Notes under the pieces: generated by a model
What the model saw: the letters and a program-made list of their open reading frames with translations, nothing else
The model's database searches: none
What the model was told of the DNA's origin: nothing
Made by a program: the position numbers and the translations under genes
In this document: positions 1 to 64,000 of the stretch, in pieces
How the letters are laid out: the number at the start of each line of letters is the position of its first letter
Numbering within the stretch: the stretch's first letter is position 1
Assembly (NCBI RefSeq): GCF_000313755.1
Contig: NZ_AMZB01000102.1
Coordinates: 1 to 64,000 of the forward strand
Direction of reading: 5' to 3'
Origin: Pseudomonas nitroreducens TX1
GTDB taxonomy: Bacteria; Pseudomonadota; Gammaproteobacteria; Pseudomonadales; Pseudomonadaceae
Length of the DNA stretch: 64,000 nucleotides

Positions 1-7
1 GCCATAC

Positions 8-84
8 AAGCGAGCTTGCTCGCGAACGCCTTGCACCGAGATTGGCCGGCGTGAAGCGGGTTCGCGAGCAAGCTCGCTCCTACA
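8..84. repeat. REP-like palindromic repeat (GTAGGAGCGAGC family), first copy
   Basis: Two inverted arms built on CGAGCTTGCTCGCGAAC and GTTCGCGAGCAAGCTCG flank a roughly 30-base loop. The left end is slightly degenerate. The same element recurs at 9096, 31412, 31534, 44152, 52248 and 57262, and a half copy is at 42528. It lies just downstream of the OprD-family gene, the usual place for Pseudomonas REP elements. Confidence 0.85.
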
Positions 85-103
85 GGTCAGGGTCGGGTGT
101 GCT

Positions 104-1369
104 TCAGAAAACGCCCTTGAGCGGGTATTCGACGATCACGTAGATGCGGTCGATATCCGCACCGCCCTGGGCGTCGTTGGCGCGGTGCGAGACCTGGGCG
201 AAGCTCAGCGCCAGGTCCTTGGCCGGACCGGACTGCACCACGTAGCGCACGTCGAGATCGCGCTCCCAGTGGCGCCCGCCGTCGCCGTAGGCGGGCTGGC
301 AGGCGCCGCCCTCCAGAGGGTTGTAGGCGCCGCCGCACGGAGCATGGGTGCCGTCGATGCCGCTGCCGCGCACATAGCGGGTGGAGAAGGTCAGTCCGGC
401 GAGGCCGGCGCTGGCTCCGTCCCACTGGTAGCGGGCCTGCCAGGAGTGCTCGCCAGGGCCATTGAAATCGGCGTACTTGATGGAGTTGGCGAGGTAGATG
501 GAATCGCCGCCGACGAAGTCGAAGGGTGTGTCGCCGTCGATCTGCTGGTAGGCAAGGCTCAACGCATGGCTACCCAGGGCGACCTTGCCCAGCAGGCTCC
601 AGGCCAGGGTGTCGATGCTGCCTGCGCGGGCGCTGCCGGTGTCGCCGGTCTTGTACAGGTTGGCGTCCACCGACCAGCGGCCGAAGTGGCCATTGAGGTT
701 GGCGTAGGCCTGGCGCCAGACGTCGTCGAGCTGGCTGGCGTAGAGTGCGCCGCCCCAGTGGGCGCTGGGGGCGCTCCAGGTGGCGCCGGCCAGGCTCAGG
801 CCGCCGAAACGGGTGCTGGCGCCGTAGCCTTCGAATTCGCCATGGCTGGAGCTGGAGTCCTGATTCTTGAAGGCGGTGAAGCGTCCGGCCTGTAAACGCA
901 GCCCCGGCAGGCTGCGGTCGTCGAGGAACCAACCGGTGGCGTACTCGGGTTGCAGACGCTTGTCGCCGGTGTCGAACACCGGGGTTTCCACTTCCATCTC
1001 GCCCCAGGCAAGGGAGGTCTTTTCATGTACCAGACGCAGCGCGGCGCCGACATCGGAGTACTCGCTCTCGCTGCGGCCATCGCTGTCCAGCGGCAGCAGG
1101 CCGGTGCCGGCGTGGCCGCGGCCGCCATCGAGTTTCAGGCCGAGGAAGGCGTGGGCATCGACGCCCAGGCCGAGGGTGCCGGGCGTGACGTCGCTGCTGA
1201 ATCTGCCGATGAAACCCTGCGCCCATTCGCGGCGCAGGCTCTGGCCGTTGGGGCCTGGGCTGCGGTAGTCGTTGTCGAGGAAGTAGTTGCGTGAGAGCAG
1301 CGACCAGTCGGCAGCGTGCGCCTGGGCGCAGGCAAACGCCAACGCGCAGGAGAGCAGGGCGGTTTTCAA
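104..1369 (-). CDS. OprD-family outer-membrane porin
   Basis: 421-residue OprD-type porin, expected to form an outer-membrane barrel for uptake of small carboxylates or amino acids. The first 19-20 residues are a clear signal peptide (lysine, hydrophobic core, ending AQAHA before ADWSLL). Family hallmarks are the early LLSRNYFLDNDYR segment, REWAQGF, the SEYSDVGAA region and the closing YVIVEYPLKGVF strand. I chose a TTG start at 1369 because it gives an exact signal peptide and has a GGAG 8 bases upstream, inside the end of the DoxX gene. The reading frame stays open upstream, but that extension is only the shadow of DoxX. It is translationally linked to DoxX (TTG lies 2 bases after its stop). 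The substrate cannot be read from sequence. Confidence 0.9.
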   Translation of the reverse strand: MKTALLSCALAFACAQAHAADWSLLSRNYFLDNDYRSPGPNGQSLRREWAQGFIGRFSSDVTPGTLGLGVDAHAFLGLKLDGGRGHAGTGLLPLDSDGRSESEYSDVGAALRLVHEKTSLAWGEMEVETPVFDTGDKRLQPEYATGWFLDDRSLPGLRLQAGRFTAFKNQDSSSSHGEFEGYGASTRFGGLSLAGATWSAPSAHWGGALYASQLDDVWRQAYANLNGHFGRWSVDANLYKTGDTGSARAGSIDTLAWSLLGKVALGSHALSLAYQQIDGDTPFDFVGGDSIYLANSIKYADFNGPGEHSWQARYQWDGASAGLAGLTFSTRYVRGSGIDGTHAPCGGAYNPLEGGACQPAYGDGGRHWERDLDVRYVVQSGPAKDLALSFAQVSHRANDAQGGADIDRIYVIVEYPLKGVF

Positions 1370-1371
1370 GA

Positions 1372-1782
1372 TCAGGACTCCGTGCCGAATGCGGCGAGGC
1401 GAGGCAGGGTGAGGCGATAACGGCCAGGACCGGCAAGCGCCAGGCCGGCGAAGAGGATCAGCATCCACCAGGCGAACTGGCCTTCTTCCAGTGACCACTG
1501 CGGGTGCACGAACAGCAGCGCAACCAGCAGCACGGCGATCACCGGCAGGCAGGCGAGGCGGGCGAACACGCCCAGGATCAGCAGGAGCGGACAGAGCACT
1601 TCGGCGAACACTGCCAGCGCCAGGGTCGGCGCGGCGCCGAAGCCGAAGGGGTCTTCGATGTGCTTGAGCTCGCTCTGCCAGTGCAGGAGCTTGGGCAGCC
1701 CGTGTACCTGGAGCAGCAACAGGGCGGCGCTGACGCGCATGAACAGCAGCGCCAGGGCGCCGGAGCGGTCTTGGGTCGGCAT
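1372..1782 (-). CDS. DoxX-family integral membrane protein
   Basis: 136-residue protein with four predicted membrane helices (about 10-28, 50-75, 78-96, 103-120) and the N-terminal LLLLQVHGLPKLLHW segment typical of the DoxX family. DoxX relatives are small inner-membrane proteins linked to redox or thiosulfate:quinone chemistry; the exact role here is unknown. An AGGGA lies about 7 bases before the ATG. The gene starts only 20 bases past the terminator of the upstream isochorismatase gene and ends against the OprD porin, so the two form a short transcription unit. Confidence 0.85.
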   Translation of the reverse strand: MPTQDRSGALALLFMRVSAALLLLQVHGLPKLLHWQSELKHIEDPFGFGAAPTLALAVFAEVLCPLLLILGVFARLACLPVIAVLLVALLFVHPQWSLEEGQFAWWMLILFAGLALAGPGRYRLTLPRLAAFGTES

Positions 1783-1801
1783 GGTGTTTATCCCTGAAAT
1801 G

Positions 1802-1828
1802 AAAAAGGGGCGGCAATGCCGCCCCTTT
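1802..1828 (-). terminator. Intrinsic terminator after the isochorismatase gene
   Basis: A perfect 11-bp stem (AAAGGGGCGGC / GCCGCCCCTTT) with a 3-base loop. On the minus strand it ends in TTTTT. It sits between the isochorismatase stop (1842) and the DoxX start (1782). Confidence 0.85.
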
Positions 1829-1841
1829 CTGCCGCGAAGAA

Positions 1842-2498
1842 TCAGTGGCCTTCGCTGGCGTTGAACATGGTCTTGGCGTAGATCAGGCCCAAGCCGTAGG
1901 CGCCGCCGTGCTCGATGGAGGTTTTCACGGTCTGGTCATAGGTTTCGCCACGGGCCCAGTCGCGCTGCAGCTCCAGCAGGTACTGCAGGGAGGTCATGGG
2001 GCGTGCGCCCAGCTGGATCATTCGTTGCAGGGCCATCTCATGGGCCTCGGTGGATACGTCGCCACAGGCATCGGCGATCACGTAGACCTCGAAGCCCTGG
2101 TCGATGGCCGACAGGGCCGGGCCGACGATGCACACGGACGTCCAGAGGCCGGCGAGGACGATCTTCTGCTTGCCGAACGTGTTCACTTCAACGGCGATGC
2201 GCGGGTCTTCCCAGGTGTTCATGCTGGTGCGGTCGATGACGTTGTGCTCGGGGAAGACCGACTTGATCTCGTCGAAGATCGGGCCGGAGAAGCTCTTCTC
2301 GGCAACGGTGGTGAGAATGGTGGAAACGCCGAATTCCCGGGCCGCCTTGGACACCAGCGCTGCGTTGTTGCGCAAAGTCACCGCATCGATGGACTTGGTC
2401 GCGAAGGACATCTGCGACTGGTGGTCGATCATGATCAGGGTGTGGTCGGTGGGGCTGAGCAGGGTTTTGCCGGGAACGGCTTTGGCGATGGCGGTCAT
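1842..2498 (-). CDS. Isochorismatase-family hydrolase (YcaC-like)
   Basis: 218-residue cysteine hydrolase of the isochorismatase/nicotinamidase superfamily, closest in pattern to the YcaC group. An Asp in the early LIMIDHQSQM strand, Lys in VAEKSFSGP and Cys in GLWTSVCIVGPAL give the D-K-C triad. The start at 2498 is preferred over an ATG further upstream because it has a GGAAA 7 bases upstream and begins MTAIAKAV. It is divergent from a GlxA-type regulator, a common pairing that suggests the regulator controls it. A strong terminator follows. The physiological substrate is unknown for this group. Confidence 0.85.
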   Translation of the reverse strand: MTAIAKAVPGKTLLSPTDHTLIMIDHQSQMSFATKSIDAVTLRNNAALVSKAAREFGVSTILTTVAEKSFSGPIFDEIKSVFPEHNVIDRTSMNTWEDPRIAVEVNTFGKQKIVLAGLWTSVCIVGPALSAIDQGFEVYVIADACGDVSTEAHEMALQRMIQLGARPMTSLQYLLELQRDWARGETYDQTVKTSIEHGGAYGLGLIYAKTMFNASEGH

Positions 2499-2835
2499 GG
2501 TCGGATTTCCTTTGGGCTTGCGTGGGAAGAAGAGGGCAGTTGGGGCGGTCTGCAGCGCGGGTGGCAAACCGTGGAGCCATTCTTGTCGATCGCTCGAAAA
2601 CGCGGAACAGACAGCCCTGCAGGGTCGCTTTGCAGTTCTGCAAGGGCCATCCGGGCGCTTCGATGGGCAAACTATGGTCAGGCCGGCGCGGCATTTATTG
2701 GACCCGTGTGCTCGGCCACGGCGGCGCAGAATGATGCAAACGTGCGATTCGCCAGCGCGGCGAGTCGCTACAGTGGTTTTTTCCTATATCGGGGCACGCG
2801 AGACCGCCAAGCCCCGTTTGCGTGCGAGTAGACGA
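2499..2835. other. Divergent promoter region, isochorismatase / GlxA regulator
   Basis: A 337-bp non-coding stretch between two divergent starts, so it must hold both promoters. The only clear structure is the near-perfect inverted repeat at 2744-2768 (listed separately). The ORFs crossing it have no family signature. Confidence 0.7.
2744..2768. promoter_or_regulatory. Inverted repeat upstream of glxA-type gene (candidate operator)
   Basis: GCGATTCGCC and GGCGAGTCGC form a 10-bp inverted repeat with one mismatch and a 5-base centre, 68 bases before the regulator start. A run of six T lies 8 bases after it, so a weak terminator is the alternative reading. Confidence 0.35.
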
Positions 2836-3792
2836 ATGAAAACAGTGGCCATGGTGCTGTACGACGACGTGCTGGCGCTGGATGTGACCGGGCCGATGGA
2901 GGTGTTCTCCATGGCCAACCGTTATTTGCCGCCGGAGCGGCATTACCAGTTGCTGACGGTGGCGGCGCAGCCCGAACGCGTGCGCGCCTCCAGCGGGCTG
3001 CGCATGACCGCGGACCTGTCGCTGCCAGCGCTGCCGGCAGGCGTCGACCTCCTGCTGGTGCCCGGCGGCCCCGGCGCCTACAACGGCAACAACGATGCGC
3101 TCCAGGCCTGGTTGCCGGGTGCGGCGCGTGCGGCCAAGCGCTACGGCGCGGTGTGCACCGGCGCCTTCCTGCTGGGCGCAGCCGGGTTGCTCGATGGCTA
3201 CCGCTGCACCACCCACTGGAACTACCTCGAGCGCCTGGCGCAGCTGTACCCGCGCACCCAGGTGCAGGCCGAGCGCATCTACGTCGTCGACCGCAACCTG
3301 ATCACCTCCGGGGGTGTCACCGCCGGCATCGACATGGCGCTGGCGGTAGTCGCCGAGGACCACGGCAAGGACATCGCACTGGAAGTCGCCAAGGTGCTGC
3401 TGGTGGTGCTCAAGCGCCAGGGCGGACAGACGCCGTTCGGCCCGCTGCTGGTGTCGGTGGTGCGCGACGGCTCGGTGATCGCCCGTGCCCAGGCCTACGT
3501 GGTGGATCACATCGACGAGCCGCTGACGGTGAACCGCCTCGCCGAACTGGTGGCCATGAGCCCGCGCAACTTCGCCCGCGCCTTCCAGCGCGAAACCAGC
3601 ATGACGCCCATGCAGTACGTGCAGAGCGCGCGCATCGACCATGCCCGCAAGCTGCTGGAAAGCAGCGACCTGCCGCTCAAGCAGGTGGCCAGCCGCAGTG
3701 GCTTCGGCAGCCCCCGGCACATGCGCACGGTATTCGGCGAGCGGATCGGCATGACGCCGAGCCAGTACCGCGAGCAATTCGGCTTTGCCTGA
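2836..3792 (+). CDS. GlxA/FtrA-type AraC-family transcriptional regulator
   Basis: 318 residues in two domains: an N-terminal DJ-1/PfpI-like (glutamine amidotransferase-like) domain (about 1-190) with LLLVPGGPGAY and GAVCTGAFLLGAAGLL including the nucleophile-elbow Cys, then a C-terminal AraC/XylS helix-turn-helix pair (about 215-315) with LTVNRLAELVAMSPRNFARAF and KQVASRSGFGSPRHMRTVF. The start at 2836 gives the standard MKTVAMVLYDDV beginning. It is divergent from the isochorismatase gene, its probable target. The inducer is unknown. Confidence 0.9.
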   Translation: MKTVAMVLYDDVLALDVTGPMEVFSMANRYLPPERHYQLLTVAAQPERVRASSGLRMTADLSLPALPAGVDLLLVPGGPGAYNGNNDALQAWLPGAARAAKRYGAVCTGAFLLGAAGLLDGYRCTTHWNYLERLAQLYPRTQVQAERIYVVDRNLITSGGVTAGIDMALAVVAEDHGKDIALEVAKVLLVVLKRQGGQTPFGPLLVSVVRDGSVIARAQAYVVDHIDEPLTVNRLAELVAMSPRNFARAFQRETSMTPMQYVQSARIDHARKLLESSDLPLKQVASRSGFGSPRHMRTVFGERIGMTPSQYREQFGFA

Positions 3793-3896
3793 TGGGGCAA
3801 GGCCGCATTTTTCATCGGTTGACCGTCCGGCGCACCCAAGTTGGCCGAATCCTTCCCCCCGCGGGAATTGCGCTGTCATGGCGAGGCGGGAAAATA

Positions 3897-3917
3897 CCCC
3901 TGACCAATCATCAGGGG
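3897..3917. promoter_or_regulatory. Hairpin in the gap after the GlxA-type regulator
   Basis: CCCCTGA and TCAGGGG form a perfect 7-bp stem with a 7-base loop, 104 bases after the regulator stop and 80 bases before the next start. No T-run follows, so it is a poor intrinsic terminator and may be an operator. Confidence 0.3.
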
Positions 3918-3996
3918 CGCGTCACTTTGGTTTCGATCAGATCGCCTGGAGGCCCCGTTGTAGAGCGATTCATTCGGACCACGGCGTGAGCAGGAC

Positions 3997-5376
3997 ATGA
4001 GCACGAACACGGAAAACCGCACCGAGACCGTCCTGCAGTTCGGTCGCTTCCAGTTCCATCCCTACAAGCGCCAGCTGCTGCAGGGAGATCGCCCGGTGCG
4101 CATCGGCAGCCGGGCGCTGGACATTCTGCAGGTGCTGATCCGCCAGCCCGGCGAGATCATCGCCAAGGACACGATCATCGCGGAAGTCTGGGGCGGCACG
4201 GTGGTCGAGGAGATCAACCTGCGCGTGCACATCGCGGCACTGCGCCGCGCCCTTGGCGAAGGCCGCACTGGCGAGCGCTACATCGCCAACGTGCCGCTGC
4301 GCGGCTATGGCTTCGTCGGTGTGGTGGAAAGCGTGGTCGCTCCGGTGCAGACCGTGGCGCTGCCTTGCGAAGTGCGCGCCAGTAACCTGCCGGTGCTGCT
4401 GATGGGCCTGGTCGGCCGCCAGGCGCAGCTCGAACGGCTGGTGAAGCAGTTGCCCGCCACGCGCCTGCTGACCCTGGTCGGCCCCGGCGGTATGGGCAAG
4501 ACCTCCCTGGCGATCCATGCCGCCGAGCAGCTCGGCAGGCACTTCAGCCAGGTGCGCTTCCTCGACCTGTCCGCCGATCCGGACGGCGTGTCTCTCAGCC
4601 AGAGCCTCGCCATTCTCCTGCGCGAGCCGGCCTGTGAACCGACGCTGCTGGTGCTGGACAACTGCGAGCACCTGGCCGAGCGTTGCGCCGAGGCGGTGGA
4701 ACATCTGCTGCGTCTGCACCCTGCACTGAACATCCTGGCCACCAGCCGTGAACCGTTGCGTGCCGAGGGCGAGCACGTGTTGCGCCTGCCGCCGCTGGAG
4801 GTGCCTGCACAGGACGACGCGCCGCTGGCGCTGGCCATGTGCAGCTCGGCGGTGCAACTGTTCGTGATGCGCGCGCGGGAGGTCTGCGACCGCTTCGAAC
4901 TCAAGCCCGGCCAGGTGCGCGCGATTATCGACATCTGCCGGCGCCTGGACGGCATCCCCCTGGCCATCGAGATGGCCGCGCGGCAGGTCGGCATTCTCGG
5001 CCTTGCCGGGCTGCCGGCGCTGCTGGATACCCCCATGCAGTTGCTGATGCCCGGCCGCCGCACCGCCCCGGCGCGTCAGCAGAGCCTGCGGGCGACCTAC
5101 GACTGGAGCTACGCGCTGCTGGACGCCGTCGAGCAGCGTTGCCTGGGCTTGCTCGCGCAGCTGGCGGACGGCTTCACCCTCGACACGGCCGTCGCCTCGC
5201 TGGATGACAAGCGCTGGTGCCGCGAGTGCGTGTTCGCCGCCGTGCGGCAACTGGCGGACAAGTCCCTGTTGTGGGTGGAGCAGGGCGACAGCGAAGTGCG
5301 CTACCGCGTGCCGCATACGGCGCGTGCCTATATGCGCCAGGTGACCCTGCCTGGGCTTGCCGTCTCCGCGGCCTGA
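3997..5376 (+). CDS. Short winged-helix / NB-ARC-type ATPase transcriptional regulator
   Basis: 459 residues. About 10-110 is an OmpR/PhoB-type winged helix (LDILQVLIRQPGEIIAKDTIIAEVW, then RGYGFVG). It is followed by a P-loop ATPase with Walker A GPGGMGKTS (about 162-170), Walker B LLVLDNCEHL and the ATSREPL and GIPLAIEMAA motifs of AfsR/MalT-like STAND ATPases. Full-length relatives usually carry several hundred further residues of TPR-like repeats; this one stops soon after the ATPase arm. It may therefore be a naturally short subfamily or a truncated gene. It lies between two catabolic-looking gene groups on the same strand. Target genes are unknown. Confidence 0.8.
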   Translation: MSTNTENRTETVLQFGRFQFHPYKRQLLQGDRPVRIGSRALDILQVLIRQPGEIIAKDTIIAEVWGGTVVEEINLRVHIAALRRALGEGRTGERYIANVPLRGYGFVGVVESVVAPVQTVALPCEVRASNLPVLLMGLVGRQAQLERLVKQLPATRLLTLVGPGGMGKTSLAIHAAEQLGRHFSQVRFLDLSADPDGVSLSQSLAILLREPACEPTLLVLDNCEHLAERCAEAVEHLLRLHPALNILATSREPLRAEGEHVLRLPPLEVPAQDDAPLALAMCSSAVQLFVMRAREVCDRFELKPGQVRAIIDICRRLDGIPLAIEMAARQVGILGLAGLPALLDTPMQLLMPGRRTAPARQQSLRATYDWSYALLDAVEQRCLGLLAQLADGFTLDTAVASLDDKRWCRECVFAAVRQLADKSLLWVEQGDSEVRYRVPHTARAYMRQVTLPGLAVSAA

Positions 5377-5451
5377 TCGCCTTCTGCCGCAGCTGCCGGC
5401 ATCCTACGTTCATGTATCCCCTGACTCCGGTGCGAGCTGTGACTCGAGCGG

Positions 5452-5520
5452 CGTAGGGCGCATAACGCGCCAGCGTCGTTCGGCCGCCGGCGGATAACCC
5501 TTTCCGGTTATGCGCCCTAC
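5452..5520. repeat. GTAGGGCGCATAAC-family palindromic repeat
   Basis: Outer arms GTAGGGCGCATAAC and GTTATGCGCCCTAC are perfect reverse complements around inner GGATAACC-type sequence. Related copies are at 22902-22937, 28165-28240 and 37881-37945. Confidence 0.8.
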
Positions 5521-5535
5521 CTGGCTTCACCCTGG

Positions 5536-5608
5536 CGTAGGAGCGGACTTTATCCGCGATAGGTTCGCATCGCGCCGGACACCATCGCGGACGGAGTCCG
5601 CTCCTACG
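5536..5608. repeat. CGTAGGAGCGGACT-family palindromic repeat
   Basis: Arms CGTAGGAGCGGACT and AGTCCGCTCCTACG pair perfectly, with an inner ATCCGCGAT / ATCGCGGAC pair. It is a variant of the GTAGGAGCGAGC repeat. Half copies are seen near 31590 and 44086. Confidence 0.8.
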
Positions 5609-5715
5609 CACCTGCAGGCCTCCAAGGTCGAGCAGCTATCCAGCACATGCGTCCAATAGGACGATCGTTGCCGCCGCCATAGTGATCGGACCTCAATCAT
5701 GAGTCCGGAACACCC

Positions 5716-6285
5716 ATGAGCGCCGAAACCATCGATCTGAACAGCGTGGTGACGCTGGTGGTCCACCACAAGGTGCGTTGCGAAGCCCTGCCCAGCTACG
5801 AGGCCTGGCTGCGCCGTACCGTTTCGGCTGCGCGCCGACAGCCGGGGCACCTGGGGGTGAATGTGATCCGTCCCGACGGCGAGGGCGCCATGTTCACCAC
5901 CGTGGTGCGCTTCGCCCGCGCCGGCCAGCTGCAAGCCTGGATCGACTCCCGCGAACGCGCCGAGCTGGTCGCCGAAGTCCTGCCGCTGCTGGAGGAGGGC
6001 GATCACCCGCTGATCCACAACGACGCCGAGTTCTGGTTCACCCCCGAGCACGGCAACGCGCGCCAGCCACCGAAATGGAAGCAGGCGCTGCTCACCTACC
6101 TGGTGATCAGCCCGCTCACCATGGTGATTCCGCCGCTCTGGGCGCCGGCGTTCGAGCGCTTTCCGGTGCTGGCCGGCGTGGTGCCGAGCAACCTGCTGGT
6201 GACCCTGTGCATCGTCCTGCCGGTGGTCTACCTGATCATGCCCTGGGTGACGCGTCGCTGCGCCGGCTGGCTCAGCGCCGACTGA
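5716..6285 (+). CDS. ABM-domain protein with two C-terminal membrane helices
   Basis: 189 residues. Residues 10-105 look like a dimeric alpha/beta-barrel antibiotic-biosynthesis-monooxygenase (ABM) domain (LVVHHKVRCEALPSYEAWLRRT, HLGVNVIRP, LQAWIDSRERAELV). About 120-185 has two hydrophobic helices with a Pro-rich VISPLTMVIPPLWAPAF segment. ABM domains occur in cofactor-free oxygenases and in stress proteins; the membrane-anchored form is common in Pseudomonas but uncharacterised as far as I know. It begins a same-strand group with an arylesterase and an amidohydrolase. Confidence 0.8.
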   Translation: MSAETIDLNSVVTLVVHHKVRCEALPSYEAWLRRTVSAARRQPGHLGVNVIRPDGEGAMFTTVVRFARAGQLQAWIDSRERAELVAEVLPLLEEGDHPLIHNDAEFWFTPEHGNARQPPKWKQALLTYLVISPLTMVIPPLWAPAFERFPVLAGVVPSNLLVTLCIVLPVVYLIMPWVTRRCAGWLSAD

Positions 6286-6368
6286 AGCTGTCCCCTGAAT
6301 TTCCCTCCCGCGGCGCCCGAGCGGCGCCCGTACCCACATCGTCCTGCATGGCAGGCAGAGGAGTTTCC

Positions 6369-7187
6369 ATGAGCACTTTCGTTACCCGCGACGGCACCGA
6401 GATCTATTACAAGGACTGGGGCAGCGGCAAGCCTGTGCTGTTCAGCCACGGTTGGCCGCTGGACGGCGATATGTGGGAATACCAGATGCAGTACCTGAGC
6501 AGCCGCGGCTACCGCACCATCGCCTTCGACCGTCGCGGTTTCGGTCGCTCCAGCCAGCCGTGGAACGGCTACGACTACGACACCTTCGCCGATGACATCG
6601 CCGGCCTGATCGAGCACCTGGACCTGCGCGAAGTGACCCTGGTCGGCTTCTCCATGGGCGGCGGCGACGTGAGCCGCTACATCGGCCGCCACGGCACCTC
6701 GCGCGTCGCCGGCCTGGTGCTGCTGGGGGCCGTGACGCCGATCTTCGGCAAGGCCGCCGACTTCCCGCAGGGCGTCGACGGCGCCGTGTTCGAGGGCATC
6801 AAGGCCGGCCTGCTGCAGGACCGCGCTCAGTTCATCGCCGACTTCGCCGCGCCGTTCTACGGCATCAACCATGGCCAGAAGGTCTCCGACGGGGTGCTTA
6901 CCCAGACCCTCAACATCGCCCTGCTGGCTTCGCTCAAGGGCACCGTGGACTGCGTCGGCGCCTTCTCCGAAACCGACTTCCGCGCGGATCTTGCCAAGGT
7001 GAACGTGCCGACCCTGGTGATCCACGGCGACGACGACCAGATCGTGCCGTTCGAGACCACCGGCAAGCTGGCAGCCGCACAGATCCCGGGAGCCGAACTG
7101 AAGGTCTACGCCGGCGCGCCCCACGGCTTCGCCGTTACCCACGCGCAGCAACTCAACGAAGACCTGCTGGCCTTCCTGCAACGCTGA
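6369..7187 (+). CDS. Arylesterase / perhydrolase of the alpha/beta hydrolase fold (PFE-like)
   Basis: 272 residues, the same length as the well-studied P. fluorescens aryl esterase PFE, and very similar along its whole length by memory (start MSTFV, KDWGSGKPVLFSHGW, FDRRGFGRSSQPW). The triad is Ser95 in GFSMGGG, Asp222/223 in HGDDDQIVPFE and His252 in APHGFAVTHAQQ. Such enzymes hydrolyse aryl and short-chain esters and show cofactor-free perhydrolase/haloperoxidase activity. AGAGGAG precedes the ATG. It is followed within a few bases by the amidohydrolase gene, so the two are almost certainly cotranscribed. Confidence 0.92.
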   Translation: MSTFVTRDGTEIYYKDWGSGKPVLFSHGWPLDGDMWEYQMQYLSSRGYRTIAFDRRGFGRSSQPWNGYDYDTFADDIAGLIEHLDLREVTLVGFSMGGGDVSRYIGRHGTSRVAGLVLLGAVTPIFGKAADFPQGVDGAVFEGIKAGLLQDRAQFIADFAAPFYGINHGQKVSDGVLTQTLNIALLASLKGTVDCVGAFSETDFRADLAKVNVPTLVIHGDDDQIVPFETTGKLAAAQIPGAELKVYAGAPHGFAVTHAQQLNEDLLAFLQR

Positions 7188-7198
7188 GGGGCATGAGC

Positions 7199-9052
7199 AT
7201 GAGCAACACAGAACGCAACGCAGACCTGATCCTGTTCAACGGCAAGCTGCACACCGTCGACCCCGAGCGCCCCCACGCCACGGCCGTGGCCATCGCCGAC
7301 GGCAAGTTCCTCGCCGTGGGCACCGACGCCCAGGCAATGGCCTACCGCGACGCCTCGACCCAGCTGGTCGATCTCAACCGCCGCACGGTCATTCCCGGCC
7401 TCAACGACTCGCACCTGCACCTGATCCGTGGCGGCCTGAACTACAACCTGGAACTGCGCTGGGAGGGCGTGCCTTCGCTCTCCGATGCACTGGAGATGCT
7501 GCGCCTGCAGGCCCAGCGCACCCCGTCGACGCAGTGGGTGCGCGTGGTGGGTGGCTGGAACGAATTCCAGTTCGCCGAACGCCGCCTGCCGACCATCGAG
7601 GAGTTGAACAAGGCGGCGCCGGATACCCCGGTGTTCGTCCTGCACCTGTACGACCGCGCGTTGCTGAACCGCGCCGCGCTGCGCGTCGTCGGCTACACCA
7701 GGGACACGCCGAACCCGCCCGGCGGCGAGATCGTCCGCGACAGCAACGGCGAACCCACCGGCATGCTGATCGCCCGCCCCAACGCGATGATCCTCTACGC
7801 GACCCTGGCCAAGGGCCCGAAGCTGCCGCTGGAGTACCAGGTCAACTCGACCCGCCAGTTCATGCGCGAGCTGAACCGTCTTGGCCTGACCAGCGTGATC
7901 GACGCTGGCGGCGGCTTCCAGAACTACCCGGACGACTACCAGGTGATCCAGCAGCTGGCCGACGCCGACCAGCTCACCGTGCGCATCGCCTACAACCTGT
8001 TCACCCAGAAGCCCAAGGAAGAGCTGGCCGACTTCAAGAACTGGACCAGCAGCGTGACCTATGGCCAGGGCACCGACTTCCTGCGGCACAACGGCGCCGG
8101 CGAGATGCTGGTGTTCTCGGCGGCCGACTTCGAGGACTTCCTCGAACCGCGCCCGGACCTGCCCGGCACCATGGAAGCGGAGCTGGAACCGGTGGTGCGG
8201 CACCTGGTCGAGCAGCGCTGGCCGTTCCGCCTGCACGCGACTTACGACGAGTCGATCTCGCGCATGCTCGACGTGTTCGAGAAGGTCGACCGCGACATTC
8301 CCTTCAACGGCCTGCCGTGGTTCTTCGACCACGCCGAGACCATCACGCCGAAGAACATCGAGCGCGTCCGCGCCCTGGGCGGTGGCATTGCCATCCAGGA
8401 CCGCATGGCCTTCCAGGGCGAATACTTCGTCGACCGCTACGGCAAGCAGGCCGCCGAGGCCACGCCGCCGATTAAGCGCATGCTGGCCGAAGGCGTGCCG
8501 GTGGGCGCCGGCACCGACGCCACTCGTGTTTCGAGTTACAACCCATGGACCTCGCTGTACTGGATGGTCAGCGGCAAGACCGTCGGCGGCCTGAGCCTGT
8601 ACCCGGAGGGCCTGTCCCGCGAGGTGGCGATTGAGTTGTTCACCCATGGCAGCGCCTGGTTCTCCAGCGAGCAGGGCAAGAAGGGCATGCTCAAGGCCGG
8701 CCAGTTGGCAGACCTGGCGGTGCTCTCGGAGGATTTCTTCTGCGTCGAGGAAGAGGCCATCAAGACCATCGAGTCGGTGCTCACCGTGGTGGGCGGCAAG
8801 ATCGTCCACGGCGACCGCGAGTTCGACAAGCTGGCCCCGCCGGGCATCCCGGTGGTGCCGGAGTGGTCCCCGGTAGCCATGGTCCCTGGCCACTGGCGCC
8901 CCCAGGCGCCACTGCAGCAGGCCGTGCACCAGTGCGTTGGCGCCTGTGGCGTGCACGGCCATAGCCACGAGCGTGCGCGCACCAAGGATGTGCCGGTGAG
9001 TGACTTCGCCGGGTTCTGGGGCGCGTTCGGCTGTTCCTGCTTCGCGTTCTGA
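7199..9052 (+). CDS. YtcJ-like metal-dependent amidohydrolase
   Basis: 617-residue cytosolic amidohydrolase-superfamily protein. Metal-binding features are HLHL (after PGLNDS, about residue 75), the LHATYDES and DHAETI histidines and the Asp in GTDATRVSSYNPW. The C-terminus closes with the Cys-containing GAFGCSCFAF tail typical of the Pseudomonas members. The second ATG (7199) is preferred to 7193 because GAGGGG then lies 7 bases upstream. It directly follows the arylesterase gene. The substrate is not known; the neighbours suggest ester/amide turnover of an aromatic or xenobiotic compound (inference). Confidence 0.88.
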   Translation: MSNTERNADLILFNGKLHTVDPERPHATAVAIADGKFLAVGTDAQAMAYRDASTQLVDLNRRTVIPGLNDSHLHLIRGGLNYNLELRWEGVPSLSDALEMLRLQAQRTPSTQWVRVVGGWNEFQFAERRLPTIEELNKAAPDTPVFVLHLYDRALLNRAALRVVGYTRDTPNPPGGEIVRDSNGEPTGMLIARPNAMILYATLAKGPKLPLEYQVNSTRQFMRELNRLGLTSVIDAGGGFQNYPDDYQVIQQLADADQLTVRIAYNLFTQKPKEELADFKNWTSSVTYGQGTDFLRHNGAGEMLVFSAADFEDFLEPRPDLPGTMEAELEPVVRHLVEQRWPFRLHATYDESISRMLDVFEKVDRDIPFNGLPWFFDHAETITPKNIERVRALGGGIAIQDRMAFQGEYFVDRYGKQAAEATPPIKRMLAEGVPVGAGTDATRVSSYNPWTSLYWMVSGKTVGGLSLYPEGLSREVAIELFTHGSAWFSSEQGKKGMLKAGQLADLAVLSEDFFCVEEEAIKTIESVLTVVGGKIVHGDREFDKLAPPGIPVVPEWSPVAMVPGHWRPQAPLQQAVHQCVGACGVHGHSHERARTKDVPVSDFAGFWGAFGCSCFAF

Positions 9053-9095
9053 GGGTGCTTTGAAGCCTTCTAGCCGCCCGGCAGGAAGGCACTTC

Positions 9096-9172
9096 GTAGG
9101 AGCGAGCTTGCTCGCGAACAATGTTTCCGGATGCTTCGGTTCGGGACAGTTCGCGAGCAAGCTCGCTCCTAC
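9096..9172. repeat. REP-like palindromic repeat (GTAGGAGCGAGC family)
   Basis: Perfect arms of about 21 bases (GTAGGAGCGAGCTTGCTCGCG and its complement) separated by a 35-base loop. It lies after the amidohydrolase stop and may act as a transcript end or mRNA-stability element. Confidence 0.9.
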
Positions 9173-9214
9173 AGTTCCGAATTCCGGCGTGCGCCCGGAC
9201 CATCCCCCGCATCG

Positions 9215-9251
9215 ATAGCTTTTACCGTTAGAGCCAATCAATAACTGCAAT
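9215..9251 (+). promoter_or_regulatory. Candidate OxyR binding site upstream of katG
   Basis: Compared with the tandem OxyR consensus ATAGNTNNNANCTAT-N7-ATAGNTNNNANCTAT, the first half ATAGCTTTTACCGTT matches 8 of 10 fixed positions. The second half ATCAATAACTGCAAT, at exactly the required 7-base spacing, matches 6 of 10. It lies 83-119 bases before the katG start. Confidence 0.5.
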
Positions 9252-9282
9252 AGCAGCCCGTCCCGTTTGATCTATCTTCTGA

Positions 9283-11526
<2,244 letters not shown>

Positions 11527-11544
11527 TCGGGCAGGGAAGGGCAA

Positions 11545-11578
11545 AAGGCCCGCGGACGAGCGATCGTCCGCGGGCCTT
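11545..11578 (+). terminator. Terminator after katG
   Basis: A perfect 15-bp GC-rich stem (AAGGCCCGCGGACGA and its complement) closed by a GCGA tetraloop, 18 bases after the katG stop. The T-tract behind it is weak. Confidence 0.85.
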
Positions 11579-11653
11579 GTCGTTCCGGGCGACGCAGAAT
11601 TTTCACAAGCTGCCGGCAGACTGGGCCGCTTATCCGGGAAAGGGGGTTCGCAC

Positions 11654-12742
11654 ATGCGCCGTCGCATCATCGCTGTACTGGGCACCATCGCACTGGCTGC
11701 CGCCAGCTTCACCGCCAGCGCCGAGGAGTCGCCCGGCCGCGCCCTGAGCGAGGCCGCCGGCGTGCCCTGGCCTGCGGTGATCGCTCATCGCGGCGCCTCC
11801 CACGATGCGCCCGAGGAAACCGCGCCGGCCTATCTCGCCGCCCGCGACCTGGGCGCGGACTACCTGGAGGCGGACCTGCAGCGCACCAAGGATGGCGTAC
11901 TGGTGGCGTTGCACGACGACACCCTGGAACGTACCACCAACATTGCCAAGGTCTTCCCCGGCCGCGAAAAGGACCCGGTGAGCCAGTTCACCCTGGCCGA
12001 ACTCAAGCGCCTGGATGCCGGCAGCTGGTTCAACGCCGCTTATCCCGAGCGCGCTCGCTCCAAGTATGCGGGACTGCGCATCCTCACCCTCGACGAGCTG
12101 ATCGACATCGCCGAAGGAGGGGGCGAAACCCCTGGCCTGTACCTGGAAACCAAGGCGCCGGGCCAGTTCCCCGGTATCGAGGAGGACCTGCGCAAGGCGC
12201 TGGAAAACCGCGGCTGGCTCGATGCCAAGGGTGAGCCCCAGGGCAGGATCGTCCTGCAGACGTTCGAGAAGAGCAGCCTGGAACTACTGAACAGGAGCAT
12301 GCCGAAGGTGCCCAAGGTGCTGTTGCTGTGGGTGGGCGACGGCTACATGGCGGCCAGGAACCCGGCCACCTTCGCCCAGTCCGGCGAGAAGATCAAAGCG
12401 GACTTCTATGCCCGCCAGGAAGTGAAATCCAAGGAAGAGCTCTTCGCCTGGCTTGACTGGGCAAAGGCCAATGGCGCCCTGGGCACCGGCCCTTCGGCGA
12501 CACTCACCGCCCGTGGAGACCAGAGCTACATGGACCTGGTGCAACCCTGGATGAACCAGGCGGCCCACGAGCGCGGCCTGTTCGTGCATGCCTATACCGT
12601 CGATGACTCGGTGGACTTCGACACGCTGAGCAAGGCCGGCGTTGACGGCTTCTTCACCAACCGTACCGACCGACTGCTGATGTTCCTCGGCCGGCCGCCG
12701 AGCCAATCGGTGGACGAGGTGCTGAAGTCGGTGGGCTATTGA
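11654..12742 (+). CDS. glpQ: Periplasmic glycerophosphodiester phosphodiesterase
   Basis: 362 residues with a signal peptide (MRRR, hydrophobic core, TASA cleavage near residue 23) and the GDPD domain. VIAHRGASHDAPEETAPAY holds the catalytic His-Arg and metal-binding Glu; LEADLQRTKDGVLVALHDDTLERTTN supplies the second acid pair and catalytic His. Length and secretion match the periplasmic GlpQ type, which releases glycerol-3-phosphate from deacylated phospholipids. It stands alone, with no glpT beside it. The symbol reflects family membership; orthology is not proven. Confidence 0.88.
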   Translation: MRRRIIAVLGTIALAAASFTASAEESPGRALSEAAGVPWPAVIAHRGASHDAPEETAPAYLAARDLGADYLEADLQRTKDGVLVALHDDTLERTTNIAKVFPGREKDPVSQFTLAELKRLDAGSWFNAAYPERARSKYAGLRILTLDELIDIAEGGGETPGLYLETKAPGQFPGIEEDLRKALENRGWLDAKGEPQGRIVLQTFEKSSLELLNRSMPKVPKVLLLWVGDGYMAARNPATFAQSGEKIKADFYARQEVKSKEELFAWLDWAKANGALGTGPSATLTARGDQSYMDLVQPWMNQAAHERGLFVHAYTVDDSVDFDTLSKAGVDGFFTNRTDRLLMFLGRPPSQSVDEVLKSVGY

Positions 12743-12815
12743 GTTGACGCAAGCGGACGGGGTCTACACTCGCTGAGGTAACCAGCGCTGCGTGCTACGC
12801 AACCAGGAGAGCCCC

Positions 12816-13214
12816 ATGAATGCCTGCAAACCGATTTCCATTGTCCTCGCCGCCTTGCTGCCCTGGTCCCTGGCCCAGGCCGCGTCCCTCGGCGACGTTG
12901 CCGGCCAGCTCGGCGGTCTTGGCGGCCTGCCGTCGGTATCTTCCAGCAGCAGTAGCAACGTTGCCGGGCTGCTGGAGTACTGCGCGAAGAACAACTACCT
13001 CAATGCCGACGCGGCCACCCAGGTGAAGGACAAGCTGCTGGGCAAACTGCCGGGCAACACCACCACCAGCGACAACGGCTACAAGGACGGTGCCAAGGGC
13101 GTCCTCACCGGCAGCGACGGCAAGAGCCTCGACCTGTCCGGCAGCGGCATCAAGGAAAAGGTCACCAGGCAGGTCTGCGACAAGGTTCTGAGCCAGGGCA
13201 AGTCGCTGCTCTGA
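12816..13214 (+). CDS. Secreted DUF2501 protein (YjjA-like)
   Basis: 132 residues with a signal peptide ending at AQA (residue 22), then a Gly/Ser-rich stretch (GQLGGLGGLPSVSSSSSS) and the DUF2501 core LLEYCAKNNYL and VTRQVCDKVLSQGKSLL. Two conserved Cys probably form a disulfide in the periplasm. The start at 12816 has AGGAGAG 5-6 bases upstream, better than the ATG 24 bases earlier. The function is unknown in all members I know. Confidence 0.82.
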   Translation: MNACKPISIVLAALLPWSLAQAASLGDVAGQLGGLGGLPSVSSSSSSNVAGLLEYCAKNNYLNADAATQVKDKLLGKLPGNTTTSDNGYKDGAKGVLTGSDGKSLDLSGSGIKEKVTRQVCDKVLSQGKSLL

Positions 13215-13240
13215 CAAGGCCTGCGCACTGCACGGACATC

Positions 13241-13261
13241 ATCGCGGACCTCGTCCGCGAT
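13241..13261. terminator. Bidirectional hairpin between convergent genes
   Basis: ATCGCGGAC and GTCCGCGAT form a perfect 9-bp stem with a 3-base loop. It lies between the DUF2501 stop and the stop of the convergent GNAT gene, touching the latter's last codon. There is no long T-run on either strand. Confidence 0.5.
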
Positions 13262-13716
13262 CACTCCTTGTACGCGGGTCGAGATTTTTCATAGCGCACG
13301 TCGCGCTCGTCCACCGGCGCGACCCGCTCCCAGCCCCGCTTCAGGTAGAACCCGTTGGCGCGAATCTCGTCGCCGCCATCCGTGAGCAGCCAGATAGTCT
13401 CGTGTTCGCGGAAAAGCTCGGTCTCCGCGGCCCTCAGTAGCAGGCTGCCCAGCCCTTGGCCTTCCCATTGGGGACGGACGAACAGGGCGTAGACTTCTGC
13501 CGATGCCATATCCACCATGGCGAAGCCCCCGGCGCTGCCGTGCACCTCGGCAATCCAGGCGCAGGGGCCTGCCTCCAGCGCCTCCTTCAGCGCTTGCGGT
13601 GTAATGCCCAGTTCGGCCATCTGCTCACGGCTCAGGTGGTTCTGCCGCACGCTGGTGCGGATGTCGAAGAGGGTGTCGATGTCGGCGGCAGTCGCGCGAC
13701 GAATCCTGGATGTCAT
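13261..13716 (-). CDS. GNAT-family N-acetyltransferase
   Basis: 151 residues. Motif A of the GNAT fold is visible as VYALFVRPQWEGQGLGSLLLRAAE (acetyl-CoA-binding Q-x-x-G-x-G/A region), followed by the NGFYLKRGWERV motif B. The start at 13716 (MTSRIRRATAADI) follows an AAGGAAG and gives the usual N-terminal beta strand. The substrate is not predictable. Confidence 0.85.
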   Translation of the reverse strand: MTSRIRRATAADIDTLFDIRTSVRQNHLSREQMAELGITPQALKEALEAGPCAWIAEVHGSAGGFAMVDMASAEVYALFVRPQWEGQGLGSLLLRAAETELFREHETIWLLTDGGDEIRANGFYLKRGWERVAPVDERDVRYEKSRPAYKE

Positions 13717-13779
13717 GTGTCTTCCTTGCCTCAGTGGCCACAGCGGCGACACCTGGCGGGAGGTGCCGCCGCTTTCGCA

Positions 13780-14283
13780 TCAGGACGCGGAAAAGGCCGG
13801 GTGATAGGCGACCTTGCCGGTTGCCGGAGTGTCGTCCAGTCGAAGTGCCATGAAGTACTCCGGCGGTACGCCTTCGTAGCGGATCGCCGGGTCCACGGCA
13901 AAGCCGAAGCGGCGGTAATAGCGCGGATCGCCGAGTACCACGCAGCCCCGGGCTCCGAGCGCCTTGAGTTGTTCCAGTCCTGTGCGGATCAGTGTCGCGC
14001 CTATGCCCTGGCCATGCAGGTCAGGGCGCACGGAAACCGGGCCCAGGCCGTACCAGCCGCGGTTTTCGCCGTCGAGCGCGATGGGCGAGAAGGCCGCATG
14101 GCCAACCAGTTCGTCGCCATGCCTGGCGACCAGAGACACGCTCAGCGCGCCGGCGGCACGCAAGGCGTCGACGATGGCGCCTTCGGTACCGTCGCTGTGT
14201 TCGGCCACGGCGAAGGCTGCTTCGGTTACCCGTCGGATATTGGCTGCGTCTTCAGGACGTTCGGGGTGAATGCTGTAGTTCAT
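13780..14283 (-). CDS. GNAT-family N-acetyltransferase (YhbS-like)
   Basis: 167 residues. Acetyl-CoA motif LGPVSVRPDLHGQGIGATLIRTGLEQLKALGARGCVVLGDPRYYRRFGF is characteristic of the YhbS/predicted acetyltransferase group, including the conserved GDPxYYxRFGF. The chosen start begins MNYSIHPERPED; the open frame upstream has no homology signal. It is a tandem neighbour of another GNAT gene with a 63-bp gap, so they may share a transcript. The substrate is unknown. Confidence 0.85.
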   Translation of the reverse strand: MNYSIHPERPEDAANIRRVTEAAFAVAEHSDGTEGAIVDALRAAGALSVSLVARHGDELVGHAAFSPIALDGENRGWYGLGPVSVRPDLHGQGIGATLIRTGLEQLKALGARGCVVLGDPRYYRRFGFAVDPAIRYEGVPPEYFMALRLDDTPATGKVAYHPAFSAS

Positions 14284-14489
14284 GGGGCATAGTCCGGGGT
14301 TGAACGTAACGCTGGCACTGTAGCGTTTTCGCATCGCCGTGGCCTTGCCGGTCGACGACTCGCGACGGCCTCGGGCGAATCTTGTGAAAGGGCTCGATCG
14401 GCATGTTCGTCGCCGGAGCGCGGCGCAATTGCTCCGTTCGATAAGGTAAGCTGCGCAGCTTTCCCAGCGTTCCATCCGGAGAACGATCC

Positions 14490-15395
14490 ATGGAAGACCT
14501 CAACACCCTCTATTACTTCACCCAGGTGGTGGAGCAGGGTGGTTTCGCCGCAGCCGGCCGCGCGCTGGATATCCCCAAATCCAAGCTCAGCCGGCGCATC
14601 GCCCAGTTGGAGGACCGCCTGGGCGTTCGCCTGTTGCACCGCACCAGCCGGCACTGCTCGCTGACCGAGATCGGCCAGGAGTACTACCAGCGCTGCGTGG
14701 CCATGCGCATCGAGGCGGAAGGCGCTTCCGAGGTTATCGAGCGCAACCGTGCCGAGCCTCGCGGCCTGGTGCGGCTGGCCTGCCCGACGACGCTGCTCAA
14801 CTCCTGGGTCGGGCCGATGCTCACCCGCTACATGCTCAAGTACCCGCTGGTGGAGCTGTTCATCGAGAGCACCAACCGTCGCGTCGACCTGCTCCACGAG
14901 GGCTTCGACATTGCCCTGCGGGTGCGCTTCCCGCCGCTGGAGAATACCGACATGGTGATGAAGGTGCTGGGCAACAGCACCCAGTGCCTGGTGGGACGGC
15001 CGGACTTTCTCGAGCACATGGCCGGGGACAGTTCGCCCATGGGCTTCGGCCAGCTGCCGAGCCTGCACTGGGGCGGCATGCAGCGCGAATACCAGTGGGA
15101 GCTGTTCAACGAGGAGGGCGAGCGGCTGCTCATCTCGCACAAGCCGCGGATGGTCACCGACGACCTGCTGGCCCTGCGCAACGCCGTGATCGCCGGCGTC
15201 GGCATCGCCCACGTGCCGCGTGTGGCGGTGCGCGAGGACCTGGCCGCCGGCCGGCTGGTGGAGTTGCTGCCGGGCTGGTCACCCAAGTGCGGCATCGTCC
15301 ATGCGATCTTCCCTTCGCGCCGTGGCCTGCTGCCCTCCGTGCGCACGCTGATCGACTTCCTCGCCGAGGAATTCAGCAACAGCGACATGGCCTGA
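14490..15395 (+). CDS. LysR-family transcriptional regulator
   Basis: 301 residues. The N-terminal winged helix (MEDLNTLYYFTQVVEQGGFAAAGRALDIPKSKLSRRIAQLEDRLGVRLL) is standard LysR, and the C-terminal substrate-binding domain resembles the DsdA/AaeR-like subgroup with RASTR-type segments. It is followed 120 bases later by an MFS exporter on the same strand, which may be a target. The inducer is unknown. Confidence 0.9.
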   Translation: MEDLNTLYYFTQVVEQGGFAAAGRALDIPKSKLSRRIAQLEDRLGVRLLHRTSRHCSLTEIGQEYYQRCVAMRIEAEGASEVIERNRAEPRGLVRLACPTTLLNSWVGPMLTRYMLKYPLVELFIESTNRRVDLLHEGFDIALRVRFPPLENTDMVMKVLGNSTQCLVGRPDFLEHMAGDSSPMGFGQLPSLHWGGMQREYQWELFNEEGERLLISHKPRMVTDDLLALRNAVIAGVGIAHVPRVAVREDLAAGRLVELLPGWSPKCGIVHAIFPSRRGLLPSVRTLIDFLAEEFSNSDMA

Positions 15396-15515
15396 GAAAC
15401 CGCGCCGGCGGGCAGCGTTGCGTTTTTCGCACCGCTGTTTTGCCAGCCCGACCGATTCTGCGCGGGAAGCCGCCGGCATAGTCTGGCGCCACTGTTTTCC
15501 CCACAAGGAATGGTC

Positions 15516-16715
15516 ATGAACCCCGCATCGAATTCCCTCCCGGCCGACCACGCGCAGCCGACCCTGTCCTCGGCGATGGTGCTGCTGCTCGCGTTCTGCT
15601 GCGGCGCCGTGGTCGCCAACCTCTACTACGCGCAACCCATAGTCGAGCTGATTGCCCCGGCGATTGGCCTGTCCACCGAAAACGCCAGCCTGATCGTCTC
15701 GCTGACGCAGTTCGGCTACGCCATCGGCCTGCTGTTCCTGGTGCCGCTGGCGGACCTGCTGGAGAACCGCAAACTGGTCATCGGTTTCACCCTGGCCGTG
15801 GCGCTGTGCCTGGCCGGCGCGGGGCTGGCGAATTCGCCGTCGGTGCTGCTGGCCTGCGCGCTGCTGATCGGCCTGACCTCGGTGGCGGTGCAGATCCTCG
15901 TGCCGCTGGCCGCTCACCTGGCGCCGGAAGAGGCTCGCGGCCGGGTGGTGGGCAATATCATGGGCGGCCTGCTGCTGGGTATCCTGCTGTCGCGGCCGGT
16001 GTCCAGCCTGGTGGCGGAAGTCTTCGGCTGGCGTGGCGTGTTCCTCGCCGCGTCCGTACTGATGCTGGTGATCGCACTGGTGATGGCGGTGGCGCTGCCG
16101 CGCCGCCTGCCGACCCACAGCGCGACCTATCCGCAGCTGATCGGCTCGGTGTTCGCCCTGGCGCGGCGCTACGCCGTGCTGCGTGAACGCGCGCTGTACC
16201 AGGGCCTGCTGTTCGCCGCGTTCAGCGCCTTCTGGACCATCGCGCCCATCGAGCTGATCCGCCACCACGGCTTCAGCCAGACCCAGGTCGCGCTGTTCGC
16301 CCTGGTCGGTGCGGTCGGTGCCGTCGCCGCCCCTGTCGCCGGCCGTCTAGCCGATGCAGGGCACACCCTCAAGGGCACCATCGTCGCCCTGTTGCTGGCG
16401 CCGTTCGCCTTGCTGCTCGGGGCGATTCCTGGTGCGGGCTTCTTCTGGCTGGTGGTGTGCGCGGTGCTGCTGGATTTCGCCGTACAACTGAACATGGTGC
16501 TCGGCCAGCGCGAGGTGTATGCCCTCGACCCGCACAGCCGCGCGCGTTTGAACGCGGTTTACATGACCAGCATCTTCGTCGGCGGCGCGCTCGGATCGCT
16601 GGTTGCCAGCCCGCTCTACGAAGCCATCAGCTGGACGCCGTTCGCCATCGGCGCGGCAGTCATCCCGAGCCTCGCCACCTTGCTTTTCCTGCTGCGCGGC
16701 GACAGCCACGCCTGA
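15516..16715 (+). CDS. MFS transporter (12-helix exporter type)
   Basis: 399-residue inner-membrane protein with about 12 hydrophobic helices. The loop 2-3 motif is degenerate (GLLFLVPLADLLENRKLVIG). Its pattern resembles the YgaY/SotB-type drug or sugar efflux group. The ATG at 15516 is preferred to one 6 bases earlier because AAGGAA is then 5 bases upstream. It lies between two LysR genes on the same strand. The substrate is unknown. Confidence 0.85.
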   Translation: MNPASNSLPADHAQPTLSSAMVLLLAFCCGAVVANLYYAQPIVELIAPAIGLSTENASLIVSLTQFGYAIGLLFLVPLADLLENRKLVIGFTLAVALCLAGAGLANSPSVLLACALLIGLTSVAVQILVPLAAHLAPEEARGRVVGNIMGGLLLGILLSRPVSSLVAEVFGWRGVFLAASVLMLVIALVMAVALPRRLPTHSATYPQLIGSVFALARRYAVLRERALYQGLLFAAFSAFWTIAPIELIRHHGFSQTQVALFALVGAVGAVAAPVAGRLADAGHTLKGTIVALLLAPFALLLGAIPGAGFFWLVVCAVLLDFAVQLNMVLGQREVYALDPHSRARLNAVYMTSIFVGGALGSLVASPLYEAISWTPFAIGAAVIPSLATLLFLLRGDSHA

Positions 16716-16788
16716 GAGCACAGGCGTGCAAGGCGAGCGCGGGCACGATTGGGTACACTCCGGGATTTCCCGCTCCCGGAGCCACGCC

Positions 16789-17691
16789 ATGGACAAACTG
16801 CAGGCCCTGTCGATGTTCGTCGAGACCGTGCGTTGCGGCGGCTACTCGGCCGCGGCCCGTAAGCTCGGCGTTGCGACGTCCTCGGTGACCCGCCAGGTGG
16901 CGGCGCTGGAAGCGGAGCTGGGCGCCACGCTGCTCAACCGCACCACCCGCCACAGCAGCCCGACCCTGGCCGGGCAGGCCTACTACGACAAGGCGGTGGA
17001 AATCATCGAGGCGCTGGTGGAGGCCGACGGGTTGGTCAGCGACCGTGGCCGCGAGGCGAAAGGGCGATTGCGTGTCAGCGTACCGGTGGAGTTCGGCCGC
17101 CGTGTCATCGCCCCGCACCTGGGCCGCTTGCTGGCGCAATACCCGGGGTTGGAAGTCAGCCTCTCCCTGAGCGACCAGATCACCGACCTGCCGAAGCAGC
17201 AGATCGACCTCTCCGTACGCCTGGGCTCGAGCCTCACCAGCGACGACATCATCAGCCGCCCCATCGGCCAGTTCGAGCGCTGGCTGGTGGCAAGCCCCGA
17301 CTACCTGCAACGCGCCGGCACGCCGGCCCATCCGCTGGAACTCATGGAACACCAGTGCCTGCGCTTCGACTACGGCGGCACGCACCTGACCTGGACCTGC
17401 ACCGATGGCCGCGATACCTGGCCGCTCAACGTGCAGGGTCGTCTGCAGAGCAACAACGCCGACGTGCTGCGCGAGACCGCCCTGGCCGGCGGCGGCATCG
17501 CGCTGCTGTCGGACTGGCTGGTGGCCGAGGATGTCCATGCCGGGCGGCTGGTGCGCCTGCTGCCCGAGTACGACTCCTATCCGGGCACTACCGTGGGCAG
17601 CATCAACGTGCTGTACCCGCCGAGCCTGCGCGAATCCAGCCGCATCCGCGTGTTCGTCGCCTTCCTCGAGGAGCTGATGGCGGCTCAGTGA
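16789..17691 (+). CDS. LysR-family transcriptional regulator
   Basis: 300 residues. The N-terminus MDKLQALSMFVETVRCGGYSAAARKLGVATSSVTRQVAALEAELGATLLNRTTR is a typical LysR helix-turn-helix, and the rest is the LysR effector domain. The start is set by the standard MDKL beginning and a GGAG 5-6 bases before it. Its end overlaps the convergent EmrB gene by 7 bases. The target could be the efflux operon or the MFS gene upstream; nothing in the sequence decides this. Confidence 0.9.
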   Translation: MDKLQALSMFVETVRCGGYSAAARKLGVATSSVTRQVAALEAELGATLLNRTTRHSSPTLAGQAYYDKAVEIIEALVEADGLVSDRGREAKGRLRVSVPVEFGRRVIAPHLGRLLAQYPGLEVSLSLSDQITDLPKQQIDLSVRLGSSLTSDDIISRPIGQFERWLVASPDYLQRAGTPAHPLELMEHQCLRFDYGGTHLTWTCTDGRDTWPLNVQGRLQSNNADVLRETALAGGGIALLSDWLVAEDVHAGRLVRLLPEYDSYPGTTVGSINVLYPPSLRESSRIRVFVAFLEELMAAQ

Positions 17692-19262
17692 CTGTCCGCG
17701 CTGGGCTGCGCAGGCGGAGCGATCCTGTGCATCAGCGGTACCAGCAACAGCGTCACTGCAAAGCACGCGCCGACCAGCAGGAAGGCATCGGCGAAGGTCA
17801 GCGTCTGCGCTTCGCGCCAGGTCAGGTCCCACAGGTGTTTCAGCGCTTGTTGCGAGGGTTCGCCGTTGAGCCCCAGGGACGGCGCCAGCCATTGGTTGAG
17901 GGCTTCGTTGCCGCTGTTCAGGTGCTCGGCCAGGCGCAGGAAGTGCAGGTTGGCGCGGTCGTTGAGCACCGTGGCGCAAGCGGCGATGCCGATGGCGCCG
18001 CCCAGGTTGCGCATCAGGTTGAACAACCCGGAAGCCAGCTTCAGGCGCTCCGGTGGCAGGGAGCCCAGTGCCAGCGTCACGGTGGGCGCCACGCAGAACT
18101 GCTGCGCCATGCCGCGCAGGGCCTGCGGGAAGATCAGCTGCGCCGCCCCCCACTCGTGGGTCAGCGGGGCGAATTCATACATCGACAGGGTGAACATCAG
18201 CATGCCCAGCAGCAATATCCAGCGCAGGTCGACTCGCTTGGCGAGAACGGCGTAGAGCGGAATGCTCATGATCTGGAAGATGCCGGTGGAGAAGATCGCC
18301 AGGCCGATGTCCAGCGCGCCGTAGCCTCGCACGCGGCCGAGGAACAGCGGGGTCAGGTAGATGGTGGCGAAGATGCCGATGCCGGTGACGAAGCTGAACA
18401 GGCAGCCAAGGGCGAAGTTGCGTTCCTTCAACGCACGCAGGTCGACTATGGGGTTCGCGGCGGACAGACTGCGGTAAATGAAGGCGATGCCGCACAGGCC
18501 GGAGATCCACGCAGTGGCGAGGATGGTGTCATCGCTGAACCAGTTCCAGCGCGGGCCTTCCTCCATGGTGTATTCCAGGCAGCCGAGGAACAGCGCCATC
18601 AGCACGATTGCCGGATAGTCGGCCTGCTTGAGCAGCGACAGGTCGGGCTTGTCGATGCGTACCATGATCGGCACCACGATGGCGACGAACAGCCCCGGCA
18701 CCAGGTTGATGTAGAACAGCCAGGGCCAGGAGGAAATGTCGGTGATCCAGCCGCCGACGACCGGTCCCAGGGTCGGTGCGAGAGAGGCGATGGCGCCGAT
18801 GGTGGCGGCGACGACGATGCGCTGCTTGCCGTCGAAGTACATGAAGCCGGTGGTGAACACCATGGGGATCATCGAGCCGCCGAGGAAGCCCTGCAGCGCG
18901 CGGAAGGCGATCATGCTCTGGATGTTCCAGGCCATGGCGCAGAGCAGGCTGGTGAGGGTGAAGCCCAGCGCCGAGGCGGCGAACAGCCAGCGCGTGGAAA
19001 GCACCTTGGACAGCCAGCCGGAGAGCGGAATGACGATGATCTCGGCGATCAGATAGCTGGTCTGCACCCAGGCGAGTTCGTCGGCGCCGGCCGATAGCCC
19101 GCCGCCGATGTCGCGCAGCGACGCGGAGACGATCTGGATGTCCAGCAGGGCGATAAACATGCCCAGGCACATGCAGGCGAAGGACACCACCTTGCGGCCG
19201 GTGGACAGGCTCGCCACCGGCACCACCTCGCTGCTCCAGAAGGTGCTGCGGGCGAGGCTCAC
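17685..19262 (-). CDS. EmrB-type MFS drug efflux pump (DHA2, 14 helices)
   Basis: 525 residues with about 14 predicted membrane helices and DHA2 features: GMFIALLDIQIVSASL in helix 1, WVQTSYLIAEIIVIPLSGWLSKVLSTRWLF, and GSMIPMVFTTGF. It works with the membrane-fusion protein encoded just upstream (4-base overlap), exporting drugs across both membranes through an outer-membrane factor. No TolC-type gene is present here, so a shared one elsewhere is needed. Confidence 0.93.
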   Translation of the reverse strand: MSLARSTFWSSEVVPVASLSTGRKVVSFACMCLGMFIALLDIQIVSASLRDIGGGLSAGADELAWVQTSYLIAEIIVIPLSGWLSKVLSTRWLFAASALGFTLTSLLCAMAWNIQSMIAFRALQGFLGGSMIPMVFTTGFMYFDGKQRIVVAATIGAIASLAPTLGPVVGGWITDISSWPWLFYINLVPGLFVAIVVPIMVRIDKPDLSLLKQADYPAIVLMALFLGCLEYTMEEGPRWNWFSDDTILATAWISGLCGIAFIYRSLSAANPIVDLRALKERNFALGCLFSFVTGIGIFATIYLTPLFLGRVRGYGALDIGLAIFSTGIFQIMSIPLYAVLAKRVDLRWILLLGMLMFTLSMYEFAPLTHEWGAAQLIFPQALRGMAQQFCVAPTVTLALGSLPPERLKLASGLFNLMRNLGGAIGIAACATVLNDRANLHFLRLAEHLNSGNEALNQWLAPSLGLNGEPSQQALKHLWDLTWREAQTLTFADAFLLVGACFAVTLLLVPLMHRIAPPAQPSADSH

Positions 19263-20386
19263 GGCCGCGTGCCCTGGGCGACGCGCTGATCGGCGTCGCC
19301 GTGCTCATGGGCGCGGGTGTCCACTTCCACCAGCACGGAGAGGCCCGGGCGCAGGTCGCCCAGGCGCCCGTCGGCATCGTCCAGGTGCACGCGCACCGGC
19401 ACGCGCTGGACGATCTTGGTGAAGTTGCCGGTGGCGTTCTCCGGCGGGAGGATGCTGAATTGCGCGCCGGTGGCGGGCGCGAGGCTGTCCAGGTGGCCGT
19501 GGAAGACCTTGCCGGGGAGTATGTCGGCCTCGATGGTGACCGCCTGGCCGGGCAGCATGCGCGCCAGTTGGTCTTCCTTGAAGTTGGCGTCGACCCACAG
19601 GCCCTGGGCGGGCACCACGGCGAGCAACTGGGTGCCGGCGGCGACGTAGCTGCCGACCCGCGCGCGGCGGTTGCCGATGTAGCCGTCCACCGGCGCGCGC
19701 AGTTCGGTGTAGCTGAGGTCCAGGCGCGCCAGGTCGCGGGCGGCGATGGCTTGCTCCAGGGCGGCCTGGGCCTGCTGGCGCTGGCTGCGGATGACGTCCA
19801 GCTGGCGGCGCGCGGCGAGCAGGCTGGCGCGGGCCTTGTCGCTGTTGGCACGGGCGGACTTGAAGCTGGCGTCGGCGCGCTGCGCCGCCTCCACCGAAAC
19901 CGCGTTGGTACGCACCAGGGTGGCGTAGCGGCGCTGGTCGTCGCGGGTGCGCACTTCCTCGGCGGCGGCCGCGTCGATCTCCGCCTGGCTCTGGCGGATC
20001 AGCGCGTCCTGCAGCGAGGCCTGGGCGTCGACATTGCCCAGCGCCGCTTCCTCGGCATGTACCGCACCCTCGGCTTTTGCCAGGGCGGCGCGGTAGTCGC
20101 GGTCATCGATGCGGGCGAGCAGGTCGCCGGCGTGCACCAACTGGTTGTCGCTCACCTTCAATTCGGCGATGTAGCCGGCCACGCGCGGGCTGATGACGGT
20201 GACGTCGCCGCCGACGTAGGCATCGTCGGTCTTCTCCAGGAAGCGCCCGTCGAGCCACCAGTGGCCGGCATAGGTGCCTGCACCGAGGATGGCCGCAGCG
20301 GCGACGGCGAGCTTGAGGGCCTTGCGGGATGTCGGTTTGGCCGTGTCGACGGCTGGCGTGGCGGGGAGGGTGACAGGCTGGTTCAT
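19259..20386 (-). CDS. EmrA/HlyD-type membrane-fusion protein
   Basis: 375 residues with one N-terminal membrane anchor (about 27-45), a biotinyl-lipoyl-like strand (ISPRVAGYIAELKVSDNQLVHAGDLLARID), a long Ala/Gln-rich coiled coil (about 105-205) and a second lipoyl half (LRAPVDGYIGN). It links the EmrB-type pump to an outer-membrane channel. It lies 11 bases after the HxlR regulator gene and overlaps the pump gene by 4 bases (ATGA), so all three form one operon. Confidence 0.93.
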   Translation of the reverse strand: MNQPVTLPATPAVDTAKPTSRKALKLAVAAAAILGAGTYAGHWWLDGRFLEKTDDAYVGGDVTVISPRVAGYIAELKVSDNQLVHAGDLLARIDDRDYRAALAKAEGAVHAEEAALGNVDAQASLQDALIRQSQAEIDAAAAEEVRTRDDQRRYATLVRTNAVSVEAAQRADASFKSARANSDKARASLLAARRQLDVIRSQRQQAQAALEQAIAARDLARLDLSYTELRAPVDGYIGNRRARVGSYVAAGTQLLAVVPAQGLWVDANFKEDQLARMLPGQAVTIEADILPGKVFHGHLDSLAPATGAQFSILPPENATGNFTKIVQRVPVRVHLDDADGRLGDLRPGLSVLVEVDTRAHEHGDADQRVAQGTRP

Positions 20387-20397
20387 GGCGGCCTCGC

Positions 20398-20886
20398 TCA
20401 GGCGTGATCGGCTTGGGGGATGGGCTGGTTGAAAACGGGGACGAGACGCTCGCCCTCGCGGCGGTGGATCTGGTGCTGCGGGCCGATGGGCTCGCCGCTG
20501 TCGGCGTCCACCAGGGCGATGCGCACCGGGCGGCCGCTACGGGTGTCGACCAGTTCGGCGGCGCTGGCCATGCCGGCGTGGCGCTTGCCCCACTGCAGCA
20601 GGGTCAGCAGCACCGGGCGCAGGTCGCGGCCACGATCGGTGAGCAGGTACTCGAAACGCGGCGGGTGGTCGTTGTACTGGTGGCGCTGCAGCAGGCCGCT
20701 GTCCACGAGGGCGCGCAGGCGGCGGCTGAGTACGTTGCTGGCGATGCCCAATCGTGCGAGGAACTGGTCGAAACGGGTGGAGCCGTAGAAGGCTTCGCGC
20801 AGGATCAGCACGTTCCAGCTGTCGCCGATCAGGTCCAGCGCCTGGGCCACGGGGCAGGGCAGGTGGTCGAAGTGGGTTCTGCGCAT
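20398..20886 (-). CDS. HxlR-family winged-helix regulator of the efflux operon
   Basis: 162 residues. The HxlR signature is complete: CPVAQALDLIGDSWNVLILREAFYGSTRFDQF, then ASNVLSRRLRALVDSGLLQRHQYNDHPPRFEYLLTDRG, with an early conserved Cys. A C-terminal extension of about 55 residues is typical of two-domain members. The start at 20886 has AGAGGT 6 bases upstream; an ATG 30 bases earlier lacks one. First gene of the efflux operon, so it probably represses itself and the pump until an inducer binds. Confidence 0.9.
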   Translation of the reverse strand: MRRTHFDHLPCPVAQALDLIGDSWNVLILREAFYGSTRFDQFLARLGIASNVLSRRLRALVDSGLLQRHQYNDHPPRFEYLLTDRGRDLRPVLLTLLQWGKRHAGMASAAELVDTRSGRPVRIALVDADSGEPIGPQHQIHRREGERLVPVFNQPIPQADHA

Positions 20887-20973
20887 GGCTGCACCTCTTT
20901 GAATTAAGTCTGTCATCTAATCGAGCCGCCTTGCCACGGGCCTGGCAAGGCAGCAGGCAGGATTCGGCAGGTA

Positions 20974-20993
20974 TAGATTATGGTCGTAATCTA
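20974..20993. promoter_or_regulatory. Palindrome upstream of the HxlR operon (candidate operator)
   Basis: TAGATTA and TAATCTA form a perfect 7-bp inverted repeat with a 6-base centre, 88 bases upstream of the regulator start. The arm core TAGAT also appears inverted as ATCTA just downstream near 20915. HxlR proteins bind dyads of this size. Confidence 0.45.
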
Positions 20994-21036
20994 ATGTGGT
21001 CACTTGCTTTGCGCAAGTCACTCATTGGGAGGAAAG

Positions 21037-21156
21037 ATGGCGCAGGGGATGAACGGTGTATCGGTTGAATTTACGGCTGCCCCGAGAGTTGCCCGATCCT
21101 GCGCAACCTCCCTGGAAAGTTCAGGGAAAGTTAGCGGGAAATGGCGGCTGGAATAA
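21037..21156 (+). CDS. Possible 39-residue small protein
   Basis: An ATG preceded by GGGAGG at 4 bases opens a 40-codon frame with an in-frame TAA. The predicted peptide begins MAQGMNGVSVEF, contains one Cys and has no signal peptide, membrane helix or recognised motif. It is divergent from the HxlR operon. The good ribosome-binding site is the only support, so chance remains likely. Confidence 0.2.
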   Translation: MAQGMNGVSVEFTAAPRVARSCATSLESSGKVSGKWRLE

Positions 21157-21226
21157 CTCCGGAAGCAGTTCGGATAATTATCCGGAACATGCTCTGGAAC
21201 GGTTGTTCCATAACTTTTCTTCAGGC

Positions 21227-21253
21227 AAAAAAAGGCCGCCTGGGGAGGCGGCC
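21227..21253 (-). terminator. Orphan intrinsic terminator on the minus strand
   Basis: Read on the minus strand: GGCCGCC, a 6-base loop, GGCGGCC, then seven T. This is a textbook terminator, yet no minus-strand gene ends just before it; the nearest gene to the right is the plus-strand porin. Confidence 0.8.
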
Positions 21254-21524
21254 AAACCAAAGGATGATGAAGTGGAGCAATCCGCCGGACGCTCTGGAGC
21301 GGGCATCCGGGACTCATGTGCTTCATCGGGGCGCAAGCTTAATGGCGATGGCGGCAAATGCTGAATCATTCGTCTCGATATCGACTATCGACAAAGCTGG
21401 TTTGAGGCGAGGGCGGCGGATTGTTATCTCTTCGCTCGCTCTGCCTATGGCGGGGAAACATAAGAAAGTTGTTCAGAATTCAATCGATACACCTGCCAAG
21501 ACAAGATCAACAAAGGGGTAGCAG

Positions 21525-22865
21525 ATGTCCGCGTTCCGACTCTCATTGCTCGGTGCCTGCGTCAGCGCATCGATCGCCGGCATTCCGTTCCAACTGGCGC
21601 ACGCCGCCGTGGTTTCCGACCAATCCGAAGCCACCGGCTTCCTCGAAGGCAGCAGCGCTTCGCTGCTGATGCGCAACTACTACTACAACAGCGACCGCAA
21701 GTCCGGCGACCGGGACCGCAAGGACTGGACCCAGGGCTTCACGCTGAACTACAGCTCCGGCTTCACCCAGGGCACCGTCGGTTTCGGTGTCGAGGCGTTC
21801 GGCAATTGGGGCATCCGCCTCGACGGCGGCGCCGGCACTTCCGGCACGGGCAATCTGCCGGTGCGTGACGATGGCTCGCCGGAAAGCGAGTACGGCCGCG
21901 CTGGCGGCGCCGTGAAGCTGCGGGTATCGAAGACCGAGCTGCGCTGGGGCGACCTGCAGCCCACCGCGCCGGTATTCGCCGCCGGCGGCACCCGCCTGTT
22001 TCCGCAGACCGCCACCGGGTTCAACGTGCTCAGCAGCGAGATCGACGGGCTGGACCTGGACGGTGGCCACTTCACCGGCGGCAACGGCCCTGTGACCACC
22101 AACGGCGACCACGGCATCTGGGCGTCCTATGCCAACGTCGAGGCCAGCAGCATTGACTATGTCGGCGGCAAGTACGCGGTCAACGACACGCTGAATTTCT
22201 CGCTCTACGCCTCCAAGCTGGAGGACGTGTGGCGCCAGTACTACGGCAACGCCAACTACACCCTGCCGCTGGCGGACGACCAGTCGCTGAACTTCGACTT
22301 CAATCTCTACCGCACCAACGACGACGGTAGCGCCAAGGCGGGCGAGATCAGCAACACCACCTGGTCCGCCGCCGCCGCGTACAGCTTCCTCGCCGCGCAC
22401 ACCCTGACCCTGGCCTACCAGAAGGTCCACGGCGACACGCCGTTCGACTACGTCGCCTTCGGCGTCAACGGCCCCGGCGACACCGCCGATTCGATCTTCC
22501 TCGCCAACTCCATCCAGTACTCGGACTTCAACGGCCCGGAAGAAAAGTCCTGGCAACTGCGCTATGACCTGGCGATGGCCACCTACGGCATCCCCGGCCT
22601 GAGCTTCATGGCCCGCTACGTCAACGGCCACGGCATCGACGGCACGAAAATGGCGGCCGACAGCCCGTATCGCGACTATGGCTACGGCGAGGACGGCAAG
22701 CACCACGAGACCAACCTGGAAGCCAGGTACGTGGTGCAATCCGGGCCGGCGAAGGACCTTTCGTTCCGTCTGCGCGAGGCGATCCACCGGGGCAACGCCG
22801 ACCAGGTGGAAGGCGATGTCAACGAGTTCCGCCTGATCGTCGACTATCCGCTGTCGATCCTGTAA
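21525..22865 (+). CDS. OprD-family outer-membrane porin
   Basis: 446 residues. A signal peptide (MSAFRLSLLGACVSASIAG, cleavage near AHA at residue 27) is followed by an OprD-type barrel: SASLLMRNYYYNSDR, RKDWTQGF, GDTPFDYV, LANSIQYSDFNGPEEKSWQLRYD, LEARYVVQSGPAKDLSFRLR and the closing RLIVDYPLSIL. It is similar in architecture to the porin at 104-1369 but clearly not a recent duplicate. No catabolic gene is coupled to it; its long AT-richer leader suggests separate regulation. The substrate is unknown. Confidence 0.92.
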   Translation: MSAFRLSLLGACVSASIAGIPFQLAHAAVVSDQSEATGFLEGSSASLLMRNYYYNSDRKSGDRDRKDWTQGFTLNYSSGFTQGTVGFGVEAFGNWGIRLDGGAGTSGTGNLPVRDDGSPESEYGRAGGAVKLRVSKTELRWGDLQPTAPVFAAGGTRLFPQTATGFNVLSSEIDGLDLDGGHFTGGNGPVTTNGDHGIWASYANVEASSIDYVGGKYAVNDTLNFSLYASKLEDVWRQYYGNANYTLPLADDQSLNFDFNLYRTNDDGSAKAGEISNTTWSAAAAYSFLAAHTLTLAYQKVHGDTPFDYVAFGVNGPGDTADSIFLANSIQYSDFNGPEEKSWQLRYDLAMATYGIPGLSFMARYVNGHGIDGTKMAADSPYRDYGYGEDGKHHETNLEARYVVQSGPAKDLSFRLREAIHRGNADQVEGDVNEFRLIVDYPLSIL

Positions 22866-22901
22866 CGCCAGTGCGCCCCTTGAGGACACCGCGGAACATC
22901 C

Positions 22902-22937
22902 GTAGGACGCATAACGCGCCAGCGTTATCCGCCCTAC
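22902..22937. repeat. Short copy of the GTAGGGCGCATAAC repeat
   Basis: GTAGGACGCATAACGC pairs imperfectly with GCGTTATCCGCCCTAC. It lies 36 bases after the porin stop and could end its transcript. Confidence 0.75.
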
Positions 22938-23026
22938 GAGTGCGGCCCACTGCAAGGCGGTGGCGCTGAAGTGAGCGGGCGGGGCGCTACAATCGGCGCT
23001 CCGTTCCCGTCCCGCGAGAAGAGTCG

Positions 23027-23680
23027 ATGTCCGAAGAAGAGCGCCGCACGCAACTGATCGATGGTCCGGTGGGCAAACTGCAATTGCTGATCGACCGGCC
23101 GGGTATGCCGCCGCTGGGCATCGCGCTGATCAGCCATCCGCAGCCGCTGCTCGGCGGCAGCCCGAAACACCGCGTGCCGCTGGTCCTGTCGCGCAGGCTC
23201 TGTGCTGCTGGCTGGTTGACCGTGCGGCCGAGTTTCCGTGGCGTGGACGGCAGCGAAGGCGAGTACGCCGAAGGTATCGGCGAGGCACAGGACATGCTCG
23301 CCGTGATCGCGCACCTGCGCAACGAGTACCCCGAGCTGCCGCTGGCGCTGGTGGGCTTTTCCTTCGGTGCCTACGTGTTCGCCCGCGTGGCCAGCGAGCT
23401 GTCCCCGCCTGCGGCCGCCATCGCGCTGATGGGCTTGCCGGTGGGCACCGTTCCCGGTGGGCGAGACTACGACGCGCAGGAGTTGCCGGCCGATTGCCTG
23501 CTGCTGCATGGCGAGGCGGACGAGATGGCGCCCCTGGCCAACCTGCTGGACTGGGCGCGCCCGGCCCAGCGCGAGGTGTGGCTCTACGCCGGCGCCGACC
23601 ACTTCTTCAAGGGTTGTCTGGAGCGCGCCGTCGAACGCGTACTGGAGCACCTGTCGCGCGCGATCAGCCGAGTCCTCTGA
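23027..23680 (+). CDS. Alpha/beta hydrolase
   Basis: 217 residues. Nucleophile elbow GFSFGAYV gives Ser, the acid is the Asp in LLHGEADEMAPL and the His is in GADHFFKG, in the correct order for a compact alpha/beta hydrolase related to YheT/CocE-type small serine hydrolases. ISHPQPLLGGSPKHRVPLVLSRRL is a conserved feature of this bacterial group, whose substrates are unknown. It converges on, and overlaps by 17 bases, the DUF971 gene at the end of the organosulfur gene set. Confidence 0.85.
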   Translation: MSEEERRTQLIDGPVGKLQLLIDRPGMPPLGIALISHPQPLLGGSPKHRVPLVLSRRLCAAGWLTVRPSFRGVDGSEGEYAEGIGEAQDMLAVIAHLRNEYPELPLALVGFSFGAYVFARVASELSPPAAAIALMGLPVGTVPGGRDYDAQELPADCLLLHGEADEMAPLANLLDWARPAQREVWLYAGADHFFKGCLERAVERVLEHLSRAISRVL

Positions 23681-23942
23681 GATACGCCCAGGGGTATATA
23701 CCCCGGTCGTGACCGTCGTCGAACACCAGCTGCACGCCGTAGCCTTGCAGGTTCAGTGCCTGCAGGGCGACCTCGGCCTTCACCAGGTCGATGCGCCCCT
23801 GCAGGCGGCCCGCCCGGCATTGCGAGCAGGGGCAGGCGCCGCGCAGTCGGGCGAAGGTTAGGCATTGTTCGATGCCGTCGTCCCAGCGGATGCGCAGCTC
23901 GCCGACGGCGCTGGAGCGGTGCAGGCCGACCGGCGTGTTCAT
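23664..23942 (-). CDS. DUF971 (GBBH-like N-terminal domain) protein
   Basis: 92 residues matching the DUF971 domain: ELRIRWDDGIEQCLTFARLRGACPCSQCRAG and GYGVQLVFDDGHDRGIYPWAYLR. The Cys cluster (Cys37, Cys39, Cys42 plus Cys27) resembles a metal site. The domain is known from gamma-butyrobetaine hydroxylase and as an extra domain of some Mrp/ApbC iron-sulfur carriers. It overlaps the HEAT-repeat gene by 4 bases and is last in the ABC-transporter operon, so a role in metal or Fe-S handling for the ferredoxin/flavoprotein pair is a reasonable guess (inference). Confidence 0.85.
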   Translation of the reverse strand: MNTPVGLHRSSAVGELRIRWDDGIEQCLTFARLRGACPCSQCRAGRLQGRIDLVKAEVALQALNLQGYGVQLVFDDGHDRGIYPWAYLRGLG

Positions 23943-24910
23943 GCCGACTGCTCCAGTTGGGCCAGGGCGATGCGCACGGCCTTGCGGACCTCCGGATCGC
24001 CGTCGTGTTCGGCGTTGCGCAGCGCGTCGAGGGCATCCCTGCTGCCCAGTTCGCCCAGGGCCAGCGCGGCCTCCTTGCGCAGGTTGCTGATGCCGTGGCC
24101 GAGCACGACCTTCAGGCCTTCCAGCGCCGGCAGATAGCGCAGCCTGCCCAGCGAACGGGCGGCGCGCAGGCGCACCTGCCAGAAGTCATCTTCCAGGGCA
24201 CGCACCAGCGCATCGCCGGCTTCGGGTTGAGCCAGTTTGCCGAGGGTACCGGCGGCTTCCTCGCGCACCTGCCAGGCCGGGTCGGCCAGCGCCGCCTGCA
24301 GGGCCGGCAGCACGCTGGCATCGATGGCCAGGCCGAGGGCGCCGGCCGCCGCGCGGCGGACTTCGGCGTCCGGGTCGTCGCGGGTCAGGCGGGCCAGGTG
24401 CGGCAGCGCGTCGGTGCGCTTGAGCCAGCCGAGAATGCCCACGGCTTCACGGCGCACACCGGCGTCGCTGTCGTCCAGCGCATTCAGGGCGGGTTCGGCG
24501 GCATCTTCCAGACGCAGCTCGCGCAGGGCACGCAAGGCGCTGCGGCGCACGAAGATGTCGGCATGGTTCGCCCACGGCAGCAGGCGCACGCCGGCCTCGG
24601 CGGTCTTCAGCTCGCTAAGGCTCTGGGCGGCGGCTTCGCGCACGCCTTCGTCGCTGTCGGCGAGGGCCTGGCAGAGGGCGTCCACCACCATGGGTTCTTC
24701 CCAGGCTTCCAGCAGGCGCGCAGCCTCGGCGCGGACGCTGGCGGCGGCGTCATGGTTCAGCGTATGGGCGAGCCAGGGCAGGCCATCGGGATCTTCCAGG
24801 TCGGCCAGTTCGATCAGGGCGATGCGGCGCACGCTGGCGTCGGCATCGCGCAGGCGCGGTTGCAGGTCGAGGATATCGGGGTTGTCGGTGCTCAGGTCGA
24901 AGGCAGTCAT
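23939..24910 (-). CDS. HEAT-repeat protein (PBS-lyase-like repeats)
   Basis: 323 residues made almost entirely of about ten 31-residue helical repeats with the pattern D-x-x-x-V-R-x-x-A-x-x-L-G-x-L (for example DPDAEVRRAAAGALGLA, DPAWQVREEAAGTLGKLA, DDFWQVRLRAARSLGRL). There is no signal peptide, so it is cytosolic. HEAT solenoids bind proteins or cofactors; the E/F-type phycobilin lyases are one related case. ATGA overlaps on both sides join it to the ABC ATPase and to DUF971. It probably serves as a scaffold or maturation factor for the redox pair encoded upstream (inference). Confidence 0.88.
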   Translation of the reverse strand: MTAFDLSTDNPDILDLQPRLRDADASVRRIALIELADLEDPDGLPWLAHTLNHDAAASVRAEAARLLEAWEEPMVVDALCQALADSDEGVREAAAQSLSELKTAEAGVRLLPWANHADIFVRRSALRALRELRLEDAAEPALNALDDSDAGVRREAVGILGWLKRTDALPHLARLTRDDPDAEVRRAAAGALGLAIDASVLPALQAALADPAWQVREEAAGTLGKLAQPEAGDALVRALEDDFWQVRLRAARSLGRLRYLPALEGLKVVLGHGISNLRKEAALALGELGSRDALDALRNAEHDGDPEVRKAVRIALAQLEQSA

Positions 24911-25755
24911 ATGGCGAATCGCGGTATCCGTTGGGGAGTGGGCAGGCCCAGGGGTGTCAGGCGTGGCAACTGGCGGCCGTCTTCGTGGCGCAGCAGTTCC
25001 AGGCAGTGACGCTTGAGCCGGGAGAATTCGGGCGTGGTCAGCAGGTCGGCATGACGCGGGCGCGGGAAGTCGAGGCGGATGTCCTCGAGGATGCGGCCGG
25101 GGCGCGGGCTCATCACCAGGATGCGGTCGGCGAGGAACAGCGCCTCGTCAATGTCGTGGGTGATGAACAGCACGCTGGTACGCAGGCGCGTCCAGATGTC
25201 CAGCAGCAGTTCCTGCATCATCATCCGCGTCTGCGCGTCGAGGGCGCCGAAGGGTTCGTCCATCAGCAACAGGCGCGGCTGGTTGATCAGCACGCGGGCG
25301 ATTTCCACGCGTTGCTGCATGCCGCCGGAAAGCTGCGATGGCCAGCGATTGGCAAAGCCTTCCAGGCCGACCAGCTGGAGCATTTCGTCCGCTTGCCTAT
25401 GCCGCTCGGCGCGGGGTACTCCACGCATTTTCAGGCCGAAGGCGACGTTGTCGCGCACCCGTCGCCAGGGCAGCAGGGTGTGGTGCTGGAACACCATGCC
25501 GCGTTCGGGCGAGGGGCCGGCGACGGCGCGGCCGTCCACTTCCAGCTGGCCGGCACTGGGCGCCAGGTGCCCGGCCAGTGCGCCCAGCAGGGTGGACTTG
25601 CCGCAGCCGGAAGGGCCGAGCACGCAGACGAATTGGCCCGGCTCCATGGCAAAGCTCAGGAACTGCACGGCCTCGAAGGCGTCGCGACCGTTGCCCAGGT
25701 GGATCGACAGGCCGTCGACGCGCACGCGCCCTGGGGCGCTGGCAGGCAGGGTCAT
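24907..25755 (-). CDS. ABC transporter ATPase, nitrate/sulfonate/taurine (SsuB/TauB) type
   Basis: 282 residues. Walker A GPSGCGKST (about 47-55), Q-loop FQHHTLLPW, signature LSGGMQQRVEIAR, Walker B RLLLMDEPFGALD and switch His in FITHDIDEALFLADR are all intact. This subfamily energises import of sulfonates, sulfate esters or related compounds. It starts by a 4-base ATGA overlap with the permease gene and ends by one with the HEAT gene. Confidence 0.95.
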   Translation of the reverse strand: MTLPASAPGRVRVDGLSIHLGNGRDAFEAVQFLSFAMEPGQFVCVLGPSGCGKSTLLGALAGHLAPSAGQLEVDGRAVAGPSPERGMVFQHHTLLPWRRVRDNVAFGLKMRGVPRAERHRQADEMLQLVGLEGFANRWPSQLSGGMQQRVEIARVLINQPRLLLMDEPFGALDAQTRMMMQELLLDIWTRLRTSVLFITHDIDEALFLADRILVMSPRPGRILEDIRLDFPRPRHADLLTTPEFSRLKRHCLELLRHEDGRQLPRLTPLGLPTPQRIPRFAI

Positions 25756-26540
25756 GGCTTGCCTCCGGCCTGGCGCTGCCAGGGTGTGGCCAGGGCGCCG
25801 AGCTGGCGCACCAGCAGGCTGCTGGCCATGCCGAGCACGCCGATCAGCAGCATGCCGACGACGATGTCGGGGTAGTTCTGCAAGGTATAGGACTCCCAGG
25901 TGTAGTAGCCGATGCCCCATTGCCCGGAGATCATCTCGGCGGTCACCAGGCAGAACCACGAGGTGCCCATGCCGATGGCCAGGCCCGTGACGATGCTCGG
26001 CGCGGCGCTCGGCAGCACCACCTCGCGCAGCAGCGCCAGGCGACCGGCGCCGAGGCTGCGGGCGGAGGCGAGCAGGCGTGGGTCGACCGCCTCCACGCCG
26101 TGGATGGTGTTGAGCAGGATGGGAAACAGCGCGCCGGTGAAGGTGATGAAGATCATCGACAGCTCGGAGCTGGGGAACATCAGGATCGCCAGGGGGATCC
26201 ACGCCACCGCCGGGATCGGCCGCAGCACTTCCAGCGGCGGCAGCAGGCTGTCGCGGGCCCAGCGGCCACGGCCGATGACCAGCCCCAGGAGGATGCCGGC
26301 GACGGCGGCCAGCAGGTAACCGGCGAGCACCCGCAGCAGGCTGCTGCCCAGGTGGCGGCCGAGCTTGCTCGATTGCGCCAGGCTCCAGGCGGCATCGAGC
26401 ACGTCGCGTGGGCCGGGTACGTTGGCGAAGGTGACCAGCCCGAGGTTCACGTGCCCCGCGCTGAGCACCTGCCAGAGCGCGAGGCAGGCCAATAGCGAGG
26501 CCAGGCGCAGGCTCCAGCGGGTGAAGGTGGTGCTGTTCAT
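25752..26540 (-). CDS. ABC transporter permease, SsuC/TauC type
   Basis: 262 residues with about six membrane helices and the EAA loop near residue 160-180 (EAVDPRLLASARSLGAGRLALLREVVLPSAAPSIVTG). Two adjacent ATG codons exist; 26540 is chosen because GGAG is then 7 bases upstream. It partners with the ATPase (4-base overlap) and the binding protein 59 bases upstream. The open frame extending further upstream is non-coding shadow. Confidence 0.93.
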   Translation of the reverse strand: MNSTTFTRWSLRLASLLACLALWQVLSAGHVNLGLVTFANVPGPRDVLDAAWSLAQSSKLGRHLGSSLLRVLAGYLLAAVAGILLGLVIGRGRWARDSLLPPLEVLRPIPAVAWIPLAILMFPSSELSMIFITFTGALFPILLNTIHGVEAVDPRLLASARSLGAGRLALLREVVLPSAAPSIVTGLAIGMGTSWFCLVTAEMISGQWGIGYYTWESYTLQNYPDIVVGMLLIGVLGMASSLLVRQLGALATPWQRQAGGKP

Positions 26541-26599
26541 CATCGTTCTCCGTCGAGTCCCGGCGCACGGGCGCCGGGTTTTTACCCGAGTGGCTGACC

Positions 26600-28006
26600 T
26601 CAGCGGCTGGCCACGGCCTGCTGGCTGGCGCCGGCAAAGTCGGCCACCTCGCCGCCGTGCTGGCGGGCGAAGGCGTCGGCCTGCTCGCGCAGCAGGAAGG
26701 CATCCAGCGCGCCGTCCTTGCCGCGCACGAACCACGCCTGCCCGGCGAGCAGCTTGATGCCGCTGTCGCTGGCCTGGGCATACACCGCGCGGATGTCCTT
26801 GCCCTGTTGCTTGAGTTCGGCCAACTGGCCCAGCGCCTCTTTGGCGGTTGCGTAGCTGCGCACCTTCGGCTCGCCACGCACCCAGATCTGCGCGACCTTG
26901 CGGGTATCGCTGATCGGTTTGCCGGTCAGCGCGTCGTTGCCCAGCAGCGGCTGCTGCGCGTAATTCTTCAACGCAACGTCGTAGTCGGCGCCGGACGCCT
27001 TGAACGCCGCACGGATATAGCGGTCGTCAACGAACTGCTCGACGTTCAGCCCGCGGTCGGCCTTCTTCAGCAGCTTCAGGGTGTCGATGGCGGTGGCCAC
27101 GGCCTGGCGGTATTCCGGCTTCCAGGTCAGGTCGCGGGTCTGCAGGCCGAGCGGGCCGTGGAACAGGTAGTTCACCTCGGCGGGGATGCCGGCGACCTTC
27201 TCGATCAGCTCGCTGTATTTCTCCGGGTCTTTCGCCAGCAGCTGGTTGGCCTCGTAGGTGGCGCGCAGGTAGGCCTCGACGATTTCCGGATACTTCTGCG
27301 CGTAGTCGGCCTCCACCAGCGCCCCGTGGAAGGTCGGCGCCTTGGCCTGGGAGCCGTCATAGATCTTGCGGGCGATGCCACGGCTTTCGAACAACTCGGC
27401 GAAAGGCACGAAATCGGCGTGGGCGGCGATCTTGTTGGCCTGCAGGGCGGAGCCGGCGACCTCCGGCGGCTGCGCGATGATGGTGACGTCCTTCTCCGGG
27501 TCCCAGCCCTGGGCAGCGATGGCGCGCAGCAGCAGGCCGTGGGCAGTAGAGGCGAAGGGCACGGAGATGGTCTGGCCCTTGAGTTCGGCCAGCGACTGCA
27601 CCGTGGACGCGGCGGGGACGACGATACCGTTGCCGCTGCCCTCGATGCTGCCCGAGAGCACGCTGATGAACAGGCTGCGCTTGCCGGCGGCCTCGTGGGC
27701 GACGCCGTTGAGCGAGCCGGGGAAGTCGGCCATGGCGCCGAAGTCGAGCTTGCCGGCGAGCATCTCGTTGGTCAGCGGCGCGCCGCTGGTGAAGTTCTTC
27801 CATTGCACGTCGTACTGCGCGTCCTTGTACTGGCCGTCGTGGGGCAGGTACTTGTCGAGCAGGCCGAGTTCGCGGATCAACAGGCCGCCGGCGGCGCAGT
27901 TGATGGTGGTGTCCTGGGTGCCGATGGCGACGCGGATGGTCTCTGCCTGGGCGGTGATGCTGGCGATGGCCAGCGCGAGGCCGGCCAGGGTGGTGCGCAA
28001 GGTCAT
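26600..28006 (-). CDS. Periplasmic substrate-binding protein with NosL-like C-terminal domain
   Basis: 468 residues, about 110-130 longer than ordinary SsuA/TauA proteins. There is a signal peptide (cleavage at TAQA, about residue 21). Residues 22-340 are a NMT1/SsuA-like type II binding fold (IRVAIGTQDTTINCAAGG, GAMADFPGSL). Residues about 370-458 resemble NosL: AQIWVRGE, a variable segment, AVYAQASD, AGQAWFVRG, then DAFLLREQADAFARQHGGEVADF. NosL is a copper-delivery lipoprotein for nitrous oxide reductase, but its metal-binding Cys/Met motif is not visible here. It is the first gene of the transporter part of the operon, downstream of the ferredoxin gene. The ligand is unknown; organosulfur is inferred from context. 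Confidence 0.88.
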   Translation of the reverse strand: MTLRTTLAGLALAIASITAQAETIRVAIGTQDTTINCAAGGLLIRELGLLDKYLPHDGQYKDAQYDVQWKNFTSGAPLTNEMLAGKLDFGAMADFPGSLNGVAHEAAGKRSLFISVLSGSIEGSGNGIVVPAASTVQSLAELKGQTISVPFASTAHGLLLRAIAAQGWDPEKDVTIIAQPPEVAGSALQANKIAAHADFVPFAELFESRGIARKIYDGSQAKAPTFHGALVEADYAQKYPEIVEAYLRATYEANQLLAKDPEKYSELIEKVAGIPAEVNYLFHGPLGLQTRDLTWKPEYRQAVATAIDTLKLLKKADRGLNVEQFVDDRYIRAAFKASGADYDVALKNYAQQPLLGNDALTGKPISDTRKVAQIWVRGEPKVRSYATAKEALGQLAELKQQGKDIRAVYAQASDSGIKLLAGQAWFVRGKDGALDAFLLREQADAFARQHGGEVADFAGASQQAVASR

Positions 28007-28122
28007 GGGTGTTCCCCTCGAATCATCAGTGTTGGAATCGTCTCCGCCGCAGGCCTTGCGGTGGGAAACGAGGGGCGGTGCATCAGGCGTCCGGTCGTTG
28101 GCCGGTAGCGTTTCTTGTTCAG

Positions 28123-28157
28123 GTGATGGGTATCGCTTCGCTCCACGCCATCCTACG
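28123..28157. repeat. GTGATGGGTATCGC repeat, copy 1
   Basis: GTGATGGGTATCGCTTCGCTCCACGCCATCC recurs with few changes at 50105-50139. It overlaps no gene and is a third intergenic repeat type in this window. Confidence 0.65.
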
Positions 28158-28164
28158 AAGCACC

Positions 28165-28240
28165 GTAGGGCGAATAACCTGGAACAGGTTATCCGTCGGT
28201 ACCTCGGTGGCGGATAACGCTGGCGCGTTATGCGCCCTAC
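28165..28240. repeat. GTAGGGCGAATAACC-family palindromic repeat
   Basis: Ends GTAGGGCG and CGCCCTAC are complementary, with inner GGTTATCC-type and GCGGATAACGC blocks. It sits between the ferredoxin and binding-protein genes of an otherwise compact operon. Confidence 0.8.
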
Positions 28241-28261
28241 GGAGCTAATGCGGTTGCCGGA

Positions 28262-28507
28262 TCAACGCAGGAGATAGGGAATCTCCACGCGCACCGCGCC
28301 GGTCGGGCAGTCCTTCTCGCAGGGCATGCAGTACCAGCATTCGTCGAAGGCCATGTAGGCCTTCTGGGTGGCGGGGTTGATCGCCAGCAGGTCCATCGGG
28401 CAGACCTCGACGCAGACGGTGCAGCCCTTGTCGGCGATGCACTTGTCCTCGTCCACGGTCACCGGGGCGCTGGAGCGGAAGAAGATTTCCTGGGGTCGGT
28501 AGGCCAT
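28262..28507 (-). CDS. AprB-like 2x[4Fe-4S] ferredoxin
   Basis: 81 residues with eight Cys in two cluster motifs: Cys23, 29, 32 and 36 (C-x5-C-x2-C-x3-CP) and Cys57, 60, 63 and 67 (C-x2-C-x2-C-x3-CP). The unusual first spacing and the FDECWYCMPCEKDCP segment are characteristic of the N-terminal half of the adenylylsulfate reductase beta subunit (AprB). It lacks the AprB C-terminal tail, so it is a minimal form. It lies just after the AprA-like flavoprotein gene and is almost certainly its electron-transfer partner. Confidence 0.93.
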   Translation of the reverse strand: MAYRPQEIFFRSSAPVTVDEDKCIADKGCTVCVEVCPMDLLAINPATQKAYMAFDECWYCMPCEKDCPTGAVRVEIPYLLR

Positions 28508-28592
28508 TGCACGCGGTCCTCATGGTGTTGCTTGCCGGCCGTCGTGGCGGCGGGCTGGTTGTTCAGGTCGAGGGTTCGGCGCGGTGGCCCGA

Positions 28593-28782
28593 AACCCTCT
28601 CCCCAGCCCTCTCCCTGAGGGGAGAGGGGGATTGATCGTGCCGGCGGATAGCGATGAGCCCGCGGGACGAATCTTTTTGTTCGGTGTTGCGGGCATTGTT
28701 GTGTTCGCCGGCTGAATCCGTGGTTGCCGCTCGCGCCGTACGGCTCCCTCTACCGCTTGCGGGAGAGGGCGGGGGAGAGGGG
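28593..28782. repeat. CCCTCTCCC-family inverted repeats between flavoprotein and ferredoxin genes
   Basis: Two copies (28593-28631 and about 28743-28782) of a CCCTCTCCCTGA / GGGAGAGGG-type element lie in the 297-bp gap between the two genes. Similar elements occur at 32536-32689 and 61216-61265. Confidence 0.75.
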
Positions 28783-28804
28783 CTCTGCGGCCAGCCGAAA
28801 CCCC

Positions 28805-30556
28805 TCAGGCCGCCTCGCTCTTCACCCGCAACCGCTCGTAGGCCTGCTGTTCATCCTCATCCAGGGCGATCACATAGGGCTCGATGGGCTTCTTGAAACT
28901 GGTCATCGCGCCGTCCTCGCCTTTCTTCAGGTGCGCATGGCAGAACCACTCGGCGTCATTGCGCAACGGGTAGTCCACGCGGTGGTGGTACAGGCCCCAG
29001 CGGCTCTCGGTGCGGAACAGCGAGGCGCGGGCGGCCATTTCGGCGCAGTCGCGGATCACGCTGACTTCCATGGCGCGCATCAGCTCGTGGGGGTTGTTGG
29101 CCTTCAGCTGGTCGAGGTCGCGGGCGATCTCGGCGAAGCGCTGCAGGCCGATCTCCATCTTCCTGGTCACCTTGGGCGGCTGCAGGTAGTCGTTGACCAT
29201 CCGCCGCAGCTTGTACTCGACCTGCGCCGGCGGCAGGCCGTGCTCGCGCTTGAGCGGGGCGAAGACGCGTTCGCGCTCGCGCTCGACCTGGGCGGGGTCG
29301 ACCTCGCTGAACTCTCGCCCGGCCGCGTACTGCGCGGCGTTGGCCCCGGCGAACCAGCCGTAGGTGAAGGCGCCGAGCATGTAGTTGTGCGGCACCGCGG
29401 CCATGTCGCCGGCCGAGTACAGGCCCTTCACGCTGGTCTCGGCCTTCTCGTTGACCCACACGCCGGAGGCGGAATGGCCGGAGCAGAAGCCGATCTCGGA
29501 GATGTGCATTTCCACCATCTGCTGGCGGTAGTCGGTGCCGCGCCCTGCGTGGAACTGTCCACGGCTGGGGCGTTCGTTGCTGTGGAGGATGTCCTCGATG
29601 GTCTGGATGGTTTCCTCGGCCAGGTGGTCCAGCTTGAGGAATACCGGGCCGTTGCCGCCTTCGAGCTCCTGGTGGAACTCCCACATCATCTGGCCGCTCC
29701 AGTAGTCGCACTCGATGAAGCGCTCGCCCTTGCTGTTGGCGGTGTAGCCGCCCAGCGGGCCGGTGACGTAGGCGCAGGCCGGGCCGTTGTAGTCCTTGAT
29801 CAACGGGTTGATCTGGAAGCACTCCAGGTTCGAAAGCTCCGCCCCCGCGTGGTAGGCCATGGCGTAGCCGTCACCGGCGTTGGTGGGGTTCTCGTAGGTG
29901 CCCATCAGGTAGCCGGAGGATGGCAGGCCCAGGCGGCCGGCGGCACCGCAGGCGAGTACCACGGCCTTGGCGCGGATCACCTGGAACTGCGCGGTGCGGC
30001 AGTCGAAGCCGAGCAGGCCGTTGACCGCGCCGTCCGCGTCGGTGAGCAGACGGGTGGCCACCAGGCGGTTGGTGATCTCGATGCGAGCGCGCTTGAGCTG
30101 GCGGTACAGCACCTTCTTGATGTCGTGCCCCTCGGGCATCGGCAGCACGTAGGCGCCCATGTGGTGGACCTTCTTCACCGCGTAGTCGCCGACTTCGTCC
30201 TTCTCGAACTTCACGCCCCAGCGGTCCAGCTGCTGCAGGGTCTCGAAGCTATGGGTGGCGTAGGCGTAAACCGCCGCCTGGTTGACGATGCCGTCGTTGG
30301 CGACGGTGATTTCCTTGGTGTACTGCTCGGGCGTGGCGTGGCCGGGGATGATGGCGTTGTTCAGGCCATCCATGCCCATGCTGATGGCGCCGCTGCGCTT
30401 CACATTGGCCTTGTCCACCAGCAGTACGCGCAGCTCGCGGTTGGCTTCCTTGGCCTTGATCGCGGCCATGGGGCCGGCGGTGCCGCCGCCGATCACCACG
30501 ATGTCGTAGGCGAGTTGCTTGTCCTCGGGAACCTGGGAGAGGTCGAACTGGCTCAT
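28805..30556 (-). CDS. AprA-like FAD flavoprotein (fumarate reductase / APS reductase alpha family)
   Basis: 583 residues. FAD-binding IVVIGGGTAGPMAA lies at about 20-33, an RSGAISMGMDGLNNA segment parallels the AprA RSGA motif, and GLYSAGDMA closes the FAD site. SQMMWEFHQELEGG and GLECFQINPLIKDYN-like segments match the AprA branch rather than fumarate reductases. The C-terminal helical domain (about 445-575) is present. The start (MSQFDLSQVPED) overlaps the GntR stop by 4 bases. With the AprB-like ferredoxin it should form a heterodimeric oxidoreductase acting on a sulfur or sulfonate intermediate. True APS reductase activity is unlikely, as no sat, qmo or dsr genes are near (inference). 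Confidence 0.88.
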   Translation of the reverse strand: MSQFDLSQVPEDKQLAYDIVVIGGGTAGPMAAIKAKEANRELRVLLVDKANVKRSGAISMGMDGLNNAIIPGHATPEQYTKEITVANDGIVNQAAVYAYATHSFETLQQLDRWGVKFEKDEVGDYAVKKVHHMGAYVLPMPEGHDIKKVLYRQLKRARIEITNRLVATRLLTDADGAVNGLLGFDCRTAQFQVIRAKAVVLACGAAGRLGLPSSGYLMGTYENPTNAGDGYAMAYHAGAELSNLECFQINPLIKDYNGPACAYVTGPLGGYTANSKGERFIECDYWSGQMMWEFHQELEGGNGPVFLKLDHLAEETIQTIEDILHSNERPSRGQFHAGRGTDYRQQMVEMHISEIGFCSGHSASGVWVNEKAETSVKGLYSAGDMAAVPHNYMLGAFTYGWFAGANAAQYAAGREFSEVDPAQVERERERVFAPLKREHGLPPAQVEYKLRRMVNDYLQPPKVTRKMEIGLQRFAEIARDLDQLKANNPHELMRAMEVSVIRDCAEMAARASLFRTESRWGLYHHRVDYPLRNDAEWFCHAHLKKGEDGAMTSFKKPIEPYVIALDEDEQQAYERLRVKSEAA

Positions 30557-31302
30557 TGATGCTGTCCCTTGTGACGGTCGATGCGCAGGCGGTACTGGAA
30601 GGCATCGCCGCGGTAGTAGAGGTGTTCGTAGTCCAGCGGGGTGCCGTCGGCGGTGTGGGTCAGGCGCTCGATGCGCATCACCGGCGAGCCTTCCTCCACC
30701 TCCAGCGCGCTGGCCAGCTCGGCGTCGGCGAGGATGGCGTCGATGGCGAGATCGGCGTGGCCCAGGGGCAGGGCGCAATCGTTTTCCAGGATCAGGAAGA
30801 TGTCGCGGCTGACCAGGTCGGCCTTCTCCAGGCGCTTGCCGACGTGCTCGGGCAGCCAGGTGATTTCCAGCGACACCAGCTCGCGATTGACCAGGCGGGC
30901 GCGCTTGATCTGCACCACGTTTTCGCCCTCGGCAACTTGCAGCCGTGCGGCAACCTGGGCGTCGGCCGGCACGGTCTTGAAGCTGCGCAGGCGGTTGATC
31001 ACCTCATAGCCGCGCTGGCTCATGGACTCGCCCAGGCCCTGCAGGGTGCTGACGTTCTGGAAGGCCTTGGGCTTGGCGACGAAGGTGCCCTTGCCATGGA
31101 TCTTGAAGATCAGCCCTTCCTTCTGCAGGTCGCCCAGCGCCTGGCGCACGGTGATGCGGCTGACGTCGAAGGCCTTGCCCAATTCAGCTTCGGAGGGCAT
31201 GCGGCTGAGCGGCGGATAGCTGCCGTCGAGGATGCGCGTGCGCAGGATTTCCTTGAGCTGGCTGTACAGGGGAACGGGGGAAAGCGGGAGTAGTTCGGCC
31301 AT
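30553..31302 (-). CDS. GntR-family (HutC/UTRA) regulator of the AprBA-like operon
   Basis: 249 residues: a GntR winged helix (about 10-75, LYSQLKEILRTRILDGSYPPLSRMPSEAELGKAFDVSRITVRQALGDLQKEGLI) and a UTRA effector domain (about 95-240) ending in GTPLDYEHLYYRGDAFQYRLRIDR. It is the first gene of the operon, ATGA-overlapped with the flavoprotein gene. A perfect dyad immediately upstream of its start suggests autoregulation that also controls the whole set. The effector is unknown. Confidence 0.92.
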   Translation of the reverse strand: MAELLPLSPVPLYSQLKEILRTRILDGSYPPLSRMPSEAELGKAFDVSRITVRQALGDLQKEGLIFKIHGKGTFVAKPKAFQNVSTLQGLGESMSQRGYEVINRLRSFKTVPADAQVAARLQVAEGENVVQIKRARLVNRELVSLEITWLPEHVGKRLEKADLVSRDIFLILENDCALPLGHADLAIDAILADAELASALEVEEGSPVMRIERLTHTADGTPLDYEHLYYRGDAFQYRLRIDRHKGQHQ

Positions 31303-31305
31303 AGT

Positions 31306-31321
31306 TCATAACTTGTTATGA
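31306..31321 (-). promoter_or_regulatory. Candidate GntR operator
   Basis: TCATAAC-TT-GTTATGA: 7-bp perfect arms with a 2-base centre, lying 4-19 bases upstream of the gntR ATG and just inside the predicted transcript start. Short, close-spaced dyads like this are typical GntR-family sites. Confidence 0.6.
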
Positions 31322-31333
31322 CGAGTTGCCGAA

Positions 31334-31363
31334 ACTATAAAAGGAATAGCTGATTCAGGACAA
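31334..31363 (-). promoter_or_regulatory. Sigma-70-like promoter of the GntR / AprBA-like operon
   Basis: On the minus strand TTGTCC (-35) and TATAGT (-10) are separated by 18 bases. The predicted start falls around 31327, so the dyad at 31306-31321 would block RNA polymerase leaving the promoter. Confidence 0.5.
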
Positions 31364-31411
31364 GAAACGATTTCGCATAAGCATAGAAAGCGCGGTCACG
31401 GGCTGTTTTTC

Positions 31412-31486
31412 GTAGGGGCGAGCGGCTCGCCAACGGATTACCGGCTGCTCCAGCGCCAGGCTGTTCGCGAGCAAGCTCGCTCCTAC
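31412..31486. repeat. REP-like palindromic repeat, diverged left arm
   Basis: Left arm GTAGGGGCGAGCGGCTCGCCAAC, right arm GTTCGCGAGCAAGCTCGCTCCTAC. Confidence 0.75.
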
Positions 31487-31533
31487 AAGATAAAAAAAGC
31501 CCTGGAGCAGACATCCGCCCTCTGCGGCTCTTC

Positions 31534-31611
31534 GTAGGAGCGAGCTTGCTCGCGAGCCCGGGCTGGCACCGTGAGCGGCCGGAAGTCATCGCGGGCGGAG
31601 TCCGCTCCTAC
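31534..31611. repeat. Hybrid REP-like repeat
   Basis: The left arm is the GTAGGAGCGAGCTTGC type and the right arm the GCGGAGTCCGCTCCTAC type, so it mixes the two repeat variants seen elsewhere in the window. Confidence 0.75.
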
Positions 31612-31618
31612 ATGAGCA

Positions 31619-32506
31619 TCAGAACGGCCGGCTGCCCGACAGGCTGATGCGCTTCAGACGACGCTTCTCGCTCGCCGGGAAGGCATTGCGGCCATGCAGC
31701 ACCGCCTGGTTGTCCCACCAGACGATGTCGCCCACCGACCACTTGTGGCTGTAGATCAGCTCCGGCTTCTGCAGGTGTTCGCGCAGCTTCTCCACCAGCG
31801 CCGCGCCCTGTTGCGGATCGGCGCCGGGGATTTCAACCTCGGTGTGCACGGAGAGGAACAGCACGCGCTTGCCGTTCTCCGGATGGGTGCGCACCAGCGG
31901 ATGCTCGGTGCCCTGGATGGGCTCGATGTCCGGGGTGCGGTAGCGCACGAAGGTGCCGTTGTAGCCGCCGCTCTTCAGGCGGATGAACGGGTTGTAGTTG
32001 ATCAGCCGGAGCGGATCGATCTCCGCTCGGGTCGCCTCGTCCAGTGTCTCGTAGGCGCGGGCCAGGTTGGTGAACTGGGTTTCGCCGCCGGTTTTGGGTA
32101 CCTCCAGCGCATACAGGAAGGAGCCGGAAGAGGGCACCGGCGTCCATTGGTGGTCAACATGGGCCGGCAGGGCGAAGTTGCCCAGTTCGCCGTCCTCGGT
32201 GTTGGCCACCTTGACGATATCCGGGGCCTTGCCATCGGCGCCGGAGGACAGCACCGGGATGTCCGCCGGCGGCTGGAACACTGCGCCGAACAGGGTGGCG
32301 AAGCGCAGGTATTGCTGATCGTCGAGCTGCTGGTCCTTGAAGATCAGGATGTGGTGCTCGCGGTGGGCCTGCTTGATGGCCAGGATCTGCTCTGGCGTCA
32401 GCGGCTCGCGGGCGTCCAGGCCGCGTACTTCGGCGCCCAGCGGGGCGTCGAGGGGGACGATGGCGAAGGGTTCGGGGGTGGATTGCTGGAGGGCGGATTG
32501 GGTCAT
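31619..32506 (-). CDS. TauD/TfdA-family Fe(II)/2-oxoglutarate dioxygenase
   Basis: 295 residues. Iron ligands His116-x-Asp118 (PAHVDHQW) and His271 (AVLHGRNAF), with the 2-oxoglutarate-binding Arg near 286 (RRLKRISLSG). The family oxidises taurine, other sulfonates, sulfate esters or 2,4-D-type ethers, releasing sulfite or sulfate in the sulfur cases. It differs clearly from the AtsK-type gene 200 bases upstream, so it probably handles a different substrate. The gap between them holds a repeat pair. It may be part of the same transcript as atsK and the TonB receptor. Confidence 0.9.
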   Translation of the reverse strand: MTQSALQQSTPEPFAIVPLDAPLGAEVRGLDAREPLTPEQILAIKQAHREHHILIFKDQQLDDQQYLRFATLFGAVFQPPADIPVLSSGADGKAPDIVKVANTEDGELGNFALPAHVDHQWTPVPSSGSFLYALEVPKTGGETQFTNLARAYETLDEATRAEIDPLRLINYNPFIRLKSGGYNGTFVRYRTPDIEPIQGTEHPLVRTHPENGKRVLFLSVHTEVEIPGADPQQGAALVEKLREHLQKPELIYSHKWSVGDIVWWDNQAVLHGRNAFPASEKRRLKRISLSGSRPF

Positions 32507-32535
32507 CTTGCAGTGCTCCGTTCAGGCATGGGCGG

Positions 32536-32689
32536 CCTCTCCCTAACCCTCTCCCTGAAGGGAGAGGGGACTGGATCGGTGCCAGGCGAAACCACGAGCC
32601 AGTCCTGCGCCGAAGTAGCAGGACCGCACGGGAGATACGCGTCAATCGGATACTCCCTCTCCCTTCAGGGAGAGGGCTGGGGAGAGGGT
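32536..32689. repeat. Pair of CCCTCTCCC-type inverted elements
   Basis: CTCTCCCTAACCCTCTCCC with its hairpin GAAGGGAGAGGG (32536-32570) and an inverted partner (32654-32689) bracket about 83 bases of unrelated sequence between the two dioxygenase genes. Confidence 0.75.
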
Positions 32690-32706
32690 TCGTCGGCAGA
32701 AGACCT

Positions 32707-33612
32707 TCAAACCTTCTTGATCGTCCGGCTGCGCTGTCCGTCGACGCCCACCGGCACATCGCCTTCGAGGGTCACGCGGCGCACGATGCGCGGCTGGGTG
32801 CCGTAGTCGTCCACGGCGTAGTGCTGGGTCGCGCGGTTGTCCCAGATGGCCACATCGCCCGGCTGCCAGCGCCAGCGCACGGTGTTCTCCAGCCGCGTGA
32901 CGTGGCCCTGCAGCACGCCGAACAGGTGCGCCGAGTCATGCTGCGAGAGGCCCTTGAGGCGCTTGACGAAATGCCCCAGCAGCAGGGTCTTCTCGCCGCT
33001 GACCGGGTGCACGCGCACCACCGGGTGCTCGGTCTCGTAGACGGTGGAGGTGAAGATCTTGCGGTATTCCTCCAGGCGCGCCGGGTCGACATTCGGTCGC
33101 ACGCTGGCGTAGTCGTATTCGTTGCTGTGCACCGCCCAGAGAGAGTCGGCCAGCACCTTCAGTTCCGGCGTCAGGTCGTCGTAGGCCGTGGCGGTGTTGG
33201 CCCATACCGTGTCGCCGCCAGACTCCGGGGCCACCACGTTGCGCAGGATCGAAGCCTTGGGGTAGGCCTCGACGAAGGTCACGTCGGTGTGCCAGGAGTT
33301 GGCGCGGCGGCCCTGGGCGCCGTCGAGCTCCAGCAGGTAGTGGGTACCTTGCTGCACCGGTACGGTGGGGTGCGCCACCGGGTTTCCGAGCAGCTTGGCG
33401 AAGGCCTCCTGGCCCTGATCGTCGAGCTGCGTCTGGCCGCGGAAGAAGATCACCTTGTGCTTCACCAGCGCGGCCTGGATGGCGTCGACGGTGGCGGCGT
33501 CCAGCCCGCCGGAAAGCTTCACGCCGCGAATCTCGGCGCCGATGCGGCCGGCGACCGGATGGATGTCGAGGCTGACTGCGTCCTGCTTGATAGCGTGTGC
33601 TGCGTTGCTCAT
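32707..33612 (-). CDS. atsK: Alkylsulfatase AtsK, Fe(II)/2-oxoglutarate-dependent sulfate ester dioxygenase
   Basis: 301 residues, the same length as P. putida S-313 AtsK and near-identical in pattern over the whole chain by memory. Residues line up exactly with the known enzyme: iron ligands His108, Asp110 and His264, with Arg275 and Arg279 for 2-oxoglutarate and substrate. AtsK oxidises medium-chain alkyl sulfates to the aldehyde plus sulfate, using oxygen and 2-oxoglutarate, under sulfate starvation. It lies 55 bases downstream of a TonB receptor that probably brings the ester through the outer membrane. Confidence 0.95.
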
Positions 33613-33667
33613 CTCATCGTCCTCTTGCTATGGCAATAGAGCCGCGCCTGGGCGCGGCGGATGGGGA

Positions 33668-36034
33668 TCAGAAGTCGTAGCGAACCGAGGCGCCCAGGGC
33701 GCGCGGCTGCCCCACCGAGGCGGTGTAGGAGCCGTTGATGCTGGCGAAGGCGGCCAGGTAGTAGTCCTTGTCGAAGGCGTTCTTCAGCCAGACCGACGCG
33801 TCCAGCTGGCCGTCGCCGATGTCCTTGCGCAGGCCGACGGAGAAATTCGCCAGGCCGTAGCCGTCGATCTTCGAGAGGTCGGAGTTGTCCAGCGTGCCCT
33901 CGGCCTCGGAGCGGTAGGAGTAGCTGCCGGTCACGTAGGGGCGGATGCCGTCGTCGAGGTTCCAGGCGTACTCGCCGTTGAGGTTGGCAATCCACTTCGA
34001 GGCACCGACCACGCGCTGGCCGGTGAGGTCGCAGGTGGCCGGGGCATTGGGTTGAGTGGAGACTTCCGCCGGGCACGGGGCGTCCTTGAACGACAGGTAG
34101 GTGACGTCGTTGTAGGAGCCGTTGAAGTTCAGCGTCAGGCCGCGGATCGGCAGGGCGGTCGCCTCGAACTCCAGGCCGCGCGAGCGCACGCTGCCGGCGT
34201 TGGAGAGCACCGAGACCAGTTGGGTCGAGCCCGGCGGCTGGTACAGGGTGGTCGCCTGGTAGCCGTGGATGCCGGTCCAGAAGAGGTTGGTGTTGAGTTG
34301 CAGGCGGTTGTCGAACAGGGTGGTCTTGATCCCCAGCTCGGCGTCGTTGGCGCGCTCCGGGCCGACCAGCAGGGAGTCCGCGCCCGCCGTTGGCGCACTG
34401 GCCACGGCCAGGTTCACGCCGCCGGATTTCTCGCCATGGGACAGCGAGGCATAGCCCAGCAGGTCGTCGGTGAACTGGTAGCTCAGGCTCAGCAGCGCCG
34501 AGGGGGCGAAGCTGTACAGGCTCAGGTCACCCGAGTCGTAGGCGCCCAGCTGGTTGCGCCGCACCACGGCGCCCGCGCCGGTCACGGGGGCGCCGCCCAC
34601 CGGGTCGAAGCGTTCGACCTTGGCGTCCTTTTCCTCGTAGGTGCCGCGCAGGCCAGCGGTGAAATCCAGCTTGTCGGTGAGGTGCCAGGTACCCTGGGCG
34701 AACAGCGCGAAGCTGTCGGTCTCGATCTTGCCGTTGGCCTTCGAGTAGGTGTTGTTCAGGGCGTTGAGGTTGGTGCCGAGCAGGTAGCGGTCGGCCAGAG
34801 GGCCGTAGTCGGTGAAAGTCTTGTTGCCCAGGTTCTGGTTGAACGCATAGGCGCCCAGCACGTAGTCGAAGAAGCCGCCGGTGGGCGAGGCCAGGCGGAT
34901 TTCCTGGGAGAACTGGCGGTCATGGACTTCCACGCCGGTGTTGTTGATCGCCGAGACGTCGAGCTGCTCGTCGTTGGCCGGTGTGAAGTGCCAGTAGCGG
35001 TAGGCACTGATGGAGGTCAGCTTGTAGCCGCCGTTGAGGTTCCAGTTGGCCTCCACCGAGCTGCCGCCTTGGTGCACGCTGACGTGCTGGCGACTGTTGA
35101 TATTGACCTTGTGCCGGTCCGGATCGCGGATCGGCGAGGCGCCTACCGCGGCGGCGCGCTGCCAGAAGCGGTCGGCGGCGCCGTAGACGACCATGCTGCC
35201 GTTGCTGGAATCCTCCTCGTTGTAGTCGTTGATCCAGCGCAGGTCGAAGTCCTCGTTGGGCTTGAACAGCAGTTGCCCGCGGATGCCCTGGCGCTCGCCG
35301 CCGTTCAGGTAATTGTCGTCGTGGATGTTCTTGATGTAGCCGTCGTCGCGGGTGCGGTAGGCCGACACGCGCCCGGCCAGGGTGTCGGTCAGCGCGCCGG
35401 AAACGGTGCCCTTGCCCTGGAAGTAGCCGTCCTGGCCGCCGGAGACCTCGACGCTGCGTTCCGGCGTGAAGGTCGGCGCGCGGGTGCTGATGTTCAGCAC
35501 GCCGGCCGTGGTGTTCTTGCCGAACAGCGTACCCTGCGGCCCGCGCAGCAGTTCCAGCTGCTCGATGTCCAGCAGGTCGAACACCGCCATGCCGGGACGG
35601 CCGAGGTAGACGTTGTCCAGGTAGACCCCGGCGCTGCCTTCCAGGCCGTCGCTGGCCGGGTTGTTGCCGATGCCGCGCACGGCGATGCTCGACTGCCGCG
35701 CATGGATAAAGGCGACGTTCACGCTGGGCAGGATCTGCTGCAGGTCCTGCACCTTGTAGACGCGCTGGGTTTCCAGGGTCTCGCCGCCGAGCACGGTGAT
35801 CGGCGTGGGCACTTTCTGCGAGTCCTCCTCGCGGCGCCGGGCGGTGACGGTGACCTTGCCCAGGGTGGCGTCGGCCCGGGCCGGCGCGGCGCTGACGGGC
35901 TTGCTGGTCTCACTGTTGCTGGCGTCCTCGGCGTCCTCGGCGAATACCGGCAACGCGCCGCCCAGAGCCAGCAGCACGATGGCGTAGCGCAGCCGGTGGA
36001 GTCTGAAAGGGAAGGGTGAATGTCTCGAAGTCAT
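33668..36034 (-). CDS. TonB-dependent outer-membrane receptor, sulfur-ester associated
   Basis: 788 residues. A signal peptide (basic start, hydrophobic 17-29, cleavage near VFA) precedes a plug domain (KVTVTARRREEDSQKVPTPITVLGG, LLRGPQGTLFGKNTTAGVLN) and a beta barrel ending in the aromatic-terminated GASVRYDF. There is no siderophore-specific or FecA-like signalling extension. The start at 36034 has AAGGA 6 bases upstream. It sits upstream of atsK in one transcription unit and is divergent from a LysR regulator, so uptake of organic sulfate esters is more likely than iron uptake (inference from context). Confidence 0.9.
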   Translation of the reverse strand: MTSRHSPFPFRLHRLRYAIVLLALGGALPVFAEDAEDASNSETSKPVSAAPARADATLGKVTVTARRREEDSQKVPTPITVLGGETLETQRVYKVQDLQQILPSVNVAFIHARQSSIAVRGIGNNPASDGLEGSAGVYLDNVYLGRPGMAVFDLLDIEQLELLRGPQGTLFGKNTTAGVLNISTRAPTFTPERSVEVSGGQDGYFQGKGTVSGALTDTLAGRVSAYRTRDDGYIKNIHDDNYLNGGERQGIRGQLLFKPNEDFDLRWINDYNEEDSSNGSMVVYGAADRFWQRAAAVGASPIRDPDRHKVNINSRQHVSVHQGGSSVEANWNLNGGYKLTSISAYRYWHFTPANDEQLDVSAINNTGVEVHDRQFSQEIRLASPTGGFFDYVLGAYAFNQNLGNKTFTDYGPLADRYLLGTNLNALNNTYSKANGKIETDSFALFAQGTWHLTDKLDFTAGLRGTYEEKDAKVERFDPVGGAPVTGAGAVVRRNQLGAYDSGDLSLYSFAPSALLSLSYQFTDDLLGYASLSHGEKSGGVNLAVASAPTAGADSLLVGPERANDAELGIKTTLFDNRLQLNTNLFWTGIHGYQATTLYQPPGSTQLVSVLSNAGSVRSRGLEFEATALPIRGLTLNFNGSYNDVTYLSFKDAPCPAEVSTQPNAPATCDLTGQRVVGASKWIANLNGEYAWNLDDGIRPYVTGSYSYRSEAEGTLDNSDLSKIDGYGLANFSVGLRKDIGDGQLDASVWLKNAFDKDYYLAAFASINGSYTASVGQPRALGASVRYDF

Positions 36035-36344
36035 GCTGGGTCCTTGTCTGTCCGCGCTTATCGCGGGCAAAAGGGGGCCGCGCCACGCAGCAGTGGCGAA
36101 CGACGTTTTTCCTGGAAGTGGGGTGCGGCTTTGGCTGTCAGCGACAGCGGGACAGGCACATTCGCGAAGAAAGGAGGTGCAAGGCTGGCATCGGGCGACT
36201 CCTGGTCTGGGCTATATTCTTAGTTCATAAAAGAATAGATGTTTGTTTTATTCTTCATTGACGGAATAAGAGCTTGCATTTAAACCAGCGCATAGGAAAG
36301 CGGCAAATGCCTTTGCCCACTATTTTCAATGCCGGAAATGCATC
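36035..36344. other. Divergent control region, TonB receptor / LysR
   Basis: 310 bp. The stretch 36210-36275 is strikingly AT-rich and contains interlocking dyads (listed separately). The remainder shows nothing clear. Confidence 0.7.
36216..36269. promoter_or_regulatory. Tandem AT-rich dyads between the TonB receptor and lysR (candidate LysR or CysB site)
   Basis: ATTCTT-N9-AAGAAT (36216-36236) and TTATTC-N10-GAATAA (36248-36269); the AAGAAT and next ATTCTT also pair. The region is about 75% AT in a GC-rich genome. LysR-family proteins typically bind repeated T-N11-A-type dyads in divergent promoters such as this one. Confidence 0.5.
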
Positions 36345-37265
36345 ATGGATCTGCGCCAACTCCGCTACTTCATCGCCCTCAACGAACACCGCAGCTTCGT
36401 GCGTGCCGCCGATGCCATGGGCATCACCCAGCCGGCGTTCAGCCGCAGCATCCAGGGCCTGGAGCAGGAGCTGGGCTGCCGGCTGGTGGACCGCGGCAGC
36501 AAGGACCTGCGGCCCACGCCAGAGGGACAGGTCGTGCTGCAGCACGCGCTGAGCCTGGTGCAGGGGGCCAACAACCTGAGCCACGCGGTGGCCCGGCTGA
36601 ACAAGCTGGACTCGGGTGAGCTGCGCTTCGGCAGTGGGCCGGCGCCGGCGCAGAAGCTGGTGTCCGACGCGGTGTCGCGTTTCGTCCAGCGCTACCCGCG
36701 CATCCACATCCAGTTCGGCGTCGACAATTGGGAGCGCCTCGCGCGCAGCCTGAGTCGCGAGGAGATCGAATTCTTCATCGCCGATATCCGCCATTTCGAA
36801 GCCGACCCGAACTTCCAGACCCGCGCACTGAAGCCGCGCAGCGGGCTGTTCTTCTGCCGTGCGGGGCACCCGCTGCTGGCCAAGGAGAGCCTGTCCACCA
36901 ACGACATTTTCGCCTACCCGCTGGCCGCCACGCTGATTCCGCCCAGCGCGCGAAAGATGCTCGCCAACCTCAGCGGCAAGATCGACATCAGCACCAACGT
37001 GCAGTGCGAGGACATGGCCTCGCTGGTGCGTATCGTCGGCCAGACCGACGCTATCGGCATCGCGGTGGAAGAAGCGCTGAGCGAGCCGATGGTGCGCGGC
37101 GAACTGGTGCGCCTGCACTTTCGCAACCTGCCGCAGAACGTCGACATCCTCCAGGCCCGCTGCGGCATCGTCACCCGTAGCGGCGACCGCCTCTCGGCGG
37201 CGGCGCGGGCGATGATCGAGCTATTGGTGGACCTGGATGCGGGGGTGGAGAGCGCGGTGGCGTAA
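36345..37265 (+). CDS. LysR-family regulator of the sulfate-ester uptake genes
   Basis: 306 residues. The N-terminus MDLRQLRYFIALNEHRSFVRAADAMGITQPAFSRSIQGLEQELGCRLVDRG is a canonical LysR helix-turn-helix, followed by the effector domain. It is divergent from the TonB receptor-atsK unit, the usual geometry for a LysR activator of the adjacent genes. The signal may be sulfate limitation or the substrate; nothing in the sequence settles this. Confidence 0.92.
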   Translation: MDLRQLRYFIALNEHRSFVRAADAMGITQPAFSRSIQGLEQELGCRLVDRGSKDLRPTPEGQVVLQHALSLVQGANNLSHAVARLNKLDSGELRFGSGPAPAQKLVSDAVSRFVQRYPRIHIQFGVDNWERLARSLSREEIEFFIADIRHFEADPNFQTRALKPRSGLFFCRAGHPLLAKESLSTNDIFAYPLAATLIPPSARKMLANLSGKIDISTNVQCEDMASLVRIVGQTDAIGIAVEEALSEPMVRGELVRLHFRNLPQNVDILQARCGIVTRSGDRLSAAARAMIELLVDLDAGVESAVA

Positions 37266-37402
37266 GGCGGTGCCGGTGCGGATTGCGCGCTGAGCCGACC
37301 ACTGTCGCAATGGCTTCCCCTTCTTCCGCCGAATTGGCTGTTGGCCCTCCTGGCCCTCGGGCGTAGCGTGGAGCCATCTTCCCACTGCCCGAGGTCAACG
37401 CC

Positions 37403-37819
37403 ATGCCCGCCACCTCCCTGAAATGCCTTTTCGCCGGCCTCGGCCTGGTGTTCAGCCTGCCGGCACTTGCCCACGAGGCGGACGCCCGCAGCGAGAAAAT
37501 CACCGTCCAGCAGGAGCAGAAACTCCCCGACGCGGCGGGCAAGAAGGGCCTGATGATCACCGTCTCCTATGCGCCCGGGCAGGCTTCCGGCGCCCACGTG
37601 CACAGCGGCTCGGTATTCGCCTACGTGCTCGAAGGCGCGGTGATCTCCCAGCTGGAGGGGCAGAAACCGGTGACCTACCAGGCCGGCCAGTCCTGGTACG
37701 AGGCGCCGAACACGCCGCATCTGGTATCGCGCAATGCCAGCAACGAAAAACCGGCCAGGCTGCTGGTGTGGATGCTGCTGGACGAGAAGGCCCCGGTGTT
37801 GACGCCGCTGAAACAATGA
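37403..37819 (+). CDS. Secreted cupin-domain protein
   Basis: 138 residues with a signal peptide (cleavage near LAHA, residue 24) and a single cupin_2 barrel: GQASGAHVHSGSVFAYVLEGAVISQLEG holds the His-x-His metal motif, and SWYEAPNTPHLVSRNAS the second cupin motif with its His. Periplasmic single-domain cupins often bind Mn, Fe or Zn; no enzymatic role is clear. It stands alone with its own terminator. Confidence 0.88.
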   Translation: MPATSLKCLFAGLGLVFSLPALAHEADARSEKITVQQEQKLPDAAGKKGLMITVSYAPGQASGAHVHSGSVFAYVLEGAVISQLEGQKPVTYQAGQSWYEAPNTPHLVSRNASNEKPARLLVWMLLDEKAPVLTPLKQ

Positions 37820-37825
37820 GCGCAA

Positions 37826-37859
37826 AAGCAGAACCCCGCCAATCGGCGGGGTTCTGCTT
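37826..37859 (+). terminator. Terminator after the cupin gene
   Basis: A perfect 15-bp stem AAGCAGAACCCCGCC / GGCGGGGTTCTGCTT with loop AATC, 7 bases past the stop. The upstream AAAA makes it possibly bidirectional. Confidence 0.85.
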
Positions 37860-37880
37860 CTCAGGCTGTGCATTCACCCG

Positions 37881-37945
37881 CAGGGCGCATAACGCGCCCG
37901 CCACAACGGTGCCGACGGATAACCTGTGCCGGATCATGCGCCCTG
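37881..37945. repeat. GTAGGGCGCATAAC-family repeat, degenerate
   Basis: CAGGGCGCATAACGC and inner GGATAACC with right end ATGCGCCCTGC. It lies between the cupin terminator and the stop of the convergent MFS gene. Confidence 0.75.
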
Positions 37946-37953
37946 CGCAGGGG

Positions 37954-39300
37954 TCACTCCGCTACGCCCGGCACCTTGCGCGGAGCCATGAAGAACATCC
38001 AGGCCAGGGCCAGGAAATACATGGTCGGGATGATGGTGAACAGCACCGCATAGTTGTTGTGGGTGACGGTGAGGATGTAGCCGACGATCTGGGTCATGAA
38101 CATCCCGCCGATGGCCGCGCACATGCCGCCGAAGCCGAACACCGTGCTCATCATGTGCTTGGGCGTGTAGTCCATCACCAGGCTCCAGATGTTCGCCGTC
38201 CAGGCCTGGTGCGCGCCGACGCCCAGGGCGATGGCGGCTACGGCGATCCATAGCCCGCTGGCCTTGGCGGCGAAGACCACGCCGATGATCACGCAGGCGC
38301 AGATGAACATCGACAGCAGGCGCGCGCTGATCGGCTTCACGCCGCGGCCGATCAGCCAGGACGAGAGTATGCCGCCGCCGATGCTGCCGAAGTCCGCGGT
38401 CAGCCAGATCAGCATCAGCGGGATGCCCATCTGCGTCACGCTGATGCCCAGGCCGTACTGCTGGTTGAGGAAGGGCGGCAGCCAGTAGAGATAGAACCAG
38501 AACACCGGTGCGGTCAGCGAAAGGGCCACGGCGAACGCCCAGGTGCCGCGCATGCGCAGGATGGTGGAAAAGGGCAAGCGTTCGGCCGGCGGCTCGGCGG
38601 CTGCCTGGATGTAGTCCAACTCGCTCTGCTTCACCGTTGGGTGTTCTTCAGGGTTGAAGTACTTCAGGCTCCACAGCGCCACCCAGACGAAGCCCAGCGC
38701 GCTCATGCACAGGAACGCCGCCTGCCAGCCCCAGGCCGCGAGGATCAACGGCAGCAACGCGGGGGTGAGCATGGCGCCGACGTTGGTGCCAGCATTGAAG
38801 ATGCCGGTGGCCATGGCCCGTTCGCCGGCCGGGAACCACAGACGCGTAGTCTTTACGCAGGCTGGGTAGTTGGCGGCTTCGGTCAGGCCGAGGATGAAGC
38901 GGCAGACCATGAAGCCGGCCGCCGAACTGGCCAGGCCGTGGGCGCCGGTGGCGAAGCTCCACAGCAGCACGGCGAAGAAGAACGCCCGCTTTACACCGAT
39001 GCGGTCGATCAACCGGCCCTGCAGCACGAAGCCGATGGCGTAGCCCACCTGGAACCAGAAGTTGATGTTGGCGTAGTCCATGGCCGTCCAGGCCATCTTC
39101 TCGGCGAGCAATGGTTGCATCACGCCCAGCGCGGCGCGGTCGATGTAGTTCAGTGTGGTGGCGAAGAACACCAGGGCGAGCATGCCCCAGCGCACCTTGC
39201 CGACGGCCATGGCGCCACGCACCTTGCCGAAGAAGGAGGAGCCGTGCGGCGCGACCGCAGCAAGGGGAGCGGATTGCGTATGGATCATGATCGGGGCCAT
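37954..39300 (-). CDS. MFS transporter, ACS family; probable quinate/shikimate-type importer
   Basis: 448 residues with about 12 helices. Features of the anion:cation symporter family include YIDRAALGVMQPLLAEKM after helix 1, RLIDRIGVKRAFF in loop 2-3, and GLTEAANYPACVKTTRLWFPAGERAMATGIFNAGTNVG. It is divergent from the quiC gene with a shared 524-bp control region, so a role in importing quinate, shikimate, dehydroshikimate or a related hydroaromatic is likely (inference). Confidence 0.85.
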   Translation of the reverse strand: MAPIMIHTQSAPLAAVAPHGSSFFGKVRGAMAVGKVRWGMLALVFFATTLNYIDRAALGVMQPLLAEKMAWTAMDYANINFWFQVGYAIGFVLQGRLIDRIGVKRAFFFAVLLWSFATGAHGLASSAAGFMVCRFILGLTEAANYPACVKTTRLWFPAGERAMATGIFNAGTNVGAMLTPALLPLILAAWGWQAAFLCMSALGFVWVALWSLKYFNPEEHPTVKQSELDYIQAAAEPPAERLPFSTILRMRGTWAFAVALSLTAPVFWFYLYWLPPFLNQQYGLGISVTQMGIPLMLIWLTADFGSIGGGILSSWLIGRGVKPISARLLSMFICACVIIGVVFAAKASGLWIAVAAIALGVGAHQAWTANIWSLVMDYTPKHMMSTVFGFGGMCAAIGGMFMTQIVGYILTVTHNNYAVLFTIIPTMYFLALAWMFFMAPRKVPGVAE

Positions 39301-39691
39301 CCGTTTGGGGCTGGCGAGCAGCCTCAGGAATTATTGTCGTGCCGCAGGCATCCCGCGTGCTCCACCGCCAATCGGTGTGGCATCAGGAAAGACGTGCGGT
39401 GGCTGGCGGAAATTCAGTGCGCGCGAGGGCGCCCGCGCAACGAGCACAGCTCCGGCATCAGGCGGGCCCGGACGATTCGCGGATGGGGGATGCCAGGGAG
39501 GCGAAGGTGAGGGATGTACATGAGCATTTACCCGTTCTTGAAATTGTTATGGATGACACGCAGGCCATCTCGCAGCGGCTGGTGGTGTCCATTGGGCGGA
39601 GGCAGGTGCCCGCAGGGACAGCCGGAGTGCGTCGACGTGGCTAAATCTTGAGCAGCGGCTGGAACAGCGTCAATTCGATAAACGGCCTTTG

Positions 39692-39706
39692 GTTCGGTAA
39701 TCGAAC
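39692..39706 (+). promoter_or_regulatory. PcaR-like IclR-family operator upstream of quiC
   Basis: GTTCGGTAATCGAAC matches the PcaR site of P. putida (GTTCGATAATCGCAC, recalled from the literature) at 13 of 15 positions and is itself a 5-5-5 dyad. It lies about 119 bases before the quiC start. Confidence 0.5.
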
Positions 39707-39711
39707 ACAAA

Positions 39712-39725
39712 ACTAACCAGTTAGT
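39712..39725. promoter_or_regulatory. Dyad ACTAAC-CA-GTTAGT, candidate TetR operator
   Basis: 6-bp perfect arms around a 2-base centre, a typical TetR-family operator form. It sits 6 bases from the PcaR-like site and 100 bases before quiC. The TetR gene after quiC is the likely partner. Confidence 0.45.
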
Positions 39726-39824
39726 ACACTTTGAATTGCCGGCAACCCGGACCGCCAGAATAATCAGACTCAGCCGGAACCCGATTCCAACAAGCCCTCA
39801 GTACCTCCGGCAGGAGTCAAAGAA

Positions 39825-41735
39825 ATGCAACGTTCGATCGCCACCGTTTCCTTGAGCGGAACCCTGCCGGACAAACTCGAAGCCATCGCCGCCGCCGGTT
39901 TCGACGGCGTGGAAATCTTCGAGAACGATCTCCTCTATTACGGTGGCAGCCCGCGTGACGTGCGCCGGCTCTGCGCCGACCTGGGGCTGGCGATCACCCT
40001 GTTCCAGCCGTTCCGCGATTTCGAGGGTTGCCGCCGCGACCGCCTGCCGCGCAACCTCGACCGCCTGGAGCGCAAGTTCGACCTGATGCAGGAGCTGGGC
40101 ACCGACCTGGTATTGATGTGCAGCAACGTCGCCGCCGACTCCCTGGGCGAGCGCGAATTCCTCCTCGAAGACCTCGGGCTCGCCGCCGAACGCGCCGGCG
40201 CCCGTGGCCTGCGCGTGGGGTACGAGGCGCTGGCCTGGGGGCGCCACGTGAACACCTGGCAGCAGGTCTGGGACCTTGTGCGGGAGGTGAACCACCCGGC
40301 GCTGGGGGTGATCCTCGACAGCTTCCACACCCTCTCGCTGAAGGGCGACCCGGCCGGCATCGCACAGATTCCGGGGGAGAAGATCTTCTTCGTGCAGATG
40401 GCCGACGCGCCGATCCTGGCCATGGACGTGCTGGAGTGGAGCCGGCATTTCCGCAACTTCCCCGGCCAGGGCGAGTTCGACCTTGCGGGCTTCCTCGCGC
40501 CGATCCTCAGGAGCGGCTATCGCGGCCCGCTGTCGCTGGAAATCTTCAACGACGGTTTCCGCGCCGCGCCGCCGCGTGCCAACGCCGCCGACGGCCTGCG
40601 GTCGCTGCTCTACCTCGAGGAAAAGACCCGCGCCCGCCTGGAAAGCCAAGGCGCGCCGAAGGAGCAACTCGACTGCCTGTTCGCGCCGCCACCGGCCAGC
40701 CCACTGGATGGCGTGGAATTCCTTGAGTTCGCCGTCGATGAAGCCCTTGGCGCACGCCTGGGCAACTGGCTGGAACGCCTGGGCTTCGCCCGCGCGGGTG
40801 AGCACCGTTCCAAGGCGGTGAGCCTGCTGCGCCAGGGTGAGATCAATATCGTACTCAACGCCGAACCCTATTCCTTTGCCCACAGCTTCTTCGAGGCCCA
40901 TGGCCCGTCGCTGTGCGCCACCGCCCTGCGCGTGCGTGACGCCGCCAGCGCATTGCAGCGCGCACAGGACTACAAGGGCCAGCCCTATCGCGGGCTGGTC
41001 GGTCCCAACGAGCGCGAGATTCCCGCCGTGCGCGCGCCGGATGGCAGCCTCATCTACCTGGTGGAAGAGCGCGCTGCGGGGCAGACCATCTATGACGTCG
41101 ATTTCCGCCTCGATCCTGCCGCGAGGCCGACCGGCCAGCTGCAGCGCATCGATCACATGGCCCTGGCACTACCGGCGGACGGGCTGGACAACTGGGTGCT
41201 GTTCTACAAGGGCCTGTTCGACTTCGAGGCCGACGACGAAGTGGTGCTGCCCGACCCCTATGGCCTGGTGAAAAGCCGCGCCCTGCGCAGCACCAACGGT
41301 AGCGTGCGGTTGCCGCTGAACATATCGGAGAACCGCAACACCGCGATCTCCCATGCGTTGTCCAGTTATCGCGGCTCCGGCGTCCACCACATCGCCTTCG
41401 CCTGCGAAGACATCTTCTCCGAGGTGGCGCGGGCCAAGGATGCCGGCGTGCCGCTGCTGGAAATCCCGCTGAACTACTACGACGACCTGGCCGCGCGCTT
41501 CGACTTCGATGACGAATTCCTCAGCGAACTGGCCTACTTCAACGTGCTCTACGACCGCGACGCCCATGGCGGCGAGCTGTTCCACGTGTACACCGAGCCG
41601 TTCGAGGAGCGCTTCTTCTTCGAGATCATCCAGCGTCGCGGCGGCTACGCAGGCTACGGCGCGGCCAACGTCGCCGTGCGCCTGGCCGCCATGGCCCAGG
41701 CGCGCAACGGCACCACGCGCCGGCCGAAGGTCTAG
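39825..41735 (+). CDS. quiC: 3-Dehydroshikimate dehydratase fused to an HPPD-like domain (QuiC1 type)
   Basis: 636 residues. The N-terminal TIM-barrel (about 1-275) converts 3-dehydroshikimate to protocatechuate; metal ligands Glu134, Asp165, Gln191 and Glu239 match the QuiC1 enzymes. The C-terminal half (about 285-620) is a vicinal-oxygen-chelate, 4-hydroxyphenylpyruvate-dioxygenase-like domain with the iron ligand pattern DHMAL, HHIAF and FFEIIQR. This two-domain form is known in Pseudomonas, where the second domain's own reaction is uncertain. AGGAG lies 8 bases before the ATG. The flanking genes supply quinate/shikimate uptake and oxidation. Confidence 0.95.
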   Translation: MQRSIATVSLSGTLPDKLEAIAAAGFDGVEIFENDLLYYGGSPRDVRRLCADLGLAITLFQPFRDFEGCRRDRLPRNLDRLERKFDLMQELGTDLVLMCSNVAADSLGEREFLLEDLGLAAERAGARGLRVGYEALAWGRHVNTWQQVWDLVREVNHPALGVILDSFHTLSLKGDPAGIAQIPGEKIFFVQMADAPILAMDVLEWSRHFRNFPGQGEFDLAGFLAPILRSGYRGPLSLEIFNDGFRAAPPRANAADGLRSLLYLEEKTRARLESQGAPKEQLDCLFAPPPASPLDGVEFLEFAVDEALGARLGNWLERLGFARAGEHRSKAVSLLRQGEINIVLNAEPYSFAHSFFEAHGPSLCATALRVRDAASALQRAQDYKGQPYRGLVGPNEREIPAVRAPDGSLIYLVEERAAGQTIYDVDFRLDPAARPTGQLQRIDHMALALPADGLDNWVLFYKGLFDFEADDEVVLPDPYGLVKSRALRSTNGSVRLPLNISENRNTAISHALSSYRGSGVHHIAFACEDIFSEVARAKDAGVPLLEIPLNYYDDLAARFDFDDEFLSELAYFNVLYDRDAHGGELFHVYTEPFEERFFFEIIQRRGGYAGYGAANVAVRLAAMAQARNGTTRRPKV

Positions 41736-41835
41736 TCCCGCCGCGCTTTGCCTCGCAAGGGTGCCGGCGCGCATAATCCGCGCATCCCTTCAGCCAAGCA
41801 GGCGCCATTGGGCGCCTGCCAGACGATGCCGAGCC

Positions 41836-42501
41836 ATGACCGACAGCGCTACCCAGCCGATTCCCGCCGAAACCGCTCGCCGGGGCCGCAAGAACAACCC
41901 GGAGAAAACCCGCGAGGACATCCTCCAGGCGGCCATCGTCGAGTTCGTCCAGCAGGGGCTTTCCGGCGCGCGGGTCGATGCCATCGCCGAGCGCATGAAC
42001 ACCTCGAAGCGGATGATCTACTACTACTTCGGCAGCAAGGAACAGCTCTACCAGGCAGTGCTGGAGAAGCTCTACGGCGACATCCGCGGCACCGAGCAGA
42101 CCCTGCACCTGGCTGAACTGGAACCGCTGGAGGCCATGCGCCGGCTGGTGGATTTCACCTTCGATCACCACGACCGCAACGTCGATTTCGTGCGCATCGT
42201 CTGCATCGAGAATATCCACTATGGCCAGTTCGCCGCAGGCTCCGAATCGATCCGCTCGATGAACAGCAACATCCTGCGCACCATCGAGGACATCCTCGCG
42301 CGCGGCGCCGCCTGCGGTGTTTTCCGCAACGGCCTGCAGGCCATCGACGTGCACATGCTGATCAGCTCGTTCTGCTTCTATCGGGTATCCAACCGGCACA
42401 CCGTCGGTTCGTTGTTCCAGATCGAGCTGGACGATGCGGCGGTGAAGGCGCGGCACAAGGAGATGATCGTCGAGGCGGTTTTACGGTACGTGCAGCCGTA
42501 A
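41836..42501 (+). CDS. TetR-family regulator of the quinate/shikimate genes
   Basis: 221 residues. TetR helix-turn-helix about 25-75 (TREDILQAAIVEFVQQGLSGARVDAIAERMNTSKRMIYYYFGSKEQLYQAVLEKLY), C-terminal ligand domain of the TetR_C-type seen in RutR/PsrA relatives. It starts 100 bases after quiC on the same strand and may be cotranscribed with it. Candidate operators lie before quiC and before aroQ. Confidence 0.9.
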   Translation: MTDSATQPIPAETARRGRKNNPEKTREDILQAAIVEFVQQGLSGARVDAIAERMNTSKRMIYYYFGSKEQLYQAVLEKLYGDIRGTEQTLHLAELEPLEAMRRLVDFTFDHHDRNVDFVRIVCIENIHYGQFAAGSESIRSMNSNILRTIEDILARGAACGVFRNGLQAIDVHMLISSFCFYRVSNRHTVGSLFQIELDDAAVKARHKEMIVEAVLRYVQP

Positions 42502-42527
42502 CCGGATTCGGATCTGGAGCGAAAGTT

Positions 42528-42553
42528 GTTCGCGAGCGAGCTCGCTCCTACAG
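42528..42553. repeat. Half REP-like element
   Basis: Only the right arm GTTCGCGAGCGAGCTCGCTCCTAC is present, between the convergent tetR and dehydrogenase stops. It is itself a short palindrome and may act as the terminator of one of them. Confidence 0.6.
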
Positions 42554-42571
42554 GAGACGCTGGTTGTGAAA

Positions 42572-43420
42572 TTACATCGCGGCGAAATGCGCCAGCATCC
42601 TTTCGGGGTTCGCCTCCACGCCACTGAACAGCTCGAACGCCTTCACCGCCTGGAACACCGCCATGTTGCCGCCATCCAGCGTGCGGCAGCCGAGGCTGCG
42701 GGCGTGCCTGAGCAGCTCGGTTTCCAGCGGGAAGTAGATGATCTCCGCGACCCACAGGCCTGGGTGCAGCAGCTCCAGCGGCAGCGGCGCGCCGGGCAGC
42801 TTGGCCATGCCCACGGGCGTGGTGTTGACCAGTCCGTCCGCTTCGGCGACCGCGCCGGCCAGGTCATGACCGACCCGCGCGCGCTGCCCGCCGAAATGCG
42901 CGTTGAGGTTGTCCACCAGCGCCTGGGCGCGGGCAGCGTCCACTTCGAACAGGGACAGCTGCTGCACGCCTTCGCTGAGTAGCGCATGGGCGACCGCAGC
43001 GCCCGCGCCACCGGCGCCAAGCTGCACCACGCGCTCGCGCGGCGCATCGCTGAGGTTGCGCCGGAAACCTTCGGCAAAGCCCAGGCAGTCGGTGTTGTGG
43101 CCGATCCGCTTGCCCTCGCGCAGCACCACGGTATTCACCGCGCCGATGCCCCGCGCCTCATCCGACAGCTCGTGCAACAGAGGAATGACCGCTTGCTTGC
43201 AGGGAAAGGTGATGTTCAGCCCGGTGTAGCCCATGCGCTCCGCGGCAGCGAGCAGGTCGGGCAGGGCGCCGGCATCGACACCGAGGGTATCCAGGTCGAT
43301 CAGCCGGTAGAGATAGCGCAGTCCCTGGGCGTCGCCCTCGCGTTCGTGCAGGGCAGGCGTACGCGAAGCCTGGATGCCGGCGCCGATCAGGCCGGCCAGC
43401 ACTGTGCGGTAGTCATGCAT
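42572..43420 (-). CDS. Quinate/shikimate dehydrogenase (QsuD-like AroE family)
   Basis: 282 residues. Catalytic Lys75 ([12 protein letters not shown]) and Asp111 ([14 protein letters not shown]) are intact, with the substrate Ser-x-Thr pair near residue 19 and the Rossmann [13 protein letters not shown]. The FPCKQ form of the catalytic motif is the NAD-using quinate/shikimate dehydrogenase type (as in Corynebacterium QsuD) rather than biosynthetic AroE. It overlaps the dehydroquinase gene by 8 bases (ATGCATGA), so the two are translationally coupled. It probably oxidises quinate or shikimate for catabolism. Confidence 0.88.
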
Positions 43421-43865
43421 GGCGTTCACCCTCAAGCAGCTTGGCGAAGTGCTGGATGCCGGCGCGGTAGCCGTCGCTGCCGAGCCCTGCGATGACGCCC
43501 ACGGCAACGCCGGAAACGAACGAATGGTGGCGGAACTCCTCGCGTTTGTGGACGTTGGACAGGTGCACTTCGATCACCGGCAGTTCCACGGCAGCGAGCG
43601 CATCGCGGATAGCCACCGACATGTGGGTCCAGGCGGCCGGGTTGACCAGGATGCCGAAGCAGCGACCGCGCGCCTGGTGGATCCAGTCGATCAGTTGGCC
43701 TTCGTGGTTGGTCTGGCGGAACTCGATCTCCAGGCCGTTCTCGGCGCCGGTGCGGTGGCAAAGCGCGGCGATGTCGTCGAGGGTTTCATGGCCGTAGGTG
43801 GCAGGCTCGCGAGTGCCGAGCAGATTGAGGTTCGGCCCGTTGAGCACGAGCAGGGTGTGGGACAT
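43413..43865 (-). CDS. aroQ: Type II 3-dehydroquinate dehydratase
   Basis: 150 residues, the standard size. Active-site features: [18 protein letters not shown] (Arg19, Tyr24), [31 protein letters not shown] and [16 protein letters not shown] (His101, Arg near 112). It interconverts dehydroquinate and dehydroshikimate. Being beside a quinate dehydrogenase and quiC, this copy is probably the catabolic one (QuiB role), separate from a housekeeping aroQ elsewhere. Confidence 0.95.
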
Positions 43866-43925
43866 GAGAAGGGGCTCCGTTGTTCTTGTATGGCCGTGAT
43901 GGAAAGGCCTGTTGGAGCAAAATGT

Positions 43926-43944
43926 ACCAAATAGTTAATTTGGT
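43926..43944 (-). promoter_or_regulatory. Dyad ACCAAAT-N5-ATTTGGT upstream of aroQ
   Basis: A perfect 7-bp inverted repeat with a 5-base centre, 61-79 bases before the aroQ start and inside an AT-rich patch that should be the promoter. It is a candidate operator for the TetR regulator, although its sequence shares only the AGTTA core with the dyad before quiC. Confidence 0.45.
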
Positions 43945-44151
43945 CAATGTGAGTGAGGTTCAAGACACCTTGCGGCGAAAATCCAATGAAAGTGATTAAT
44001 GCGCAGGGAACGTCGAGGAATTCATCGGTTGCACGCGTGATTCGGAAAGCCTGGAAATCCATAATCCGTGCGGTGATCGACCGTGGGTAGGAGCCGACTC
44101 CGTCCGCGATCGGTTCAAGACCGTCGAGAATTTCCAAGCAGCCAATCCCCT

Positions 44152-44236
44152 GTAGGAGCGAGCTTGCTCGCGAACGATCTACGCCGCACGGGCCACGGGT
44201 TCGCGAGCAGGGACTAGGCGTCCCCTCGGTCCTACG
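44152..44236. repeat. REP-like palindromic repeat, degenerate right arm
   Basis: Left arm GTAGGAGCGAGCTTGCTCGCG is intact; the right arm is interrupted (GTTCGCGAGCAGGG, then CGGTCCTACG). A CGGACT-type half copy lies next to it at about 44086-44110. Confidence 0.7.
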
Positions 44237-44250
44237 AAAAGCCGACCGAC

Positions 44251-44277
44251 AAAAAAAGACCCGCCAATCGGCGGGTC
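44251..44277 (-). terminator. Intrinsic terminator of the bkd operon
   Basis: On the minus strand GACCCGCC, loop GATT, GGCGGGTC, then seven T; about 20 bases after the lpdV stop. Confidence 0.92.
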
Positions 44278-44296
44278 AGGAGGGGAACGTCAGGCT

Positions 44297-45703
<1,407 letters not shown>

Positions 45704-45719
45704 GTCAGCGCTCCGGCTA

Positions 45720-47006
45720 TCAATCGATGAACAGGGTGGCGGGATGTTCGAGCAGGGCGCGCACGGCCTGGATGAAGGCCGCCGCATCCATGCCGTCGAC
45801 CACCCGGTGATCGAAGGACGAGGACAGGTTCATCATCTTGCGCACTACGATCTGGCCGTTGATCACCATGGGTCGCTCGACCATGCGGTTGACCCCGACG
45901 ATGGCAACCTCCGGATGGTTGATCACCGGCGTGCTGACGATGCCGCCGAGCGCGCCGAGGCTGCTCAGGGTGATGGTCGAGCCGGAGAGTTCTTCGCGGC
46001 TGGCCTTGCCGTGTCGCGCAGCCTCGGCCAGGCGTGCCACTTCCGCGGCGTTGCCCCACAGGTCGCGGGACTCGGCGTTGCGCAGCACCGGCACCATCAG
46101 GCCGTTATCGCTCTGGGTGGCGACGCCCAGGTGCACCGCACCGTAGCGGGTGATCACGTCGGCTTCGTCGTCATAGCGCGCGTTGAGCTGCGGGAAGTCG
46201 CGCAGGGCGACGACCATGGCGCGAGCGATGAAAGGCAGCAGGGTGAGCTTGCCGCGGGCCGCAGCGTGCTTGCCGTTGAGGTGCACGCGCAGCGCTTCGA
46301 GGTCGGTGACGTCGATTTCCTCGACGTAGCTGAAGTGCGGGATGCGCCGCTTGGCCTCGGCCATCTTCTTCGCGATCATGCGGCGCAGGCCGATCACCGG
46401 GATCTGGTGCTCGTCGTGGCGTGCGGCATAGCCGGAGGCAATGGTAGCGCCGCCGTGTTCCAGATAATGCTCCAGATCGTCGTGGAGGATGCGCCCGGCC
46501 GGGCCGCTGCCCTGCACGAACTGCAATTCCACCCCCAGGTCGCGGGCGCGCTGGCGCACGGCCGGCGAGGCCAGCGGCTTCTCGCCCGGTGCGCGGCGCG
46601 GGGCCGGTGTCGGGGCGGGGCGGGCGGCCGGGGCAACCGGCTTGTTCTCGGCGCGCGGTGCCGGCCCGGGGGCTTCGGCGATGGGAGCGGGCTTGGCTTC
46701 CGGCTTCACTGCAGGCGCTTCTTCGTGGGGCTTGGGCTGCGCGGCTTCGCGATGGTTGCCGTGGCCTTCCACCTCCAGGCGGATCAGCTCGCCGCCCACG
46801 GCCATGACCTGGCCGGGGACGCCGCCCAGGGCGATGATCCTGCCGGCCACCGGCGAGGGGATTTCCACGGTGGCCTTGTCGGTCATGACTTCCGCCAGCA
46901 GCTGGTCCTCATGGACCTCGTCGCCGACCTGGACATGCCACTCCACCAGCTCGACTTCGGCGATACCTTCGCCGATGTCCGGCATCTTGATGACGTGAGT
47001 GCCCAT
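45720..47006 (-). CDS. bkdB: Branched-chain keto acid dehydrogenase E2 (dihydrolipoyl transacylase)
   Basis: 428 residues: an N-terminal lipoyl domain (1-80, lipoylated Lys in [12 protein letters not shown]), an Ala/Pro-rich linker (about 90-140), the peripheral subunit-binding domain (about 145-180, [23 protein letters not shown]), and a C-terminal catalytic acyltransferase domain with the [13 protein letters not shown] active-site motif. It forms the core of the complex. It abuts bkdA2 with no gap. Confidence 0.97.
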
Positions 47007-49321
<2,315 letters not shown>

Positions 49322-49423
49322 TCAGCGAACGGAAGCGGCCATGCCTGGCGGGCGCACCCGGCCGGGTAAGGCTACGGTGCGGGTGCCGCGCAGGGTTGCG
49401 CAGCGGGTGGTGACATCACTCAT
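49322..49423 (-). CDS. Possible 33-residue leader peptide upstream of bkdA1
   Basis: A short ATG frame with GAGG about 9 bases upstream and an in-frame TGA, ending 33 bases before bkdA1. The peptide starts MSDVTTRCATLRG and is rich in Arg, Val, Pro and Thr. It lacks a run of branched-chain residues, so classic attenuation is not obvious. It could be a translation-coupling leader, a small protein or chance. Confidence 0.35.
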   Translation of the reverse strand: MSDVTTRCATLRGTRTVALPGRVRPPGMAASVR

Positions 49424-49562
49424 GGTGAGGTCCTCGGTTGTTGTAGTTGTGGTTTCAGTATAGGTGTGACCGATTGGTTTTTTGCTCCAAATTGACTAGG
49501 TCTGAGCTTACGGATTAGTGTGTTTGAACTATAAAAACGACCGTCCGTAGTACTGAGGAAAA

Positions 49563-50024
49563 ATGGCTGAACTGGACCGCACCGACCTGAAAATCCTCCG
49601 CGCCCTGGCCGACGATGGCCGGCTCTCCTGGCGTGACCTGGCGCAGAACATCGGCCTGTCGCTGACCCCGACCTTGCGCCGGGTGCGCCGCCTGGAGGAG
49701 GAGCACTACATCCAGGGTTACTTCGCCCGGCTGGACGAGGAGCGCCTGTCCGGCGGCATGAGCGTGTTCGTCTCGGTGTCCCTGGAAAAACAGACCGGCG
49801 ACTACCTTGCCCGGTTCGAAGAACGCATCGTCCAGGCGCCGCAGGTGATGAGCTGCTTCCAGATGACCGGCGACGCCGACTACATGCTGCGGGTGGTGGT
49901 GAAGGACCTGTCGGCGTACCAGCTGTTCCTCACCAACACGCTGACGCAGATTCCCGGCGTGGCGGGAATCAAGTCGGCGTTCGCCCTGAAGTCGGTGATG
50001 CTGCGCTCGGCGCCGCCGATCTGA
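49563..50024 (+). CDS. bkdR: Lrp/AsnC-family activator BkdR
   Basis: 153 residues: AsnC-type helix-turn-helix (about 5-60, LDRTDLKILRALADDGRLSWRDLAQNIGLSLTPTLRRVRRLEEE) and a C-terminal RAM ligand domain. The divergent position beside bkdA1 and the match to Pseudomonas BkdR set the name. The 274-bp gap between them is where BkdR is expected to bind multiple sites. Confidence 0.93.
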   Translation: MAELDRTDLKILRALADDGRLSWRDLAQNIGLSLTPTLRRVRRLEEEHYIQGYFARLDEERLSGGMSVFVSVSLEKQTGDYLARFEERIVQAPQVMSCFQMTGDADYMLRVVVKDLSAYQLFLTNTLTQIPGVAGIKSAFALKSVMLRSAPPI

Positions 50025-50358
50025 TCGGCGGCGGGAAGCCCGGCCCGCAGCGGGAGCCATGCCCGTGATCGGGAACACGCAGCGATGCCCGAGATCGTGC
50101 GTCGATGTGATGGGTATCGCTGCGCCCCACGCCATCCGACGACGAGGCACGCCGGCCGCTCTCCTGCGAAGCGCTCCGTCCCCCAATCAGCTGTCGCTCG
50201 TGACAATCACCGGGAAGGGGCGTTTGCAAGCGGCCATTGTTGCGCGATTCGCAGAAATGCATTGTCGAACTCGATCTGTGTAGGAAAGGTCCGATCAGCT
50301 AGATTTATGGCAGTGGGCCACGAGCGACGCGACCCGCGTGATCCCTGAGGTTCCTGCC
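50025..50358. other. Gap between bkdR and the DUF2790 gene
   Basis: 334 bp. It contains the second copy of the GTGATGGGTATCGC repeat (50105-50139). The last 80 bp should be the DUF2790 promoter. Nothing else is recognised. Confidence 0.6.
50105..50139. repeat. GTGATGGGTATCGC repeat, copy 2
   Basis: Nearly the same 31-35 bases as at 28123-28157, with Gly/Cys-side base changes (GCGCCCCACGCCATCCGACG). Confidence 0.65.
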
Positions 50359-50601
50359 ATGAAATCCACTCTTGCCGCACTCTTTGCCGTCCCTGCCTTG
50401 CTGCTGTCCTTCACCGCCTTCGCCGATGATGCCGTTGTCTACCACTACGGCATGCCGCTGGACGTGGCCAAGGTGCTGAGCATTTCCCAACCCAATGAGC
50501 GCTGCGAAGTCAGCCAGGCCACCATGGTCTACCTGGACTCCCAGGGCGCGCAGCACAGCGTCAAGTACCTGCGCCAGACCCCGCGCTGCAGCGACATCTG
50601 A
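50359..50601 (+). CDS. Small secreted DUF2790 protein
   Basis: 80 residues. A signal peptide (MKSTLAALFAVPALLLSFTAFA) is followed by a mature part of about 58 residues with the DUF2790 pattern YHYGMPLDVAKVLSISQP...CEVSQATMVYLDSQGAQHSVKYLRQTPRC. Two Cys probably form a disulfide. These proteins are Pseudomonas-restricted; some are copper- or stress-induced but no activity is established. Confidence 0.88.
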   Translation: MKSTLAALFAVPALLLSFTAFADDAVVYHYGMPLDVAKVLSISQPNERCEVSQATMVYLDSQGAQHSVKYLRQTPRCSDI

Positions 50602-50645
50602 GTCGGGCGCCCGACGGTTTCACCCCCCGTGCCGCCGCCTGCCAG

Positions 50646-50662
50646 GTCGTTCAGTGAACGAC
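50646..50662 (+). terminator. Hairpin after the DUF2790 gene
   Basis: GTCGTTC and GAACGAC pair perfectly with an AGT loop, extended by GCCAG/CTGGC with a bulge. It lies 44 bases after the stop but has no T-run, so termination is unproven. Confidence 0.45.
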
Positions 50663-50772
50663 TGGCGCTGGCGGCCTGCTGCGCCGGATCGGGATGGTCC
50701 GGATGACGTCGCGGTGTCGCGCTTGATCGGGTCGTGCCGGGGTCTGTCACAGGCAGTCGAGGTCGTCTGGCC

Positions 50773-52110
50773 TTAGAAGGTGGTCGAGAACAGCAGCTGG
50801 CTGTAGAGGTTGCTGTTGTCGTTGCCGATCTGGGTGCCGCCTTCGGCCGCGCTCTTCTTCGGCTGGTACAGACCCACCAGCGGGATGATCACCAGGTGCT
50901 CGTTGATCGCCCACTCGGCGTAAAGGTCCAGCTCGCGGCCGTCGGTGTTGCCCAGGTCGGTGTCCAGGGTGTGGAAGTCGAAGTACTGCGCGCCGATGGA
51001 GAGGTTCTCCAGCGGGGTGACCTTGGCGCCGAGGTTGTGCACGCGGGTGTTGTTGTTGAAGGGGCCGGAGTAGTTGCCCGCCACCTCGCCCTGGAACCAG
51101 GTGCCGAAGCCACGGCTGAAGCCGTAGAAGAGCGTGTCGTAGCCTTCCGAGAAGCGGCTGAAGCGGTAGCTGACATAGGGCTTCCAGGCGATGTCGGAGA
51201 AGGTCCAGCCGGCTTCGAGGTACCAGGCGTTTGCGGTGTCGTCGGAGTACTGGGCGTCGCGCCTGTCCTGCCAGGCGTATTCGCCGGAGAGGAACAGGTT
51301 CTCCACGCCGGCGTTGCCGGTGCCGCGCAGGCTGTAGGTCTTCATGTCCTTGCGGTCGAGCTGGATGGGCGAGGCGTAGCGCTCGTCGATGTCGGTGACG
51401 TCGATGTAGGTCAGGCCGAAGGTCGCTTCCGGGGCAACGTGTTCCAGGGTGGCGACGTACAGCTCGGAGTTGGCCTGGGCGCGGTTGTCGGATTTCAGAC
51501 GCATCAGGTCGCCGCGCCAGCCTTCCTTGCCGCCGATGCGCAGCACGGCGGTCTCGTCGAAGGCGCGGCGCGCTGCCAGGTAATAGGCGCCGCCACGGTT
51601 GTACTCGCCGTCCGCCAGGCCCTTGCCCATGTTCAGGGCGTCGCCGTCGATCAGGAAGCCATCGCCGACCACGATGTTCTGGCGGCCGAAGGACAGGTCG
51701 ATGCCGTCCTCGCCCAGCACCGGGAACAGCCCGGCCGAACGCCAGCCGGCGTAGGCGTCCTCGATCTTGGTGGTGCGTTCGGAGCCGTCGCTGAAACCGG
51801 CGGCGTCGCCGTCGTCCCAGGTACCGGAACTGAGCAGGTTGAACGCGCCATAGGCGGTGCCCGCGCCGCCGAGCTTCTGGTCGCCGCTCAGGCCGTACTT
51901 GATGAAGCCTTCCTGCCAGGAGGACGAGCCTTCATCCAGCGTGCCAGTCATGTTGTAGCGCTCCTGGCTGTGGAACAGCCCGAAAGTCGCCGAGAGGTCG
52001 GCGTTCAGGTGCGTGTCGTCGGTCGCATACAACTCGTAGGCGCTGGCGGAACTGGCCCCGGCGATGAGCAGGGCGAGCAGGGTGGGGCGCAGCACGGCGG
52101 CGTGGGTCAT
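50773..52110 (-). CDS. Alginate-export (AlgE-like) family outer-membrane beta-barrel
   Basis: 445 residues with a signal peptide (cleavage near SASA, residue 24) and a predicted beta barrel. The N-terminal YELYATDDTHLNADLSATFGLF, GRQNIVVGDGFLIDGDALNMG and the closing YSQLLFSTTF strand resemble the Alginate_exp family, which includes many non-alginate Pseudomonas porins. It follows the amino-alcohol cluster on the same strand but is separated by a REP element, so it has its own promoter or is loosely linked. The substrate is unknown. Confidence 0.85.
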   Translation of the reverse strand: MTHAAVLRPTLLALLIAGASSASAYELYATDDTHLNADLSATFGLFHSQERYNMTGTLDEGSSSWQEGFIKYGLSGDQKLGGAGTAYGAFNLLSSGTWDDGDAAGFSDGSERTTKIEDAYAGWRSAGLFPVLGEDGIDLSFGRQNIVVGDGFLIDGDALNMGKGLADGEYNRGGAYYLAARRAFDETAVLRIGGKEGWRGDLMRLKSDNRAQANSELYVATLEHVAPEATFGLTYIDVTDIDERYASPIQLDRKDMKTYSLRGTGNAGVENLFLSGEYAWQDRRDAQYSDDTANAWYLEAGWTFSDIAWKPYVSYRFSRFSEGYDTLFYGFSRGFGTWFQGEVAGNYSGPFNNNTRVHNLGAKVTPLENLSIGAQYFDFHTLDTDLGNTDGRELDLYAEWAINEHLVIIPLVGLYQPKKSAAEGGTQIGNDNSNLYSQLLFSTTF

Positions 52111-52247
52111 GGTGAAGGCATCCGTTTCGTTATTGTCGATTGAGGGGATGTGACTTCTGCCGATGCTAAGTAAGGGCTGGCGTTGTGCCGTTGCTCCTGT
52201 CTGCCAAGTGATTGGGTGTGGTTGCCAGATCGGACGATGGTGCTTTC

Positions 52248-52325
52248 GTAGGAGCGAGCATGCTCGCGAACCCGATTGAATCGGGAGCTGCCGGTGAGTT
52301 TGTTCGCGAGCAAGCTCGCTCCTAC
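52248..52325. repeat. REP-like palindromic repeat (GTAGGAGCGAGC family)
   Basis: Arms GTAGGAGCGAGCATGCTCGCGAAC and GTTCGCGAGCAAGCTCGCTCCTAC, one mismatch, with an internal CCGATTGAATCGG mini-palindrome in the loop. Confidence 0.9.
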
Positions 52326-52337
52326 AGGTAAAGCCGA

Positions 52338-53285
52338 TCAGCGTGCGCGGGAGATTACGGAAGGCTGTTCCGCATACAGGCGCTTGTACAAGGCCGAAAA
52401 ATGGCTGGAGCTGGCAAACCCCAGGTCCAGTGCCAGGTTCGTGATGCTCTGCTGCGGCTCCTGCTTGAGCCGGCGGCGCGCCTCGGCGAGGCGCAGGCTG
52501 AGGAAGAACTGCTGCGGCGTGCTCTGGCAGATCTGCCGGAAGCAGTACTGCAGGGTGCGCTGGCTGGTGTTCAGGCTCTGGCTCAGTTCCAGCAGCGACA
52601 GCGGCTCGGAGAGGTCCGCCTGCATGCGCTCGATGGCCGCCAGCACCAGGCGGCGGTGCTGCTGCAGCGAGCGCGGCGCGCCCTCGCGGTCATGACCGGG
52701 GAGGATTTCCTCCAGGGCCTGCAATACATGGCTGAGCACCAGGGCAACGGCGTGGCCGGCCTGCTGCGGGTCTTCGGTGCGCCAGGGTTCGTCTTCGAAG
52801 GCGGCGATGGCGTCGCACAGGCTCCGGCGCAGTTCACCCGCTCCGCTGGCCGAGAGTTGCAGGCGGCGCTGCAAGAGGGCGCGCTCGAACAGCTCGCGCT
52901 CTTCGGCACCGAGCAGGCGTTCCAGCTGTGGCTGGCTGAAGGTCAGGCCGAGCATGTGGATTTCCCCGGCGGCGCAGATTTCCAGCTCGCGGCCGCCTTC
53001 GAGCACCAGCAGGGTGTCGTCGTGCAGGGCCTGGCCGTTGAAGCGCGAATCGTCGCTGGCGCGCAGGGGAATGCCGATCACCAGGTGGCCGGCGGGCGGC
53101 GCCATGTTCTCGTGCAGGTGCAGGTTGGAGTGTTCATAGATCAGCGAAGCGTCGGGCAACTGTACATGCAGTAGTTCCGCCTGCAGGCGGCCGTGGCCGA
53201 GCTGGGTGTAGTCCTGGCTCCAGCCGGCGAGGGCGCAGGCCAGTTCATCGGAGTCGGTTGCCTGGTGGCGGGCTATGCCGGTCAT
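52338..53285 (-). CDS. AraC-family regulator, EutR-like
   Basis: 315 residues. The N-terminal sensor (about 15-200) has WSQDYTQLGHGRLQAELLHVQLPDASLIYEHSNLHL and PAGHLVIGIPLR, resembling the EutR ethanolamine regulator group. The C-terminal AraC double helix-turn-helix (about 215-310) includes LSLLELSQSLNTSQRTLQYCFRQ and NLALDLGFASSSHFSALYKRLYAEQPS. It lies downstream of the kinase gene in the same direction (92 bases), so it could be the cluster's own activator. The effector is inferred to be an amino alcohol. Confidence 0.85.
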   Translation of the reverse strand: MTGIARHQATDSDELACALAGWSQDYTQLGHGRLQAELLHVQLPDASLIYEHSNLHLHENMAPPAGHLVIGIPLRASDDSRFNGQALHDDTLLVLEGGRELEICAAGEIHMLGLTFSQPQLERLLGAEERELFERALLQRRLQLSASGAGELRRSLCDAIAAFEDEPWRTEDPQQAGHAVALVLSHVLQALEEILPGHDREGAPRSLQQHRRLVLAAIERMQADLSEPLSLLELSQSLNTSQRTLQYCFRQICQSTPQQFFLSLRLAEARRRLKQEPQQSITNLALDLGFASSSHFSALYKRLYAEQPSVISRAR

Positions 53286-53377
53286 GGCGGTCTACCTCGG
53301 TGGTGCGCCGAGTATCGGTCAGTGCTGGCGCGCAGAGTTGTGCCTGCGCGCCAGGGTGTTGCGGCGCTCTGCCAGTT

Positions 53378-54397
53378 TCAGCGGCTGGCGAGGTAGGCGG
53401 CGGCCAGTGTACAGGCGCGTTCGACCAGCATGGGGGCCAGTTCCCGCGCGGTTTCGCTGTTGCGCCGGGTGTGCACCCAGCCCAGGTAGGTCGTGCCGCG
53501 CAGGGCCAGGAACAGCGGCAGGGCGGCGCGGTCGGCGGCGGAAAGCGGCTTGTCCGCGTTGTAGCCGGCCAGTAGCGCCGCCTGGATCTGCGCCAGGCGC
53601 GGATCGTCCAGGCAGAAGTACAGCGCGGTGGCCAACTCGAACATGTGCCAGCCGAAGCCGGCATCGTCGAAATCGATCAGCTGCAATTGGCCGCCCTCGA
53701 GCAGCAGGTTCTCCGGCACCAGGTCGGCGTGGATCATGCCGAAGTTGCTTAAGGTGCGGCCGTAGCGGCGCAGGTCCAGACGCGCTTCCTGGCGGGCGCT
53801 CTGCAGCAGGTCGCGCTGCTCTGAGCTGAGCAGGTCCAGCTCCCAGAAACGCCCCCAGAACGGGTTGGCGCCCACCAGCCCTTCTTCGTCCCAGGCGTGC
53901 CGGGTGAACTCGTTGGGCTGGCGCCACTGGGCCGAGTTCAGGTGGATGCGCGCGGCCACGGCACCGGCCTGATGGAACAGCGCCTCGATGTCGCCATCGG
54001 CGCTCAGCCCCTGTTCGGCGGAGCCCAGCGTGCTGCCGCCAAGCCAGCCGAGCATGTCGACGAAGCGCGGCTCCTGCAGTGCGGCGCTGCGCACTTCGGC
54101 CAGGTGTTCGCCGTTGCGGGTACGGATGATGCTCGGTACACCGATGCCGCCCGCGGCCAGTTGCTCCATCCAGGTCAGTTCGGAACGCAGCGCGGCTTCG
54201 CTGTGGTAGCCGCCACGGTGCACGCGCAGGGCGCTACGGGTGCCGTCGCTGCGGGTGGCGCAGAACACGGCGTTCTCGCGGTACTTGAGCAGTTCCAGGC
54301 CGACGAAGTCGCCGTCCCACTGGCGCAGGGCCTCCAGTGCCAGTTCACGCAGGCAGGCGATCTGCTGGTGGTGTTCCAGCATCGAGAAATCAGTCAT
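53378..54397 (-). CDS. APH-fold kinase, probable amino-alcohol or hydroxylysine kinase
   Basis: 339 residues of the aminoglycoside phosphotransferase/choline kinase fold. The catalytic loop MIHADLVPENLLL (His-x-Asp...Asn) and metal motif LIDFDDAGFG are complete; ALRVHRGGYHSEAALRSEL carries the nucleotide-binding Arg/Glu. The human hydroxylysine kinase group (HYKK/AGPHD1) has this architecture. The start at 54397 is preferred because GGAGA lies 8 bases upstream. It follows an AGXT2L-like phospho-lyase (25 bases), the textbook partner of such kinases. Confidence 0.88.
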   Translation of the reverse strand: MTDFSMLEHHQQIACLRELALEALRQWDGDFVGLELLKYRENAVFCATRSDGTRSALRVHRGGYHSEAALRSELTWMEQLAAGGIGVPSIIRTRNGEHLAEVRSAALQEPRFVDMLGWLGGSTLGSAEQGLSADGDIEALFHQAGAVAARIHLNSAQWRQPNEFTRHAWDEEGLVGANPFWGRFWELDLLSSEQRDLLQSARQEARLDLRRYGRTLSNFGMIHADLVPENLLLEGGQLQLIDFDDAGFGWHMFELATALYFCLDDPRLAQIQAALLAGYNADKPLSAADRAALPLFLALRGTTYLGWVHTRRNSETARELAPMLVERACTLAAAYLASR

Positions 54398-54422
54398 GGG
54401 CATTCTCTCCATCGGTATGGCC

Positions 54423-55697
54423 TCAGAGCTCGCCCAGGACCTGGTCCAGGGTGTCGATGAAGCGCTCGCCGTGCTCGGCTTCGAACACCAGCGGCGGACG
54501 GATCTTGAGGATGTTGTCGTCAGCGCCGATCTTGCTGATCAGCACGCCGCGCTGGCGCATGGCGTTGACGATGCGCCGCGCTTCGAGCCCGGCCGGCTCG
54601 CGGCTGGCGCGGTCACGCACCAGCTCCACGGCGAAGAACAGGCCCTGGCCGCGCACGTCGCCGATGATCGAATGGCGCTCGGCGAGGCGGTGCAGCTCGG
54701 TGCTGAGCTTCGCGCCCTGGCGCCGGGCGTTGCCTTGCAGGTCCTCTTCTGCGATCACGTCGAGCACCGCCTGGCCGACGGCCGCGGCCACGGGCGAGCC
54801 GCCGAAGGTATTGAAGTACAGGTTGGCGCGGCCGAAGGTTTCGACGCGCTCGCGGTTGGTTACCACGCCTGCCAGGGGGAAGCCGTTGCCCATGGGTTTG
54901 CCGAGGGTGACGATGTCCGGCACCAGCGGGTGCGACTGGTGGCCCCACAGGTGATCACCGGTGCGGGCGAAGCCCGATTGCACTTCGTCAGCGATCAGCA
55001 GGCCGCCGGCCTCGCGCACCAGCTTCGCCACGCGCTCCAGGTAGCCGGCCGGCAGGCGCGGAATGCCTTCGTTGGCGAACAGGGTATCGATCAGCATCGC
55101 CGCCAGGCCGACGCCTGCTACCTGCAGCTCGGCGATGGCCTCGGCGACCTTGGCAACGTAGCGGTCGGCGACCTGCTCGGGCGTGCCGTCGGCGTGGTAC
55201 AGGCAGGGAATCGGCACGGCCCGCGCATGGACCGAGAACGGCTCCGAGCTGGGCAGCGCGGTGGTCACCGCCGCCAGCGAAGTGGTGTTGCCGTGGTAGT
55301 TGTAGTCGCTGACGATCACACCCTTGTTGCCGGTGGCGAAGCGCGCCATGCGCAGGGCCAGTTCGTTGGCTTCGCTGCCGGTGCAGGTGAACATCAGGCT
55401 GTCCAGGGGCTCGGCGAAGGTCGCGGTGAGGCTCTCGGCGTAGCGCACCACCCGCTCGTTGAGATAGCGGGTATGGATGTTCAGCGTCGCCGCCTGTTCG
55501 GCCATGGCCGCCACCACCCTGGGGTGGCAGTGACCGACGCAGGGCACGTTGTTGTAGCAGTCCAGGTAGCGTTTGCCGGCAGCGTCGGTCAGCCAGACGC
55601 CTTCACCCTTCACCAGCTCCAGCGGCTCGTCGTAGAACAGTGGCGAGGCATCGCCCATGACCTGGTGGCGGCGTTGCAGCAGGTTTGCTTCAGACAT
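54423..55697 (-). CDS. Class III PLP enzyme, probable amino-alcohol-phosphate phospho-lyase (AGXT2L-like)
   Basis: 424 residues with the class III aminotransferase fold. Features: YLDCYNNVPCVGHCHPRVV, TRYLNERVVRYAESL, TCTGSEANELALRMAR, NYHGNTTSL, the PLP-binding ADEVQSGFARTG, Schiff-base Lys in VTLGKPMGNGFPL, and YFNTFGGSPVAAAVG. The YNNVPCVGH / TRYL pattern resembles the AGXT2L ethanolamine-phosphate and phosphohydroxylysine lyases more than ordinary transaminases. Predicted reaction: O-phospho-amino alcohol to aldehyde, ammonia and phosphate. It overlaps the permease by 8 bases. A plain omega-transaminase role is the main alternative. Confidence 0.85.
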   Translation of the reverse strand: MSEANLLQRRHQVMGDASPLFYDEPLELVKGEGVWLTDAAGKRYLDCYNNVPCVGHCHPRVVAAMAEQAATLNIHTRYLNERVVRYAESLTATFAEPLDSLMFTCTGSEANELALRMARFATGNKGVIVSDYNYHGNTTSLAAVTTALPSSEPFSVHARAVPIPCLYHADGTPEQVADRYVAKVAEAIAELQVAGVGLAAMLIDTLFANEGIPRLPAGYLERVAKLVREAGGLLIADEVQSGFARTGDHLWGHQSHPLVPDIVTLGKPMGNGFPLAGVVTNRERVETFGRANLYFNTFGGSPVAAAVGQAVLDVIAEEDLQGNARRQGAKLSTELHRLAERHSIIGDVRGQGLFFAVELVRDRASREPAGLEARRIVNAMRQRGVLISKIGADDNILKIRPPLVFEAEHGERFIDTLDQVLGEL

Positions 55698-57009
55698 TTT
55701 CGGCATTCTCCAGGGGCTTGCCGGCGCGGCTCGCGGCGCGCAGCAGGTAGTTGAGGATGAGGGCGGCGACCACCAGGGCCAGGGCGCTGAGCATGGCCAC
55801 TTCCAGCTGGAAGCAGGCAGCGATCACCACCAGGGTCAGCAGCATGCCGACGCTGGCCACGAGCGGGCCGCCGCGCAGGCGGAAGGGACGCACCAGACCG
55901 GGCCGGGAGCGGTGCAGGCGCAGGTAGGCGGCGAACAGCACCAGGTGGCAACTGCCCAGCAACAGGACGATGCACAGCAGGAGTTTTTCCGGCGGCACCA
56001 GGGTCAGTGGCAGGCCGATCAAGGTCAGCACCAGCAGGGCCACGTAGGGCGAGCCACGACGGTTGGTGCGGGCGAGAGCGGCGGGGAAGAAGCCGTCGCG
56101 AGCCAGGGCGAACAGTTGGCGGGAGGCGGAGAACACCACCGAGAAGAAGGTGGCCAGCAGGCCGCACACGGCGCCGGAACCGACCAGCAGCGGGAGCCAG
56201 TCGCGCTCGCCGTAGAGTCCGCCGTGGGTCATGGCGGCGTACAGCGGATCACCGGCATTGCCGATCACCGCTATGCCGGCTGCGCCCGGTGCGCTGATCA
56301 CCACGGTCAGGGCGGTCAGCAGCAGGGTGCCGACGGCGGCGATGATCCCGCGCGGCATGCTGCGGCCCGGGTCGGCGGCTTCCTCGGCAGCGGAGGCGAC
56401 CTGCTCCAGGCAGATGAACATCCAGATCGCGAACGGCACGCAGGCAAACACGCCGGAGATGCTCACGCCCGGCAGTGCGTCGCCGGATGTAGCCAGCAGA
56501 TTCTCCCAGTGCACGTGGGGCAGCATGGCCCCGCCGAAGGCCAGCAGCGCGATGGCGGCCACTGCGCCGGCCAGCAGGGTCAGCCCGAGGGCTTCACCCA
56601 CGCCGATGATATGGATGCCGATGATCACCGCGAACAGGCCGATGCGCACCGGCCAGCCGCCGAAGCCGAAGACCGATTCCATGTAGGCGGCGAGGAAGTT
56701 GGCCGCCGCGCCGGTGCCGATGGTGAGCGCCAGCGCGCAGGCGGCGCCGACCAGGTAACCGACGAAGGGGCCGAAGGCCAGTTGTGCATAGGCGAATACG
56801 CCGCCGGCGTGGGGCCTGGCAGTGGAGAGTTCGCACACGCACAGTGCCAGGCCGCCGCAGAGCACGGCCATCAGCAGGGTGGCGACGAGCATGTTGGCCC
56901 AGCCGCTGCTGGCCAGGCCGTAGTTCCAGCCGGAGAACTGTCCGGCGATGACCAGTGAAATGCCGAGCCCGGCGATCTGGGGCCAGCGAAGTACGCCTTG
57001 TTTGAGCAT
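55690..57009 (-). CDS. APC-superfamily permease, ethanolamine-permease-like
   Basis: 439 residues, about 12 membrane helices. The start GLGISLVIAGQFSGWNYGLASSGWANMLVATLLMAVLCGGLALCVCELSTARPHAGGVFAYAQLAFGP closely follows the ethanolamine permease group (GxISGWNxGL ... ELSxAxPHAGG). The start at 57009 has AAGGGA 8 bases upstream. First gene of the permease - phospho-lyase - kinase unit, which implies import of the substrate that is then phosphorylated. Confidence 0.9.
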   Translation of the reverse strand: MLKQGVLRWPQIAGLGISLVIAGQFSGWNYGLASSGWANMLVATLLMAVLCGGLALCVCELSTARPHAGGVFAYAQLAFGPFVGYLVGAACALALTIGTGAAANFLAAYMESVFGFGGWPVRIGLFAVIIGIHIIGVGEALGLTLLAGAVAAIALLAFGGAMLPHVHWENLLATSGDALPGVSISGVFACVPFAIWMFICLEQVASAAEEAADPGRSMPRGIIAAVGTLLLTALTVVISAPGAAGIAVIGNAGDPLYAAMTHGGLYGERDWLPLLVGSGAVCGLLATFFSVVFSASRQLFALARDGFFPAALARTNRRGSPYVALLVLTLIGLPLTLVPPEKLLLCIVLLLGSCHLVLFAAYLRLHRSRPGLVRPFRLRGGPLVASVGMLLTLVVIAACFQLEVAMLSALALVVAALILNYLLRAASRAGKPLENAENV

Positions 57010-57463
57010 GATGGTTGTCCCTTGCCTGTGAATGATGGGGAATCGAACAGCAGTCAGCCGCGAGCGCCGAAGCGCAGTGGGCAAGGGAAATCGGCGACGG
57101 GTGCAGGCGCCTGGATGCGTGGAGTCATGGAGCGGGCCCTTCTTGTTGTTTTATGGGATGCACGCGCTCGCCGTCAGGTACGGCGGGCAGGCAGAAGGTA
57201 CGAAGGGCGCGGGGTGGGGCGATATCAGAAATGCGCAAAGACGCGGGGAGGGGCTTTTCATGCAGGAGCGAGCCGGCTCGTGAACATTCGCCACGGCGAC
57301 TCCAGCGCCAAGCGGTTCGCGAGCAAGCTGGCTCCTACAGGTGGACGTGGCACGTGCTGATCACCCTGGCCCTCTCCCGGAAGGAGCGGGCCAAGGGGAG
57401 GGCGACCCAAGCGCTGAGGTATCAGGAAGGAACGGACTCTGTCCGTGATTGCTGTGAACTCAC
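57010..57463. other. Gap upstream of the permease operon
   Basis: 454 bp. The right side holds a REP-like repeat (57262-57339) and a degenerate CCCTCTCCC-type element (about 57366-57405). The left 200 bp should carry the permease promoter. No coding frame here shows a family pattern. Confidence 0.65.
57262..57339. repeat. REP-like palindromic repeat, diverged
   Basis: Left arm GCAGGAGCGAGCCGGCTCGTGAAC, right arm GTTCGCGAGCAAGCTGGCTCCTAC; matching changes near the tip (CCGG / CTGG) keep partial pairing. Confidence 0.8.
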
Positions 57464-58525
57464 TTACTGAATCGCCGCCACTGGTTGCCCGGCGAGCTGG
57501 CGGCTCGCTGCGTCCTGTAGCGCCGGGTTGGCCCAATCGGCGGCCTTAAAGTCGCGGCGGATCAGTCCGTAGGACTTCGCTGCCGTGATCGATCCGTCCA
57601 AGCGGCCGAGGAAGTCAGCGTCCAGCTTGGGCGACAGCACCTCCAGCAGCGGGCGGCCCTGGTATTCGCTCTTGAAGATCACGGCAGGGTAGTTGGCCTG
57701 CTTGGATATCAGGTCGATGTACGCATCGCGATTGGCCTCGGCACTGGCCCATTGCACGGCCTGCAGTTGTACCTTGAGCAGGCGCTCGACGATGTCCGGG
57801 TGGGCGTCGACGAACTCGCCGTTGCCCACCAGCAGCGCCTGCAGGGTCCCGGCGCCGCCGAGGTCATGGGTGCTCAGCGGGATTTCCGCCAGACCCTTGT
57901 CACGCAGGGCGAACAGGCCCGCCAGGCCCCAGGTGGCGTCGATCTGCCTGGCGGCGAGAGCGGCGAGGGCGGCGCTGAAGTCGAGGTTGATCACCTTCAG
58001 GTCCTTCTCCGACAGGCCGGCACTGGCCAGCGCGTTGTCGAACGACAGCTGGCTGGCGGTACCACGGAAGATGCCCACGCGCTTGCCCTTCAGGTCGGCC
58101 AGGGATTTGATCCCCGAGCCCGGCTGCACGCCCAGGTAATGGTTCACACCGCGCGCGGTGGCGGCCAGCACGCGGCTGTCCAGGCCGCTGGACTTGCCGA
58201 TGATCGCGGCAAGATCGCCCAGGTAGGCGAAGTCCACCTGGCCATTGGCGAAGGCCTCGTTGACCACCGGCCCGGCACCCTTGAAGAAACTCCATTTGAC
58301 CTGGATGCCGTCAGCGGCGAATTCCTTCTCCAACAGCTGGTGGGTGTAGAGGATATCCGCCACGCCTCCGCTGGAATGGTTCTGCCCGGCGCTGACGTCG
58401 GGCACGGCGATGCGGATTTCCTTCACCGGCTCGGCGGCCTGGGCGATCAGCGGATAGGCGCCAAACAGACCCGCCAGCACTGGCGCAGCGAAGAGGGAGA
58501 GCAATTGATGGGTGAGGGCCTTCAT
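57464..58525 (-). CDS. atsR: Periplasmic sulfate-ester binding protein AtsR-like
   Basis: 353 residues with a signal peptide (cleavage near AQAA, residue 31) and an SsuA/NMT1-type binding fold (KEIRIAVPDVSAGQNHSSGG, VDFAYLGDLAAIIGKSSGL, LKGKRVGIFRGTASQLSFDNAL). It is divergent from atsB-atsC-atsA, which supplies the permease, ATPase and arylsulfatase of the same system. The atsRBC system of P. putida S-313 and P. aeruginosa imports aromatic and alkyl sulfate esters when sulfate is scarce. The assignment rests mainly on this context. Confidence 0.85.
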   Translation of the reverse strand: MKALTHQLLSLFAAPVLAGLFGAYPLIAQAAEPVKEIRIAVPDVSAGQNHSSGGVADILYTHQLLEKEFAADGIQVKWSFFKGAGPVVNEAFANGQVDFAYLGDLAAIIGKSSGLDSRVLAATARGVNHYLGVQPGSGIKSLADLKGKRVGIFRGTASQLSFDNALASAGLSEKDLKVINLDFSAALAALAARQIDATWGLAGLFALRDKGLAEIPLSTHDLGGAGTLQALLVGNGEFVDAHPDIVERLLKVQLQAVQWASAEANRDAYIDLISKQANYPAVIFKSEYQGRPLLEVLSPKLDADFLGRLDGSITAAKSYGLIRRDFKAADWANPALQDAASRQLAGQPVAAIQ

Positions 58526-58781
58526 GGCGCCTGCCTCCTGCAGTAGGGAGCGCGTGTGGCTCCGGCGCCCGCACTAAAGGCACGGGGCTGCCCATCAACA
58601 AAATAATAAAAAGTGATTTTTTAGTAATTATTCGAGCTAAGCAAGCAGCCACACGGCTTCGCGGGCCGATGCCCGGAGGGCATAAAAAATATTCGGCGAA
58701 TGCATTGGATCAGCGTCTGGGCCTTCCCTTAAATGCCCTGTGTTAGCTCTTAAATGCATTGATATAACTATTTATATTCCT
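58526..58781. promoter_or_regulatory. AT-rich divergent promoter region, atsR / atsBCA
   Basis: 256 bp that is AT-rich for this genome, with AATAATAAAAAGTGATTTTT near 58601 and TTATATTCC just before atsB. This is where CysB-type activation under sulfur starvation would be expected (inference); no exact site can be assigned by eye. Confidence 0.5.
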
Positions 58782-60383
58782 ATGAAGAATATTACGAAGC
58801 CCTATCGCCTTGCTCTTCCCAGCCCCCGCCTGGGGCCCTCTACCTTCGGCTGGCATGGGCTCGAACCGTTGTTGCCGTGGCTGGTGCCGCTGGCCGTCAC
58901 GGTGCTGTGGTGGACGGCCAGCCATCGACACTGGATGTCCGCGCAAATCCTGCCCATGCCCGAACTGGTGCTGCAGGCCGGCCGCGAACTCCTGGCCGGC
59001 GAGCTCTGGCAGCAGTTGGGCATCAGTTTGAAGCGTCTGCTCTGGGGCCTGCTGGCCGGCATCCTCAGCGGGCTGGCACTGGGCGCCTGGCTCGGCTTCA
59101 GCCGCCGCGCCGAGCGTCTGGTGCTGCCCACCTTCAGTGCCCTGGCGCAGGTCCCGACCCTGGCCTGGATTCCGCTGTTCATGCTGTTCTTCGGCATCGG
59201 CGAGCTGCTCAAGCTGGTGGTGCTGATCAAGGCCATCATCGTGCCGGTGACGCTGCACACCCTGGTCGGCGTGCGCGATGCCCAGCCACGCCTGCACGAG
59301 GCCGCCGCCGTTCTGCGACTGCCGCGCCGGCTGTTGCTGTGGCGGCTGATCTTGCCGGCGGCGCTGCCGGCTTTCCTCACCGGTGTGCGCCTGGCCCTGG
59401 CGCAGGGCTGGACCTCGCTGCTGGCCGTGGAGCTGCTCGCCTCCAGCGAAGGCATCGGCTACCTGATGGTGCAGGCGCGCCAGTTGTTCATGCTCGATAT
59501 CGTCTTCGTCTGCATCCTCGTCATCGGCCTGGTGGGTGCGGCCATGGACCGTGGCATCCAGGCGGTTGACCGGAGGCTGGTGCGCTGGCCGCAGCAGGCT
59601 GCGGGCGAGTTCCGCAGGAGAACAGCGGGGCAGGGCTGGGAGCGCCTGCAACCCTGGCTGCTGCCACTGGTCCTGCTGGCGATCTGGCAGGTGGCGAGCT
59701 CGCTGGAGTGGGTCGATCCGGCGATTCTCGCCAGCCCCGCGTCGGTGGCCGTCGCGCTATGGGACGGCCTGCTGGACAACAGTCTGACCATCGCGCTGCT
59801 GGCAAGCCTGCAACGCACGCTCGCCGGCTTGCTGCTGGGCGGCTCGCTGGGCTTCCTGCTCGGGCTCGGCCTGGGCTTGTGGCGCCCGGCGGAAAGACTG
59901 CTGGGCCCGTCCTTCGCGGCGCTGCGGCAGGTGGCGATCTTCGCCTGGGTGCCGCTGCTCACTGCCTGGTTCGGCCTGGGTGAACTGGCAAAAGTGGTGT
60001 TCGTCGGCCTTGCCGCGTTCTTCCCGTTGCTGCTGGCGACCCAGCGCGGCATCGCCAGCCTGCCGGCGCAACTGACCGAGGCGGCCATCGCGCTGCGCCT
60101 CTCGCCCTGGCAACGCCTGCGCCGGCTGGTCCTGCCAGGGGCCGCGCCCTCGGTATTCGCCGGGGTGCGCCTGGCGCTGATCTACGCCTGGCTCGGCACC
60201 ATCGGCGCCGAGTACTTCATGCCCTCGGACGGTGGCATCGGCAGCCTCATGATCGGCGCGCAACAACTCTTCCGCATGGACCTGGTCGGCGCCGGCATGT
60301 TGCTGGTCGGCCTCACCGGAGCCCTGCTGGCCGCACTCGGCCAGCGCATCGAAGCGCGGGTGACGCGCTGGAGACACGCATGA
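58782..60383 (+). CDS. atsB: Fused double-domain ABC permease AtsB
   Basis: 533 residues, two tandem SsuC/TauC-type permease halves in one chain with about 12 membrane helices. Both EAA loops are present (about 180-200, HEAAAVLRLPRRLLLWRLILPAALPAFLTG; about 445-465, TEAAIALRLSPWQRLRRLVLPGAAPSVFAG). One chain can thus replace the usual permease dimer. The ATG at 58782 is preferred to a GTG at 58740 as no ribosome-binding site supports either strongly. It overlaps atsC by 4 bases. Confidence 0.9.
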   Translation: MKNITKPYRLALPSPRLGPSTFGWHGLEPLLPWLVPLAVTVLWWTASHRHWMSAQILPMPELVLQAGRELLAGELWQQLGISLKRLLWGLLAGILSGLALGAWLGFSRRAERLVLPTFSALAQVPTLAWIPLFMLFFGIGELLKLVVLIKAIIVPVTLHTLVGVRDAQPRLHEAAAVLRLPRRLLLWRLILPAALPAFLTGVRLALAQGWTSLLAVELLASSEGIGYLMVQARQLFMLDIVFVCILVIGLVGAAMDRGIQAVDRRLVRWPQQAAGEFRRRTAGQGWERLQPWLLPLVLLAIWQVASSLEWVDPAILASPASVAVALWDGLLDNSLTIALLASLQRTLAGLLLGGSLGFLLGLGLGLWRPAERLLGPSFAALRQVAIFAWVPLLTAWFGLGELAKVVFVGLAAFFPLLLATQRGIASLPAQLTEAAIALRLSPWQRLRRLVLPGAAPSVFAGVRLALIYAWLGTIGAEYFMPSDGGIGSLMIGAQQLFRMDLVGAGMLLVGLTGALLAALGQRIEARVTRWRHA

Positions 60384-61207
60384 ACGCTTTCGCATCCCAG
60401 GCGCTGGTGAGCTTTCGCCAGGTCGCCAAGAGTTTCCCCGTGGACGGTCGCGAGCTGCAGGCCATCGAACGTTTCGACCTGGAGATCGCCGACGGCGAGT
60501 TCATCGCCATCGTTGGCGCCAGTGGTTGTGGCAAGTCCACGCTGCTGCGCCTGCTGGTGGGGCTGGACCGCGAGTTCCAGGGTGAGATCCACATCGACGG
60601 TGCGCCCATAGACGGCATCGGCGGCGAGCGCGGCATCGTATTCCAGGAGCACCGCCTGTTCCCCTGGCTGAACGTGGAGCAGAACGTCGCCCTCGGGCTG
60701 GTCAACGAGCCGCTGAGCGAGACCGGCAAGGCCGCCAGGGTAGCGGACTATCTGCAACTGGTGGGCCTGACCGCGTTCGCCCGTGCCTACCCGCACCAGC
60801 TGTCCGGCGGCATGGCGCAGCGCGTGGCGATCGCCCGCGGCCTGGTGGCCAGCCCGCGCATCCTGCTGCTGGACGAACCTTTCGGCGCGCTGGACGCCCT
60901 GACCCGCCAGCAATTGCAGGAAGAACTGCTGCGCATCCGCCAGCGCGAGCGGATCACCACCGTGCTGGTGACCCATGACGTGGAGGAGGCGCTGTTCCTC
61001 GCCGACCGGGTCGTGGTGATGGCGCCGCGCCCGGGGCGCATCAAGCGCATCGTCGAGGTGCCGCTGGCGCACCCGCGTGAGCGCGGCGGCTACGACTTCC
61101 TGCGCCAGCGCGAGGCGCTGCTGCACGAGTTGACGGGCGAGGGTGACTACGTCGCGCCGCAGCTCAAGCGGGTGGAAGACCTGCCGTTCGAGTTTCTTGC
61201 CTGCTGA
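60380..61207 (+). CDS. atsC: ABC transporter ATPase AtsC
   Basis: 275 residues. Walker A GASGCGKST (about 46-54), Q-loop FQEHRLFPW, signature LSGGMAQRVAIARGL, Walker B RILLLDEPFGALD and His-loop THDVEEALFLADR are complete. It powers sulfate-ester import through AtsB and AtsR and is translationally coupled to atsB. Confidence 0.95.
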   Translation: MNAFASQALVSFRQVAKSFPVDGRELQAIERFDLEIADGEFIAIVGASGCGKSTLLRLLVGLDREFQGEIHIDGAPIDGIGGERGIVFQEHRLFPWLNVEQNVALGLVNEPLSETGKAARVADYLQLVGLTAFARAYPHQLSGGMAQRVAIARGLVASPRILLLDEPFGALDALTRQQLQEELLRIRQRERITTVLVTHDVEEALFLADRVVVMAPRPGRIKRIVEVPLAHPRERGGYDFLRQREALLHELTGEGDYVAPQLKRVEDLPFEFLAC

Positions 61208-61215
61208 AGGCAAGA

Positions 61216-61265
61216 GCCCCTCTCCCTAACCCTCTCCCTTCAGGGAGAGGGCGGGGGGAGAGGGG
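61216..61265. repeat. CCCTCTCCC-type inverted element between atsC and atsA
   Basis: CCCTCTCCCTAACCCTCTCCC and CAGGGAGAGGGCGGGGG pair as nested hairpins. It is the same family as the elements near 28600 and 32540. Confidence 0.8.
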
Positions 61266-61323
61266 AGTCGTTGGCAGGAAGTCCCGGAAAAGTACAGTCG
61301 CACCTATCCATCATTATCCTTGA

Positions 61324-62946
<1,623 letters not shown>

Positions 62947-62962
62947 GCCGCTTCGAGCACAA

Positions 62963-62990
62963 GAACCCCGAGGAAATGCCCTCGGGGTTC
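62963..62990 (+). terminator. Terminator after atsA
   Basis: An 11-bp stem GAACCCCGAGG / CCTCGGGGTTC with a 6-base loop, 16 bases past the stop. The T-tract is weak. Confidence 0.75.
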
Positions 62991-63108
62991 CTGTCGCCTG
63001 CCTTACCGCTTGGAAAAAAGCCTGAACTCCGACGACCGGTCCTGTCCCAAGGGATAGGTACGAGGCGGCCAGCGAGCCGTCGATCATCCGTGACGAGGAG
63101 AACGCTTC

Positions 63109-64000
<892 letters not shown>

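Follow-up and report, generated by a model that had tools for sequence, protein, structure and literature searches.

A conserved flavoprotein, ferredoxin, HEAT-repeat and DUF971 module in a probable organosulfur operon of Pseudomonas nitroreducens TX1

Four genes, encoding an AprA-like flavoprotein, a two-cluster ferredoxin, a HEAT-repeat protein and a DUF971 protein, form a real, conserved core module found in soil Pseudomonas, root-nodule bacteria and cyanobacteria. In the window (the whole stretch of 64,000 nucleotides analysed here), the module lies within an eight-gene operon on the minus strand, at 23664-31302. The operon is probably a self-contained system for an anionic organosulfur compound, most likely a sulfonate without a taurine-type amine. 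Its features are as follows.

31311..31326, no strand assigned: likely operator ACTCGTCATAACAAGT, directly upstream of the regulator start
30553..31302, minus: GntR/UTRA regulator, the operon's first gene (Pfam UTRA 4.8e-40, GntR 3.7e-20)
28805..30556, minus: flavoprotein, 583 aa, AprA/PAPS-reductase-like (NCBIfam NF006131, PRK08275)
28262..28507, minus: ferredoxin, 81 aa, eight Cys for two 4Fe-4S clusters, AprB CW motif
26600..28006, minus: binding protein, TauA/SsuA-like N-terminal part and NosL-like C-terminal domain
25752..26543, minus: ABC permease, starting at MMNSTTF (BPD_transp_1 2.6e-24)
24907..25755, minus: ABC ATPase (ABC_tran 6.7e-34)
23939..24910, minus: HEAT-repeat protein (HEAT_2 3.8e-59)
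23664..23942, minus: DUF971 (GBBH-like_N) protein with a CxCxxC motif (Pfam 1e-20)

All eight genes stand in the order given in a preliminary description, and Pfam searches of each gene returned the families claimed there: GntR plus UTRA; FAD_binding_2 plus Succ_DH_flav_C; 4Fe-4S dicluster; NMT1; BPD_transp_1; ABC_tran; HEAT_2; and GBBH-like_N, which is DUF971. The four gene overlaps that it named each measure 4 bp by coordinates: GntR/flavoprotein (end 30553, start 30556); permease/ATPase (end 25752, start 25755); ATPase/HEAT (end 24907, start 24910); and HEAT/DUF971 (end 23939, start 23942). The permease most likely starts at 26543, rather than at the GTG of the listed open reading frame (26735). 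An Rfam search of 22000-37000 gave no matches.

All 20 of the other sampled genomes with the flavoprotein gene have ferredoxin, HEAT and DUF971 genes near it (E 1e-4; DUF971 in 19 of the 20 loci at the stricter E 1e-5); 40 control segments of 20 kb, taken from two genomes, gave none (at least 80 bits). The core arrangement thus is non-random, and the proposed check on co-occurrence of the four genes came out positive. In five Pseudomonas loci that lack the ABC trio of this operon, the four core genes still stand together.

The flavoprotein is a member of NCBIfam NF006131 (PRK08275; 1140.7 bits, cut-off 587) and sits in a 32-row clade with support of 99/100. It represents a family of its own, with PAPS reductase and AprA as its closest relatives at 26-29% identity. 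Among solved chains, the closest is the PAPS reductase alpha chain 8a8o (258.6 bits), then AprA (195), then SdhA (121); PAPS reductase scores about twice, and AprA 1.6 times, as high as SdhA. Against the aprA model the flavoprotein scored 182.1 bits, below the cut-off of 641.75, and Pfam found no APS-reductase_C domain (PF12139) in it; a genome search for PF12139 likewise gave no match, the control genomes being equally silent. The AlphaFold model is poor (pLDDT 55.8) and affords no structural check.

Active-site columns were compared with six AprA rows, all with W and R; four of the six score above the aprA cut-off. Two rows from wrong-frame open reading frames (L024 and L029) and an SdhA/FrdA protein (L030) were left out. 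We take AprA R265 and W234 to be substrate contacts, and N74 and H398 (assuming that the aligned His is H398) to be active-site residues. The W234 and R265 columns are Y221 and L252 in every row of the flavoprotein family (14 rows, and 18 in a second alignment), whereas N66 and H361, equivalent to N74 and H398, are invariant in the 14 rows. The nucleotide-loop region also is unlike that of AprA. With two of these four AprA active-site residues replaced, identity as an APS/PAPS reductase was rejected, and the changed R265 and W234 columns mean that the AprA mechanism is not simply transferable.

The closest characterised relative is the FAD/ferredoxin enzyme MtPAPSR of Methanothermococcus thermolithotrophicus (PDB 8a8o; PMC10322725), which occupies the same branch (28.6% identity) and shares the short two-cluster ferredoxin subunit. 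MtPAPSR keeps the AprA catalytic residues (PMC10322725), with W and R where this family has Y221 and L252; the family differs further in its altered nucleotide-loop region, and in its linkage to importer, HEAT and DUF971 genes. The MtPAPSR type is alpha2beta2, with a two-cluster ferredoxin and an electron-transfer Trp; the ferredoxin here has eight Cys and the CW motif, kept in 20 of 20 ferredoxin homologues. The preliminary description had called the pair AprBA-like. This stands insofar as the flavoprotein is AprA-like and the ferredoxin, which aligns with AprB including the CW motif, is a minimal AprB, but the closest solved enzyme is the Methanothermococcus PAPS reductase. Fold branch, N74/H398 equivalents and CW motif are shared with AprBA; the R265/W234 columns are changed, however, and an APS-reductase_C match, the AprB tail, and sat, qmo or dsr genes in the operon are missing. 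Sulfate respiration, already considered unlikely, left no sign in the cluster.

Could the flavoprotein instead work oxidatively? A succinate dehydrogenase-type enzyme might oxidise the carbon chain of the imported sulfonate, so that sulfite leaves and electrons pass out via the ferredoxin; we consider this rather unlikely. The superfamily, the Succ_DH_flav_C domain and the NCBI family name (fumarate reductase/succinate dehydrogenase flavoprotein) are common ground, and SdhA H354 aligns with H351. That residue, however, is N in three cyanobacterial rows, and PAPS reductase and AprA both outscore SdhA. We further take SdhA H242, R286 and R399 to be active-site residues, and H45 to be the covalent-FAD histidine. 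H242 aligns with N250; R286 and R399 fall within SdhA stretches without counterpart in this family; the H45 column holds G56; and the operon has no membrane-anchor genes. In addition, G266 aligns with SdhA R258. Succinate dehydrogenase identity was rejected on these missing residues. Since residues are replaced or missing in both comparisons, the flavoprotein is neither an APS/PAPS reductase nor a succinate dehydrogenase despite its database name, and the NCBI annotation in many genomes is misleading. In the available passages of PMC8305402, Bphy_5588 is called a succinate dehydrogenase flavoprotein subunit.

The HEAT and DUF971 proteins had been proposed as maturation or assembly factors. The HEAT protein aligns with NF010374, the fusion family, over positions 614-896 of the latter (81.1 bits), and flavoprotein-HEAT fusions occur in two actinomycetes: Tsukamurella (893 aa; 1568 bits, NF010374 cut-off 1196) and Nonomuraea (an open frame of 933 aa). 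Because it is fused to the flavoprotein there, the HEAT protein is better read, from sequence, as a probable enzyme subunit. For DUF971 the proposal holds: in four of four cyanobacterial loci, the next annotated gene after HEAT is Mrp/NBP35, which stands in the place of DUF971 and thereby suggests an Fe-S factor. The DUF971 protein, with its CxCxxC motif, resembles HCF101/Mrp-type Fe-S carriers, but is free-standing and tied to one enzyme. The genome has three DUF971-domain matches, this protein among them.

The importer points to the substrate. In both sequence and fold, TauA/SsuA are the nearest matches to the binding protein: its eight best fold matches all are TauA or SsuA chains, although it scores 109.8 bits against NCBIfam SsuA_fam, under the cut-off of 163.5. 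TauA E106 and D205 bind the amine (PMC6906117); the corresponding columns are N126 and H227 here, invariant in 16 of 16 rows. The binding protein, permease and ATPase are of the TauABC/SsuABC type, with TauA/SsuA the nearest structures, but differ in these ligands and in the extra NosL-like C-terminal domain. That domain, at most a putative copper site, falls below the Pfam cut-off and has a weak PDB match (E 0.0046). The Sao transporter was rejected on scores and cut-offs (SaoX 22.3/300, SaoP 134.7/295 and SaoA 241.9/360 bits).

Genomic context is in line with the imported organosulfur substrate suggested earlier, given the sulfonate-type binding protein and the sulfur genes beside the module elsewhere. 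Next to the operon itself, the TauD-family dioxygenase and TonB receptor noted in the preliminary description were recovered upstream: two TauD-family genes (31619-32506 and 32707-33612) and the receptor (33668-36070). The TauD pair was rejected as part of the module, with matches of at least 80 bits in 14 of 80 Pseudomonas-type loci and varied positions. Some lineages repeatedly carry genes for the sulfite-linked transporters YeiH and TauE and for an Fpr-like ferredoxin reductase next to the module, and also sulfonate genes. TauE belongs to a broad family, TauE/TSUP, and was found in none of the 20 genome loci. YeiH is encoded at 6 of the 20 genome loci and at 3 of the 18 plasmid loci, versus none of 40 control segments; the YeiH proteins score under the TIGR00698 cut-off. 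In Salmonella, YeiH drives sulfite resistance (PMC12880088). Fpr-like reductases occur at 9 of 20 genome loci versus 1 of 40 control segments, and at none of 18 plasmid loci; two that were scored reached 134.7 and 164.1 bits (cut-off 390), and the Methylobacterium cluster ends with a ferredoxin-NADP reductase and FdxA. YeiH, TauE and the Fpr-like reductase have no matches in the 80 Pseudomonas-type loci.

The YeiH and TauE neighbours, together with the AprA-like fold and Crp/Fnr-type regulators in alphaproteobacteria, also would fit an enzyme that handles sulfite itself, either one like AprBA but running oxidatively or one that detoxifies sulfite; such a role has been proposed for the AprBA of some heterotrophs. 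The replaced AprA residues and different nucleotide-loop region make this improbable, and an enzyme that did no more than detoxify sulfite would have no use for a dedicated sulfonate-type importer. A non-sulfur pathway, whose substrate might be of the nitrate, cyanate or aromatic-anion type and whose sulfur neighbours would be coincidental, appears equally improbable. The binding-protein fold also accommodates nitrate, bicarbonate or pyrimidines, the top permease model is a nitrate permease (146.2 bits, cut-off 209.05), and 10 of 23 annotated plasmid loci lack a clear sulfur neighbour; nevertheless, sulfur genes are near the other 13 by our own reading, versus one such locus in a 150 kb control, and the binding protein is TauA/SsuA-like. 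Last, an assimilatory APS/PAPS reductase, for which the closest solved structure and minimal ferredoxin subunit speak, is very improbable: the W and R of the Methanothermococcus enzyme are replaced in all family rows, the operon has no sulfurylase or APS kinase gene, and the genome already has two strong PAPS_reduct-family matches (CysH and CysD undistinguished).

The explanation that we favour, with evenly balanced confidence, is that a sulfonate-type compound other than taurine is imported and then cleaved to sulfite in a ferredoxin-driven reaction, with HEAT as subunit and DUF971 or Mrp as Fe-S loader; we infer both the substrate and the direction of electron flow. The compound would enter through the ABC importer. 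Electrons would pass from NAD(P)H via an Fpr-type reductase and the ferredoxin to FAD, and reduced FAD would cleave the sulfo group of the substrate, as in APS/PAPS reduction, to release sulfite. Sulfite then would be assimilated, or any surplus removed by membrane proteins of the YeiH/TauE type. The HEAT protein may clamp ferredoxin to flavoprotein, in place of the missing AprB tail, while DUF971 or Mrp would load the 4Fe-4S clusters. More tentatively, and with the chances somewhat against it, the operon could encode an oxygen-independent, radical-free desulfonase in aerobes: a flavoenzyme related to AprA that, powered by NAD(P)H and ferredoxin, reductively frees sulfite from an imported organosulfonate with the help of a HEAT subunit and its own Fe-S loader.

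If the favoured explanation is true, the conserved four-gene module would add a ferredoxin-driven means of drawing sulfur from organosulfur compounds, which would matter for how soils, nodules and fresh water are supplied with sulfur. Besides the oxygenases (SsuD, TauD) and the glycyl-radical lyases, a desulfonase would constitute a third route, shared among soil bacteria, nodule symbionts and cyanobacteria. This way of obtaining sulfur seems uncharacterised so far. The earlier failure to match the combination to a characterised pathway was repeated: among the matches listed in the literature searched, which left subscription journals mostly outside its coverage, no description of the gene set was found. 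It is absent from the available passages of PMC7661421, PMC8557817, PMC5748707, PMC8305402, PMC10708946, PMC2996968, PMC6865838 and PMC7522526. With its importer, enzyme, subunit, loader and single operator, the operon is small enough to be put to the test.

Control presumably lies with the GntR protein, which would respond to a pathway compound; this regulator was matched in 79 of 80 Pseudomonas-type loci. No wider GntR regulon was found in the source genome. The operator pattern ACTYGTYATRACRAGT is absent, at up to two mismatches among 96 loci, from Cupriavidus, Acidithiobacillus, the two actinomycetes and two further loci (L039 and L048). It occurs without mismatch at most 230 bases upstream of the regulator in 80 of the 96, and with up to two mismatches in 90. 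At that same tolerance the site is single in the source genome; the reversed pattern gave six.

The preliminary description had proposed an eight-gene minus-strand operon (23664-31302), and its open reading frames and protein families are as described: a GntR regulator, flavoprotein (FAD), ferredoxin (Fd), an ABC trio (binding protein, permease and ATPase), a HEAT protein, and DUF971. The four 4-bp gene overlaps are borne out by the ORF coordinates. In a profile search, 21 of 398 genomes sampled from the phylum had a match above the cut-off of flavoprotein family NF006131. Within the genus, 17 of 25 genomes did so, one of them with a partial match. Among the matches listed, scores drop from 1058 to 218 bits with a gap between, so NF006131 is a discrete family. 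The partial match (G411:C1:1515146-1516294, in a genus relative) covers only profile positions 7-389 of 577, and is possibly a decaying or cut copy.

All 20 other NF006131 genomes carry matches to ferredoxin, HEAT, and DUF971 inside 20 kb (E 1e-4; at the stricter E 1e-5, DUF971 is found at 19 of the 20 loci), and 18 of these loci have the ABC trio. No match to ferredoxin, HEAT, or DUF971 of 80 bits or more was found in 40 control segments, 20 from one Pseudomonas genome and 20 from a 7-Mb genome belonging to a different family. The module is real and conserved rather than a chance arrangement.

Pseudomonas-type loci were sampled as the best 80 of 514 from named genomes (79 Pseudomonas, and one MAG named Paucimonas). 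The order GntR-FAD-Fd-SBP-HEAT-DUF971, where SBP is the binding protein, is kept in 70 of these best 80. The remaining ten comprise four truncated at contig ends, one with no GntR match, and five with no dedicated binding protein. These last five still hold FAD, Fd, HEAT, and DUF971, and therefore this core is the enzyme unit, with the importer a usual but separable partner. In these five Pseudomonas loci (L067, L070, L071, L072, and L079) the ABC trio of the operon is missing; at four, a TauD gene shares about 80% identity with that of the window, and a binding protein of weak similarity is encoded 3 to 4 kb downstream from the core. Of the best 80 loci, the one most like the window comes from Pseudomonas nicosulfuronedens; it carries the operon as well as a TauD gene with 94% identity to the window's.

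Beyond this set, the arrangement varies by lineage, with four main architectures. The gamma/beta architecture, which includes the window, is GntR-FAD-Fd-ABC-HEAT-(DUF971); DUF971 is absent from the annotation tables of the Cupriavidus and Aquabacterium loci. In alpha loci, ABC genes and a Crp/Fnr-type regulator accompany DUF971-FAD-Fd-HEAT; an Fpr-like reductase joins this architecture in nine of the 20 genome loci, and also occurs in Methylobacterium radiotolerans. In cyanobacteria the order is FAD-Fd-HEAT-Mrp/NBP35, with Mrp/NBP35 the next annotated gene after HEAT, followed by YeiH and TauE in three of four loci; at the Nostoc locus, additional genes separate FAD from Fd, and the stretch examined contains neither YeiH nor TauE. 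Actinomycetes (Tsukamurella and Nonomuraea) have GntR-Fd-ABC-FAD::HEAT, where :: marks a fusion; the Nonomuraea locus is unannotated, its order coming from sequence matches, and its open frame for the fusion is 933 aa. Acidithiobacillus has GntR-FAD-Fd-HEAT-FdxA, and Methylocystis FAD-Fd-HEAT without an annotated DUF971. That regulators differ around one core argues that the core is the unit. At one cyanobacterial locus the module adjoins a gene for a LysR-type regulator (L131:6649-8661) whose C-terminal part includes an NMT1-like binding domain. GNAT acetyltransferase and amidase genes adjoin it in Methylocystis (L136) and Nostoc (L132), perhaps processing an amide-linked substrate.

Among solved chains, the flavoprotein is closest to the alpha chain of MtPAPSR, the PAPS reductase of Methanothermococcus thermolithotrophicus (258.6 bits), followed by the APS reductase subunit AprA (195) and the succinate dehydrogenase flavoprotein SdhA (121). 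In a tree of 40 rows, 32 family rows form one clade (support 99/100) apart from MtPAPSR and six AprA rows, to which the family is 26-29% identical; stem branches are very long and the deeper branching order is unsure. Four of the AprA rows were scored against the aprA model, and all four pass its cut-off. AprA N74, W234, R265, and H398 are active-site residues. N74 is kept in the family alignment as N66, and the column of family H361 we take to be that of H398. W234 and R265, however, are replaced by Y221 and L252 in all 14 aligned family rows and in 18/18 plasmid rows. One study describes MtPAPSR as retaining the proposed catalytic residues of APS reductase (PMC10322725). Within region 129-141, K129, H131, and Y136-P141 are invariant in the family (alignment A1), whereas AprA and MtPAPSR differ at these residues; plasmid rows have H131 in 18/18, and R in place of H132 in six. 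SdhA differs too: H45, the site of covalent FAD attachment, aligns with G56, and H242 with N250, while R286 and R399 lie in stretches without counterpart. SdhA H354 corresponds to H351, but this is N in three cyanobacterial rows. Our reading of these alignments is that the flavoprotein would use the scaffold of AprA and MtPAPSR on another substrate.

The ferredoxin shares with AprB eight Cys and a CW motif (20/20 homologues), but lacks the C-terminal tail of AprB. This tail may be replaced by HEAT, which in actinomycetes is fused to the flavoprotein. In HCF101, DUF971 forms the C-terminal domain; it carries a CxCxxC motif, and its function is termed elusive in PMC7980591. The Cys motif is lost in one locus (L041) and incomplete in two (L031 and L048), and this speaks against the motif being strictly required.

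What does the importer carry? The binding-protein profile matched TauA at 5.3e-23 and SsuA at 1.1e-17, 2.8e-16, and 1.1e-14; the last (3e4r) was deposited as a nitrate transport protein and is titled SsuA in the fold-match listing. Other nitrate and bicarbonate proteins trail far behind (5.6e-4 and weaker). Fold-match ranks 1-8 of the predicted model (pLDDT 84.6) are all TauA or SsuA chains. According to PMC6906117, TauA contacts its ligand through G61, and E106 and D205 hold the taurine amine. With an offset of 21, derived in this analysis, G61 is kept as invariant G75, whereas E106 and D205 are replaced by N126 and H227, both invariant; invariant Q31, outside the aligned stretch, may correspond to TauA Q30. 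Replacement of the amine ligands suggests that the imported compound is a sulfonate without a taurine-like amine. The C-terminal ~105 residues of the binding protein (26600-28006) form a NosL-like domain, present also in a Pseudanabaena homologue.

Sulfur genes recur near the module. YeiH lies beside it in 6/20 genome loci and 3/18 plasmid loci, and in none of the best 80 of 514 Pseudomonas-type loci or the 40 control segments; five of the six genome loci share family f48 (L048 is f38), so these linkages are not independent events. TauE lies near the module in three cyanobacteria, Aquabacterium, and Rhizobium N324, a count that leaves out an Acinetobacter TSUP transporter about 7 kb away. Several loci have sulfonate, TauD, SsuD, LLM, sulfate, or mercaptopropionate genes. 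By our judgement, 13 of 23 annotated plasmid loci, many of them related, have sulfur-gene neighbours; 150 kb of control sequence from three of those plasmids held one sulfur locus (hpsN/hpsO). TauD matches occur in 14 of the best 80 of 514 Pseudomonas-type loci, versus 0/40 control segments. The module is conserved, apparently uncharacterised, and probably one that handles organosulfur compounds; we infer its electron direction and its substrate.

In 80 of 96 loci, an exact copy of the palindrome ACTYGTYATRACRAGT occurs in the 230 bases upstream of GntR; six loci lack it, counting three or more mismatches as absence. A scan allowing two mismatches found one site in the window's genome, an exact match at 31311-31326; the reversed control pattern yields six, so the absence of further sites is informative, and the weight of the single site lies in its exact match and position. 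A single site, beside GntR, points to GntR as a dedicated local regulator, with ACTYGTYATRACRAGT its predicted operator. Paired inverted repeats, presumably of REP/REPIN type, lie at 28595-28781 (in the 297-bp gap between flavoprotein and ferredoxin), at 31465-31555 (upstream of GntR), and at 32535-32688 (between TauD genes), and an extra copy of the motif is at 61218-61238.
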